NCBI GenBank assembly: GCA_947501445.1
Contig: CANMVS010000030.1
Span: 1 to 45,142, forward strand
Reading direction: 5' to 3'
DNA from: an uncultured Rhizobiaceae group bacterium
GTDB lineage: Bacteria; Pseudomonadota; Alphaproteobacteria; Rhizobiales; Rhizobiaceae
DNA length: 45,142 nt
Shown here in pieces: positions 1-45,142 of this stretch. Position 1 is the stretch's first letter, and every line of letters begins with the position of its first letter. The position numbers and the translations under genes are program-made. The notes beneath the pieces are model-generated. The model was not told the DNA's origin. It worked only from the letters and a program-made list of their open reading frames with translations, and ran no database searches.

Positions 1-37
1 TGCCATCCCGATCTTACATGACAAGGCAGACGCCAAT

Positions 38-157
38 TCATAACTGGCGCCAGCCGCGCGGGACATAGGGTCTAGCCATATCTCCTTCACTTATTGCGTG
101 TTGTTTTGCAAATTTCCGAAATTGTCTTTTGCTTTCGAATACTGTCTTAATGGTCAT
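38..157 (-). CDS. possible 39-residue basic small protein
   Basis: A 39-codon reading frame starts with ATG at 157 and ends with TGA at 38. A GAGG Shine-Dalgarno-like element lies about 6 nt before the start. The product is strongly basic (about ten Lys/Arg) and has no hydrophobic segment or motif I recognise. It is close to the window edge, so its downstream context is unseen. It could be a chance frame: the ribosome binding site is the only positive evidence. Confidence 0.25.
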   Translation of the reverse strand: MTIKTVFESKRQFRKFAKQHAISEGDMARPYVPRGWRQL

Positions 158-582
158 TTTTCATCCTCAGGGTTGTAACGTTTGTTCGGGTTTTTGCTGC
201 GATCCCAATCGTCAGCTCACAATTAGTATTTATGGTATTTATATTTAATTTTAAAGTACTAATTCATTACAAATTGGTCACATATTCATAAATATACTGT
301 ATTTCAATAGTGCCTGCCTGTGCGTATTGATTGTCAGATACAGCGCTTGAACCCACCTCTGCAAAAACACGGTGACGGATGGAAGCTGCGATGTCAGCGC
401 CTTTCCCAATTTGTGTATCAAGGCCAGGGCTTTTGGCTCAATGGCACGCGACCAGATATTCCTTTACCAATAGCCTGATCCAATTTCACGCAGGCATTGT
501 GCCATAAAAAAACCGACATTGGGTGAATGTAATGTCTCATTGATACAACTTAACCGCGAATACTTCGCCTGTTAAATCACCT
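158..582. other. intergenic, AT-rich in the middle
   Basis: I see no convincing gene here. Positions 220-300 are very AT-rich with several short TATTTA-like repeats, which fits a promoter region for the small minus-strand frame to the left. The rest (300-582) has ordinary composition, with short frames that lack ribosome binding sites. Confidence 0.5.
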
Positions 583-987
583 GTGAAAGTATTGAGATTG
601 AAAAAAAACGGATTGATTTTTGCCGCGATCGTTGTTTGGGCAGCGCTCGGATATCTTCAACTGCATTGGGCATATGTGGGCTGGGCCGGTGAGGCCGGGA
701 GCGGCGACCTTGTCTGGATACACAGCCCAACATTAAACGGTTACATTCCAGGCATGGAGGAACACACACACGAAAGAATGTTGGCTGAGGGGTTGTTTCC
801 CCGATGGTATAGTGAGGGACACTTCACGGTGATCGTGCATCTTGGTCATGGGGACAGCCACACTCCAGTTCAGATGCAGTTACTCGCAACGTCCCGGGTA
901 ATATTCATGCTGGGCCTGGTTGGAGCCATATTCTTTGCCGGCTGGCGAATTTTTCGCTTCCTGCGGCGACAATGGAACAGATTGTAA
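583..987 (+). CDS. hypothetical two-TM membrane protein
   Basis: A 134-residue protein starting with GTG. It has a hydrophobic segment at about residues 10-28 and a second at about 104-122, followed by a basic tail (RFLRRQWNRL). The 75-residue region between them carries no signal I recognise but is rich in His, Gly and acidic residues, and would face the periplasm if the basic tail is cytoplasmic. No clear ribosome binding site precedes the GTG and there is no earlier ATG, so the start is uncertain. A small hairpin (GGAGC/GCTCC, 988-1003) follows the stop. I do not recognise the family. Confidence 0.55.
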   Translation: MKVLRLKKNGLIFAAIVVWAALGYLQLHWAYVGWAGEAGSGDLVWIHSPTLNGYIPGMEEHTHERMLAEGLFPRWYSEGHFTVIVHLGHGDSHTPVQMQLLATSRVIFMLGLVGAIFFAGWRIFRFLRRQWNRL

Positions 988-1108
988 GGAGCCGTGTTGC
1001 TCCCTGTTGTCCGTGCAACTTGTCACATAGTCGGGACAGCAAGCGGCTGTGTCGCCGCAGGTCACGCGTCCCTATTATCATCGGGATGAACGCCAGGGAA
1101 AACAGCTC

Positions 1109-1840
1109 TCAGTTGCCCGTCGCTATCGAATGATCCAGCAGGCCAAATCGGTCCTTCATGTTGCTCAGGCTGGCGGTCAGTCGCGTCGGTTTTGCCGGCA
1201 TCTTGATACCAACAGTGCTCGAATTGGGAATGATGCATAATCTATCGTTCGCCAATTTGTAGCCAATTTTCTGGCCTGCAATGGTTGCAACGCGAAAAAT
1301 CATTGTGACGCATTGTCCGGCACGTGCCAGTTGCTGCACTGTCCGCTCGCATTGCGGATCGGCCAGATACATGGCGTCCATCAGCAATGGCACGGTGCTG
1401 GCGGAAAATACTGTCTTTTGCGACACTTTTGACACGTCCAGCGTATGGCCCTTCCAATCCACCTTTGTCGTTGCACCTGTTCTGTCAAGCAGCCCGGCGA
1501 TTTCGTCCGTACCAAAAAACCCGAAGAGGTTTGCCGTCCAGCGCGAGACAGTGGGTAGTGATGATCCCAGTTTGTTGGAAATTCGGACCGGGGCGTTTTC
1601 TTCCAATGTGTAGCTTTCGACCAATGCCCGGTCGATGACGCAGATTGGACCGGCCACCTGGCCGGTTTCAAATATGGAATAGAGACCGCCGACTTTGATG
1701 GTGCTGTCGGGCACACTGCGCAGTCCACCCACTTTCAGGCGCAAATCGTCAAGATTGACCTGTGCGATGATCAAAAACACCAGGACGATCGCGCCGCCAA
1801 ATACAAGATAAGTCAGTCGAAGCAATATTTTACGTAACAT
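1109..1840 (-). CDS. hypothetical membrane-anchored periplasmic protein
   Basis: A 243-residue protein. The ATG at 1840 is chosen because GGGAGCG lies about 6 nt before it; an open frame continues to 1900 but overlaps the upstream small gene and lacks a ribosome binding site. Residues 10-28 form one strong membrane segment after a basic N-terminus (MLRKILLRL), so most of the protein is probably periplasmic. Four Cys residues lie in the C-terminal two thirds (CVID, CERT, QCVT, LCII) and could form disulfides. It is preceded by 16 nt and the Cys-rich peptide gene 1857-1991, so the two are probably co-transcribed. The family is not recognised. Confidence 0.65.
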   Translation of the reverse strand: MLRKILLRLTYLVFGGAIVLVFLIIAQVNLDDLRLKVGGLRSVPDSTIKVGGLYSIFETGQVAGPICVIDRALVESYTLEENAPVRISNKLGSSLPTVSRWTANLFGFFGTDEIAGLLDRTGATTKVDWKGHTLDVSKVSQKTVFSASTVPLLMDAMYLADPQCERTVQQLARAGQCVTMIFRVATIAGQKIGYKLANDRLCIIPNSSTVGIKMPAKPTRLTASLSNMKDRFGLLDHSIATGN

Positions 1841-1856
1841 CGTACTCGCTCCCAAA

Positions 1857-1991
1857 TCACTTTGGGCAACAACTCGATTGACCGCACGGAACATAACCAT
1901 CGGGGCACTTGTAATTTCCTGCCGCTGGTGCCTGCACGACCGTCGTTGCGATTAACACATAGACGACGAAAAGCTTTGCGAAACCACGCAT
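1857..1991 (-). CDS. 44-residue secreted Cys-rich peptide
   Basis: A very short gene with a strong Shine-Dalgarno (AAAGGAGG, 6 nt before the ATG at 1991). The product starts MRGFAKLF, continues through a hydrophobic stretch (about residues 6-20) ending in AQ/APAA-like small residues typical of signal peptidase I sites, then gives a mature peptide of about 20 residues with four Cys in the pattern C-x6-C-x5-CC. The compact Cys pattern and signal peptide suggest an exported disulfide-bonded peptide. It sits directly upstream of the membrane-anchored protein 1109-1840. Function unknown; it could be a structural peptide, a signal or an inhibitor, but nothing in the sequence decides this. Confidence 0.6.
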   Translation of the reverse strand: MRGFAKLFVVYVLIATTVVQAPAAGNYKCPDGYVPCGQSSCCPK

Positions 1992-2151
1992 GGCACGCCT
2001 CCTTTAGCTGTCGATTTCGTTTATGCCTGTCAGGCCAGGTGGCCCGATTTTCATGTACCAGTATAAGGAAACATGCGTTTCAATCTGTGGTCTATGCCAC
2101 ACCATTTGGTATTGATCGTGCGATATGCACGGGCGCGCTCCGTCGATCCGG

Positions 2152-3093
2152 TTACAATTGCGCCCAGCCCTTGGTGCGCAGTTTCCAGCGCGGAAGATTA
2201 CCGGCTGTTGCTGCAACTTCTTCAACATAATTGGCACTGGCAAGGCGATACAGCCGCGACCTGACACTGGCGTAGGATTCCTCGCTATGATTTTCGCTTT
2301 TGGTGAGGATGGCATCGGTGCGTATGCCCTTGATCGAACGCCGGGTGTTGGGCTTTGCCGCAAGTGCACGGAGGATCAATTGGTCAAGCTCACTCAGTTT
2401 GAACCCTTCACGCTGATCGGTCTGCAGCTGCGCCGTTTCCTCAACCGTTATTTCATTCACCGGCGTCGCCTCAATCTGATCGTCATCCGGATCTTCAACC
2501 GGAACAGCACCCTGAAGTTCGGCGCGCAGCGCTTCTATCCTGGCATTGATTTCCGGTGCTCTGGCATCATCGGCAAGCTTTGCCTGTTTGCTGGCTTCTT
2601 CCGCTTCCGAGCGGGCCTGCACTGCAGCGGTTTTGGCCTGTTCGGCCTGCTGCAGGATTTTTGAAGACAGGTTTTGCAAAAATGTCGGTGAGGAAATGGC
2701 GGCCAGCACACAAAACCCACCGATAAGGGCAAGGCTGGAATAGGCCTTGGCCAGTTCTTCTGCATTGTCGGTTGCGCCCGCATTGACCAGAAAGATCGTA
2801 ATGATGTTCTTATCAACACCGATGGCAGCGAGTTGCAAAAACACCGGAATGACAAAGGCTGCAGCAACCCCCATCAACAGGCATTGAAAGAGCATTCGAT
2901 TGTTCAAAAAACGAACCCACCAGTGCCCCTGTGAGGTGGAGGCACTTTGTGGTGATCTGAGAAAATAGTTGACGGTGCCGCCCAGCAGCCCTGCAAGCAG
3001 CATAACCACAATCAACAGTGTAATATTTGCACCCACGTGGCTGGCATTTGCCAGCGTCGCAGCAGCACCTTCATTTGCAACAGGACCCGCCAT
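2152..3093 (-). CDS. three-TM coiled-coil protein, YLATT-like
   Basis: A 313-residue protein starting at ATG 3093, which has GGGGGA 5 nt upstream; a TTG four codons earlier is the alternative. Three membrane segments lie at about residues 23-46, 69-90 and 118-140, the last reading GGFCVLAAISSPTF. An Ala/Glu/Lys-rich coiled coil follows (about 150-200), then an acidic linker and a C-terminal segment of about 75 residues with the look of a winged helix (SELDQLILRAL, SVRSRLYRLA). The TM layout and the GFC-LAAISS segment resemble the YLATT family (YEATS-like-associating three TM), proposed to be the membrane part of signalling or conflict systems. That assignment is from memory. No YEATS partner is visible in the window. 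Confidence 0.6.
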   Translation of the reverse strand: MAGPVANEGAAATLANASHVGANITLLIVVMLLAGLLGGTVNYFLRSPQSASTSQGHWWVRFLNNRMLFQCLLMGVAAAFVIPVFLQLAAIGVDKNIITIFLVNAGATDNAEELAKAYSSLALIGGFCVLAAISSPTFLQNLSSKILQQAEQAKTAAVQARSEAEEASKQAKLADDARAPEINARIEALRAELQGAVPVEDPDDDQIEATPVNEITVEETAQLQTDQREGFKLSELDQLILRALAAKPNTRRSIKGIRTDAILTKSENHSEESYASVRSRLYRLASANYVEEVAATAGNLPRWKLRTKGWAQL

Positions 3094-3190
3094 GATTTCC
3101 CCCAATATTGTCAGGCAAATCTATTCACGTGAGCACATATGTCTGTGAACTATGTCACAACTCGGGTCACACGAACCCGGAAGCGCTCAA

Positions 3191-4129
3191 TCACTCGGTA
3201 TCCACACCGGCATGCAAACGGTGGCCAATTGCGGCTATTTCGCTCTGCAGATGGTCATGAACCGTGGACAGAAGATGCGAGCGAATATCGTCAGCATTGG
3301 TCAAAATGCCGAGATTGCGTGTGGGCGTACGGTCCAGCAATGGCAGTGCGACAATGCTGGTTCGGCGGGCCAGAGCAAATACAACGCTTTGCGGCATGAC
3401 AGTCAGACAATCGGAATATTCCAGATGGTTGACGACACTTGCAAAGGACCCGCCGGTGGAGGCAACGCGAACATTTTCCACACCAAGATTGCTGAGCATG
3501 GCCCTCATATCGTGGTTGAGCGGGCTGCCGGTTGGTGGCACGACCCAGCCATACTCCAGAAATGCCAGAGGTCTGGGTGTTGTCAATCTTGTGAGCGGGT
3601 GCCCTGCCCTGCAGGCAATGACATTGACGCCCTTCATCAGCGGCACGAATTGCAAATCCCGATCCATGACAACCGCATCCATCGGGCACAGTGCCATATC
3701 AAGCTCCCGGCGCTGAATGCGGCGGGTTAGCTGATCGGTATAGCCATAGGAAATTTCGAACTGAACCTTGCCGTTGATATCCTGAAACCCGGCCAGCAGC
3801 GGAATGACAACGGCGTCAAGGAAATAGGGTGGTCCACCGACACGCAGTGTTCCCTCCTCACCGCCCATGAATTGCTCCACCGCATTGGTGGCGCGATCCT
3901 GGGCCACCTGAATGGCGCGTCCCTGTGCTGCCAGTGTTTCACCCAGCGCCGTCATGCGCCATGGTCGCACCTTGCGGTCATAGAGCGGTGCACCAAGTCG
4001 GGCTTCGAGATCAGAAACCAGCCGTGACAGCGCCGGTTGTGATGTACCCAGCACCCGCGCCGCGGCGGTCAGCCCGCCACGGCGCTTGATCTCGTCCAGG
4101 GTCGCCAGATGTTTTGCGTCAATCTTCAT
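3191..4129 (-). CDS. LysR-family transcriptional regulator
   Basis: A 312-residue LysR-type regulator. The N-terminal winged HTH spans about residues 5-60 (LATLDEIKRRGGLTAAARVL, then TSQPALSRLV), followed by the substrate-binding-like effector domain (about 85-300). ATG 4129 gives the usual LysR N-terminus (MKIDAKHL); an in-frame ATG at 4150 and a TTG at 4168 are upstream alternatives, none with a good ribosome binding site. It is transcribed divergently from the maleylacetate reductase at 4243 that begins the aromatic catabolic operon, the standard arrangement for LysR activators of chlorocatechol and hydroxyquinol pathways. A dyad of LysR-box type overlaps its start. The inducer is probably a pathway intermediate (inference). 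Confidence 0.9.
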   Translation of the reverse strand: MKIDAKHLATLDEIKRRGGLTAAARVLGTSQPALSRLVSDLEARLGAPLYDRKVRPWRMTALGETLAAQGRAIQVAQDRATNAVEQFMGGEEGTLRVGGPPYFLDAVVIPLLAGFQDINGKVQFEISYGYTDQLTRRIQRRELDMALCPMDAVVMDRDLQFVPLMKGVNVIACRAGHPLTRLTTPRPLAFLEYGWVVPPTGSPLNHDMRAMLSNLGVENVRVASTGGSFASVVNHLEYSDCLTVMPQSVVFALARRTSIVALPLLDRTPTRNLGILTNADDIRSHLLSTVHDHLQSEIAAIGHRLHAGVDTE

Positions 4130-4150
4130 ATCAGTTTGATATGATATCAT
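4127..4150. promoter_or_regulatory. LysR-type operator (T-N11-A dyad) plus palindrome
   Basis: CATATC-N5-GATATG is a perfect inverted repeat (4127-4132 and 4138-4143) containing the LysR-box form T-N11-A. It is followed at once by the 10-bp palindrome ATGATATCAT (4141-4150). The pair lies at the start of the regulator and about 95 bp before the divergent catabolic genes. It probably serves autorepression and activation of the operon (inference). Confidence 0.55.
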
Positions 4151-4242
4151 AGGAAAACAATATTTCAATTATATGGTTGCTGTCTGTTACGCTTTCATTT
4201 CGACCATGAACAGGGCCGAAACCAGGCCAGTATCCGGAAGGA

Positions 4243-5316
4243 ATGCAGACGGTGACGCTGCAATTTGACTATACGGGAAGTCCAGCGCGTATTCTGTTTG
4301 GCGCAGGTATACGCAACCGCCTGCCAGAGATGGTGCGTGATCTGGGCTGCAGCCGCGTGCTGGTTCTGGCTACTTCACACCAAAAAGACGATGCTGACAC
4401 TTTGGCCTGCGCGCTGGGTGATTTGTGCCTGGGTGTCTATGCCAATGCGACCATGCATACTCCTGTCACTGTCACTGATGCTGCGATGCAGGTTGTCAGC
4501 GAACAACGGGTGGATCTTTTGATTGCTCTTGGTGGTGGTTCCACGACCGGATTGGCGAAGGCCATCGCCTATCGCACGGACCTGCCGCAGATCATCCTGC
4601 CGACAACCTACGCCGGCTCGGAAGTCACACCCATATTGGGCCAGACGGACAAGGGTGTGAAGAATACACTGAAAAGCCCCAGGGTCCTGCCCGAAGTGGT
4701 GCTTTACGATCCAGAACTCAGCAGCACCTTGCCGATGGAAATGAGCATTACCAGCGGTATCAACGCATTGGCTCATGCCGTCGAGGCACTCTATGCGCAG
4801 GACAATAATCCCATCAGTTCACTGATGGCGGCGGAGGGCGCACGTTCTCTCATCTGGGCACTGCCGCGCCTGTACAAGGATCCGCAGGATGGTGCCGGCC
4901 GGGAAAAGGCACTCTACGGGGCATGGCTGTGCGGTACGGTTCTGGGCAATGTCGGCATGGCGCTGCACCATAAGCTGTGTCACACGCTGGGCGGTACATT
5001 TGATCTGCCGCATGCGGAAACACATACCGTGGTTCTGCCACACGCAACCGCTTACAACGCGCCATCAGTGCCACAGGAGCTGGCACCCATTGCGGAGGCG
5101 CTGGGCACTGACAAACCGGGCCTTGGGCTGTTTCATTTTGCCCGCAAGCTTGGTGCTCCGACATCGCTTCGCGAACTCGGAATGCAGGAAGAGAGCATCG
5201 ACCGGGCTGCCGATATTGCCATGGCCAACCCCTACTGGAACCCACGAAAACTGGAACATGAAAAGATAAGAGCGCTGATCAAACAGGCCTATTTCGGAAC
5301 GCCGCCTGATCAATAG
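4243..5316 (+). CDS. maleylacetate reductase (iron-containing ADH fold)
   Basis: A 357-residue protein of the group III iron alcohol dehydrogenase superfamily, usual full length for maleylacetate reductases. The NAD(P)-binding GGGS lies at residues 97-100 (ALGGGSTTGLAKAIA), and the His-rich segment HHKLCHTLGG (His242, 243, 247) continues into DLPHAETHTVVLPHA, as in PnpE, TfdF and hydroxyquinol-pathway enzymes. It reduces maleylacetate to 3-oxoadipate in the cytoplasm and would complete the pathway of the ring-cleavage dioxygenase encoded at 11899. The GGAAGG before the ATG is only 1 nt away, unusually close, but no later start is plausible. It is the first gene of the + strand operon and is divergent from the LysR gene. 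Confidence 0.9.
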   Translation: MQTVTLQFDYTGSPARILFGAGIRNRLPEMVRDLGCSRVLVLATSHQKDDADTLACALGDLCLGVYANATMHTPVTVTDAAMQVVSEQRVDLLIALGGGSTTGLAKAIAYRTDLPQIILPTTYAGSEVTPILGQTDKGVKNTLKSPRVLPEVVLYDPELSSTLPMEMSITSGINALAHAVEALYAQDNNPISSLMAAEGARSLIWALPRLYKDPQDGAGREKALYGAWLCGTVLGNVGMALHHKLCHTLGGTFDLPHAETHTVVLPHATAYNAPSVPQELAPIAEALGTDKPGLGLFHFARKLGAPTSLRELGMQEESIDRAADIAMANPYWNPRKLEHEKIRALIKQAYFGTPPDQ

Positions 5317-5357
5317 GCCGGTGTTGCAGAAAAAATGAACTGCAAAGGGAGGATGAA

Positions 5358-6671
5358 ATGACACATAGATACAAACCAACGCGGCGCGCGTTTCTGGCGT
5401 CTTCTGCCGCAATCGGCACGGTCGCTGCCAGCGGTCTTTTTGCGCCCGCTGTGCATGCCCAGACACGGACGATCAAAATCGGCTATGTAAGTCCGCAAAC
5501 CGGACCTTTGGCAGCCTTCGCAGAGGTGGATCAATTCATCATAGACGGTTTCCTGAAAACCGTTTCAGGGGGAATACAGTCCGGCTCAAAGACCTATGCC
5601 ATAGAGGTTGTGGTCAAGGACAGCCAATCCAATCCAAACCGGGCCGCGGAAGTCGCCAAAGAACTTATTGTTGATGATGAAATTGACATCATGGTGGTTG
5701 CCCATACCCCCGAGACGACAAATCCGGTATCAACGATCTGCGAGATTGAGGAAATTCCTTGTCTATCAACACTGGCACCCTGGCAGCCATGGTTCATCGG
5801 ACGCCAGGGAAACCCGGCAGATCCGGGCACATGGGCACCTTTTGACTATACCTATCACTTCCTGTGGGGGCTTGAAGACCTGATCGCCGTCTTCACCAAT
5901 ATGTGGGGTCAGCTTGAGACCAATAAATCCGTGGGTGGGTTGTTTCCCAATGATGCCGATGGCAATGCCTGGGGGGACCCCAATGTCGGCATGCCGCCAG
6001 CGCTTGCGGGCCTGGGGTACAAATTGACCGATCCGGGGCGTTATGAAAACCTGCAGGACGATTTTTCAGCGCAGATTTCCGCCTTCAAGGAAGCAAACTG
6101 TGACATTGTGACCGGCGTGGTTCTGCCACCCGATTTTGCAACGTTCTGGACACAGGCTGCGCAACAGGGTTTCCGACCAAAGGTTGCTTCTGTTGGCAAG
6201 GCCATCCTGTTTCCTTCAGCCGTCAATGCCATTGGCGATGCGGCCCAGAACCTGAGTTCCGAGGTCTGGTGGTCGAATGTGCACCCGTTCAAGTCTTCGC
6301 TCAATGGGTTGAGCGCCGGTCAGGTATGTGAAGCCTATGAGAGTGCCACCGGACGCCAGTGGACACAGCCATTGGGGTTTGTCCACGCGCTGTTCGAAAT
6401 TGTGACTGACGTGATCAAACGGACGGACAATCCCGGTGATGCAGAGGAAGTAACCGCGGCAATCGCGGCGACGGATCTCAATACGATTGTTGGTCCGATC
6501 AAATGGGATGGCGCGCATCTGCCGCCTTTTGCGCAGAAGAATGTCACCAAAACACCATTGGTCGGCGGCCAGTGGCGCAAGGGCGATGATGGCCGGTTCA
6601 ACATCGTCATTGTAGACAATCAAACCTACCCGGATGTTCCGCTGGGTGGGGAAATGCAGGCGATTGGGTAG
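5358..6671 (+). CDS. ABC substrate-binding protein, BCAA/aromatic type
   Basis: A 437-residue periplasmic binding protein of the type I (Leu/Ile/Val, Peripla_BP_6) family. The N-terminus has a twin-arginine motif (TRRAFLASS) and a cleavage site after VHA near residue 35, so export by Tat is likely. A good Shine-Dalgarno (GGGAGG) lies 5 nt before the ATG. The mature protein begins TIKIGYVSPQTGPLA, the typical first beta strand of the family. It lies between maleylacetate reductase and the transporter genes, so its ligand is probably the aromatic substrate of the pathway, not an amino acid (inference). A terminator-like hairpin follows at 6681, probably to give more binding protein than membrane components. 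Confidence 0.92.
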   Translation: MTHRYKPTRRAFLASSAAIGTVAASGLFAPAVHAQTRTIKIGYVSPQTGPLAAFAEVDQFIIDGFLKTVSGGIQSGSKTYAIEVVVKDSQSNPNRAAEVAKELIVDDEIDIMVVAHTPETTNPVSTICEIEEIPCLSTLAPWQPWFIGRQGNPADPGTWAPFDYTYHFLWGLEDLIAVFTNMWGQLETNKSVGGLFPNDADGNAWGDPNVGMPPALAGLGYKLTDPGRYENLQDDFSAQISAFKEANCDIVTGVVLPPDFATFWTQAAQQGFRPKVASVGKAILFPSAVNAIGDAAQNLSSEVWWSNVHPFKSSLNGLSAGQVCEAYESATGRQWTQPLGFVHALFEIVTDVIKRTDNPGDAEEVTAAIAATDLNTIVGPIKWDGAHLPPFAQKNVTKTPLVGGQWRKGDDGRFNIVIVDNQTYPDVPLGGEMQAIG

Positions 6672-6680
6672 GTTGGCACC

Positions 6681-6712
6681 GCCGGATCCGCCCATCGCGG
6701 GTCCGGCATTTT
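6681..6712 (+). terminator. attenuator hairpin between binding protein and livG
   Basis: An 11-bp stem, GCCGGATCCGC (6681-6691) against GCGGGTCCGGC (6697-6707), with one G-U wobble and the loop CCATC, followed by ATTTT. It lies 10 nt after the substrate-binding-protein stop and 13 nt before livG. This is a good intrinsic terminator shape inside an operon, so it probably attenuates transcription or stabilises the upstream mRNA. Confidence 0.75.
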
Positions 6713-6724
6713 GGAAGAGCGTTC

Positions 6725-7438
6725 ATGCTACTTGAAATCCGCAATCTGAACCGAAAATTTGGCGCTATTGTTGTCGCTGACGACGTTACGCTTGACGTTG
6801 AAGAAGGTGAAGCCGTCGGCATTATCGGCCCGAATGGTGCAGGAAAATCATCGCTGTTTAACCTGATAACCGGTGTCTTGCGACCCGACAGCGGACAAAT
6901 CAGCCTCCAGGGCAAAGACATTACCCGCATGCCGGCACGCAACAGGGTATCGCTTGGTATCGGACGCAGTTTTCAAATACCGCAGCCCTTTGAACATATG
7001 ACGGTGTTTGAAAATACGTCGGTCGCAGCCTGCTTTGGCCGCAATGCCCGAGAAAGGGACGTGCAGGATGATGTGGTTGCCATATTGCACCAGACGGGGC
7101 TGTTGCCGCACGCCAACCTGCCCGCAGGCAGTCTTTCGTTGCTGGAGCGCAAGCGGCTTGAGATGGCCCGTTCGCTCGCCACCAACCCACAATTATTGTT
7201 GCTTGACGAAATTGCCGGCGGCCTGACGGACGCCGAGTGTCAGGGCCTTATACGCACAATCAGGGACATCAATGATACCGGCACCACGATCATCTGGATC
7301 GAGCACGTCACCCATGCTCTGCTCGCGGTGGTAAGCCGGCTCATAGCCATTGACTTTGGGAAAATCATAGCGCAGGGCAATCCTGCCGAGGTTATGGCAT
7401 CTGAAGTCGTGCAGAACATCTATCTGGGGATCGAATAA
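6725..7438 (+). CDS. livG: ABC transporter ATPase, LivG type
   Basis: A 237-residue ATPase of the LivG class. Walker A is GPNGAGKS (about residues 36-43), Walker B is LLLLDEIAGG, and the switch His is in WIEHV. The signature region reads SLSLLERKRLEMAR instead of a canonical LSGGQ, as occurs in some LivG proteins. The SD GGAAGAG lies 5 nt before the ATG. Its TAA overlaps the ATG of livF (TAATG), which indicates translational coupling. It should pair with LivF on the cytoplasmic face of the LivH/LivM channel. Confidence 0.92.
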   Translation: MLLEIRNLNRKFGAIVVADDVTLDVEEGEAVGIIGPNGAGKSSLFNLITGVLRPDSGQISLQGKDITRMPARNRVSLGIGRSFQIPQPFEHMTVFENTSVAACFGRNARERDVQDDVVAILHQTGLLPHANLPAGSLSLLERKRLEMARSLATNPQLLLLDEIAGGLTDAECQGLIRTIRDINDTGTTIIWIEHVTHALLAVVSRLIAIDFGKIIAQGNPAEVMASEVVQNIYLGIE

Positions 7439-8148
7439 TGACGCTCCTCAAAACCCACGCGCTGACTGCCTATTACGGCGACTTTCAGGCCCTTTACGGG
7501 ATCAGTGTGCACCTTGATGAAGGCGAGACCGTGTCCATTGTCGGCGCGAATGGTGCAGGCAAGTCAACGCTGATGGCGGCCCTCACCGGCCAATTGAAAT
7601 CCGCCGCAGACATGATCGAATTTGATGACAAGCCGATTGGCGGGTTGCGCCCCGCCGAAATTCTTTCTCGCGGCATCGCTCTGGTGCCGGAAGGGCGACA
7701 ACTTTTCCCCTCGCTTTCGGTTGAGGAAAACCTTCAGGTTGGCAATTACGGGCGCAAGACCCGCGGCCCGTGGAATCTGACACGGGTCTACAGCCTGTTT
7801 CCGATCTTGAAGGAGCGCAAAAATCAGGCATCGACATCACTATCAGGTGGCCAGCAGCAGATGGTGGCCGTTGGTCGCGCGCTGATGTCAAACCCGCGTT
7901 TGCTGTTATGCGATGAAATCAGTCTCGGTCTTGCGCCATCGGTCATCAAGGACATCTACAAAGCCATGGCTGAAATCCGCAGTGAAGGCGCAAGTGTCGT
8001 CGTGGTTGAACAGAATATCGGTCAGGCTTTGGCAGCCTCGGACCGGCTCTACTGCCTGCTGGAGGGACGCGTGACATTGACCGGACGGCCGGATGACTTG
8101 ACACGCGAACAAATCCGTCTGGCATATTTTGGTGGATCAAACCCATGA
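7438..8148 (+). CDS. livF: ABC transporter ATPase, LivF type
   Basis: A 236-residue ATPase with Walker A GANGAGKST, a full LSGGQQQMVAVGRAL signature, Walker B LLLCDEISLGL and the switch His replaced by Gln in the segment VVVEQNIGQAL, as is usual for LivF. It begins inside the livG stop and its own TGA overlaps the ATG of livH by 4 nt, so the transporter genes are tightly coupled. It is the second nucleotide-binding subunit of the importer for the aromatic substrate (inference from context). Confidence 0.92.
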   Translation: MTLLKTHALTAYYGDFQALYGISVHLDEGETVSIVGANGAGKSTLMAALTGQLKSAADMIEFDDKPIGGLRPAEILSRGIALVPEGRQLFPSLSVEENLQVGNYGRKTRGPWNLTRVYSLFPILKERKNQASTSLSGGQQQMVAVGRALMSNPRLLLCDEISLGLAPSVIKDIYKAMAEIRSEGASVVVVEQNIGQALAASDRLYCLLEGRVTLTGRPDDLTREQIRLAYFGGSNP

Positions 8149-9011
8149 TCTATCTCGATACAATCATTCAAGGTGTGCTGCTTGGCGGCCTTTATGCGCT
8201 GTTTGCGCTGGGTCTGAGCCTGATCTTCGGCATCATGCGTCTGGTCAATCTTGCCCATGGTGATCTGATGATACTGGGAGCCTTTGCGGTTCTGGTGGGT
8301 GTTGATGCGCTCGGTTTGCCAATTCCACTGGCGGCTGTCCTGGCAGGCATATTCATGTTCATGGTTGGATATGCATTGCAATATGTGCTGCTCAACCGCA
8401 CGCTTGGCCGTGATATTCTGCCGCCTTTACTGGTCACTTTTGGTCTGTCGATCATCCTGCAAAATGGCATGCTTGAAACCTTCTCAGCCGATACACAGCG
8501 GCTAAACATGGGTGGGTTGCAGGAAGCCTCCATTTCATTGTTCGGCGGCCTGGCAATCGGCATGGTGCCCCTCATCACTTTTATCTCCGCCATTGTTGTG
8601 ATCCTGTTTCTCAATTGGTTGTTTTACAGCACGGAAACGGGGCGCGCCTTTCGCGCAACATCCGACAATCCACAAATCGCCCAATTGATGGGTATCGACA
8701 ACGACAGGATCTTTGCCCTTGCCATGGCACTGGCCATGGTCATCGTCGCCATTGCGGGCCTGTATCTGGGCGCTCGTGCCACCTTCGATCCGCTGATCGG
8801 TCCGAGCCGCCTGATCTTCGCGTTTGAAGCGGTCATCATTGGCGGGCTGGGCAGTTTTTGGGGAACCCTGGCCGGTGGTATCATCCTGGGTCTTGCACAG
8901 ACCTTCGGTGCCCAGATCAACCCTGAATGGCAGATCCTGTCCGGTCATATCGTCTTTCTGATCATTCTTGTCATCAGGCCAAAGGGTCTGTTTCCGAGGG
9001 TTACAGGCTGA
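8145..9011 (+). CDS. livH: ABC transporter permease, LivH type
   Basis: A 288-residue integral membrane protein with about eight hydrophobic segments. The typical LivH start (IQGVLLGGLYALFALGLSLI, residues 8-27) is followed by GIMRLVNLAHGDLMILGA, and the conserved loop near the C-terminus reads EAVIIGGLGSFWGTLAGG. Its length is normal for the family. The gene overlaps livF by 4 nt, and its TGA overlaps the livM ATG at 9011 (TGATG). Confidence 0.93.
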   Translation: MIYLDTIIQGVLLGGLYALFALGLSLIFGIMRLVNLAHGDLMILGAFAVLVGVDALGLPIPLAAVLAGIFMFMVGYALQYVLLNRTLGRDILPPLLVTFGLSIILQNGMLETFSADTQRLNMGGLQEASISLFGGLAIGMVPLITFISAIVVILFLNWLFYSTETGRAFRATSDNPQIAQLMGIDNDRIFALAMALAMVIVAIAGLYLGARATFDPLIGPSRLIFAFEAVIIGGLGSFWGTLAGGIILGLAQTFGAQINPEWQILSGHIVFLIILVIRPKGLFPRVTG

Positions 9012-11902
9012 TGCTGGATCCCAAAAACTATACGGTTGCCAAGTCAACCCGGACCTCCAGAACAGCGCTGGTATTCATCTTTGTGCTTGTTGTCCTTTTG
9101 GCTGTTGCACCGGCGCTCGTCAGCCGTTCACTGCTGCAGGATCTGTTTTTTGTTTTGACAATGATTGCGCTGGCCCAGTGCTGGAACCTGCTTGCCGGTT
9201 ACGGCGGTCTGGTCAGTGTCGGTCAGCAGGCCTTTGTCGGACTTGGTGCCTATATCGGGTTTGCCGGGTCCATATTGTGGGGACTGAACCCCATGCTGGC
9301 CATATTGCTTGCCGGTGTTGTCGGTGCTGCACTCAGCGTGCCAACAGCCTTTGTCGTGTTCCGACTGCAGGGTGCCTATTTTGCCATAGGTACCTGGGTT
9401 GCCGCGGAAGTTTATCGGCTGGTCTTTGCGCAATGGAAAGCGCTTGGCGGCGGCACCGGTACATCATTGCCATCTGGCGTGGCGAAATCCATTGCCGGCC
9501 TTTCATGGGTACGCGAGGGTCTGGACATCAAATCCTCCGCCGCACGTGACGTCATATCCTACTGGATTGCATTGGCTCTGGTGGTTGTCATCGTAGGGGC
9601 GATCTATGCTTTCCTGCGCACCCGTTCGGGGCTGGCACTATCGGCCCTGCGCGACAATGAGACGGCCGCAGAAAGTATTGGCGTTGATACGCGAAGGGCA
9701 AAATTTGCGGTCTATATATTCGCAGCCTTCGGAGCGGCGATCACCGGTGCGCTGATCTTTTTTCAAAAGGCATCCATTACCCCGCAGAGCGCTTTTTCGG
9801 TAATCGACTGGACAGCCTTTGTTCTTTTTATTGTGGTCATCGGCGGCATTGGCACGATCGAGGGCCCGATCATCGGGGCACTGATACTGTTTGTTCTGCA
9901 AAACTGGTTTGCCGATTATGGCACCTGGTATCTGATGGCCCTGGGCGCCATCGCCATCGCTGTCATGCTGGTGGCGCCACGGGGTATCTGGGGACTGGTG
10001 CAGGCAAAGTACGATTTTTCGATATTCCCAACCCGCAGAAGGTTGCTGGGGCCGGACACTCCGGTTCCCGATTACACCCAACCGATCCGCGAGATGAAAC
10101 TGCCGCCCGCCAAGGGTGTGCACGCTGCGGATACGCCGCTGGAGGTCCCAACAATGTTTGATATTGAGACTGACGTTCTGATCATTGGTTCCGGCCCTGC
10201 CGGCGGTGCCTCTGCTGCCCTTCTGTCAAGCTATGGCATCGCCAATATCATGATTGAGAAATACGGCTGGCTTGCCAATACGCCGCGTGCCCATATTACC
10301 AATCAGCGTGCCATGGAGGTGTTGCGCGAGCTGGGCATTGAGGAAGACGCAATTGCAAAATCTGTCCCGCAGGAACTGATGGGCAATAATGTATTTTGCA
10401 CTGCGCTGGCAGGAGAGGAAATTGGCCGCCTGCTGACCTGGGGCAATCACCCAAGTCGCAAAGCCGACTATGATCTGGCAAGCCCATGCCGCATCTGCGA
10501 CATTCCGCAAACATTGCTTGAGCCCATCATTGTCGCAAAGGCCATGGAAAGCGGCACGATTACCCGTTTCAAAACCGAATACATAAGCCATACACAGGAT
10601 GAAAATGGCGTTGTGGCCACTGTGCGTGACCGGGTGGCCAATGAAATTTACCGCATTCGCGCCAAATATATGATCGGTGCCGATGGGGCCAATTCGCTGA
10701 TTGCCGAGCAATTGGGTTTGCCAATGGATGGCAAGATGGGGCTGGAGGGTTCGATGAATATCGAATTTGAGGCCGATCTGTCGAAATATGTCGCCCACCG
10801 GCCATCGGTCCTTTACTGGATATTCCAGCCCGGTGCCGACATCGGTGGCATCGGTGCCGGTGTTGTACGCATGGTTCGCCCCTGGAACAAATGGCTGTCG
10901 ATCTACGGATTTGACATAAAGGATGGTCCTCCAAACCTTTCAACCGATGAGGCGGAACAGATTGTTCGTCAGCTCATTGGCGACGACGAAATCCTCATCA
11001 AGATCGGCAAACTTTCTTACTGGACCATCAACAATATGGTCGCACGGCGATACGCCAAGGGACGGGTGTTTTGTATGGGAGACGCGGTGCACCGCCACCC
11101 GCCCACCAACGGGCTTGGCTCGAATACATCGATACAGGATGCCTATAACCTTTGCTGGAAGCTCAAACTGGTATTGGAGGGCAAGGCCGATGCCAGCCTG
11201 CTCGACACCTATAACGACGAACGCCAGCCCGTCGGTCGTCAGATCGTTACCCGCGCCAATAAATCCATTGAGGATTATGGTCCGATCTTCGAAACACTCG
11301 GCATTACGCAGGGGGGCAGCGCAGATGATGTCAAGCGCCGTATGGACTCACGCAAGCAGCCGACCGTCGAGGCGGAGGCCAAGCGCAAGGCGCTCAACAA
11401 ATACATCCGGCAAAAATCCTATGAGTTCAACTGCCATGGGGTCGAACTTGGTCAAAGGTACAGTTCGAGTGCCATTGTCAGCGACCACACAGCGGAACCG
11501 GAATATACCAGGGATCGCGAACTCTACTACCATCCGACGACGTGGCCCGGTGCGCGGATTCCACATGTCTGGCTTGATCGCGACCAGCAGAGTGTTTCCA
11601 CACTTGATCTTGTAGGACGCGGAAGATTTGTGCTGCTGACAGGCGTTTCCGGCGCAGGATGGATGGAGGCCGCCGCACGGGCTTCGGCAGAACTGGACAT
11701 CGCCCTGGACGCCATTCAGATCGGCCCGGGTTGCAGCGTCAATGACACATTTGGCGATTGGGCCATGCAAAGCGAAGTCAGTGACAGCGGCATGATACTG
11801 GCAAGACCGGACGGCCACGTCGCCTGGCGGTCGCATATGCTCAGTGCCAATCCCACAGGCGATCTACTGGCTGTCATGCGCCAGATACTTGGGAGAACAT
11901 GA
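9011..11902 (+). CDS. livM: LivM permease read in frame into a TfdB-like hydroxylase
   Basis: From the ATG at 9011 (overlapping the livH stop) one frame runs 963 codons with no stop between two proteins. Residues 1 to about 331 are a full LivM permease (QCWNLLAGYGGLVSVGQQAF, then ALRDNETAAESIGVDTRRAK, ending in the TM before APRGIWGLV). A tail of about 50 residues rich in Pro and Arg follows, and then the flavoprotein begins at residue 382. Normally livM would stop in that tail. Either the cell makes a membrane-tethered hydroxylase, or the hydroxylase starts independently at 10154 and the permease is made only as a fusion. A lost stop codon from mutation or sequencing error cannot be excluded. 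Confidence 0.75.
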   Translation: MLDPKNYTVAKSTRTSRTALVFIFVLVVLLAVAPALVSRSLLQDLFFVLTMIALAQCWNLLAGYGGLVSVGQQAFVGLGAYIGFAGSILWGLNPMLAILLAGVVGAALSVPTAFVVFRLQGAYFAIGTWVAAEVYRLVFAQWKALGGGTGTSLPSGVAKSIAGLSWVREGLDIKSSAARDVISYWIALALVVVIVGAIYAFLRTRSGLALSALRDNETAAESIGVDTRRAKFAVYIFAAFGAAITGALIFFQKASITPQSAFSVIDWTAFVLFIVVIGGIGTIEGPIIGALILFVLQNWFADYGTWYLMALGAIAIAVMLVAPRGIWGLVQAKYDFSIFPTRRRLLGPDTPVPDYTQPIREMKLPPAKGVHAADTPLEVPTMFDIETDVLIIGSGPAGGASAALLSSYGIANIMIEKYGWLANTPRAHITNQRAMEVLRELGIEEDAIAKSVPQELMGNNVFCTALAGEEIGRLLTWGNHPSRKADYDLASPCRICDIPQTLLEPIIVAKAMESGTITRFKTEYISHTQDENGVVATVRDRVANEIYRIRAKYMIGADGANSLIAEQLGLPMDGKMGLEGSMNIEFEADLSKYVAHRPSVLYWIFQPGADIGGIGAGVVRMVRPWNKWLSIYGFDIKDGPPNLSTDEAEQIVRQLIGDDEILIKIGKLSYWTINNMVARRYAKGRVFCMGDAVHRHPPTNGLGSNTSIQDAYNLCWKLKLVLEGKADASLLDTYNDERQPVGRQIVTRANKSIEDYGPIFETLGITQGGSADDVKRRMDSRKQPTVEAEAKRKALNKYIRQKSYEFNCHGVELGQRYSSSAIVSDHTAEPEYTRDRELYYHPTTWPGARIPHVWLDRDQQSVSTLDLVGRGRFVLLTGVSGAGWMEAAARASAELDIALDAIQIGPGCSVNDTFGDWAMQSEVSDSGMILARPDGHVAWRSHMLSANPTGDLLAVMRQILGRT
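10141..10156 (+). promoter_or_regulatory. internal ribosome binding site before hydroxylase ATG
   Basis: GGAGGT at 10141-10146 stands 7 nt before the ATG at 10154, inside the continuous livM-hydroxylase frame. It is as good as any Shine-Dalgarno in the operon and lies exactly where TfdB-type enzymes normally begin, so separate translation of the hydroxylase is likely. Confidence 0.7.
10154..11902 (+). CDS. FAD aromatic hydroxylase, 2,4-dichlorophenol 6-monooxygenase-like
   Basis: A 582-residue product from the internal ATG, the usual length for TfdB/PheA-type class A flavin monooxygenases. It has the dinucleotide-binding GSGPAGGASA near residue 12, the substrate-side segment ANTPRAHITNQRAMEVLREL, the DG motif (MIGADGANSL) and the second FAD motif (VFCMGDAVHRHPPTNGLGSN), with a C-terminal thioredoxin-like domain starting around PGARIPHVWLD. 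It hydroxylates phenols with NAD(P)H and O2. The neighbours suggest a product of the catechol or hydroxyquinol type. Its TGA overlaps the ATG of the next gene by 4 nt. The exact substrate and halogen preference cannot be read from the sequence. Confidence 0.85.
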   Translation: MFDIETDVLIIGSGPAGGASAALLSSYGIANIMIEKYGWLANTPRAHITNQRAMEVLRELGIEEDAIAKSVPQELMGNNVFCTALAGEEIGRLLTWGNHPSRKADYDLASPCRICDIPQTLLEPIIVAKAMESGTITRFKTEYISHTQDENGVVATVRDRVANEIYRIRAKYMIGADGANSLIAEQLGLPMDGKMGLEGSMNIEFEADLSKYVAHRPSVLYWIFQPGADIGGIGAGVVRMVRPWNKWLSIYGFDIKDGPPNLSTDEAEQIVRQLIGDDEILIKIGKLSYWTINNMVARRYAKGRVFCMGDAVHRHPPTNGLGSNTSIQDAYNLCWKLKLVLEGKADASLLDTYNDERQPVGRQIVTRANKSIEDYGPIFETLGITQGGSADDVKRRMDSRKQPTVEAEAKRKALNKYIRQKSYEFNCHGVELGQRYSSSAIVSDHTAEPEYTRDRELYYHPTTWPGARIPHVWLDRDQQSVSTLDLVGRGRFVLLTGVSGAGWMEAAARASAELDIALDAIQIGPGCSVNDTFGDWAMQSEVSDSGMILARPDGHVAWRSHMLSANPTGDLLAVMRQILGRT

Positions 11903-13842
11903 TGGAAAAGAGGTCAATCAGAGACTATGTCCGCGCGGCCAATGTGCCCCTGAGCGATCCGGATAAAAACCGGTTGATCGGCAGCGGCAGTCCACGCTTT
12001 GAAGTCTATCATTTCGCGCTGTCGGTCTGTTCCCACAAGGTGCGTACCTGCCTTGCAGAAAAAAATGCAGCCTATCTGAGCCACGACATCGGGATTTTGC
12101 CTCCGGCACTTGAGAACTACCACCCCGACTATGTACGGTTGCGCATGCAAGGTGGCAGGGGACGCGAATTGGTTGGTGGATATACCGGTCGCTCGTCAAC
12201 CCAGACTGAGGGTTTTGACCCCGCAGTCGTTCCAACCCTGGTTGATCTGCAAAGCGAGCAGGTGATTGTCGACAGCGTGAAAATCTGCGCCCATATCGAC
12301 GCGACCTGCGACACGGGGCCAAGCCTTTTGCCTGATCGCCTGCGCCGGGACATTGATCGGGAGATAGCCATCGTTGACGGAACGCCCCATGTTGCTGTGC
12401 TTTATGGCGCACATCCGGATGGCGACTTTCGCCCGAAAATGCTGCAAAAAAACATGCCGGGTGCCCATGACTACAAAATCATGAAACTGATGGAAGCCCG
12501 TTCACTCAGCGTCGGCCACCCCAAGCTGATCGCGGCCTATGATGCCAAAATCCGCAAGGAAGCTTCGGCAAAAACCTATGTCGCCACACCTGAGCTGATG
12601 CGCGATGCGACCACTGAAATCATTGCCATCATCGCCGATCTGGACAGTCGGCTTTCTGACGGGCGGGCGTGGGTTTGCGGAGACGCATTCACCATGGCCG
12701 ACATTCAATGGGCGGTCAGTCTGTTTCGTCTCAAATGGCTTGGCATGGCCTTTTCGTGGACGGGCGATCACCCGCTCAACAACAATCAGCACAGCAATGT
12801 TGCAGCCTATGCCGGGCGGCTGTTTGACCGGCCATCTTTTCGTGATGCTGTCATCCATTGGCCCGGCAATCCGCCATCTGAATATGTGATGGAATTTTAT
12901 GAAAACCTGCAGGATCAGGACCCGGCGAAAGGTGAGCGGGGTCATCGTGACAGGCACAAACAGCATGGTGGCCACGGGCGTGACATAAAGGAAGAAAACC
13001 TGACGGATGCCGTGCTGGAAACAATGAAGGGCACTGAAAATCCACGCGCGAAAAAGGTTCTGAATGCGTTTACGCGCCATCTGCATGCCTTCCTGCAGGA
13101 GATTGAGCCGACTGAGGAAGAATGGGAATGGGGCATTGATTTTCTGACGAAAACCGGACATTTGAGCACCGGTGGCAGACAGGAATTTGTGCTGTTGTCC
13201 GATGTTATGGGCGCAACCGCACGCGTCGACCTGATCAACAATCGCTTTCCTGACGGCGCGACAGAGAACTCGGTTCTTGGGCCGTTTTTTGTCGAGGAGC
13301 GTCCGACATTTGAAAACGGTCAGGATATTTCCGGCGGAATTTCCGGTGAGCCGATGTATTTCAGCGCCCGTGTTCTGGATGCTGACCGACAACCGATTGT
13401 CGGTGCCAGAGTTGATATCTGGCATTCCGATGATGACGGATCCTATGACATCATGATGCCGCAGCTGGATGGTCAACTGGCCATGCGCGGGCTGTTTAGA
13501 AGCGACAATCACGGCCGGTTCTGGTTTACCTCCATTCTACCCACATCCTATCCAATCCCCGATGACGGTACCGTTGGAACAATCCTAAAAACAGCCAGGC
13601 GAAGCCCGATGCGCCCGGGCCACGTTCACGTGCGTGTTGAAGCACCCGGATTCCGCCGCCTGACCACAATGCTGTTTCTGGATGGTGATGAATATCTCGA
13701 CAGCGATCCGGTCTTTGGGGTCAAACAATCGCTTGTCATGCGTTTTGAAAAGAAAACCAATCTTCGCATGCCCGACGGCAAGGCAGCGCCCAGCCCTTGT
13801 TTTACCGTCGACTACGACTTTATTCTGGCAAGGAAAGACTGA
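11899..13842 (+). CDS. GST-type dehalogenase fused to intradiol dioxygenase
   Basis: A 647-residue two-enzyme protein. Residues ~35-335 are a glutathione transferase close to PcpC/LinD hydroquinone dehalogenases: YHFALSVCSHKVR gives Ser42 and Cys44, matching the catalytic SxC pair of PcpC, and ENYHPDYVRL and FTMADIQWAVSLFRLKWLGM also match. A charged His-rich linker follows (~338-370; HRDRHKQHGGHG). Residues ~370-647 are a hydroxyquinol/chlorocatechol 1,2-dioxygenase with N-terminal helical domain and all four Fe(III) ligands: Tyr516, Tyr551 (SYPIPDDG), His575 and His577 (GHVHV). No in-frame start with a good ribosome binding site precedes the second domain, so this is a real fusion. It probably removes a halogen and then cleaves the ring to (halo)maleylacetate, the substrate of the reductase at 4243. 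Confidence 0.88.
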   Translation: MMEKRSIRDYVRAANVPLSDPDKNRLIGSGSPRFEVYHFALSVCSHKVRTCLAEKNAAYLSHDIGILPPALENYHPDYVRLRMQGGRGRELVGGYTGRSSTQTEGFDPAVVPTLVDLQSEQVIVDSVKICAHIDATCDTGPSLLPDRLRRDIDREIAIVDGTPHVAVLYGAHPDGDFRPKMLQKNMPGAHDYKIMKLMEARSLSVGHPKLIAAYDAKIRKEASAKTYVATPELMRDATTEIIAIIADLDSRLSDGRAWVCGDAFTMADIQWAVSLFRLKWLGMAFSWTGDHPLNNNQHSNVAAYAGRLFDRPSFRDAVIHWPGNPPSEYVMEFYENLQDQDPAKGERGHRDRHKQHGGHGRDIKEENLTDAVLETMKGTENPRAKKVLNAFTRHLHAFLQEIEPTEEEWEWGIDFLTKTGHLSTGGRQEFVLLSDVMGATARVDLINNRFPDGATENSVLGPFFVEERPTFENGQDISGGISGEPMYFSARVLDADRQPIVGARVDIWHSDDDGSYDIMMPQLDGQLAMRGLFRSDNHGRFWFTSILPTSYPIPDDGTVGTILKTARRSPMRPGHVHVRVEAPGFRRLTTMLFLDGDEYLDSDPVFGVKQSLVMRFEKKTNLRMPDGKAAPSPCFTVDYDFILARKD

Positions 13843-13923
13843 TGGCGGCGCACAAGAACTCACTGGATCACAAGAATCCACCTTCGTTCCATCATCACAG
13901 CGCGCCACAACAAGGAGGTCCCC

Positions 13924-15573
13924 ATGTCTGTCATCTGGACTAGTCTTCTCATCTTTGTGATTGCAGTTATCGTTGCAATTGTCATTCTGGCAAAACTCTA
14001 CCGCAAGGCAACCCGCGAAGTCAGCCTGATCCGCACGGGTATCGGCGGTGAGCGGGTTATTCTGGCCGGTGGCGGCATTGCCCTGCCCTATTTTCACGAG
14101 GTGACAGAGGTTAATATGCGCACGCTTCGCCTGGAAGTGAGACGTGCCGATGAAGACAGTCTGATCACCAAAGACCGATTGCGCATGGACATTGGTGCCA
14201 GTTTCTCGGTCGCGGTCGAGGGCACCGCAGACGCCGTATCAAAGGCAGCCCAAACGTTGGGTGAGCGTACTTTCAGCGCTGAAAAACTGCGTGAAATTGT
14301 CGAGGGGAAGTTTCTCGATGCCCTGCGCGCAGTTGCTGCGCAGATGACCATGGACGAGGTGCATGAGGGTCGGGCCAAATTTGTCAAAGACGTGCGCGCA
14401 CTGATCACGGATGACCTCAGCGAAGTCGGCTTGAGGCTTCAATCGGTTTCACTCACATCACTGGATCAAACATCCTTCTCGGCACTGGATGAAAACAATG
14501 CCTTTAATGCCGTCGGCATGCGCAAGCTTGCCGAGGTTATTGCCGTATCAAAGAAGGAACGGGCCGAGATCGACGCAGATGCCGAGGTTTCCGTGCGACT
14601 GTCATCAATGGAAGCAACCCGCCGTAAACTCGAAATAGAGCAGGATGAAGAACAGGCGCGCATTGCCCAGCATCAGGAAATCGAGACGCTCAGGGCAGCA
14701 CAATTGGCGGAAATTGCGCGCCGGCGCGCCGCATCCGAGGAAGCCGCTGAGGCTGCACGGATCAACAAGGAAAAATCGATCCGGGAAGCGGAAATTGCGC
14801 GCGAACGCACGGTACGCGCAGCTGAGATATCACGCGATCTGGACGTCCAGGCCAGTGAGATAGCAAAAGAACGCGATTTGCAGATTCAACAGCAGGAGCG
14901 CCAGATTTCCATCGCCGAAAAAGCGGTGGCGGAAAGCACTGCAAAAGCTGCCGCAGACCGGGCGCGGGCAGGTGCAGCAGAGGCAGAAGCATCCATTGCA
15001 ACGGCGCAACGCTTTGCCGAAGCGGAACGCGACAAGATGCTGGCGTTGCTCGACGCTCAGGAAAAGGCCGAAGCAGATGGTGCGCGGCTGCGGGTACTGG
15101 CAAAGGCTGAAAATGATGCTTCGATTGATCACGCAGCCGCCCGGTTGCAGGCAGCCACAGCGGAAGCTGACAGTGAACGTGTACGGGCAGCCGCAAGGCG
15201 CGAATCTCTGCTTGCCGAAGCGGAAGGACAAAAAGCCCTTCACGAGGCAGAAAATGTTCTTGATGAGCGGCTGATACAGATGAAGGAGGAAATTGCCCGT
15301 ATTGAAACCCTGCCGAAAGCCATTGCGGAAATGGTCAAACCGGCCGAACGCATTGATTCCATCAAAATACACAATGTGACCGGCCTGGGTGGTGGTGCCG
15401 CTGGAACCGCTGGTTCCAATGAAAGTAAAACGCCGGTCAACCAGGCGCTGGATTCAATTTTGGGCATGGCGGTACAATTACCGGCGCTGAAAACCCTCGG
15501 CGACGAACTTGGTCTGTCGATGGGTGAAGGTATGAAGGAGGCCACTGACAAATCACCAAAGAAAATCAAATAG
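13924..15573 (+). CDS. flotillin/SPFH-domain membrane scaffold protein
   Basis: A 549-residue flotillin-like protein with a perfect Shine-Dalgarno (AAGGAGGT, 5 nt). One N-terminal membrane segment (residues 3-24) precedes the SPFH/PHB domain (about 28-200, including GGIALPYFHEV and FLDALRAVAAQMTMDEVHEG). A long Ala/Glu/Arg coiled coil (about 205-470) follows, then a low-complexity Gly/Ala segment and a short C-terminal tail. Flotillins oligomerise in membrane microdomains and often affect transporters. It lies 81 bp after the dioxygenase on the same strand, so it may belong to the catabolic operon, possibly organising the importer or helping with membrane stress from phenols (inference). No NfeD-type partner is seen. 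Confidence 0.9.
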   Translation: MSVIWTSLLIFVIAVIVAIVILAKLYRKATREVSLIRTGIGGERVILAGGGIALPYFHEVTEVNMRTLRLEVRRADEDSLITKDRLRMDIGASFSVAVEGTADAVSKAAQTLGERTFSAEKLREIVEGKFLDALRAVAAQMTMDEVHEGRAKFVKDVRALITDDLSEVGLRLQSVSLTSLDQTSFSALDENNAFNAVGMRKLAEVIAVSKKERAEIDADAEVSVRLSSMEATRRKLEIEQDEEQARIAQHQEIETLRAAQLAEIARRRAASEEAAEAARINKEKSIREAEIARERTVRAAEISRDLDVQASEIAKERDLQIQQQERQISIAEKAVAESTAKAAADRARAGAAEAEASIATAQRFAEAERDKMLALLDAQEKAEADGARLRVLAKAENDASIDHAAARLQAATAEADSERVRAAARRESLLAEAEGQKALHEAENVLDERLIQMKEEIARIETLPKAIAEMVKPAERIDSIKIHNVTGLGGGAAGTAGSNESKTPVNQALDSILGMAVQLPALKTLGDELGLSMGEGMKEATDKSPKKIK

Positions 15574-15683
15574 GTGCGTTTTGTAATCGGATGAAGCAAT
15601 GCTGATTTGCCTGTCCAAAAAAGGTTGACAATGGGGCGCCGTTGGGTCGAACTTCAGCCATGATTTCACAATCAGGATTGCCC

Positions 15684-16844
15684 ATGTCACGATCTTTCAA
15701 ACCATCCCATCGCGGTGCAACACCCAGTATTGCCGAGGAAATGCACCGCCGTGCGGGCGCCGTTGAGGCCAAGGGGCAAAAGGTCCTTTATCTCAGCGTT
15801 GGACAACCGAGCACACCAGCCCCGGCTGGGGCAATGGCGGCATTTCAAAAGGCCAGCAATGAGTCAATCATGGGTTACACCGGCGCAGCCGGTATCGAAC
15901 CGCTGCGCCAGCGGATTGCCCGGCATTACCAGGAAAACTATGGCGTTGCGATTGCACCGAACCGGGTTCTGATTACGCTGGGTGCATCCGGTGCACTGAT
16001 TCTGGCGCTCATCAGCTGCTTCGATAGCGGTGCACGGGTTGCCCTGCCGCAACCGTTTTATTTTGCCTATCGCCATGTGATGTCCACGCTGGGTATTGAG
16101 TGCGTGCCATTTTATCCCAGTATGGAAAACCATTTCCAGCCTACTGTGGCTGATCTGGAGAAAATCGAAGGCCGCATCGACGGACTTATCTTTGCAAGCC
16201 CGGGCAATCCGACCGGATCCATGATCAAGCCCGATCAAATGGGTGAAATAGCTCAATATTGCGAGACCCGCGGTATTCGGCTGATCTCCGATGAGATTTA
16301 TCATGGCATCATCTATGGCGACAAAACCCAACAGCGTACGGCTCTATCCTATGCGCCCCATGCAGTTGTCATGAACAGTTTCTCAAAATATTATTCCATG
16401 CCCGGCTGGCGTCTTGGATGGATGGTTGCGCCGGAAAATCTTGTCGAACCCATCGCCAATCTTGCGCATAATCTCTATATCGCCCCCCCTGCTCCCGCCC
16501 AATATGCCGCTCTTGCTGCACTTGATTGCACCGACGAGCTGGACGGTCATGTGGCACGCTACAGGCGAAACCGCGATATCATGCTGCGCGAGATGCCAAA
16601 AGCCGGGTTCGACCGGTTTACTGCGCCGGACGGCGGGTTTTATCTGTTTTGCCATGTTGCCCACCTGCACAAGGACAGTGTGCGTTTTTGCATCGATATG
16701 CTTGAAGAATGTGGTGTGCTGGCAGCACCGGGTACGGATTTTTCTCCGGCCCACGGCCACCATTTCGTTCGCTTCTCCTACGCGGGCAGCACACAGGAGA
16801 TTGAGGACGCGATGGCACGCCTCAAAAAATGGCGTGCGGTTTAG
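15684..16844 (+). CDS. class I/II PLP-dependent aminotransferase
   Basis: A 386-residue fold-type I aminotransferase (AspC/AAT superfamily). The PLP lysine is Lys235 in SFSKYYSMPGWRLGW; SPGNPTGSMIKPDQM carries the Asn-Pro-Thr-Gly segment, and LISDEIYHGIIYG contains the Asp and Tyr that contact PLP. ATG 15684 is chosen because AGGA lies 6 nt upstream; a TTG at 15642 and an ATG at 15660 lack ribosome binding sites. A possible TTGACA -35 lies at 15625. Substrate unknown. The stop codon abuts copy 1 of the dispersed hairpin repeat, and a decayed copy of this gene's 3' end lies 1.8 kb downstream. Confidence 0.9.
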   Translation: MSRSFKPSHRGATPSIAEEMHRRAGAVEAKGQKVLYLSVGQPSTPAPAGAMAAFQKASNESIMGYTGAAGIEPLRQRIARHYQENYGVAIAPNRVLITLGASGALILALISCFDSGARVALPQPFYFAYRHVMSTLGIECVPFYPSMENHFQPTVADLEKIEGRIDGLIFASPGNPTGSMIKPDQMGEIAQYCETRGIRLISDEIYHGIIYGDKTQQRTALSYAPHAVVMNSFSKYYSMPGWRLGWMVAPENLVEPIANLAHNLYIAPPAPAQYAALAALDCTDELDGHVARYRRNRDIMLREMPKAGFDRFTAPDGGFYLFCHVAHLHKDSVRFCIDMLEECGVLAAPGTDFSPAHGHHFVRFSYAGSTQEIEDAMARLKKWRAV

Positions 16845-16950
16845 ACCGTTTCACGTTTTGTCAGAAACGGGACAACGGTGTTGGCCTTTGATTTTGTTGA
16901 TGCATTCAGGTTCTGCCGCACCAACAGGCACCTTCAAACCAATGACCGAC
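16845..16950 (+). repeat. dispersed bipartite hairpin repeat, copy 1
   Basis: It begins at the nucleotide after the aminotransferase stop. The first hairpin has CCGTTT and AAACGG arms (16846-16870). Then come GGGACAACGGTGTTGGCC and TTGATTTTGTTGATGC, and the start of the second hairpin (ATTCAGGTTCTG), whose right arm is decayed here. It matches copies at 21356, 26021 and 29446 (complement), and partly the one at 18784. Confidence 0.8.
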
Positions 16951-17035
16951 AAGTGTTCCTGACTGCGCACTTCTTGCCCGCTGAAGCGTTTCTGAAGGCT
17001 GGTCATGCAAAACTGTCGAGCCTATGAAATATACG

Positions 17036-17057
17036 TGTATAGATATCTGGCTATACA
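17036..17057. promoter_or_regulatory. dyad in AT-rich promoter region
   Basis: TGTATAG-N8-CTATACA is a perfect 7-bp inverted repeat inside the AT-rich 16957-17266 stretch, 210 bp before the FAD protein gene. The 22-bp span suits a dimeric regulator. Apart from this dyad and very AT-rich sequence at 17080-17150, which fits a promoter, I see no gene in the stretch. The regulator is unknown. Confidence 0.45.
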
Positions 17058-17266
17058 ACTATTACTTTCACAAAATACTGCCCACTGATTATTATTGATC
17101 ACCTCAATTCATTATAGATATGTATATATACTTCACATCTCACCGAATTTGTGCAATAGTACCTTGATAAATCAGTGATCCAATTCATGTGGATCTGTCA
17201 GTGATATATCCCTACTGTCGCGGGATAGCGGAGAACAGGCAGGAATACTTCAGCAAGGCCGAGATT

Positions 17267-18598
17267 ATGAACGATGAAAAATATGATGTTGTGGTGGTCG
17301 GCGCAGGCGTTTCCGGCTTGATGACCGCCAACTTCCTCAAGCAGAAAAACAAGAGGGTAAAAGTGATTACCCGCGAAGATGTGCCTGGAGGCAAGGTAAA
17401 AACCTTTCAATACGGCGGTGTTGCGCATGCCGAGGCCAGAGTTTACTTCTTTTCGGATTACTCAATTCTGTTTCCACTGGTCAAAAAATTTCGGCTGCCA
17501 ATGGAAAATCTGGATGCCGCTGACAACGCCTATCTCAAAAATGGCCGTTTGGTCTATAAAACAAACAGGCAACTGGCGGCGGAAAAAAAGAGCATTTCTG
17601 CGCTGGTCCACCTTGTACGTTATCTGGCGCATCGCCGCCGCCTGCTGAAGGCAGTAGAAACCCAGTCCCTCTCGTCCGCCCAGATGGATGAACTGGCGAT
17701 GCCGTTCAATTCCTGGGCTGAAACACATAACTACGGTTTTCTGAGTTACGTTGCGGACCGGGCATTTGAAAACGTCGGCTTTGGCAGCCTCGACAACGAA
17801 CCCGTCCTCTATGTCCTGCGCATGCTGAGTTGGGGTGTATTTGCCGCCGCAATGACCGGACGCATAAAGAACTTTCCCAATACCGTCACTGAATTGCTTG
17901 AGCGGCTGGCGGAGGAGCAGAACGTTTCCTACTCAACCGGCTTTGAAACCATGTCGCGCCATGGCGGCTCATGGAAAATTCAAACGTCAAACGGGCAACT
18001 CGAAGCAAATCATGTTGTTTTCTGCTGTTCGCCCCTGCAACTTGATTTCAGCAGGTACTTCGGACCGGACGCACAGGATATATTCACCAGTGAATCCATT
18101 CATGCCAAGACCTTTGGCGTCGCCATGTATGAGGTTGCAGACTGGTTCGACCATCAAACGCGTGGATTTCTGCACAATACCGGCAAAGACAAATCCATGC
18201 TTTCGGCGGTTCGCAACGGGACGCTGGACACCGGCAATGGAAGTTACACAACGTTTTTTTACACCGGTGACAAAACCACCTTCGGAGAAAAATTTCGACC
18301 GGCTGAACAACGGACCGATCTGATCGACTCGATAGCCGCTGATATTGAGGCCGATGGAGGCAAGGTGATAAATGCGTTTTTCTACAAGGAATGGCCCGAT
18401 TTTCATACGCGCTTTACACGACCCGCGGTCGCTACAGGCAGGCCCCTGGCGTTTGATAATTGCAATGGCCAAAACAACGTTTGGTATGTGGGAAGCCTGA
18501 ACGCGCATGAATCTTTCCGGGAGATATCACGTGCTTCCAAACGCTGGACCGACAAGATTGCGATGGCCGGAAGCCTTTCCAAACCCTGTCCCGCATAA
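17267..18598 (+). CDS. FAD-dependent amine oxidase-family oxidoreductase
   Basis: A 443-residue flavoprotein starting at ATG 17267; AAGG lies about 9 nt upstream, and the longer frame from 17189 has no ribosome binding site. The N-terminus has the Rossmann motif VVVGAGVSGLMTANFLKQ, followed by a second FAD-contact segment (VPGGKVKTFQYGG), as in amine oxidases, protoporphyrinogen oxidase and phytoene desaturase-like proteins. The C-terminal FAD motif is NNVWYVGSLNAHESF. The substrate is not evident. Composition looks more AT-rich than the neighbours. It is bracketed by the intact aminotransferase and a remnant of that gene's 3' end, which suggests arrival by insertion. Confidence 0.8.
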   Translation: MNDEKYDVVVVGAGVSGLMTANFLKQKNKRVKVITREDVPGGKVKTFQYGGVAHAEARVYFFSDYSILFPLVKKFRLPMENLDAADNAYLKNGRLVYKTNRQLAAEKKSISALVHLVRYLAHRRRLLKAVETQSLSSAQMDELAMPFNSWAETHNYGFLSYVADRAFENVGFGSLDNEPVLYVLRMLSWGVFAAAMTGRIKNFPNTVTELLERLAEEQNVSYSTGFETMSRHGGSWKIQTSNGQLEANHVVFCCSPLQLDFSRYFGPDAQDIFTSESIHAKTFGVAMYEVADWFDHQTRGFLHNTGKDKSMLSAVRNGTLDTGNGSYTTFFYTGDKTTFGEKFRPAEQRTDLIDSIAADIEADGGKVINAFFYKEWPDFHTRFTRPAVATGRPLAFDNCNGQNNVWYVGSLNAHESFREISRASKRWTDKIAMAGSLSKPCPA

Positions 18599-18652
18599 AC
18601 AGTCCCGGACCCTTCGTATTCAGGATTGCATCCGCCTGCATAGTGCCATTCT

Positions 18653-18783
18653 ACAGGAATTGGCACATTGGCGGCACCGGGCTCGGAATATTCTCCGGCC
18701 CGGGGCGCTGTTTTATTCGCCAGTCCCACGCGGGCAGCACACCGGACATTGAGGAAGCAAGGGCGCGCCTTGGTGTCTGTTGA
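18653..18783 (+). pseudogene. frameshifted remnant of an aminotransferase 3' end
   Basis: One frame reads GIGTLAAPGSEYSPARG, and after a frameshift near 18700-18716 another reads FIRQSHAGSTPDIEEARARL and stops at TGA. The intact aminotransferase (15684-16844) ends ECGVLAAPGTDFSPAHG, then FVRFSYAGSTQEIEDAMARL. DNA identity is high in blocks such as GCGGGCAGCACAC and TCTCCGGCCC. It is followed directly by a copy of the same repeat that follows the intact gene, so the two tails are homologous with their flanks. Confidence 0.8.
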
Positions 18784-18820
18784 TGCATTCAGGTTTTGCC
18801 AATACCGTCAAAATCTGATC
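18784..18820 (+). repeat. dispersed hairpin repeat, partial copy 5
   Basis: Only the second hairpin is left: TGCATTCAGGTTTTG (left arm ending 18798), then CCGTCAAAATCTGAT with two changes in the right arm. It lies directly after the aminotransferase remnant, matching the order gene end then repeat at 16845. Confidence 0.7.
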
Positions 18821-18888
18821 TGCTCCAATTAATGGCGCGCCGCACAGGCCGTTTGCCATTGGCAGGCAAGTTACCAGGCATTTTCGGC

Positions 18889-19290
18889 CTATAGTTGTTC
18901 CGGATTACCCGGAATTATTTTCTCGACACTGCCTCTGGGTTCATTTTCTGCAACATCGAAAAGCGCAATGCCATCGGTAGTCTTCACCAGACGGGTACAG
19001 CTGTTTTTGGGACCATTGTCCCAATCGACGCAATACATATCGCCGTCGATCTTCCAGTTCCCGACAAGTGTCGTGCCACTTGGCAATTTAACGGATGCAG
19101 ATCCGTCCGCACCATATTTGAACGGTGCTGTACCGCCGTGCGGACCGCCAGGTCCTCCTGCCGGAATAGCCAGATAAAGCGTGTTACCGGTCAAAAGCCC
19201 ATCCAGTTGCTGAGCATTCAATGTCATTTGTGCCCCAACCGCAGTTGTTGAACCCATTGCAAGTGTCGTCGCCATGATCAGACCTTTCAT
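18889..19290 (-). CDS. small secreted protein, function unknown
   Basis: A 133-residue protein with a clear signal peptide (MKGLIMATTLAMGSTTAVGA, cleavage after about residue 20). GGAG lies about 7 nt before the ATG at 19290. The mature part has a Gly/Pro-rich loop (AGGPGGPHGG) and two Cys (YCVDW and NSCTRL) likely to be disulfide-bonded in the periplasm. The WKIDGDMYCVDWDN segment resembles that of small periplasmic domains of unknown function, but I cannot name the family. It is divergent from the MarR gene with operator-like sites between, so it is probably controlled by it. Confidence 0.75.
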   Translation of the reverse strand: MKGLIMATTLAMGSTTAVGAQMTLNAQQLDGLLTGNTLYLAIPAGGPGGPHGGTAPFKYGADGSASVKLPSGTTLVGNWKIDGDMYCVDWDNGPKNSCTRLVKTTDGIALFDVAENEPRGSVEKIIPGNPEQL

Positions 19291-19325
19291 ATTCTTCTCC
19301 AGTGCTACTTTTCGTCAGGGTTCCT

Positions 19326-19366
19326 GACTATATAAGTTACCCCATATAGTCAAGCACCCTGACTAT
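19326..19366. promoter_or_regulatory. MarR-type operator cluster
   Basis: GACTATAT-N10-ATATAGTC (19326-19351) is a perfect 8-bp inverted repeat. CCTGACTAT occurs directly before and through the left arm (19323-19331) and again at 19358-19366. The cluster covers the divergent promoter between the secreted protein (start 19290) and the MarR gene (start 19401), the usual place for MarR autorepression. Confidence 0.7.
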
Positions 19367-19400
19367 TGATATTTCACCCCCGGAGCGCTATTGAATTCGG

Positions 19401-19871
19401 GTGGAAAACGAATCCAATAAGCATGTGCCCAGGGCGCCCGATGCGGAAAAGCCGATGAATCACATTGGTGCCGATCTGTGGCATGCCTTTCGTGCCTATG
19501 AGCACGCCATGTTCACACGTGTTGCTTCAAACGGATTTGAGGATATTTCTCAAACGGACAGCGATGTGCTTGCCTATGTCGGGCGGCGTGGCACGCAACT
19601 GGTCACAATCGCCCGGCAGAGGCGGGTCTCAAAACAGTCTGTACACGAACAGGTGCACTCTCTGGTCAATCGCGGTTACCTGACACTTGCACCCGATCCC
19701 GATGACCGCCGGGCAAAGATTGTCATGCATTCAGACAAGGGCCGCCGTTTTGTTGAAGCCATGAAACATGTGAAACAGGCCCTGCACAAAGAGGTTGAAA
19801 CGGCACTTGGCTCAACACATCTGACCCAACTCGAAGAAGCGCTGGCGACAATTCGCAACAGATTTGAATAG
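19401..19871 (+). CDS. MarR-family transcriptional regulator
   Basis: A 156-residue winged-helix protein. The recognition helix region is TIARQRRVSKQSVHEQVHSL and the wing DPDDRRAKIVMHSDKGRR is typical of MarR. The GTG at 19401 is used, but an ATG at 19455 with GGAAAAG upstream is also possible and would remove an 18-residue hydrophilic extension. It is divergent from the secreted protein gene and followed on the same strand by an MFS transporter. Operator-like sites lie in front of all three genes, so a small ligand-responsive regulon is likely. The ligand is unknown; a substrate of the transporter is a reasonable guess. Confidence 0.88.
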   Translation: MENESNKHVPRAPDAEKPMNHIGADLWHAFRAYEHAMFTRVASNGFEDISQTDSDVLAYVGRRGTQLVTIARQRRVSKQSVHEQVHSLVNRGYLTLAPDPDDRRAKIVMHSDKGRRFVEAMKHVKQALHKEVETALGSTHLTQLEEALATIRNRFE

Positions 19872-19946
19872 GAGACGACTTTACAGCCGTCCGGCAGGCT
19901 GACGATCCTGCTTGTCACGCACCAACTTGCCACAGACCGGGCCTTT

Positions 19947-19955
19947 TGACTATTG
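19947..19955. promoter_or_regulatory. possible third MarR half-site before MFS gene
   Basis: TGACTATTG at 19947-19955 is identical to 9 nt of the operator cluster at 19360-19368, and lies 41 nt before the likely MFS start. A single half-site of this length could be chance; its placement makes regulation by the MarR protein plausible. Confidence 0.4.
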
Positions 19956-19995
19956 TTTCAGCCGATCTGGAAGAAACGCAGAGGGGATGCATCTG

Positions 19996-21285
19996 ATGTT
20001 TGCAGGACGGTTCCGCTGGTTTGTAGTGCTGCTTTTGTTCGTAATAACAATCGTCAACTATATTGATCGGTCGGCAATCGCTTTTGCGGCCCATTTGATT
20101 CAGGATGAATTTGGACTCAATTCCGCTCAAATCGGGCTGATCATGGGTGCCTTCGGGATCGGCTATATCATCAGTACATTGTTTGGCGGCATTGCCGTCG
20201 ACCGCTATGGCGCGCGTATGACTCTGGCGGCCGCGGTGATCTTGTGGTCTCTGGCCATTGGCTGGACGGGTGCAGCAACCGGGTTTGCCATGCTCTATGC
20301 GGCGCGGGTGACGCTGGGTCTGGCCGAGGGGCCAAGTTTTCCGACAATGACAGGCGCGATCAGTAAATGGCTGGTGCCAAAGGAGCGCGCAACCGCTCTG
20401 GCCGGAGCCCTAGTTGCCGTTCCGCTGGCGCTGGCCATCGGATCTCCATTTGTTTCACAGCTGATCTCCGCCTTTGGATGGCGACCCGCCTTTTTTGTGT
20501 TGTTGGCACTGGGTTTTTTATGGCTTCCGTTCTGGCTGATTTTCTATGACAATTCACCTGGCCTTTCCAGATATCTGTCTCGCGATGAAGAAGCCTTTAT
20601 CAAACGGGGCAAAGAACAGGCCGGAGAGCGCACCGAAGAGGCACCCCTGCCGGAAAAGGGATGGAAAATACTGCTGACAACCCCGACGTTGTGGGCCAAT
20701 TACTGGGCCTATTTCGTCTTCGGCTATTTTCTTTTTTTCTTCATGAGCTGGATACCGGAATTCTTGCGCAAGACCTATGATCTGGATTTGTCGCAAGTGG
20801 GATATTTTTCTATTTTGCCATGGGCGGTCTCAGCTATTGCCTTGCTCTTTTTCGGCGGTTGGTCTGACCGGATACTGAAACGAACATCAAGTCTGCGCAA
20901 AGCACGCAGTTACCAGATTGCCGGAACGCAACTGGTGGCAGCGCTCACCATCATTCCCGTCACACTCTTTGACAATCTTTATATCGCCATGGCATCGATC
21001 ACTCTGGCAGTCGCTGCATCCATGGCCGCCAACGCCGCCTACTATGTGGTGATTGCCGATCTGGTTCCACGCTATGCAGGAACAGCAATGGGAATCATGA
21101 CAATCGGCTTTGCCGCAGCTGGATCAATTGCCCCGGTCATCACCGGTTATGTGCTGGACATCACAGGCACGTTTCAACCGGCTTTCTGGCTGTTGTCGAT
21201 ACTGGCAGGCAGTTCAGTCCTGGGCGTTTTGGCCTTTCACCACCCGGATCGCGACCGTGCACGACTGGGTAATCATGAAAATTGA
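19996..21285 (+). CDS. MFS transporter, anion:cation symporter-like
   Basis: A 429-residue major facilitator with about twelve hydrophobic segments. The N-terminus (FVITIVNYIDRSAIAFAA) and the loop motif GGIAVDRYGARMTL are typical of the ACS family (hexuronate, tartrate, phthalate and related organic anions). ATG 19996 is chosen: GAGGGG lies 9 nt upstream, whereas the ATG at 19987 is too close to it and the TTG at 19912 is unsupported. It lies 124 bp after the MarR gene on the same strand. The substrate is probably an organic acid (family-level inference). A copy of the dispersed repeat starts 70 bp after the stop. Confidence 0.88.
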   Translation: MFAGRFRWFVVLLLFVITIVNYIDRSAIAFAAHLIQDEFGLNSAQIGLIMGAFGIGYIISTLFGGIAVDRYGARMTLAAAVILWSLAIGWTGAATGFAMLYAARVTLGLAEGPSFPTMTGAISKWLVPKERATALAGALVAVPLALAIGSPFVSQLISAFGWRPAFFVLLALGFLWLPFWLIFYDNSPGLSRYLSRDEEAFIKRGKEQAGERTEEAPLPEKGWKILLTTPTLWANYWAYFVFGYFLFFFMSWIPEFLRKTYDLDLSQVGYFSILPWAVSAIALLFFGGWSDRILKRTSSLRKARSYQIAGTQLVAALTIIPVTLFDNLYIAMASITLAVAASMAANAAYYVVIADLVPRYAGTAMGIMTIGFAAAGSIAPVITGYVLDITGTFQPAFWLLSILAGSSVLGVLAFHHPDRDRARLGNHEN

Positions 21286-21355
21286 ACCAGTTGTTGCCAA
21301 TCAAACGGCTGCTTGTCCACACTATCGTCTTTTTTTGAAACAATATGTCAACGGG

Positions 21356-21449
21356 ACCGTTTTACGTTTTATCAGAAACGGGACAACGGTGTCGGCCTTT
21401 GATTTTGGTTGATGCATTCAGGTTTTGCCGATTCCGTCAAAACCTGAAT
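21356..21449 (+). repeat. dispersed bipartite hairpin repeat, copy 2
   Basis: The best preserved copy. The first hairpin has CCGTTT and AAACGG arms. The second is a perfect 12-bp stem, ATTCAGGTTTTG (21416-21427) with CAAAACCTGAAT (21438-21449), and a 10-nt loop. It lies downstream of the MFS gene in sense orientation and 51 nt upstream of the FecR gene start. Confidence 0.85.
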
Positions 21450-21500
21450 TGCCATAGTGCTGCAGAACTGCCCGGTTACTGCACAACAGGGGGTATACTC

Positions 21501-22124
21501 ATGATCAGTTCCATTTCCAGCCGGCGAGGTTTTCTGCGTTTGATGGGCGGCACTCTGGCAGCATCCAGTCTGTCAATCTCCACAGGTAATGCAGCTGATG
21601 TGATCGGCAAGGTCGTCGCACTCGATGGCCAGGTGATGGCTTTGAGAGGCAAAAGTGAGATGATCATGCAGATCAATCAGGGTGTTGTCGTCAAGGATGT
21701 CGTCGTAACCGGCGCAAAAAGTTCTGTCGCACTGCTTTTTGGTGATCAGACAAAAATACAACTGGGTGAGCGTTCAGAGCTGCTGATAGATGAATTTCTG
21801 CTGGGCACGCAGGGTGCGTTTGACCTGTCAAAAGGCGCATTGGTTTTTGACCGACCCGAAGATGCGCCCCGCACACCAGTGGCCATCAATTCGGTGTTCG
21901 GCCAGTTGGGTGTACGCGGCACACGTTTTTTTGCCGGGCCCAGCAATGGCGTTTTTGGTGTCTTCGTGGAGCGCGGTCGGCTGGATGTTTCCGCTGCCGG
22001 CGAACAACGGGTGCTTGAAGCCGGGGATGGCGTGAATATCGCCGCACCAGGTGCTGCACCGTCAGCCGTTGCGCAATGGTCCACAAGCAGAATTAATGCG
22101 GCCTTTGCCTCTGTCGGACTTTAG
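21501..22124 (+). CDS. FecR-domain exported protein
   Basis: A 207-residue protein. A longer frame runs back through the repeat, but ATG 21501 has AGGGGG 8 nt upstream and begins with a twin-arginine signal (SSRRGFLRLMGGTLA), so export by Tat is likely. The mature part is a FecR domain: DVIGKVVALDGQV, then LLFGDQTKIQLGERSELLID, then GQLGVRGTRFF and VERGRLDVSAAG. It is too short to be a classical FecR sigma regulator and no sigma factor or TonB receptor is near. It ends 10 bp from the CHASE2 cyclase gene on the other strand, a pairing I recall from other proteobacteria, so it may feed a periplasmic signal to the CHASE2 domain (inference). Confidence 0.85.
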   Translation: MISSISSRRGFLRLMGGTLAASSLSISTGNAADVIGKVVALDGQVMALRGKSEMIMQINQGVVVKDVVVTGAKSSVALLFGDQTKIQLGERSELLIDEFLLGTQGAFDLSKGALVFDRPEDAPRTPVAINSVFGQLGVRGTRFFAGPSNGVFGVFVERGRLDVSAAGEQRVLEAGDGVNIAAPGAAPSAVAQWSTSRINAAFASVGL

Positions 22125-22134
22125 AGCAGACCGC

Positions 22135-24039
22135 TTAATCCCTGTTTTTCGTCATTGGCTCGGGTGAATAGATACGGATCACCCCAATCCCGCGCAGTTC
22201 GATTTCGCCATGATCGAAGAGTTCCGTCTTTTGCAGCAACTTGTTTGCAGCCGCGCCCACAAGAATGGATGTTCCGGTCGTTTTATTGGCGTCCTGAAGG
22301 CGCGCGGCAGCGTTGACCGAAGCGCCATAGGCACTGTAGTCAATTTTGCCCTTAGCGCCTACATCGCCGAGAATGACATTTCCTGATTCAATGCCAATGC
22401 GTGTCCGCCCAAAGTTGTGCTTCACACCCATGGGGGTACGTCTGAATTCCTCTGAAAAGCGTAAAACTGTCTGAGCACAGACAATTGCCGCATCCGCATG
22501 GAATTCCAGATCAACCGGGGCATTGAACATGGCATGCAGGCCATCGCCGATGGTCCGATCAACCATGCCGCCATGGGCAATTACAATATCCGTCAGACCC
22601 TCGAAATATTCATCAAGCAGTGCAATCAGCTCAGAAGCATTCATCTTTTCCGACATGGTGGTAAAGCCCTCCACATCGGTAAACATGGACGTGGACAGGC
22701 GCGTTTCACCGCGCAGCTTCAGCAGCGCCGGTTCGGCAACCAGTTTTGAGACGACGCTGGGTGGCAACCGCTGCTCAAAACGGTTGCGGATGATCGCTTC
22801 AGCTCTTCTGACCGCAGAAAACTGAAACAGGCTACCGGACATGCCGCCGACGATCATGGCCACAGCAGGCAATACCGGAGGCAGAACAATATTGGCCCGG
22901 TGGTATGCGAAAATGCAAATAGCCAGCCATGCCACAAACAATCCGGCCGAGGTCACTATATCAATTATCGGCCTTGTCATTGCAGCAACAAAACTAAGCA
23001 ATGTACCCAGCAGGATTGCCAATGCAATTGACAGGGCCGGTGCCCACAGCGGCTTGAACGGTGTTGAAGCAAGCAACAGGCTGCTTGCAAGATCAGCATG
23101 AATTTGAACAGACGGCGTCAGGGGATTGCCCGGAACCGGACGCAGGCCGCCCAGTTCCGGCGCGCTGGAACCAACAAATACAATCTTGTTCTCCAGCGAT
23201 GCACCACCGGTGGCCCCATCCATGATTGAGCCCGCAGAAATGGTGCGTCTTGATTGTTGATCCTGCGTTGAATGGCGCACACGCACGCTGCCACTGCTAT
23301 CCAGCGGGACCTGCAATTGCCCCAGGCGTGCTTTGGGCGGATCGCCAAATAAAAATACCACACCGGCTTTTCGTGCCAGGCGAATTGCATCAACTGCCAA
23401 AGATGGCAGAGCCTGACCGCCAACGGCGACGACCAGTGGCATGGATCTTATGCGTGCATCAAAATCTCCTGGTAAAGCCATGGCACTGACACCCCTGGCA
23501 GCATCGACATAGGTGGCGCATGACATTTCAGCACCGGGCACCGACCACACATCCGGTAGCCGCAATTTTTGATCCACTGCGACAACATTTCGATTGGGCA
23601 GCGGACCACCTGTGTGATCGGAAAACAAAAAACCCAAGGATACCCGCGACGCCTCAATTGTTTGTGTCAGGCGCACAACATTGCTTTTTTGTGGATCGCA
23701 CGGTTCGGCCAGAACAAGATCCAGTGCAATGGAGGCAGCGCCCAAGCGCGTAATTTCATTGAGCAGATCCGCCAGGCGGGCCCTTGATAACGAGCGGCCA
23801 CCAAATGATTCAAGACTAACGCTGTCAATGTCCACAACAACCACATCATCAGACATCCGCGGTGGGGACAGGGAGGCAATAAGATCAATCGCAGGTAATT
23901 CTGCCCTGTTGGACAAATGAGCAGGCGCAAACCAATAGAATATGCTCAGCACAACAACCACCAGACCGCCCAGAGACCCGGACCTGAATTCGCGGCTTTT
24001 AAATGTGTTGCGAAGGTTCAACGCAGCATGTCCCCACAT
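22135..24039 (-). CDS. CHASE2 sensor adenylate/guanylate cyclase
   Basis: A 634-residue membrane cyclase. An N-terminal TM (about residues 22-40) leads to a periplasmic CHASE2 domain (about 50-320; DDVVVVDIDSVSLESFGGRS, IALDLVLAEP), three further TMs (about 325-400) and a class III cyclase domain (about 430-600). Both metal Asp are present (FTDVEGF and IGDGLHAMF), and DYSAYGASVNAAARL precedes the C-terminal helices. ATG 24039 is taken because the longer frame starts at TTG 24126 without a ribosome binding site. Substrate choice (ATP or GTP) is not certain from the motifs I checked. It is tail-to-tail with the FecR-domain gene. Confidence 0.9.
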   Translation of the reverse strand: MWGHAALNLRNTFKSREFRSGSLGGLVVVVLSIFYWFAPAHLSNRAELPAIDLIASLSPPRMSDDVVVVDIDSVSLESFGGRSLSRARLADLLNEITRLGAASIALDLVLAEPCDPQKSNVVRLTQTIEASRVSLGFLFSDHTGGPLPNRNVVAVDQKLRLPDVWSVPGAEMSCATYVDAARGVSAMALPGDFDARIRSMPLVVAVGGQALPSLAVDAIRLARKAGVVFLFGDPPKARLGQLQVPLDSSGSVRVRHSTQDQQSRRTISAGSIMDGATGGASLENKIVFVGSSAPELGGLRPVPGNPLTPSVQIHADLASSLLLASTPFKPLWAPALSIALAILLGTLLSFVAAMTRPIIDIVTSAGLFVAWLAICIFAYHRANIVLPPVLPAVAMIVGGMSGSLFQFSAVRRAEAIIRNRFEQRLPPSVVSKLVAEPALLKLRGETRLSTSMFTDVEGFTTMSEKMNASELIALLDEYFEGLTDIVIAHGGMVDRTIGDGLHAMFNAPVDLEFHADAAIVCAQTVLRFSEEFRRTPMGVKHNFGRTRIGIESGNVILGDVGAKGKIDYSAYGASVNAAARLQDANKTTGTSILVGAAANKLLQKTELFDHGEIELRGIGVIRIYSPEPMTKNRD

Positions 24040-24190
24040 AGAATGGCTGGTTCTGGCCTGATGCCATTGCCGGTTGCGGATACAGACCGCAATTGGACCG
24101 TATTGGTCAATAGGATGGCAGCACAAATCAGTTACAATTGACAGGACTGATGATTGTTCGACAGGCTTGCAACCTCACCAATATCTATTA

Positions 24191-24210
24191 TAGTAGACAA
24201 ATGACTACTA
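24191..24210. promoter_or_regulatory. palindromic operator over the XRE start codon
   Basis: TAGTAG-N8-CTACTA (24191-24196 and 24205-24210) is a perfect 6-bp inverted repeat, with CA/TG pairing inside the spacer. It overlaps the ATG at 24201 of the XRE-cupin gene. Autorepression is the simple reading, and it supports 24201 as the start of that gene. Confidence 0.6.
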
Positions 24211-24761
24211 AAGATTCTGATATTGATACAGCCCTTGCTGAACGACTGCGTGTGGAACGGCTGGCGCGCAATTGGTCAATGCAGGACTTTGCCATGCGCT
24301 CCGGTGTGTCAAAGGCCATGATTGGTCGCATAGAACAGGCTGATGTCAGCCCAACAGCAAACCTTCTTTCAAAGCTCTCCAGCGCATTGGGTATGACACT
24401 TTCCACATTGCTTGCGCGAACGGAGAAAGATCAGGGTGAACACCGCACCCGTTCACAGCAATCGGTTTGGACTGATCCCGAAACGCAATATCTGCGCCGT
24501 GCCGTATCTGAACCTGGTGCAAAGGGTGCCGAAATAGCAGAAATCACCCTGCCTGCAAAATCTGAGGTGCATTTTGAAATGCCGGCACATATCGTTTCAA
24601 ACCAGCAAATTGTTGTGCTGGATGGTGCACTGGTATTCAAGACCGAAAGCGCGAACCACAAGCTGGCCGCCGGTGACTGGTTTCTTGCCCCCAATTTTGG
24701 CGCACGAACCTTTGCCAACGAAATGCAACAGCCATGCAGATATCTGATCATTTCCCAGTGA
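24201..24761 (+). CDS. XRE-family regulator with cupin domain
   Basis: A 186-residue protein. An N-terminal XRE helix-turn-helix (about residues 12-66; RLARNWSMQDFAMRSGVSKA, MIGRIEQADVSPTANLLSKL) is followed by a C-terminal cupin (about 105-186; ending HKLAAGDWFLAPNF and PCRYLIISQ). Such proteins often control amino-acid or organosulfur genes. The longer frame from 24138 would pass through the palindrome and has no better start. The PLP enzyme gene begins 53 bp downstream on the same strand, so it is the likely target together with the gene itself. Confidence 0.88.
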   Translation: MTTKDSDIDTALAERLRVERLARNWSMQDFAMRSGVSKAMIGRIEQADVSPTANLLSKLSSALGMTLSTLLARTEKDQGEHRTRSQQSVWTDPETQYLRRAVSEPGAKGAEIAEITLPAKSEVHFEMPAHIVSNQQIVVLDGALVFKTESANHKLAAGDWFLAPNFGARTFANEMQQPCRYLIISQ

Positions 24762-24781
24762 TGCCCGATATGTCCGGCATC
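24760..24781 (+). terminator. weak hairpin between XRE and PLP enzyme genes
   Basis: GATGCC (24760-24765) pairs with GGCATC (24776-24781), with a short GA/TC inner stem. It begins inside the XRE stop codon. The only T-run (TTTTT) is about 15 nt later, so this is more likely an mRNA processing or attenuation element than a strong terminator. Confidence 0.35.
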
Positions 24782-24814
24782 CATCACTCAATTGGTTTTT
24801 GAAAGAACGTCCCC

Positions 24815-25909
24815 ATGTCAACCAGCCATTCAATGGACAAACGTATAATCAACATGCTGCACACACGCACCAGCCGTTTGCAGCCAGGTGACAGCATTCA
24901 GGAACCGCTTGTGGCAACAAGCATTTATCACCTGCCCGCCGAACCCGCCCCGGACCGCATCTATGGACGGCTGACAAACCCCACTGTTCAGGCAGCAGAA
25001 GAGCGGCTCGCGGTGCTTGAAGATGCACCTACCCTGCTTTTTGCATCAGGAATGGCCGCCTATCACGGTGTATTCATGGCCACACTCAAAGCTGGCGATA
25101 CGGTGCTGCTGCTGAGTGATGGATATTATGCCGTTCGCCATTTGATGGATGCCTTTCTGGAGCAGTTCGATGTAAGGCTGCAGACCTGTCCGGCGCGCGA
25201 TATATCAAGTGTGCCGCTGGATGGCATCAAACTGGTTGTTATTGAAAGCCCAACAAATCCGCTATTGGACATTATTGATATTGCTGCACTTGCAAAACGA
25301 AGCCGTGCGGCCGGGTGCCTGCTGGCAGTGGATAATACTGTGTGCACGGCCTTGATGCAGCAGCCGTTGGATCTGGGCGCTGATATTGTTCTGTCGGCAG
25401 ATACCAAGGCGGCATCCGGTCATTCGGACGTGCTGATCGGTCATGTCTCATCGCGGGATGAAGCACTGATGGAGCGGGTTCATTCTGCTCGAACACTTGG
25501 CGGCGGCATTGCGGGGCCTTTTGAAGCATGGCTGCTACTGCGCGGGCTGGAAACGCTGGATGTTCGCCTTGAGCGCATGTGCAGCAATGCACAAGCCGTC
25601 CATGCGGTGCTGGACAATCATCGCGCTGTCATGTCGCTGCACTTTCCAATTGAGCCCCATCCACAGATGTCGCGGTCGGGCTTTCTGATCAGCGTCAATT
25701 TTGCCGACCAGAAAACGGCGGAATGTTTCATTGAAAACTCCGGTGTATTCCTGCCAGCAACCAGTTTTGGCGGTCTGCATAGTTCAGCGGACAGAAGGCA
25801 AAGATGGGGCGATGAGGTAGACGCTGGTTTTCTACGGCTCTCCATCGGCTGCGAACCGCGTGAGCAGCTGGTCAGCGCGGTACAAAAGGCGCTCGACAGT
25901 TTGACATGA
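24815..25909 (+). CDS. Cys/Met-metabolism PLP-dependent lyase
   Basis: A 364-residue member of the cystathionine gamma-synthase/lyase and methionine gamma-lyase family. The PLP lysine is Lys198 in SADTKAASGHSD. YGRLTNPTVQAAEERLAVLE, ASGMAAYHGVFMATLKAGD and LVVIESPTNPLLDIIDI are the usual family segments. The aromatic and substrate-specificity residues do not allow me to choose between beta- and gamma-elimination. Co-directional with the XRE-cupin gene. Its last 25 nt before the stop region recur at 35849, on the far side of the 10-kb FAD/cyclase block. Confidence 0.88.
   Translation: MSTSHSMDKRIINMLHTRTSRLQPGDSIQEPLVATSIYHLPAEPAPDRIYGRLTNPTVQAAEERLAVLEDAPTLLFASGMAAYHGVFMATLKAGDTVLLLSDGYYAVRHLMDAFLEQFDVRLQTCPARDISSVPLDGIKLVVIESPTNPLLDIIDIAALAKRSRAAGCLLAVDNTVCTALMQQPLDLGADIVLSADTKAASGHSDVLIGHVSSRDEALMERVHSARTLGGGIAGPFEAWLLLRGLETLDVRLERMCSNAQAVHAVLDNHRAVMSLHFPIEPHPQMSRSGFLISVNFADQKTAECFIENSGVFLPATSFGGLHSSADRRQRWGDEVDAGFLRLSIGCEPREQLVSAVQKALDSLT
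25880..25904 (+). repeat. 25-bp direct repeat, left copy (gene 3' end)
   Basis: This stretch encodes VQKALDSL at the C-terminus of the PLP lyase. It matches 35849-35873 at 24 of 25 positions in the same orientation; the one change is in the AAAAG/AAAAA run. Placement at a gene 3' end, with a copy about 10 kb away, is like the attL/attR pair of an integrated element. Confidence 0.75.
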
Positions 25910-26270
25910 TCTTCAATGGACAGGTGTCGGCAATACACAGGTTGTTCCGCAAACTGTCTGCACATGCCATACCACTGGATACAACTGCCTGCAGTTTCGG
26001 GCCTTGTTGGAAGTAACCCTGGACCGCTTAACGTTTGTAAGAAACGCAACAGCGGTTTTGACCTTCGATTTTGTTGATACATTCAGGCTTTGCCGGCTCC
26101 GTCAAAACCTGAATGGCCCTAAAAAACGCCGGATTTGAATCGCGGGGTGAAAATTATGCTACAATCACAGATTGCGCCACCTTGTTTGCCTATCGATTAA
26201 TAAACGAATATTATGTGCATTAAGATATGGTGAGGTGTCTGACATACCGACATTTTTCGGGGGAATTACT
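25910..26270. other. intergenic with repeat copy 3 and probable promoter
   Basis: Contains repeat copy 3 (26021-26114) and then an AT-rich promoter-like stretch (26115-26270) leading to the GTG start at 26271. TTGAAT near 26135 and TACAAT near 26160 are possible promoter hexamers, but the spacing (19 nt) is long. I see no gene. Confidence 0.5.
26021..26114 (+). repeat. dispersed bipartite hairpin repeat, copy 3
   Basis: GGACCGCTTAACG with a degraded first hairpin, then the conserved middle (TTGATTTTGTT-like), then ATTCAGGCTTTG (26081-26092) and CAAAACCTGAAT (26103-26114) forming a 12-bp stem with one G-U/C-A type change. It lies 111 bp downstream of the PLP lyase in sense orientation. Confidence 0.8.
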
Positions 26271-28280
26271 GTGGGTAAAAAATTACAAAAAGAAAATATT
26301 GCTATTCTGGGTGGCGGCTGCGGAGCCATTTCTGCAGCATTTGAGCTTTGCAAGACTCAGCCACTGCGAGACCGTTTTGATGTGACGATCTACACCGAGG
26401 GCTGGCGGTTGGGCGGAAAAGCAGCCAGCGGCAGAAACAGCCTCATGTTTGATCGGATAGAAGAACACGGTTTGCACATGTTAATGGGATTCTATCAAAA
26501 CGCTTTTACTACCATAAAGGATATCTACCACAGCGTTCCGAAGTTAAAAAATGACCCTTTCCAGGACTGGGAGGATGCCTTTGAGGCACAACGTAAAATC
26601 ACGCTGGAATTGAAGATACCGCAGCCAAATGATCGCTTCAAATGGGAACCATGGACCATTGAATTTCCACATCTCCCGGGAACCCCGGGAGATCCACTGG
26701 CAACAGGTTACCTAACTGAAATTGTCAGCAGAATATTGGACATATTGAGAAAATACTGGTGGCCCAATCTTGAAGAAAGTGTCAACAGAATTGATACACA
26801 ACAACCCGAGTTGGAGAAGGCCTATGCCTTGTCGCTGGAACTCGACAACAAAGACCGGTTCCTTGACGTAAGCCCGCAGATATTGGCGATTGTCAAGCGC
26901 CTGCAGAGCTGGTTTGTCCTTGTGCGTGACGACGTGAAAGGAAACGGGGTTACCGGTTATAAGATGGCGATCGCTGTTGACCTGATGCTGGCAGTTACCC
27001 GCGGCTATCTCACCGACATATTGCATCCTGATCATTCAGATTTCGAAGCCATCAACGATCAGGATTTCAAGGAATGGCTGCAGAGCCATGGGGCTGCAGA
27101 CTGGTCGGCCTGGTCTGCGCCTGTTCGTATGGTCTATGACCTGGCTTTTGCCTATGTTAATGGGCGAAACTCTTCACCTAATGACGGGCAGATCGCTGCT
27201 GGCGCTACGCTGCATCTGTATATCCGTATGGCATTCAACTACAAGGATGCGCCTCTGTGGCGTATGAAGGCGGGCATGGGAGATGTTATTTTCGCCCCGG
27301 CCTTTCGGTTACTTGAGCACTGGGGTGTCAAAATTGTCTTTTTCAGGCGGGTACAGGAACTTCAATTGTCCGCTGATAAAAAGAGAGTTGAAAAAATCCA
27401 TATGTGGCGTCAGGCTGATCTAAAATCTAGACCGTATAAACCGCTCGTCAACGTCAAAAACTATTCGTGCTGGCCATCGGCGCCCGATTGGTCTCAAATC
27501 AAAAATGGCGGGTCAATTTCAACGTCAGGATGCAATTTCGAAGACACCTGGTGTACACACAATACCGGGACAGAGACGCTTGATTTGACCAGGGATGATT
27601 TTCATTCGGTCATCGTAACAATACCACCTCTGGCTCTCACACCGATTGCTACAGCGCTCGCGGCGGAAAACAGAACTTGGGAGCAGATGCTTAATGCAAA
27701 TAATATCCCGTCTGTACCTACAATTTCCGCACAGGCCTGGTTCAAACCAACTTTAACAGAGATGGGTTGGTCTCATGGTGCCACGGTATCAGCTGGTTAT
27801 GAGCCCGAGTTAACGACCTGGGGTGAAATGTCACAGGTGCTACCATCTGAAAATTGGCCAATTGGAGCACAGCCCGGAAGCTGTGAATATCTTTGCGGGA
27901 CGTTCCTTGCCCCCGCCGCCTTGCCTGCACCTGGTCGGGCTCCTGACTATCAGCAAAGCCGGGATGTGGAGGCTACCGGCATTTCGAATGCCTGGCTGGA
28001 TAGCCACTCCAAGCATTTCTGGCCACATATTCACAAACCGGGCGGCGGCATTGACCCGCAACACATAATGTCCATACATGTCCAATGCAATATCGGCTAC
28101 TCAGCACAATATGTGCAAACACCACCTGGCAGTGTGCGCTACCGCCTGTGGCCGAATAATTCCGGCTTTGAGAATGTCTATGTGGCAGGAGACTGGACGC
28201 GATCTACGATTGACGGTGGTTCAGCGGAAGCTGCATTCGATTCCGGCCGATTGGCTGCAGAAGCAATAATCACTTCATAG
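26271..28280 (+). CDS. large FAD oxidoreductase, desaturase-like (paralogue 1)
   Basis: A 669-residue flavoprotein from GTG 26271, with GGGGGA 7 nt upstream. IAILGGGCGAISAAFEL is the FAD Rossmann motif and YTEGWRLGGKAASGR the second FAD contact. EEHGLHMLMGFYQNAF resembles the zeta-carotene desaturase/HpnE segment, and the C-terminus has NVYVAGDWTRSTIDGGSAEA. It is about 200 residues longer than usual carotenoid desaturases, through a large middle insertion. It is clearly paralogous to 29538-31673 (WRLGGK, EHGLH, MWRQADL against MHRQADL, a GSCEYLCGTF-type segment). Substrate unknown; a polyprenoid or other hydrophobic molecule is possible. The region looks a little more AT-rich than the rest. 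Confidence 0.8.
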   Translation: MGKKLQKENIAILGGGCGAISAAFELCKTQPLRDRFDVTIYTEGWRLGGKAASGRNSLMFDRIEEHGLHMLMGFYQNAFTTIKDIYHSVPKLKNDPFQDWEDAFEAQRKITLELKIPQPNDRFKWEPWTIEFPHLPGTPGDPLATGYLTEIVSRILDILRKYWWPNLEESVNRIDTQQPELEKAYALSLELDNKDRFLDVSPQILAIVKRLQSWFVLVRDDVKGNGVTGYKMAIAVDLMLAVTRGYLTDILHPDHSDFEAINDQDFKEWLQSHGAADWSAWSAPVRMVYDLAFAYVNGRNSSPNDGQIAAGATLHLYIRMAFNYKDAPLWRMKAGMGDVIFAPAFRLLEHWGVKIVFFRRVQELQLSADKKRVEKIHMWRQADLKSRPYKPLVNVKNYSCWPSAPDWSQIKNGGSISTSGCNFEDTWCTHNTGTETLDLTRDDFHSVIVTIPPLALTPIATALAAENRTWEQMLNANNIPSVPTISAQAWFKPTLTEMGWSHGATVSAGYEPELTTWGEMSQVLPSENWPIGAQPGSCEYLCGTFLAPAALPAPGRAPDYQQSRDVEATGISNAWLDSHSKHFWPHIHKPGGGIDPQHIMSIHVQCNIGYSAQYVQTPPGSVRYRLWPNNSGFENVYVAGDWTRSTIDGGSAEAAFDSGRLAAEAIITS

Positions 28281-28314
28281 AGCGATTCCATCAATACATG
28301 TATCTGCAAGCGGA

Positions 28315-28332
28315 CATGGCGGTAAAGCCATG
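28315..28332. terminator. hairpin between convergent genes
   Basis: CATGGC (28315-28320) and GCCATG (28327-28332) form a 6-bp stem with a GGTAAA loop in the 143-bp space between the convergent FAD gene and ADC-like gene. There is no clean T-run on either side, so it is a possible terminator only. Confidence 0.3.
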
Positions 28333-28423
28333 CCATTACGTTCGTCTTGTTTTGACAAAAATAATTGGCAAAGTACCCCAGCAAAGGCTGCACTGACGCA
28401 GAAATCCTTTTACTCAAATGCTC

Positions 28424-29407
28424 CTAAGCTTCCCAAACAACTTCGCCGTTTTCCGTTTCAAAGGATGTTTTTACCCAAAAACCAAACTGAATTGCCACAG
28501 TATCGCTGTTGGAATCTGAACTTTTGACTGTGAGACCAAGATCCTTAAGAACCTGGTGGCTTTCACAACGGGTGATCTGAAGCTCAAAATCACCGGGCAG
28601 AAAACCCATTCCTTTAAAGCTGCTTAGTTTGATCGGACTGAGGGTCAGCGCCTGATAGCAGGCCTTACTGCTGTTACTCACGTCCCGCAATTGTTTGAGA
28701 TTGACGAATGTGACCTGTCTGGAGAGCAATACCCGCAATAACTCTCTCAAAACGGCTCCACCCGCCCCTTCCGAATCCGAATGGATGCTGCCTAATGCGT
28801 CAATCGCATTTTGGGCTGCATCTTCAACAGTATTCCAGGTTGGTTTCAAATCGCCCCGCAATCCATCGGCAGATACACGCAACAACTGCTCATCTACACC
28901 CTTGGTTGTGGGAGCAAACTTTTTGAACAAGGTGGTCGTAGCAGTAAATTCCAGAGGATCCGCTGCCGAAGTCGGCAATTCGACTGTGGCCAGTGCTTTT
29001 GGGTAACCCCAAATTTCGCGTCCCATCACCATACCAATGGTTACGTCAATCAACAAATAAGGTATCCAGAACAGCAATCTGTCCGGCTGAGAATTGTTGT
29101 TCATTTTTTGTATGACGGGTATGACGAATGCAGCTTCACGATCCGGCAGATAACCAACCTGTTGGCTTGCAGAGGTGGCGCTGCCGCAGTTTTGGAAAAT
29201 CAGCGACACCCAGTTGCCAAAGACCTGGTACTGTACCGCACCCTGGCTCGCAGAATTCAATTGCGAATCGACAAGCGCCTGAAGCGCATTCCTGTCAGCC
29301 TGAATTCCAAAACAATAGGCGGTAACATCCTGAATTGTAAGAGGCCCCTCGTAACAGACCTCCCCGTGTTTGATAAATGGAACATAGTCCGGCAGCAATT
29401 TTTTCAA
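28424..29407 (-). CDS. acetoacetate decarboxylase-family protein
   Basis: A 327-residue protein. The longest frame begins with TTG 29470 inside a repeat copy; a TTG at 29407 with GGAG 7 nt before it is preferred. The core has MGREIWGYPKALATVEL, the conserved segment of the acetoacetate decarboxylase fold, and FWIPYLLIDVTIGMVMGREI before it. The family includes true decarboxylases and enzymes with other activities that use the same Lys Schiff-base pocket, so the reaction is open. It lies 130 bp downstream of FAD paralogue 2 on the same strand, with repeat copy 4 between, and probably belongs to its transcript. Confidence 0.75.
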   Translation of the reverse strand: MKKLLPDYVPFIKHGEVCYEGPLTIQDVTAYCFGIQADRNALQALVDSQLNSASQGAVQYQVFGNWVSLIFQNCGSATSASQQVGYLPDREAAFVIPVIQKMNNNSQPDRLLFWIPYLLIDVTIGMVMGREIWGYPKALATVELPTSAADPLEFTATTTLFKKFAPTTKGVDEQLLRVSADGLRGDLKPTWNTVEDAAQNAIDALGSIHSDSEGAGGAVLRELLRVLLSRQVTFVNLKQLRDVSNSSKACYQALTLSPIKLSSFKGMGFLPGDFELQITRCESHQVLKDLGLTVKSSDSNSDTVAIQFGFWVKTSFETENGEVVWEA

Positions 29408-29445
29408 TGTTCTGCTCCATAGTTTTTTAGTATTGCACTCGAGCA

Positions 29446-29535
29446 ATTCAGGTTTTGACGGAAGTGGCAAAACCTGAATGCATCAACAAGATCAAAGACC
29501 GACACCATTGTCCCATTTTTGAAAAACCTGGAACT
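29446..29535 (-). repeat. dispersed bipartite hairpin repeat, copy 4
   Basis: On the minus strand it begins just after the FAD paralogue 2 stop, with TGGGACAATGGTGTCGG, then CTTTGATCTTGTTGATGC, and ends with the perfect 12-bp stem ATTCAGGTTTTG (29479-29468) and CAAAACCTGAAT (29457-29446). The first hairpin is degraded. It is intercistronic between the FAD gene and the ADC-like gene. Confidence 0.85.
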
Positions 29536-29537
29536 GT

Positions 29538-31673
29538 CTAGGTCAGAAAATTCTCGCCCATGACATGTTTGGGTTCCCCGCAGATTGCACGCGACGCCTG
29601 CATGCCTGACATTACGGCTGCTTCTATGCAGGTTGTATTCAGGCCTGTTCGCACCGAACAACCGGCAAGATAAAGATTGTCAAAGCCGGTGTCATCGGTT
29701 CTCAACTTGGCATTGACACTGCCGGCAGTTGATCCAACGCAGCATTCCGTCGGATCAATATTGGCACGAACAAATTGCGCATTCAGGCGCATCGGACCGG
29801 TCCGTCGCAGATCATCGCTCAATACCATCCAATCAAAGGTTCCATCAGGCTTGATTGTATCCGGCCAAATTGTACTGGCATGGTGTGACAGCCATTTTTG
29901 TGCCGCATCTGCCACCAGTGCCGCCGCCTGATGCGGAACGGACCCATCGGTAGCAGGTTGTCTGAACAATTGGGTGTCCAAAACTCCGCAAAAATAATGA
30001 ACCGTTTTGGGCTGCCATTCAGGAATGCTGGTGTTTTCATATTTGAGCGTGTGTGTCATATCCGCCCATATATCCAAGGGCAAAGCACCTGCAACGCATG
30101 CGGGTTTCTTGTCCCGCCAGCCAAGTTCCCTCAGAGTTTTGTCACTCCAAACCTGCAAGGCTATGCTTGGGACAAGCTTCAATGTGGTTGCCATTTCCCT
30201 GAATCTTGAACTGGCCAGATAAAGTTCATCGCACATGGTCGGCTCTGCGTTAAGCGGCATGAACCCGCCCATTGAAATCCCAAGCACGACATCATCATAA
30301 TCGACACCAAGTTCAAGTGATACGGCTCCAGATGCGGGCCACTGGTTCCAATGTGATTCAAAATTTACACCGGCATCGCGCATCTGCGCGCCATTAACCA
30401 GCTGTTCCCAGAATGGCTCATGTGGCCAGCACACGATGCCCTTGAATATTCTGGTTGGCTCATAGTCTGCGTTAACCAGGTCGGCCTGTCGGTGCATGTG
30501 AATTTTCGCGACCGTTTTTCTGTTCGAGGACAATTCCAGGCGGTGTGTCTTGTGAAAAAATTTGAATTTCACACCACGGTCTTTCAACAGTTCGTACATG
30601 GGTGAAAAGACCACCTCACCCATGCCTGCCTGCATTTCGAACAGCACCGCCTGTTTGTAAGTGGTCACCGCTCTCAACAGGACCTTGATTGCCGTTCCTG
30701 TTCCAACATTTTGACGATTTGGATCGCCCTCTTCATACCAGAAAAATGTGTCGTATATGACCCTGACAACTGTCGAATTGGCAACCACAGCACGGTCAGC
30801 ACCATGGCTGAGCAGCCAATCTCGATACTCTATTCCATCCAGTACATCAGGATCACGGCGAGGTATTATGACGTCAAATAGAAGGCCTTTGGTGAACACC
30901 TTGCCAATTTCCACAAGGTCACGCAAAAACCCGGCTCTGGCCTTGACCTCAATCTCACCTTGACGGCTTATCACAGTTGTCATGGTGTTTTGGGCCTGTT
31001 CCAAAAACCACAGAACGGTGTCAACCTCCTCAAATTCATCGAGAACAGTTTGTTTGCTGAGGATATCTCCCATGAAACAGGCTTCATTCAGCATCTCGTC
31101 GCTGCTCGCCAATCGGCTAGGCAGCCAGTGTCCCGCACGTTTAATCGTCTCCAGAATTTTGTCCGGGGGATCGGCGATAGCAGTTGACAGGGCTGTTTCA
31201 GGTAATGGCGCATCATGTACAGCCAGCCGGATAAAATTGAGTACCTGACTTAACATTTCCGTAAGGGATAGGTTGACACTTCCTGATCCGGGTTCTGCAT
31301 TGTTGCGAGGCCATTCAAACGGCCAATAGTGCAATTCCCCGTCATCTTCGTAACCAATCGGGGTAAATGAATGGGGCTTGAATGCCTCATTCCAGGTCCG
31401 CAGTGGGCAATCTATTGGTGGTTTCCAGCCATCATAAACTGATTTCAACAATGAAAAGGCATTGTCATAACAGCCGAACCAAACATGCAACCCATGCTCA
31501 AGGATCCGATCCTTTTCATCGCGCCCGGTCGCTCCCTTTCCACCGAGACGCCAACCCATCTGATAAAGTGTCACCTCATGTGTGTCGCGCAGCGATTGCG
31601 TTTTGGTCAATTCATAGGCGGCTGTCATCGCCGCCATTCCACCACCCAAGATAGCAATTTTCTTCTTTACCAT
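29538..31673 (-). CDS. large FAD oxidoreductase, desaturase-like (paralogue 2)
   Basis: A 711-residue flavoprotein with ATG at 31673 and GGGAAG just upstream. KIAILGGGMAAMTAAYEL is the FAD motif, YQMGWRLGGKGATGRDEKDR the second contact, and EHGLHVWFGCYDNAF matches the zeta-carotene desaturase type. C-terminal NLYLAGCSVRTGLNTTCIEA contacts FAD. It shares order and motifs with paralogue 1 but is quite diverged, so the duplication is old or the two form a complementary pair. It follows the large cyclase gene by 38 bp on the same strand, so cyclase, FAD protein and ADC-like protein can form one operon. Substrate unknown. Confidence 0.82.
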   Translation of the reverse strand: MVKKKIAILGGGMAAMTAAYELTKTQSLRDTHEVTLYQMGWRLGGKGATGRDEKDRILEHGLHVWFGCYDNAFSLLKSVYDGWKPPIDCPLRTWNEAFKPHSFTPIGYEDDGELHYWPFEWPRNNAEPGSGSVNLSLTEMLSQVLNFIRLAVHDAPLPETALSTAIADPPDKILETIKRAGHWLPSRLASSDEMLNEACFMGDILSKQTVLDEFEEVDTVLWFLEQAQNTMTTVISRQGEIEVKARAGFLRDLVEIGKVFTKGLLFDVIIPRRDPDVLDGIEYRDWLLSHGADRAVVANSTVVRVIYDTFFWYEEGDPNRQNVGTGTAIKVLLRAVTTYKQAVLFEMQAGMGEVVFSPMYELLKDRGVKFKFFHKTHRLELSSNRKTVAKIHMHRQADLVNADYEPTRIFKGIVCWPHEPFWEQLVNGAQMRDAGVNFESHWNQWPASGAVSLELGVDYDDVVLGISMGGFMPLNAEPTMCDELYLASSRFREMATTLKLVPSIALQVWSDKTLRELGWRDKKPACVAGALPLDIWADMTHTLKYENTSIPEWQPKTVHYFCGVLDTQLFRQPATDGSVPHQAAALVADAAQKWLSHHASTIWPDTIKPDGTFDWMVLSDDLRRTGPMRLNAQFVRANIDPTECCVGSTAGSVNAKLRTDDTGFDNLYLAGCSVRTGLNTTCIEAAVMSGMQASRAICGEPKHVMGENFLT

Positions 31674-31711
31674 AAACTTCCCACCCCAAAAGTTTGTTTG
31701 TTTCCATCAGC

Positions 31712-34700
31712 TCAGGAAACATGCCCTCCATCAACACCCATCTCCGCAAACAAATTCTCCGCATGTTTCCGGTGTGTCATGCGCTCCTGTCCGTTGCTCA
31801 CCTCCAATTGGCACAACTCAAGGTAAGTCAATGCCAAATCGAGCCTCATGTCTAGTGATTTGGCGTTGTCCCTTGCAGAATATGCGTAAATACGGGATTT
31901 TTTTATCTTCCCGCAGATGCGAGCCAGTCGTGCAGACAACAGTTGTATCCGCGGCCCTGCAGCTGGTATCTTGCGAACAAATCTGCGCGCATGCCGCAGC
32001 GAAGTTGTCGCATGTTTAAGGGTGGGACCACCTTTTTTCGATTCTCGCAACTCCGTTTCGCAGGCGCCTATCAGGGTTTCCACTATACCTGCAACAGCGG
32101 GAATAACATGCCAGGCAGAAGGGGGAAATTTGCACATGCTTTCCAGGCCAGCCAATGCCGCCTTAACGGCTTCATCGCGGTGTCCCAGGTGCCAATGACC
32201 CAATGCACGCAGGCCATGACAAAGCAGTTTGTCTGCTTCTGAAAGGAGGTTTTGCGGTAACTGAGCTAGCGCATCCAACACATCAACAGACAGGCTGTCG
32301 CGGGACAAATGCGTTAAAAACTCTGCCCCCAGAGACCAGCACAACACCTGAGGTGAAGCGCCTTGTGCGACAGATGTGCGCCAGCTTGTCAGCGAAGCTT
32401 CTGCAGATTGGAATTGCCCCTGCAGCAGCCTTGCATAACATAAGACCGACAGTGCCTGTTGTTGGCGAAACCGGTCACCAAGTTCTCCAAAAAGTTTGTT
32501 GCACCGTTCACCGGATGATTCGACCCGTTGCCAGTCCCCCATTCCCGCGGCATGAACACAGGCGTATAAATGTGCATAACCGATTTCATCCACATTGCCA
32601 CTCGCCTCCGCAAGGTCAATGCCCCGGTTAAGGTAGTATCGGGCAGCGGCGGGCAGACCGGAAATCCCCAATCCGATGGCCAATGCTCCATAGCCTGTTA
32701 TCATCTCCCGACGCTCACCGGCAGCCTCGGCCAGACTCAGTGATCTCAGCGTGCGGTGCAGCACCGATACCATTTCATTGTTGAAATACGCTTGTTCCGA
32801 CAATCTTTCGTAGATTTTTGCTGTAGAAATGGAATCAACGTCATCCGGATCAGCAGATTGGGAAGGGATCGGTCGCGGTTTGAAACGGCGAACACATTGC
32901 ACTGCAGCATCATAGACGATGTCCACCGTCTGAAAAATGGGTTTTCGATGCAGTGGTTGATTGAGATATGCCAGCGCGGCATCAAAATGAACTTCAGAAC
33001 TTGCAAAATCAGACAGCTGGTGACTGGCCTCCCCATGCAGGTAACGCCACTGTGAATCGCGCGCCGGTTCGATTTCAATGCCGGCCCCTTTTGCAAGGAC
33101 CCATGCTTTGTTCAAATACTCAATCGCTTCCCGGTTGGCAAAATTCCTCACCGCAAGCGCACTGCATTTTTCAAGATAGGAAATTGCCCGGTCAAAGTCA
33201 GCTGCTAATTCCCATTGAGTTGCCAGCCAAGCAATATGGGACGTCAGATTATCCTCAAAGTTCGTTTCTACCCAAACTGCGTTGCTCTTGTGAAGAATAA
33301 GCCGTTGGTCTCCCGTAAGCAGTTCGTAGGCGACTTCATGTATAATCGCATGGCAAAATTCATAGACCTGCTGATTGCCAAGCGTGGCACGGCGCAGAAT
33401 ATCGCTTTTTTCGAGCTGCAGCAGGCAACGTGACATGTTTTGAGGGTCCGAGGTTACCGGCATGATTTCAAGAATGCGATCCTGGGTAAATGCCTGCCGG
33501 ATGGTACTTGCAACCTTGGCTACCATTTGACATTTGGCATCAACATCATCAATTCTCGCTGAAATTGCACCACGTAAACTCGTTGGCATTGTATCTGGTA
33601 GGAGATCTGCTTTGCTTGTATCAATCTGGCATACCCCTCCAATTACCTGAAGCCACCCTCTGCCCTTCAAGGCCAGTGCCAATTCTTCAGTGTGGAGTGG
33701 ATGTCCGCCAGTTTGCTGAAATATAAACTCCGTTGCCTCGGATTGAACGCTGCGGGCCCCCAACTTGCCAGCGATCAGTGATGCCGTGTCGGATTGAGAC
33801 AATGATCCGAGTTGAATATCCAATGCATCCTTGGATGTAAGGAGTTCCACTGTTTCAGGCAGCTTCACAATCTCACGCGGTCGCTTGCTCAGCAAAATAA
33901 GCACATTGGGAACACGCTGGCGAACAGCCGCAATCATATTGGCTGACGCGCTGTCCAGCCAGTGCGCATCATCGATCAACAGCACGAGAGGCGATTTTGA
34001 CGCATAATGACTGATGACGTGGATCATAAGTTCCTGAAGGCTTTCTGCCCTAGCAGATGCACCCATCCTCACACTGGTTTGGGTTGCAGGCAGGTCAAGC
34101 TCCAACACGTCATTGATGAGCGACATCCACGGTATGAGGTCCTCACGTGCCGCGATCAGTTCGGTGAAACGCAACGTGAGTGACAATTTTGGCTCGCTGT
34201 CGTGTGACAATACCGCAGGCAAAAGACTTCGCCATGCAAAGTAAGGTGTCAGGTGCTCGGACGGCATGCAGTTTGCAGATACGACTTTTGCCCCCGCCAG
34301 ATCAGCCAATCTGGTCATTTCCCGTAGCAATCGTGACTTACCAATGCCGGGTTCACCGGCAACTATAACCAATCCACCTGTCCCCTGCTTTGCTTTGGCC
34401 AGTTGTTTTGCCCAAAGCATTGTTTGTGGTCTGCGGCCTTCTATCTCAAGATCAACAGATCGCGGTGCAACAGAGATCTGTGCGCCGGGCTTGTAAACAA
34501 TAAAAGAAGTCGACAAACCCTTTAGTTTGGTTTGAGGTTCGATTTCAAAATTGAAGTGCTGATCAGCTGATTGCATTGTATCCGGGTCGCAAAATATGTT
34601 TCCATTACCTAGATTCATCAATCTGGCCGCCCGATTGATTGGAGGCCCAACAATGGAAAACACCCGTCGGTCCTTGCCGCCGTAGTCGCCGCAAAAGGCC

Positions 34701-35773
34701 CTGCCTGTTGCTATCCCAATACCAAAATTCCTGCCAAGTTTTTTGAAGCCCCGCTGGATATTTTGTGCCGCGCCAATGGCCCTGACGGCATCATCCTCAT
34801 GGGTAGCCCCCGGCAATCCGAAAGCAGAAACCAAATTCAATCCGCTGCCATCGGCACAGATCTGTTCAACACAACCACCGGCAATCTCCATCGCAGCTTC
34901 AATCGTGCTGATTATGTCCACCATCTGGGCCAGGGGCTCCGCCTGGGCATCAGCTGCAATTGGATATTGAAAACCAATATATACAACGGTCACGAGCCTA
35001 TATTCTGCAAGCCATTTTGAGTGTCCTGCCTCGATACGAGTTACCAAACTGGGCGATAGATATTGTGCTGCATCTTGCACAATTGGAATATCTGAAGGAT
35101 TGGACGCTGTGAGGGCTGGTTGGGTTGCGAGACCTTTGAGGTTGAACACACCGTTGCCTGCTTCAACCCCGACTGCAATATCGCGCAATAGATCAATTGA
35201 CCGTGTGGATAGCACAATATTGTCAGGTTGCGCCTGTCGATAAATCCGGCCGACCTCTGCGAGTGGTTTGCCCGTAGCAAATGCATGTCGGCGGCCACTT
35301 TTCGTTTTAACGTCAAACCAGTCCAGTATGCCGGAAGAAATCGAAATCCGATGACTCATGCCAACCTTGGTGTGCTCTGCCGAATTTAATAATCGAGCAT
35401 TGAGTTCCAGCGCGACAAAGGCAGCAGCATGGGTTGCATGTTCAACGTCATCGTCCTTAGCCTGCCAAAATGCCACAATGGCATCACCAGCAAATGCGAT
35501 CACGTCTCCATCGAGCATGTGAATCACCTCAACTGCTTTACTGAAATAACCATTCAGCAGTTTAGGCAATGCCTCTGGAAAGTCCGGACGCCCTGCGAAA
35601 TAAGATTCTGTCAATGGTGTGTAGTTTACAATATCCAGAAAAAGGACCGCCCCTTGCATAGCGGTCAATTTTGATGAGCCACCTTCAAGCTTTCGACCTA
35701 CGCCGTTATGGCGCATTCGACGCGGTAAATAGGCAGAAAGCGATCGATCCGATGCTAAATCATTGAGGCTCAC
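31712..35773 (-). CDS. soluble adenylyl cyclase-like protein: two cyclase domains, AAA ATPase, TPRs
   Basis: A 1353-residue protein. GTG 35773 is preferred to longer starts because AAGGAGAT lies 9 nt upstream and the product then begins VSLNDLASDRSLSAYLPRR, usual for this family. Domain C1 (~35-230) has both metal Asp (LFLDIVNYT, FAGDAIVAFW). C2 (~250-430) lacks the first (YIGFQYP) but keeps FSIVGPPINRAARLM, so it is a degenerate partner, as in mammalian ADCY10. A STAND/AAA ATPase follows with Walker A AGEPGIGKSR (~468-477) and LLIDDAHWLDS, then a long helical TPR-like region (~800-1340). No membrane segment is seen. It should make cAMP in the cytoplasm in response to a signal sensed by the ATPase/TPR part. 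Small-molecule control such as bicarbonate is known for sAC but not shown here. Confidence 0.88.
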   Translation of the reverse strand: MSLNDLASDRSLSAYLPRRMRHNGVGRKLEGGSSKLTAMQGAVLFLDIVNYTPLTESYFAGRPDFPEALPKLLNGYFSKAVEVIHMLDGDVIAFAGDAIVAFWQAKDDDVEHATHAAAFVALELNARLLNSAEHTKVGMSHRISISSGILDWFDVKTKSGRRHAFATGKPLAEVGRIYRQAQPDNIVLSTRSIDLLRDIAVGVEAGNGVFNLKGLATQPALTASNPSDIPIVQDAAQYLSPSLVTRIEAGHSKWLAEYRLVTVVYIGFQYPIAADAQAEPLAQMVDIISTIEAAMEIAGGCVEQICADGSGLNLVSAFGLPGATHEDDAVRAIGAAQNIQRGFKKLGRNFGIGIATGRAFCGDYGGKDRRVFSIVGPPINRAARLMNLGNGNIFCDPDTMQSADQHFNFEIEPQTKLKGLSTSFIVYKPGAQISVAPRSVDLEIEGRRPQTMLWAKQLAKAKQGTGGLVIVAGEPGIGKSRLLREMTRLADLAGAKVVSANCMPSEHLTPYFAWRSLLPAVLSHDSEPKLSLTLRFTELIAAREDLIPWMSLINDVLELDLPATQTSVRMGASARAESLQELMIHVISHYASKSPLVLLIDDAHWLDSASANMIAAVRQRVPNVLILLSKRPREIVKLPETVELLTSKDALDIQLGSLSQSDTASLIAGKLGARSVQSEATEFIFQQTGGHPLHTEELALALKGRGWLQVIGGVCQIDTSKADLLPDTMPTSLRGAISARIDDVDAKCQMVAKVASTIRQAFTQDRILEIMPVTSDPQNMSRCLLQLEKSDILRRATLGNQQVYEFCHAIIHEVAYELLTGDQRLILHKSNAVWVETNFEDNLTSHIAWLATQWELAADFDRAISYLEKCSALAVRNFANREAIEYLNKAWVLAKGAGIEIEPARDSQWRYLHGEASHQLSDFASSEVHFDAALAYLNQPLHRKPIFQTVDIVYDAAVQCVRRFKPRPIPSQSADPDDVDSISTAKIYERLSEQAYFNNEMVSVLHRTLRSLSLAEAAGERREMITGYGALAIGLGISGLPAAARYYLNRGIDLAEASGNVDEIGYAHLYACVHAAGMGDWQRVESSGERCNKLFGELGDRFRQQQALSVLCYARLLQGQFQSAEASLTSWRTSVAQGASPQVLCWSLGAEFLTHLSRDSLSVDVLDALAQLPQNLLSEADKLLCHGLRALGHWHLGHRDEAVKAALAGLESMCKFPPSAWHVIPAVAGIVETLIGACETELRESKKGGPTLKHATTSLRHARRFVRKIPAAGPRIQLLSARLARICGKIKKSRIYAYSARDNAKSLDMRLDLALTYLELCQLEVSNGQERMTHRKHAENLFAEMGVDGGHVS

Positions 35774-35848
35774 GGGCGGCGGATCTCCTTCTGTTTGAAG
35801 AAATATAATAGACAGGAAGCTCCAAAAACAAAAGGTTTCACAGGCGTT

Positions 35849-35873
35849 GTACAAAAAGCGCTCGACAGTTTGA
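35849..35873 (+). repeat. 25-bp direct repeat, right copy (PLP gene 3'-end fragment)
   Basis: Read on the + strand this gives GVVQKALDSLI and a stop, against AVQKALDSLT and a stop at the end of the PLP lyase (25880-25909). The 24/25 match lies in the non-coding gap 35774-35900 between the cyclase start and the next gene. It is either a displaced gene end left by an insertion or the remnant of a duplicated gene. Confidence 0.75.
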
Positions 35874-35900
35874 TCTGACATCGCGGCGTCGGGTACATAT

Positions 35901-37172
35901 TCAGATAATGCCACCACCGGCTGTGATCTTGTCCCTGATGGCTGTCACATCACCATGCGGCATGGCCGCGGCTGTGCCGGCGGCTTCACCACTGGCGAAG
36001 GCCGTGCCCATGACGCGAATTGAGGCATAGGCCATGGGGTCGGCGCCGATGACGCGCCCTGCGTAATAAAGATTGTCGATGCCCTTTGCACGCAGGCAAT
36101 CAAGTGGAATATGAGCGTAACCATCACCGCCAACGCTGTGGTAGACGGGTTTACCGGCTATGGCGTGGTCTTCCATCGGCCAGGCCGCCCGTGCAATACC
36201 GTGATCGCTTTGCGCCCCGGCAAGAATGTCGGATTGCGTCAGTGTATAGCGTGCCGCTGGGTGCCGACTTTCACGAATACCCAGTTGCGGCCCGGTTTGA
36301 ATGAGATAGGCCTTTTCAAACCCCGGTACCTTTTTACGCAATACACCAATGTGCTCATGGGCGGCTGCACGCAGACGCTGCTCGGCTCTGGTATAGGATG
36401 CGGAAGACAGGTCCGGCATGGGTAAATCGATCATCATCCACCACATGTCACTGCTGCCGGGAACCCGGGTATATATGCCGCCATCTTCGCGTGCACTGGG
36501 GTAATTGCCAACGGCATTGTATTCTGCAAAGGCTGATTTTATGCAGTCGCGATCAACCTCAAGGTCAGCACTCAGTCCGCCAATACGAATGGGGCCCGAG
36601 GCCGCCTGATATTGACCTTCACCATTGCCTTCGCGGCATTCCAACCCGGCCACCAAAGCCAGATTGGCATCTCCGGTCGCATCAACAAAGGCCTCGGCTG
36701 CAAGGCGAAACCGACCATCCATACCGGCCAGGGTCACTGATTCCAGCCAATTAGCGGTGCGCGACGCCGCTGCGACACGGGTGTGGAGGAGCACATCAAC
36801 GCCATGGGCTGCAAGTACCCTGTCCAAAGCAAGTTTTACACGCTCAGGATCAAGCAGGATAATCCAGTTTCCGGTCGTTTCGGAACAATGAGCCTCCGCC
36901 GCCATATCAAGCGCCCTTAAGGCCGCCAACACAACATCCGCCGCCCCGCCAACAGCGCGCACCGGTTCCCTGCCCTGTTGATAAAACCCGCAATAGGCCA
37001 GAACCTGTGCATTGGTGGCTGCGCCGCCCAGAAAACCATATTTTTCGACCAGCAATGTTTTGGCGCCTGCGCGGGCAGCGCCGAGGGCAGCGCCTACGCC
37101 GCCCGCCCCACCACCAGCGACGATGACATCATAATCGGCCTCAGGTTTTCGGCCTGTGCGCAGGAAGGCCAA
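35901..37172 (-). CDS. FAD-dependent oxidoreductase (FAD_oxidored family)
   Basis: A 423-residue protein starting at TTG 37172, directly after the permease stop; no better start is seen. DVIVAGGGAGGVGAALGAAR is the Rossmann FAD motif and LVEKYGFLGGAATNAQV follows it, the pattern of the PF12831 family. AFVDATGDANLALVAG and NLYYAGRVIGADPMAYASIR are the other FAD contacts. It is the last gene of a GntR-controlled operon with a TauABC-like importer, so it probably oxidises the imported compound or a derivative (inference). Part of the region is clearly more GC-rich than the block to its left. Confidence 0.85.
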   Translation of the reverse strand: MAFLRTGRKPEADYDVIVAGGGAGGVGAALGAARAGAKTLLVEKYGFLGGAATNAQVLAYCGFYQQGREPVRAVGGAADVVLAALRALDMAAEAHCSETTGNWIILLDPERVKLALDRVLAAHGVDVLLHTRVAAASRTANWLESVTLAGMDGRFRLAAEAFVDATGDANLALVAGLECREGNGEGQYQAASGPIRIGGLSADLEVDRDCIKSAFAEYNAVGNYPSAREDGGIYTRVPGSSDMWWMMIDLPMPDLSSASYTRAEQRLRAAAHEHIGVLRKKVPGFEKAYLIQTGPQLGIRESRHPAARYTLTQSDILAGAQSDHGIARAAWPMEDHAIAGKPVYHSVGGDGYAHIPLDCLRAKGIDNLYYAGRVIGADPMAYASIRVMGTAFASGEAAGTAAAMPHGDVTAIRDKITAGGGII

Positions 37173-37976
37173 TCAGGACCGCCAGCCCAGCAGGCGTGTT
37201 TCAACCAAACCGACCAGTGCACTGACCCCAACACCCAAAACCGACAGGATTGCAACACCGGCAAACAGGCGTTCCAGATCATAGAGCGACCCGGCCTCCA
37301 GAATATAGGCACCGACGCCATATTCCGCGCCCAGCATTTCGGCAGCGACAAGCAGAATGATGGCAATGGCGAGGGAGACACGCAGACCCGACAGGATGCC
37401 CGGCATGGCACCCGGCAAAACAATTTTCAAAACGATGGACCGCCAGGACAGACCAAAGCTCTGACCCATGCGTATCAGCGTGCGGTCCACATTATCCACG
37501 GCGCTATAGGTCGCCACAACGGTTGGCGTGAATGTACCAAGCGCAATCAGCGCATATTTTGATCCTTCGTCAATACCGAACCAGATGACAAAGAGCGGCA
37601 GCAGTGCGATTTTCGGAATGGGAAAAATCGCTGCCACCAGAGGCACCAACCCCGCCCGCACATAGGAGAACAGCCCAATGGATATGCCCAGAGAAATGCC
37701 GGCGATGGTGCCGATTGTCGCGCCGACCGCAAGCCGGGTGACTGAAGGCAAAAGGTGCTTCCATAGCAGGCCGGATTCCCACAGGTGCACGAATGTGCCA
37801 AAAACATCACTGGGTTTGGGCAGTGTCAAAGCGGTGATAAACCCGGTCTGCGTGCCAATTTCCATCAGGCCGATCAGAACGAAGAACACCGCCAGACCGA
37901 TCCAGCGGATTCTACGTGGCGCAAAGCCGCCGCCGCGAAAGACGACCGGTTTTTTTGCGGGTTGTTCATGGGACAC
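37173..37976 (-). CDS. ABC transporter permease, TauC/SsuC type
   Basis: A 267-residue integral membrane protein starting at GTG 37976 with AAGGAG 8 nt before. It has about six TMs and the family EAA-like loop in GQSFGLSWRSIVLKIVLPGAMPGILSG. The start overlaps the ATPase gene by 11 bp, so the two are translationally coupled. TauC/SsuC-type permeases import sulfonates, but the family also takes up aromatic, thiamine-precursor and nitrile compounds. No desulfonating enzyme is seen here, so the substrate may be a different compound. Confidence 0.9.
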   Translation of the reverse strand: MSHEQPAKKPVVFRGGGFAPRRIRWIGLAVFFVLIGLMEIGTQTGFITALTLPKPSDVFGTFVHLWESGLLWKHLLPSVTRLAVGATIGTIAGISLGISIGLFSYVRAGLVPLVAAIFPIPKIALLPLFVIWFGIDEGSKYALIALGTFTPTVVATYSAVDNVDRTLIRMGQSFGLSWRSIVLKIVLPGAMPGILSGLRVSLAIAIILLVAAEMLGAEYGVGAYILEAGSLYDLERLFAGVAILSVLGVGVSALVGLVETRLLGWRS

Positions 37977-38736
37977 TGATCAACTCCTTGTCAGCGGCCA
38001 CGGCTTCTTCGCGCATCAGGTTCCACAGATATTTCTGTTTGGCCTCCAGTCCGGCATCACCCATGGTGCGCTCCGACAGCGGCATATCAATCGCAACGAT
38101 TTCGCGTATGACACCCGGACGACGCGACAGGACAACAATTTCATGCCCCAGACGCACCGCCTCCTGCAGATTATGGGTGACATAGACGGCGGTAAACGGA
38201 TTTCGGCTCCACAGACTGATCAGATCATCCATGAGCAATTCGCGCGTTTGGCTGTCGAGTGCGGATAATGGTTCGTCCATCAGCATGACCGCCGGATTGA
38301 CAGCCAAAGCTCTGGCTATCGCAACGCGCTGCTTCATGCCACCGGATAATTGTCGCGGCAGCGCCTTCTTGAATTCTGATAATTTTGTGCGTGCAAGCAC
38401 ATCGTCTATAATGGCATCGCAGCGTTCGCCGCGAATGCCATGATCTTCGAGAACCAGTGAGATATTGCCGCGAACCGAACGCCAGGGCAGCAGGGCAAAA
38501 TCCTGAAAGACAAATGTCAGTGGATTGATACTATCAGCTGGTGGTTCACCGATTTGAACAACACGGCCGGAATCAGGCCTTTCCAGACCTCCAATAATGC
38601 GCAGCAGCGTTGACTTGCCACAGCCTGAAGGCCCGACAACGCAGACAATTTTTCCAGCCGGAATATCCAGCGAAACATCGCTGAGAACCTCAAGACTGCC
38701 ATAGGAATGACAAATTTTTTCCAGCTGAAGATCCAT
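37966..38736 (-). CDS. ABC transporter ATPase, TauB/SsuB type
   Basis: A 256-residue ATPase. Walker A is GPSGCGKST, the signature is LSGGMKQRVAIARAL and Walker B is VMLMDEPLSALD, with the switch His in YVTHNLQEAV. ATG 38736 is chosen over TTG 38748 because GGAT lies just before it. The upstream hairpin at 38747-38777 probably attenuates transcription from the substrate-binding gene. It partners the permease encoded next, which it overlaps by 11 bp. Confidence 0.92.
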   Translation of the reverse strand: MDLQLEKICHSYGSLEVLSDVSLDIPAGKIVCVVGPSGCGKSTLLRIIGGLERPDSGRVVQIGEPPADSINPLTFVFQDFALLPWRSVRGNISLVLEDHGIRGERCDAIIDDVLARTKLSEFKKALPRQLSGGMKQRVAIARALAVNPAVMLMDEPLSALDSQTRELLMDDLISLWSRNPFTAVYVTHNLQEAVRLGHEIVVLSRRPGVIREIVAIDMPLSERTMGDAGLEAKQKYLWNLMREEAVAADKELISVP

Positions 38737-38746
38737 TGACTGATCC

Positions 38747-38777
38747 AAAAAAGCGGGCGAACCAATCTGGTTCGCCC
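38747..38777 (-). terminator. attenuator hairpin between binding protein and ATPase
   Basis: A perfect 9-bp stem (GGGCGAACC, 38755-38763, with GGTTCGCCC, 38769-38777) and a 5-nt loop. On the minus strand it is followed by GC and six T (38752-38747), a good intrinsic terminator. It lies between the binding-protein stop (38796) and the ATPase start (38736), the same layout as at 6681 in the other transporter operon. Confidence 0.85.
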
Positions 38778-38795
38778 TTATAGAAGTTGCGTCAC

Positions 38796-39809
38796 TCAGT
38801 AGGTTTTGACATAGGACGTATCAACCAGGGTATCGAAAGTGACTGTATCTTTCACCAGATCTTCGCCGATGAACCAGTCAAGCTGATCCTGAATGGATGC
38901 CGTATTCATCGCCGCACCTTCATTGATGCGCATGGCACCATTGACAATGCTTGGTTTGGCTTTCTCATAAGGACGATCAGCGTAGACATATTTGTGTATG
39001 AGTTTGACCATATCTTCCGCAGCAGCATCACCGGCAGTCTTGTCGACCAGTGCGGCGTTGAAATCTGCTGCACCTTTGGAAAAAGCCCGCAGGAACGCTT
39101 CTGTTTGCGCCCGTTTGTTGGCCGCATTATCCGCCGATGTGAATACGGTGGTAACCTGATAATCCGGGATATAGTCAGAGACATCGCCGATGATGTGGAC
39201 AGCGCCGGATTTTGCCAGTGGTTTTGCAATATGGGGCACAATCGACCAGGCATCCACCTGCCCGGATTTCACTGCACCAATGATAGCGCCGACTTTCTGT
39301 AGCGGCTTGAATGATATGGCGACATTTTCCTTATCCGCTATTTTGGAAGCCATATAATGGAAAGACGAACCGGACTGGGTTATAGCAAATGTCTTGTCAT
39401 CAAGTTTCGATGGATCGGTAACACCGGCCTGAAAGGCCTTGTCAGAAGCCAGAATTTTCTGCCCATCGATACCTTTTTCCTCAGACAGAGCACCGCCAAT
39501 TATTTTCACTGCACCCTTGTCAGCCAGGGAAACGAGACCGCCAGAGATCGCAGTTACACCGTAATCTGCATCTCCTGAGGCAATCGCAACAGCCATGGGC
39601 TGGGCCGCCTGGAAAAACTTGAACTCGACATCCAGCCCCTCATCAGCAAAATAGCCGCGCTCAAAGGCGACAAAGCTGGCGGCATGGCTGGTAAAACGCA
39701 GAGCGCCGACATTAATTTTGGTTTCAGCCAATGCGGGGCCCACGATGAGTGGCAGCGTAACAGCAACACCCAAAAGCCCCAGCAGTTTCCTGCGATCCAG
39801 ATAATTCAT
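38796..39809 (-). CDS. ABC substrate-binding protein, NMT1/TauA type
   Basis: A 337-residue periplasmic protein. ATG 39809 has GGGAGG 6 nt upstream; a longer frame to 39851 is unsupported. A signal peptide (RRKLLGLLGVAVTLPLIVGP, cleavage after ALA near residue 29) precedes KINVGALRFTSHAASFVAFE and RGYFADEGLDVEFKFF, the usual start of the family (small-molecule binding of sulfonates, nitrate, thiamine precursors and aromatics). The internal GAIIGAVKSGQVDAWSIVPH is also typical. It is the second gene of the GntR-led operon. The ligand is unknown. Confidence 0.9.
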   Translation of the reverse strand: MNYLDRRKLLGLLGVAVTLPLIVGPALAETKINVGALRFTSHAASFVAFERGYFADEGLDVEFKFFQAAQPMAVAIASGDADYGVTAISGGLVSLADKGAVKIIGGALSEEKGIDGQKILASDKAFQAGVTDPSKLDDKTFAITQSGSSFHYMASKIADKENVAISFKPLQKVGAIIGAVKSGQVDAWSIVPHIAKPLAKSGAVHIIGDVSDYIPDYQVTTVFTSADNAANKRAQTEAFLRAFSKGAADFNAALVDKTAGDAAAEDMVKLIHKYVYADRPYEKAKPSIVNGAMRINEGAAMNTASIQDQLDWFIGEDLVKDTVTFDTLVDTSYVKTY

Positions 39810-39859
39810 GATATCCTCCCTTTCAATTTTTAATAGAGCCCGGTCTGGCACAACCGGCG

Positions 39860-40522
39860 TTAGCCATTGAGATCAAACTCAATTTCCTTGCGGAGACACT
39901 GCAATGCCAATTGCACATCTCTTTTGGGCACCGCATCGGTCAGCGATTGCTGAATGACCTTCAACGCAGCAAAATCCAACACTCCTTCGCGCAGCGCAGC
40001 CAGACGGAAGCGGCGCGACTGATCATAAAGTTTTTGCTGAATGGCGATGAGTCGCGGTGACCCACAGGCCTCAATCAGCCTGACATGGAAAATACGCGCT
40101 GCCGCATCCCATTCCAGCGCCCTGTCCTGCGGCGCAGATTTAACCTGTTCCTGTGCATGGGCAAGACTGTGATGGGCGGCGATAACGCGCCCTTCCCAGG
40201 TGATATCGCCATGCTCCAATGACCACTCCAGAGCCATACACTCAATCTGCGCACGCAAGCGCACAATGTCCTCAAGGTCTTCCTGGGTTGCCGAAGCCAC
40301 TCTGAAGCCGCGTTGAGAGCTGGCTTCCACCAGACCCTCGGCCGAAAGCAGGGTCAACGCCTCGCGTACCGAATGACCGGAGCCACCGTAGCGCATGCGC
40401 AGCTCTTCAATTTTCAGCTTTTTGTCCGGTGGCAATTCGCCAAAAGCAATATCACGACGCAAGGCACTGGTGATCAAGCCGACAACCGTTTCATTTTCCG
40501 GTTTTTGCTTCCCGAACAGCAT
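39860..40522 (-). CDS. GntR-family regulator, FCD subfamily
   Basis: A 220-residue regulator. ATG 40522 is the likely start (a longer frame reaches 40582 but runs through the promoter palindrome); GGAG lies about 12 nt upstream, which is distant. The winged HTH (about residues 15-75; KLKIEELRMRYGGSGHSVRE, ALTLLSAEGLVEASSQRGF) is followed by an all-helical FCD ligand domain (85-215) with the Asp/His/His-rich pattern that often binds metal and organic acids. It precedes the binding-protein gene by 50 bp on the same strand and faces the AroE-like gene across a palindromic site, so it probably represses both directions until its ligand is present. Confidence 0.9.
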   Translation of the reverse strand: MLFGKQKPENETVVGLITSALRRDIAFGELPPDKKLKIEELRMRYGGSGHSVREALTLLSAEGLVEASSQRGFRVASATQEDLEDIVRLRAQIECMALEWSLEHGDITWEGRVIAAHHSLAHAQEQVKSAPQDRALEWDAAARIFHVRLIEACGSPRLIAIQQKLYDQSRRFRLAALREGVLDFAALKVIQQSLTDAVPKRDVQLALQCLRKEIEFDLNG

Positions 40523-40539
40523 AATATTGAATGACTCCA

Positions 40540-40556
40540 AAAATATTGAATATTTT
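40540..40556. promoter_or_regulatory. GntR operator candidate (8-1-8 palindrome)
   Basis: AAAATATT-G-AATATTTT is a perfect palindrome with 8-bp arms, lying 18 bp upstream of the GntR start and about 72 bp before the AroE-like start. It is in the middle of the divergent promoter region (40523-40627). It is an AT-rich dyad of a size fitting a FadR/FCD-type dimer. Confidence 0.6.
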
Positions 40557-40627
40557 GTGGCATATGTCATATTCGCTGTCAATGCGTGTGCATTAGCACT
40601 TCAATTGAGGGAAGATCAGGCGAAATC

Positions 40628-41419
40628 ATGACAACAGCCAAAACCCGATGTCTGCTGATGGTTGGTCATCCGGTCGCCCAGACCCACACGCCTGCCCTGA
40701 TAAACAGATGGTGTCAGGACAATGACCATGACGTCATCATGATCGGTGCCAGCATCGAACCGCAGACCATTGATTCTTTCTTCGATACATTGCGCGGATG
40801 GGGAAATTGCATCGGCTGCACTGTCACGATGCCCTATAAGCAGACTGCATTTGCAGCCTGTGACGTTCTCACTGATCGGGCAAATCGGCTGGGCTGCGTC
40901 AATACAATACGGCGTTTGAGCGATGGCACCTTGTGTGGAGAAATGACCGACGGGGTCGCCATGACGGGTGCGTTGCGGAAGAACAACATTGATATTGGCG
41001 GCAAATCCGTATTGCTCGCCGGTGCCGGCGGTGGTGCCGGATCGGCCATCGCAGATGCCCTGTGTTCCGGCGGTATCGCGCGCTTGATCCTCATTGAACC
41101 GAATTTGACCAGACGCAGGGCTGTAGGCACCATGCTCAGGCAACACCATCCGGCGGTTACACTTGATCTGCCGGAGAGCAGCCTGGTGACCGCAGACATT
41201 GCCATTAACGCAACACCTTTGGGCATGGATGAATCTGACCCATTGCCGTTTGCACTGGATGTATTGCCTGCGGGCGCCATTGTCGCCGACGCAGTGACAA
41301 CGCCTGTTCACACGAAACTGCTGCGTCAGGCAGCTGATCGCGGGTTTTTAACGCAATCGGGCGGCGAGATGGCCGCCGCCCAACTGGAGTTTCAGCGCGC
41401 TTATTGGGGTCTATCGTGA
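40628..41419 (+). CDS. shikimate dehydrogenase-family (AroE-like) protein
   Basis: A 263-residue protein starting at ATG 40628 with AGG 8 nt before. The catalytic Lys is in TVTMPYKQTAF, the conserved Asp in GEMTDGVAMTGAL and the NAD(P) motif in LLAGAGGGAGSAIADAL. The shikimate-binding Ser-x-Ser pair of AroE is here Thr-x-Thr (VAQTHTPALIN), a sign of a paralogue with another quinate- or shikimate-like substrate. It is divergent from the GntR operon with FAD oxidoreductase and importer. Together these suggest use of a cyclic polyol or related carboxylate (inference). A housekeeping AroE is expected elsewhere in the genome. Confidence 0.85.
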   Translation: MTTAKTRCLLMVGHPVAQTHTPALINRWCQDNDHDVIMIGASIEPQTIDSFFDTLRGWGNCIGCTVTMPYKQTAFAACDVLTDRANRLGCVNTIRRLSDGTLCGEMTDGVAMTGALRKNNIDIGGKSVLLAGAGGGAGSAIADALCSGGIARLILIEPNLTRRRAVGTMLRQHHPAVTLDLPESSLVTADIAINATPLGMDESDPLPFALDVLPAGAIVADAVTTPVHTKLLRQAADRGFLTQSGGEMAAAQLEFQRAYWGLS

Positions 41420-41437
41420 GCCAAACGAACCTTCAGC

Positions 41438-43816
41438 TCAAAATTCTTCCCAGTTTTGTTCGTGTTTTTGTGCGGCATTGCCAACACCAAAGGCACCGGC
41501 AACACGGCTGACCATGCGGCGGGCCGGTGAAGGAGTTGCCTGTGATGTGGTGGATACCGGGCGCGGTCCACGCGCCTGTGCACCTTCGCCTGCGAGGCTG
41601 AATTCACCAACAACATTTGACAGACCCTCGGCATCCTCCGCCAGACGGTGGGTAACCGCGTTGGTTTCTTCAACCATCGCTGCATTCTGCTGCGTCATCT
41701 GATCCATTTGGGTGACGGCGGTATTGACTTCCTGAATACCTGTCAGTTGTTCGCGGGCAGCCGTTGCGATGGTGTTGATTTTCTCGTTAATCTCCGTGAC
41801 ATGGTGCGAGATTTCTCCCAGCGCATTGCCGGTTTCCTTGACCAGACCAACCCCGTTGCTGACTTCCTGACCCGATTTGGTGATCAGTTCCTTGATTTCC
41901 TTGGCAGCACCCGCAGCACGCTGCGCCAGTTCACGCACTTCCTGCGCCACGACCGCAAACCCGCGACCAGCGTCTCCCGCACGCGCCGCCTCGACACCGG
42001 CGTTCAAAGCCAGCAGGTTGGTCTGGAAGGCAATTTCATCAATGACATTGATAATGTTAGAAATTTCGGAGGACGCTTTCTCAATTCCTTCCATCGCCGC
42101 AACGGCGCTGGTTACAACGGCGGTCGACTGATCGGCATCAGCTTTGGCTTCATTGGCCATATGGGCTGCTTCTGCGGCTCTTTCTGATGTTTCCCTTACG
42201 GTTGAGGTGATCTGCTCCAGAGCAGCGGAGGTTTCTTCAAGTGACGCTGCCTGCTGCTCTGTGCGACGGGAAAGATTATCTGAAGCAGCGCGCATTTCGC
42301 GGGCATTGCCGTCGATTGATCCGGAGTTATCCTGGATACGTTTGAGTGTTGAATTGAGCTTTTGGACGGACGCATTGAAATCAACCCGCAACCGGTCGAG
42401 ACTTTGCATGAAGGGTTCGTCCAGACTGACAGAAAGATCACCCTCGGAAAGGCGTGTCAAACCATCGGCAAGCGCGTCAACAGCCGCCTGCATCTGGCGC
42501 GTTTCTTCGGATTTGTCCGCTTCCCGCTGGGCCGCTTCGCGCTGCGAAGTGGAACGATTTTCCTCGGCTTCGTGCTCAAGACGCTGCTTTTCAATCGCTG
42601 CATCACGAAACAGCGCCACGGAACGCGCCATGTCACCGATTTCATCGTTACGCTCCGCCCCATCGATTTCAAAATCGGTCTGACCTTCACTCAGGCCGCG
42701 CATATTGGCAACCAGCGCCAGGATCGGTTTTGTCAACGTGCGTGAGAAGATCAGGGCACTGCCCAGTGCAATGATCAACAATACCAATGAGGCAACAAGG
42801 ATGATCTGGCGCATCGATGCGACAGCCTGCCCTGCCTCATTGCTGTCAACAAGCGCCGCAACAACCCAGTTTGCACCAAGAAAATCCACTTTTGCAAAGG
42901 CCGCATTGGCCTGCATGTCGCGGTAATTGTCCGTCTCGCCGGCGACAATTTCCCGCCCGGCTATCTGGCTGAACAATTGTGCATTGATCTGCGCGCTGAA
43001 GATATCATTGGCTTCGGTTTGCTCTGAATCCGTCAGCAGAAATCCGTCAGATCGCAGCAGAACCGTCTCGCCGGTTTCACCCAGCCCGGTTCTGTTACGC
43101 ATGATATTTTCTATGCTTCCGGTCGGCAGAGCAACAATGAATGCACCCTTGACTTCATCACCAACAACAACCGGCTTTGCAACAAAGGATGTCAACGGCC
43201 GTGCGCCCGGCTCATAGGGCATATAGTCGATGAACGACAGACCATCCTGCTTTCCAAGTGCCATAGCATCACGGTAGGATTTCGCCAACGGTGTGTCCTT
43301 CCAGGCCGTATCGGCAAGATTGGCATTAAAATCCGAGTTGGTTTTCAGTGAATAAAGAACTGTACCATCCGCATTGACCAGATAAATGTCTTCAAACTGG
43401 TTTTCTTCGGCAATTTTCTGGAAAACCGGACTGTATTTCTTGTGGTGGTTCAAATAAACCGTCGCGCCCGAGGGCTTGCCGCGCTGGTATTTAACTTCTT
43501 CACTCGTCGTTTTGTCGGAAACGACGGATACAAATTCGTTGTGCATACCGTCCTTGACCATCTTGAAGCCAATACCGAACAGATTGAGTGCCGCTGCCAC
43601 ATCCTTGGTGACAGCAATTTCCTCAATGTCTTTTCTGGTGCCATTGAGATAGGTCTCTATCTGGTTTCGCCGTCCGTCGGCGATTGCTGACAATTTCTCG
43701 TCATAGGCCTGTTTGAGTGCATTGGAACTGACCATGAGGCCCCCGATGCTGGACGCAGCTATCGAAACAATTGTCAAAATTGCAGCAGCAAGGGGCAGTT
43801 TCCTGGAGATGAGCAT
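41438..43816 (-). CDS. methyl-accepting chemotaxis protein with NWEEF tether
   Basis: A 792-residue receptor. ATG 43816 has GGAAG about 8 nt upstream; an ATG at 43849 is the alternative. TM1 (about residues 6-27) leads to a large periplasmic sensory region (28-310) of Cache type, TM2 (about 322-345), a HAMP domain (346-400) and a second HAMP-like helix (about 455-500; [15 protein letters not shown]). The MCP signalling tip is [20 protein letters not shown]. The C-terminus ends NWEEF, a CheR/CheB-docking pentapeptide like NWETF. It is convergent with the AroE-like gene, 18 bp apart. The ligand is unknown, but it could sense the imported compound. Confidence 0.9.
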
Positions 43817-44183
43817 AGGGACGCTTCCGGTCTGGGGATGCAAAAACATGCCTCAAGGCGAACCGGTCCAAAGCATCATGCACGTCCACACGACAGGTGT
43901 GATTGACCAAGCAATCGAAATCTAGCCGCTAATTGCAAAAGATCGATTAACAAGGTTGAATTGTATTTCGGAATTTACCGATCGACAGAAAGGACCAACG
44001 TTCAAAGACGAACCGAGGAACAACAGCGCGCCATAATCGAGCCCGGAAACTGTGTAAAATAAGCGACTGGTTGGGGGGCTTTTGTCTGATGAACGTGAGG
44101 TTAACGCCCGGTTCACTGATCATTCAGTGGCACTTTGACAGTATTGGTCATCATAAACGACTGACCACACAATGGGGACGATC
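43817..44183. other. intergenic with short hairpin
   Basis: Divergent promoters for the MCP (minus) and the secreted protein at 44184 (plus) are expected here. CACTGA-TCAT-TCAGTG (44114-44129) is a perfect 6-bp stem or operator, and TTGACA at 44135 is a possible -35 of the secreted protein gene. I see no gene. Confidence 0.45.
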
Positions 44184-44621
44184 ATGAATAGCAAATTTCT
44201 TACAGCAGCCATCTTCGCATTCTCAGGCTTTGTTGGCACAGCCAATGCATTGGACATTCAACAGGGCGGACAGCCTAAATTGAAAGTCACCAAAATGCAG
44301 ATGGCAATCAAATCACCCGCAACCAATGCCTGCCCGGCTCAGGCCAAGCTGAAAACATGGGTTTTCACCAATAAGGCTGGTACGGTAGATGTCTATATTG
44401 CGCGTCAGGGTGGCGGTGTTTCCGGCCCCTTCAAGGTTGCATCAAAGGCAACGGGCAATGGCGTTTTCATGGGCACCTACTCCCGCTCACTGAATATTCA
44501 TCAGCCCATCGATGCCATGTACCGCGCATCAGCACCGAAGCAAAAGGGACTGAGCAACTGGGTTCCACTCAAAGCCAACTGCTCATTTGGCCTCGGCGGC
44601 AACGGCGAACTGCAGAACTGA
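44184..44621 (+). CDS. small secreted protein, function unknown
   Basis: A 145-residue protein from ATG 44184, with GGGG about 5 nt upstream; an ATG at 44172 is less well placed. The signal peptide (MNSKFLTAAIFAFSGFVGTA, cleavage after ANA near residue 23) is followed by a mature domain with two Cys (NACPAQAKL and ANCSFGLG) likely to be disulfide-bonded. The sequence is Lys-rich (QPKLKVTKMQMAIKSP). It resembles no family I can name. It lies before the hairpin-dense region that ends the window. Confidence 0.65.
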   Translation: MNSKFLTAAIFAFSGFVGTANALDIQQGGQPKLKVTKMQMAIKSPATNACPAQAKLKTWVFTNKAGTVDVYIARQGGGVSGPFKVASKATGNGVFMGTYSRSLNIHQPIDAMYRASAPKQKGLSNWVPLKANCSFGLGGNGELQN

Positions 44622-44670
44622 TCTGCATTAGTAGTTAATTGCAAGCGATACTCCGTGCCCCATCGTAAGG

Positions 44671-44989
44671 GCGCGGGTTACCCGCGCAGATGAGACGTCC
44701 TGTGAACGCGTGGGCTTTGCCGGCGGGGTTGATTTTTTCTATTCACGGCGCATCGGCGCTTTCGCGCCTGCCTCCATAGGGGGCGGCCTATCGGCCGGGC
44801 CACAGTCGTAGTCTGTTTGAGTGCCATGCAGGATGGCACAGGGTGCGGCGAATCATTGTTGAATCACAGGATTTCCCCGAGCGGCACCCTGTGCCTCCTC
44901 GAGGGCAAAAGAGTTACCGCGAAGCGGCAAGCGCGAACGCGCGTCGGGGCTTATGCCCCGCCCCGTCTGGAGCCAGCGCCGATAGGCGC
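44671..44989. other. hairpin-dense GC-rich region, possible structured RNA or repeat element
   Basis: In about 320 bp I count at least seven self-complementary units: GCGCGGG/CCCGCGC (44671-44687), GGCGC-TTTC-GCGCC (44755-44768), CGGCC-TATC-GGCCG (44784-44797), a 12-bp arm pair GGCACAGGGTGC/GCACCCTGTGCC (44835-44895), CCGC-GAA-GCGG (44918-44928), CGGGGC-TTAT-GCCCCG (44945-44960) and GCGCC-GATA-GGCGC (44976-44989). Short frames on both strands lack ribosome binding sites. Strand cannot be decided from symmetric stems. No known RNA family is recognised. Confidence 0.45.
44684..44743 (+). repeat. 60-bp direct repeat, copy A
   Basis: GCGCAGATGAGACG at the start to TTTTTTCTATT at the end. It matches 45038-45097 at 51 of 60 positions in the same orientation, with mostly transitions. 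It brackets the hairpin-dense region. Confidence 0.85.
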
Positions 44990-45037
44990 GGTGCGGCGCG
45001 AAGACATTCATACAAAGCCATCAGTGATCGGGGTGCA

Positions 45038-45097
45038 GCGCAGACGAGACGCCCTGCGAACACGTGGGTTTGGCTGGCGAGGTTGATGTTTTCTATT
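45038..45097 (+). repeat. 60-bp direct repeat, copy B
   Basis: Starts GCGCAGACGAGACG and ends TGTTTTCTATT. It is the second copy of the 60-bp repeat at 44684. Nine differences, seven of them transitions, suggest an old duplication or members of a larger family. The window ends 45 bp later. Confidence 0.85.
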
Positions 45098-45142
45098 TGT
45101 CTCATGATTTTTGAACATTAATGTATTTTGAGATGCCAGCTG

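Follow-up and report, generated by a model that had tools for sequence, protein, structure and literature searches.

The closest characterised relative that we found for the GST described here is LinD, the 2,5-dichlorohydroquinone reductive dechlorinase of Sphingobium indicum UT26S (WP_013035740.1, plasmid pCHQ1), which has the same domain and the same S-V-C-S motif. LinD has only the one domain, and a separate gene encodes LinE, whose annotation is chlorohydroquinone/hydroquinone 1,2-dioxygenase; the protein in our locus instead carries an intradiol partner on the same chain. A relative of LinD at 40% identity, MnpD of Cupriavidus CNP-8, is a proposed 2-amino-5-chlorohydroquinone dechlorinase that is substrate-induced and whose cluster includes a proposed maleylacetate reductase (PMC5604080). 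C. pinatubonensis HN-2 carries a GST resembling MnpD on its plasmid p2, 39% identical over 343 aa to the GST half reported here. Both lie in clusters with an Fe-ADH or proposed maleylacetate reductase, as the fusion does, but both are single-domain proteins. In the GST-type dechlorinase DrcA, a Cys is shown to resolve the GS-adduct (PMC3205185).

For the dioxygenase half, the best solved relative is the hydroxyquinol 1,2-dioxygenase 1TMX, and the RW1 hydroxyquinol dioxygenase (pSWIT02 Swit_4890) shows 50.5% identity. These two enzymes match the full dioxygenase half including the iron ligands, but they are standalone proteins of ~290-300 aa, unlike the fusion. Neither the GST-dioxygenase fusion nor the LivM-monooxygenase fusion found next to it is described among the matches listed from the open-licence PMC literature, in line with the initial annotation of this DNA, which knew of no enzyme with the GST-dioxygenase architecture.

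One frame joining a GST and a dioxygenase

The window, by which we mean the whole stretch of 45,142 nucleotides analysed, encodes the GST-dioxygenase protein in a single open frame (11899-13842, + strand) of 647 codons, as the initial annotation had read it (Table 1). All four Pfam domains score above their gathering scores: GST_N_2 (residues 42-135) and GST_C_2 (234-292) in the N-terminal half, and Dioxygenase_N (381-454) and Dioxygenase_C (462-644) in the C-terminal half. Six residues picked out earlier from the sequence, Ser42, Cys44, Tyr516, Tyr551, His575 and His577, were placed correctly and are invariant in 10/10 sequences of alignment A1, Ser42 and Cys44 down to 65% protein identity. 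A1 holds the window and L004-L012. The contig of L013 begins at residue 44, and this sequence is excluded; L050 and L051, which came to light later, are not in A1 either.

Table 1. Features of the GST-dioxygenase gene and its neighbours in the window
Feature	Position	Strand	Evidence
LysR regulator, divergent	3191..4168	-	HTH_1 + LysR_substrate
Maleylacetate reductase-like Fe-ADH	4243..5316	+	52.6% to the Fe-ADH adjoining the RW1 hydroxyquinol dioxygenase
Liv-type periplasmic substrate-binding protein	5358..6671	+	Peripla_BP_6
LivG-type ABC ATPase	6725..7438	+	ABC_tran
LivF-type ABC ATPase	7438..8148	+	ABC_tran
LivH-type permease	8145..9011	+	BPD_transp_2
LivM permease-FAD phenol hydroxylase fusion, 991-codon frame	8927..11902	+	Pfam BPD_transp_2, FAD_binding_3, Rng_hyd_C
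GGAGG, 8 nt before internal ATG 10154, possible nested start	10141..10145	+	
GST domain, LinD-type, residues 1-335	11899..12903	+	Pfam GST_N_2/GST_C_2; LinD 42%/341 aa; invariant S42, C44 in A1
Ser42 codon; Cys44 codon	12022-12024; 12028-12030	+	
Linker, variable, hydrophilic, ~residues 336-361	12904..12981	+	A1 variability, in-frame length differences
Intradiol dioxygenase domain, hydroxyquinol 1,2-dioxygenase-type, Tyr516/Tyr551/His575/His577	12982..13842	+	Pfam Dioxygenase_N/C; 1TMX; RW1 plasmid enzyme
Flotillin, Band_7 + Flot, 81 bp 3' of the fusion gene	13924..15573	+	Pfam

The fused frame was also found in 10 MAG loci, one of them cut near its start, and in one further genome. Since separate assemblies share this fused frame, a sequencing frameshift or an assembly join is ruled out; a frameshift or stop between the domains had been named as one finding that would overturn the fusion. 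It had also been claimed that no internal start with a good ribosome binding site precedes the second domain. This holds for 10 of the 11 fused sequences, where no Shine-Dalgarno-like string stands before an in-frame ATG, GTG or TTG within ±25 codons of the HGRD motif that marks the domain border, and fails in L010, where AGGA stands ahead of one TTG near this motif.

Two further results speak against a chance join or a frameshift. Set against 22 standalone rows, the dioxygenase halves of the 12 fused ones fall into a single clade (100/100). Purifying selection acts on both halves in six close pairs, which are drawn from L004, L005, L006, L009 and L011, the GST half evolving faster (dN/dS 0.12-0.24) than the dioxygenase half (0.03-0.10); the linker gives 0.16-0.77 over 24 codons in the same pairs. 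AlphaFold on the fusion (13 sequences) reached a pLDDT of 55.3, too poor for use.

By its sequence the C-terminal half is a hydroxyquinol-type dioxygenase, as first annotated, and is predicted to cleave hydroxyquinol. It is nearer to the hydroxyquinol enzymes (1TMX, E 1.1e-79; the 6-chlorohydroxyquinol enzyme 8r2x, E 1.9e-70) than to the best (chloro)catechol dioxygenase (1.2e-31). All four iron ligands, a pair of Tyr and a pair of His, are present, and counting along the alignment gives Tyr164, Tyr197, His221 and His223 as their counterparts, which we take to be the iron ligands of 1TMX.

The N-terminal half is a LinD-type protein, similar to LinD over the full GST length, and dehalogenation is predicted from this relatedness. 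Of the PcpC/LinD-like label given to it initially, the LinD part is upheld by this comparison. The Ser-x-Cys pair in the GSH site is found in 10/10 sequences of A1, whereas in L050 and L051, two genomes on one branch, Trp stands where the catalytic Cys44 would be. In midpoint-rooted trees LinD and L042 are sister to the clade containing the fused GSTs. The fusion recurs, but homologues of the GST are not always fused: two genomes of the same genus, G002 and G003, have close standalone GSTs. A one-clade test of the fused GSTs, in which L051 was treated as fused and the duplicates L016, L017 and L045 were removed, gave p 0.47; it shows the fused GSTs neither as a clade separate from the standalone GSTs of G002 and G003 nor as one that includes them. 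Xi-class glutathionyl-hydroquinone reductases have a CPWAHR-type motif; by eye the GST half lacks it, and assignment to this class was rejected.

The operon and its unfused counterparts

The gene upstream is itself a fusion. LivM probably starts at the ATG at 9011, and the hydroxylase part begins at a Met at 10154. LivM and the hydroxylase share one frame in 7/7 sequences, and also in L050 and L051. A GGAGG, GAGG or GGAG stands 8-9 nt ahead of the hydroxylase ATG in all seven, so judging from the sequence a nested start at 10154 is possible. The best matches of the hydroxylase part are 2-hydroxybiphenyl 3-monooxygenase and 2,4-dichlorophenol 6-monooxygenase. AlphaFold on the LivM-hydroxylase (7 sequences, pLDDT 34.1) was too poor for use.

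The flotillin gene follows the fusion gene in 12/12 loci with downstream sequence. Its product has Band_7 and Flot domains above gathering score but, at 53.3 bits, stays below the FloT equivalog cut-off of 700. The stretches searched gave a maleylacetate reductase match for the window, L004-L006, L008, L009 and L011, and none for L007, L010, L012, L013, L050 and L051. In L010 and L012, genes for a flavin reductase and a hydroxylase of the HpaB family lie upstream of the fusion, at a distance of 2-5 kb. PDB matches of the L012 hydroxylase include the chlorophenol monooxygenases 4oo2, 3hwc, 4g5e and 6jhm, but the 4-hydroxyphenylacetate hydroxylase 2yyg and a 4-nitrophenol enzyme rank above them.

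L058, L059 and L060 contain unfused hydroxyquinol operons of Liv type whose genes and gene order match those of the window, with LivM, the hydroxylase and the dioxygenase as separate genes; L059 has an extra dioxygenase ahead of the reductase. No GST match and no flotillin match was found in these operons. The shared order, the separate parts and the lack of GST and flotillin indicate that the window is the derived version. The GST looks like a later addition to an existing hydroxyquinol operon, and the idea that it is an old component of the operon is unsupported. The initial annotation had missed the upstream LivM-hydroxylase fusion and the downstream flotillin, as well as the unfused operons that show the origin of the cluster.

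What the GST half may contribute

We give an even chance to the fusion being a bifunctional catabolic enzyme, which would first dehalogenate a (hydroxy)hydroquinone and next cleave hydroxyquinol; the halogenated substrate, the order of steps and the channelling are what we infer. The Liv-type importer would bring in a substrate phenol, and the LivM-fused hydroxylase would ortho-hydroxylate it. With GSH and Ser42/Cys44, the LinD-type GST would reductively remove the halogen from a halogenated hydroquinone or hydroxyquinol, through attack by GSH, resolution of the GS-adduct by Cys44 and release of Cys44 by a second GSH. The C-terminal iron(III) dioxygenase would open hydroxyquinol to maleylacetate, to be converted to 3-oxoadipate by the maleylacetate reductase of the cluster, and the fusion would keep the easily oxidised hydroxyquinol near the ring-cleavage site. 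The relation to LinD, the GST tree, MnpD, the Cys of DrcA, the invariant catalytic residues of both halves, the addition of a GST to a hydroxyquinol operon, the matches of the hydroxylase part and the HpaB-family neighbours in L010 and L012 all argue for a dehalogenase. Against it stand C44W in L050 and L051, the faster evolution of the GST, the patchy maleylacetate reductase, an operon in which no gene names a halogenated substrate, and the unfused operons having the same hydroxylase family with no GST.

The same Cys chemistry could serve without any halogen if the GST half reduces glutathione adducts of oxidised hydroxyquinol (hydroxybenzoquinone) and so returns hydroxyquinol to the dioxygenase. 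This suits both the hydroxyquinol dioxygenase partner and the lack of an obvious gene for a halogenated substrate in the operon, and the mechanism proposed for the dechlorinase has, as its second half, the resolution of a GS-adduct (PMC3205185). We nevertheless hold it unlikely: the unfused hydroxyquinol operons manage without a GST, Cys44 is lost in L050 and L051 although hydroxyquinol would still be expected there, and the nearest characterised relative found is a dechlorinase.

The C44W branch favours a GST half with a chiefly structural task, in dimerisation or in docking to the membrane or the flotillin, with the dioxygenase alone catalytic. L050 and L051 keep the importer-hydroxylase genes; the GST-dioxygenase fusion is visible in L050, and in L051 it is cut by the contig end. 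L050 is 74% identical to the window in the dioxygenase half but only 47% in the GST half, and between L050 and L051 dN/dS is 0.31 for the GST (196 codons) against 0.14 for the LivM-hydroxylase. The invariance of Ser42 and Cys44 in all ten other members speaks against a structural role, which we hold quite improbable. Since Cys44 is replaced despite the kept importer-hydroxylase genes, reductive dehalogenation is unlikely to be common to every member, which counts partly against the dehalogenase originally proposed. Very improbable, in our view, is a zeta-class-like isomerase whose substrate would be the product of ring cleavage (maleyl- to fumaryl-type), so that it would act after that step. 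Zeta-class GSTs have the Ser-x-Cys region in common, and there is a weak maiA match (E 2e-4); its 21.1 bits fall far below the cut-off of 171.05 for maleylacetoacetate isomerase, LinD itself gives an equally weak match, and maleylacetate reductase requires no isomerised product.

Implications of a possible linked pathway

Taken at the level of sequence, the GST-dioxygenase and its operon suggest that halogenated phenols may be degraded along a single assembled route. We also speculate, as a doubtful extension, that the products form a membrane-bound metabolon in which LivM carries the hydroxylase, dehalogenation and ring cleavage share a chain and both fusions are brought together by a dedicated flotillin. 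Uptake, hydroxylation, dehalogenation and ring opening of a toxic halogenated phenol would then proceed with no release of the compound in between. The C44W branch provides a natural control. Some of the host bacteria may be of marine sponge origin, where brominated metabolites are natural products. If the dehalogenase reading is true, these bacteria would combine an aerobic dehalogenase and ring cleavage in one chain with a permease joined to a hydroxylase, which would offer a naturally linked enzyme set for halogenated phenol degradation. Substrate channelling and flotillin-organised catabolism could then also be tested cleanly on this system.

A GST and a hydroxyquinol-type dioxygenase in one chain

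The reading of the initial annotation, a GST and a dioxygenase in one frame, is confirmed by the ORF and by Pfam, with GST_N_2 and GST_C_2 in the N-terminal half and Dioxygenase_N and Dioxygenase_C in the C-terminal half, all above the gathering score. The residues it named, S42, C44, Y516, Y551, H575 and H577, are present and are invariant in all 10 aligned fused proteins (the window's and those of loci L004-L012), while the linker at residues ~336-361 is variable, with in-frame length differences. Its statement that no internal start has a good ribosome binding site is borne out in 10 of the 11 fused sequences, where no Shine-Dalgarno-like string precedes an in-frame start within 25 codons on each side of the domain border; the exception is L010, with AGGA ahead of one in-frame TTG near the border. 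The GST half has a dN/dS of 0.12-0.24 in six close pairs, each drawn from L004, L005, L006, L009 and L011; the values are 0.03-0.10 in the dioxygenase half and 0.16-0.77 in the linker (24 codons). Both halves are maintained, the GST half under weaker constraint than the dioxygenase half.

The dioxygenase half is of the hydroxyquinol type, as had been claimed. It matches hydroxyquinol 1,2-dioxygenase (1TMX, E 1.1e-79) and 6-chlorohydroxyquinol 1,2-dioxygenase (8r2x, E 1.9e-70) far better than the catechol enzymes, and shares 50.5% identity with the RW1 hydroxyquinol dioxygenase. The best plasmid match of the GST half is LinD, annotated as a 2,5-dichlorohydroquinone reductive dechlorinase (41.8% over 97% of the query; 42.2% over 341 aa), and the LinD part of the proposed PcpC/LinD likeness thus stands. 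In midpoint-rooted trees, LinD and L042 form, with starred support, the sister group of the clade in which the fused GSTs lie together with standalone L040/L041. Nine of the ten solved-structure sequence matches of the GST half are GDAP1; the tenth, at E 0.0011, is a different GST (4o7h). A 39% relative, the GST of C. pinatubonensis HN-2, is resembled by MnpD of Cupriavidus CNP-8, which, according to passages of PMC5604080, has 40% identity to LinD, is co-induced with its pathway and was proposed to be a chloroaminohydroquinone dechlorinase.

The architecture is rare, yet real. A search for other such chains, as the initial annotation had proposed, was run as a pattern-based scan over one genome for each of 84,980 species and gave 12 loci, ten with the fusion (L004-L013, the contig of L013 beginning at residue 44 of the protein), one with the dioxygenase only (L014) and one with the GST only (L015). 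With the GST half as query, 3 of 297 genomes were matched in the family sample at E 1e-30 (the window's own, G097 with the fused locus L008, and G130 with a standalone gene) and 3 of 397 in the order sample at E 1e-25 (own, G397 fused, and G477, whose contig ends inside the GST); the class (385 genomes) and phylum (398 genomes) samples, which overlap with these and each other, gave nothing beyond the own genome. Among 61 genomes of relatives, the same-genus G002 and G003 have a standalone GST at 64% identity. No place in 72,556 plasmid records covers 80% of the fused protein.

The operon, its second fusion and the flotillin

Upstream of the fused gene lie a divergent LysR gene, an Fe-ADH and the parts of a Liv-type importer: the binding protein, two ABC ATPases, LivH and then LivM, which is itself fused to an FAD hydroxylase. 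The Fe-ADH is maleylacetate reductase-like (52.6% to the Fe-ADH adjoining the RW1 dioxygenase); the stretches examined gave a match to this reductase for the window, L004, L005, L006, L008, L009 and L011, and none for L007, L010, L012, L013, L050 and L051 (the last two being the loci of G397 and G477). The hydroxylase fused to LivM has 2-hydroxybiphenyl 3-monooxygenase (E 2.3e-186) and 2,4-dichlorophenol 6-monooxygenase (4.7e-161) as top solved relatives. LivM and hydroxylase are fused in all nine loci having both beside the GST(-dioxygenase) gene (the window, L004-L007, L009, L011, L050 and L051); neither was found in the examined stretches of L008, L010, L012 and L013. A free hydroxylase may also be made by nested translation, because GGAGG, GAGG or GGAG stands 8-9 nt ahead of its internal ATG in 7/7 LivM-hydroxylase sequences; we keep this reading tentative since the codons of the site also encode a conserved Glu.

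Flotillin lies downstream in all 12 fused loci with sequence there (the window, L004-L013 and L050), the contig of L051 ending before that position. Of 20 standalone dioxygenases of the hydroxyquinol type (L002, L014, L018-L034 and L052), most with flanks of only 0.2-1.5 kb, none had a flotillin match alongside, nor did any of the six covered with ~10 kb on each side (L057-L062). Outside the 20, L008 and L050 each encode a further, unfused dioxygenase at 1-3 kb from the flotillin that belongs to the fused locus. A weaker flotillin relative (39%) is encoded elsewhere in the own genome. Every single part is of an already known kind; among the matches listed from open-licence full texts, none describes the LivM-hydroxylase fusion, the flotillin partner or, in agreement with the initial annotation, the GST-dioxygenase chain.

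Elsewhere in the window, the aminotransferase-tail repeats may go back to an old duplication or be what remains of a mobile element.

Features of the window and of compared loci
Sequence	Positions	Strand	Feature
Window	2152-3105	-	YLATT-domain protein (PF20303)
Window	8927-11902		LivM-FAD phenol hydroxylase fusion, one frame, 991 codons
Window	11899-13842	+	GST-dioxygenase fusion, single frame, 647 codons
Window	16720-16917, 18669-18823, 21355-21452		Aminotransferase gene tail and sequence behind it, diverged direct repeats (79-94% identity), recurring after ~1.9 and 4.5 kb
Window	26172-31673		Pair of large flavoproteins (702 and 711 aa), matches of amine-oxidase type, either side of an acetoacetate decarboxylase-like gene
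Window	31712-35917		Protein of 1401 aa carrying cyclase and AAA domains, adjoining the two flavoproteins
L010	3000-4199		Flavin reductase and LysR substrate-binding domains in one chain, adjoining HpaB-family hydroxylase
L012	4615-5823		As in L010
L036	9056-9946		Tryptophan 2,3-dioxygenase-family gene (annotated), directly ahead of MnpD-type GST
L015	7040-7879		As in L036, similar by eye
L047	10087-10926		As in L036, similar by eye
L040	9229-9963		Second GST (Pfam GST) with similar S-x-C motif, directly ahead of standalone relative of the window's GST

Probable derivation of the operon

In three other genomes (L058, L059 and L060) the gene order from maleylacetate reductase through binding protein, LivG, LivF, LivH, LivM and hydroxylase to dioxygenase is shared, but each part is a gene of its own, LivM terminating and the hydroxylase beginning after its own purine-rich site; L059 has an extra dioxygenase ahead of the reductase, and GST and flotillin had no match in the three. 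L057 has the Liv genes and dioxygenase in this order without such a hydroxylase between. In the order sample, 39 of 397 genomes match the LivM-hydroxylase query at E 1e-150, and the alignment is uninterrupted in only three (own, G397 and G477); it runs across a stop in G053 and begins at query residue 322 or later in the other 35. In the three of these 36 that were inspected (L066-L068), LivM lies in a different frame or beyond a stop. On these comparisons the window's operon looks derived: LivM and hydroxylase would have become one frame, a LinD-type GST would have entered and been fused to the dioxygenase, and flotillin would have been added. The dioxygenases of the fused proteins form one clade (100/100), and a single fusion event with later spread among alphaproteobacterial groups would fit this; the records of the fused loci are from Boseongicola, Silicimonas, Albidovulum, Geminicoccaceae and Hyphomicrobiales. 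The GST tree is compatible with the standalone same-genus GSTs branching before or after the fusion.

Proposed dehalogenation and the branch with Trp for Cys44

In the main branch, the GST half would remove the halogen from a halo-hydroquinone or halo-hydroxyquinol, after which the dioxygenase half would cleave hydroxyquinol. L010 and L012, with no Liv genes in their examined stretches, encode, upstream of the fusion, a flavin reductase together with a hydroxylase of the HpaB family, and the L012 hydroxylase matches PDB chlorophenol monooxygenases, with 4-hydroxyphenylacetate hydroxylase ranking first. Judged by sequence, these neighbours fit a putative (halo)phenol pathway. From the MAG prefixes IRC3 and RHO1 of scan loci we infer the sponges Ircinia ramosa and Rhopaloeides odorabile, both sampled according to passages of PMC8163846; sponges make brominated metabolites (passages of PMC12203066).

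The claimed Ser-x-Cys dehalogenase pair holds throughout the aligned main branch and is lost in L050 and L051, where Cys44 is Trp. G397 (L050) retains the binding protein, Liv genes, LivM-hydroxylase, GST-dioxygenase fusion and flotillin, and G477 (L051) the binding protein, Liv genes and LivM-hydroxylase, until its contig ends inside the GST. The hydroxylases of both are 72% and the dioxygenase half of L050 is 74% identical to the window's; the GST halves are only 47-49% identical. Between L050 and L051, dN/dS is 0.31 for the GST (196 codons) and 0.14 for LivM-hydroxylase. Reductive dehalogenation without Cys44 is unlikely, because the Cys mutant of DrcA halts at the glutathione adduct (passages of PMC3205185), and with this residue lost the GST of the branch would have another role or be decaying. 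The branch weakens the claim of dehalogenation as the core of the pathway, and is compatible with dehalogenation being an optional extra.
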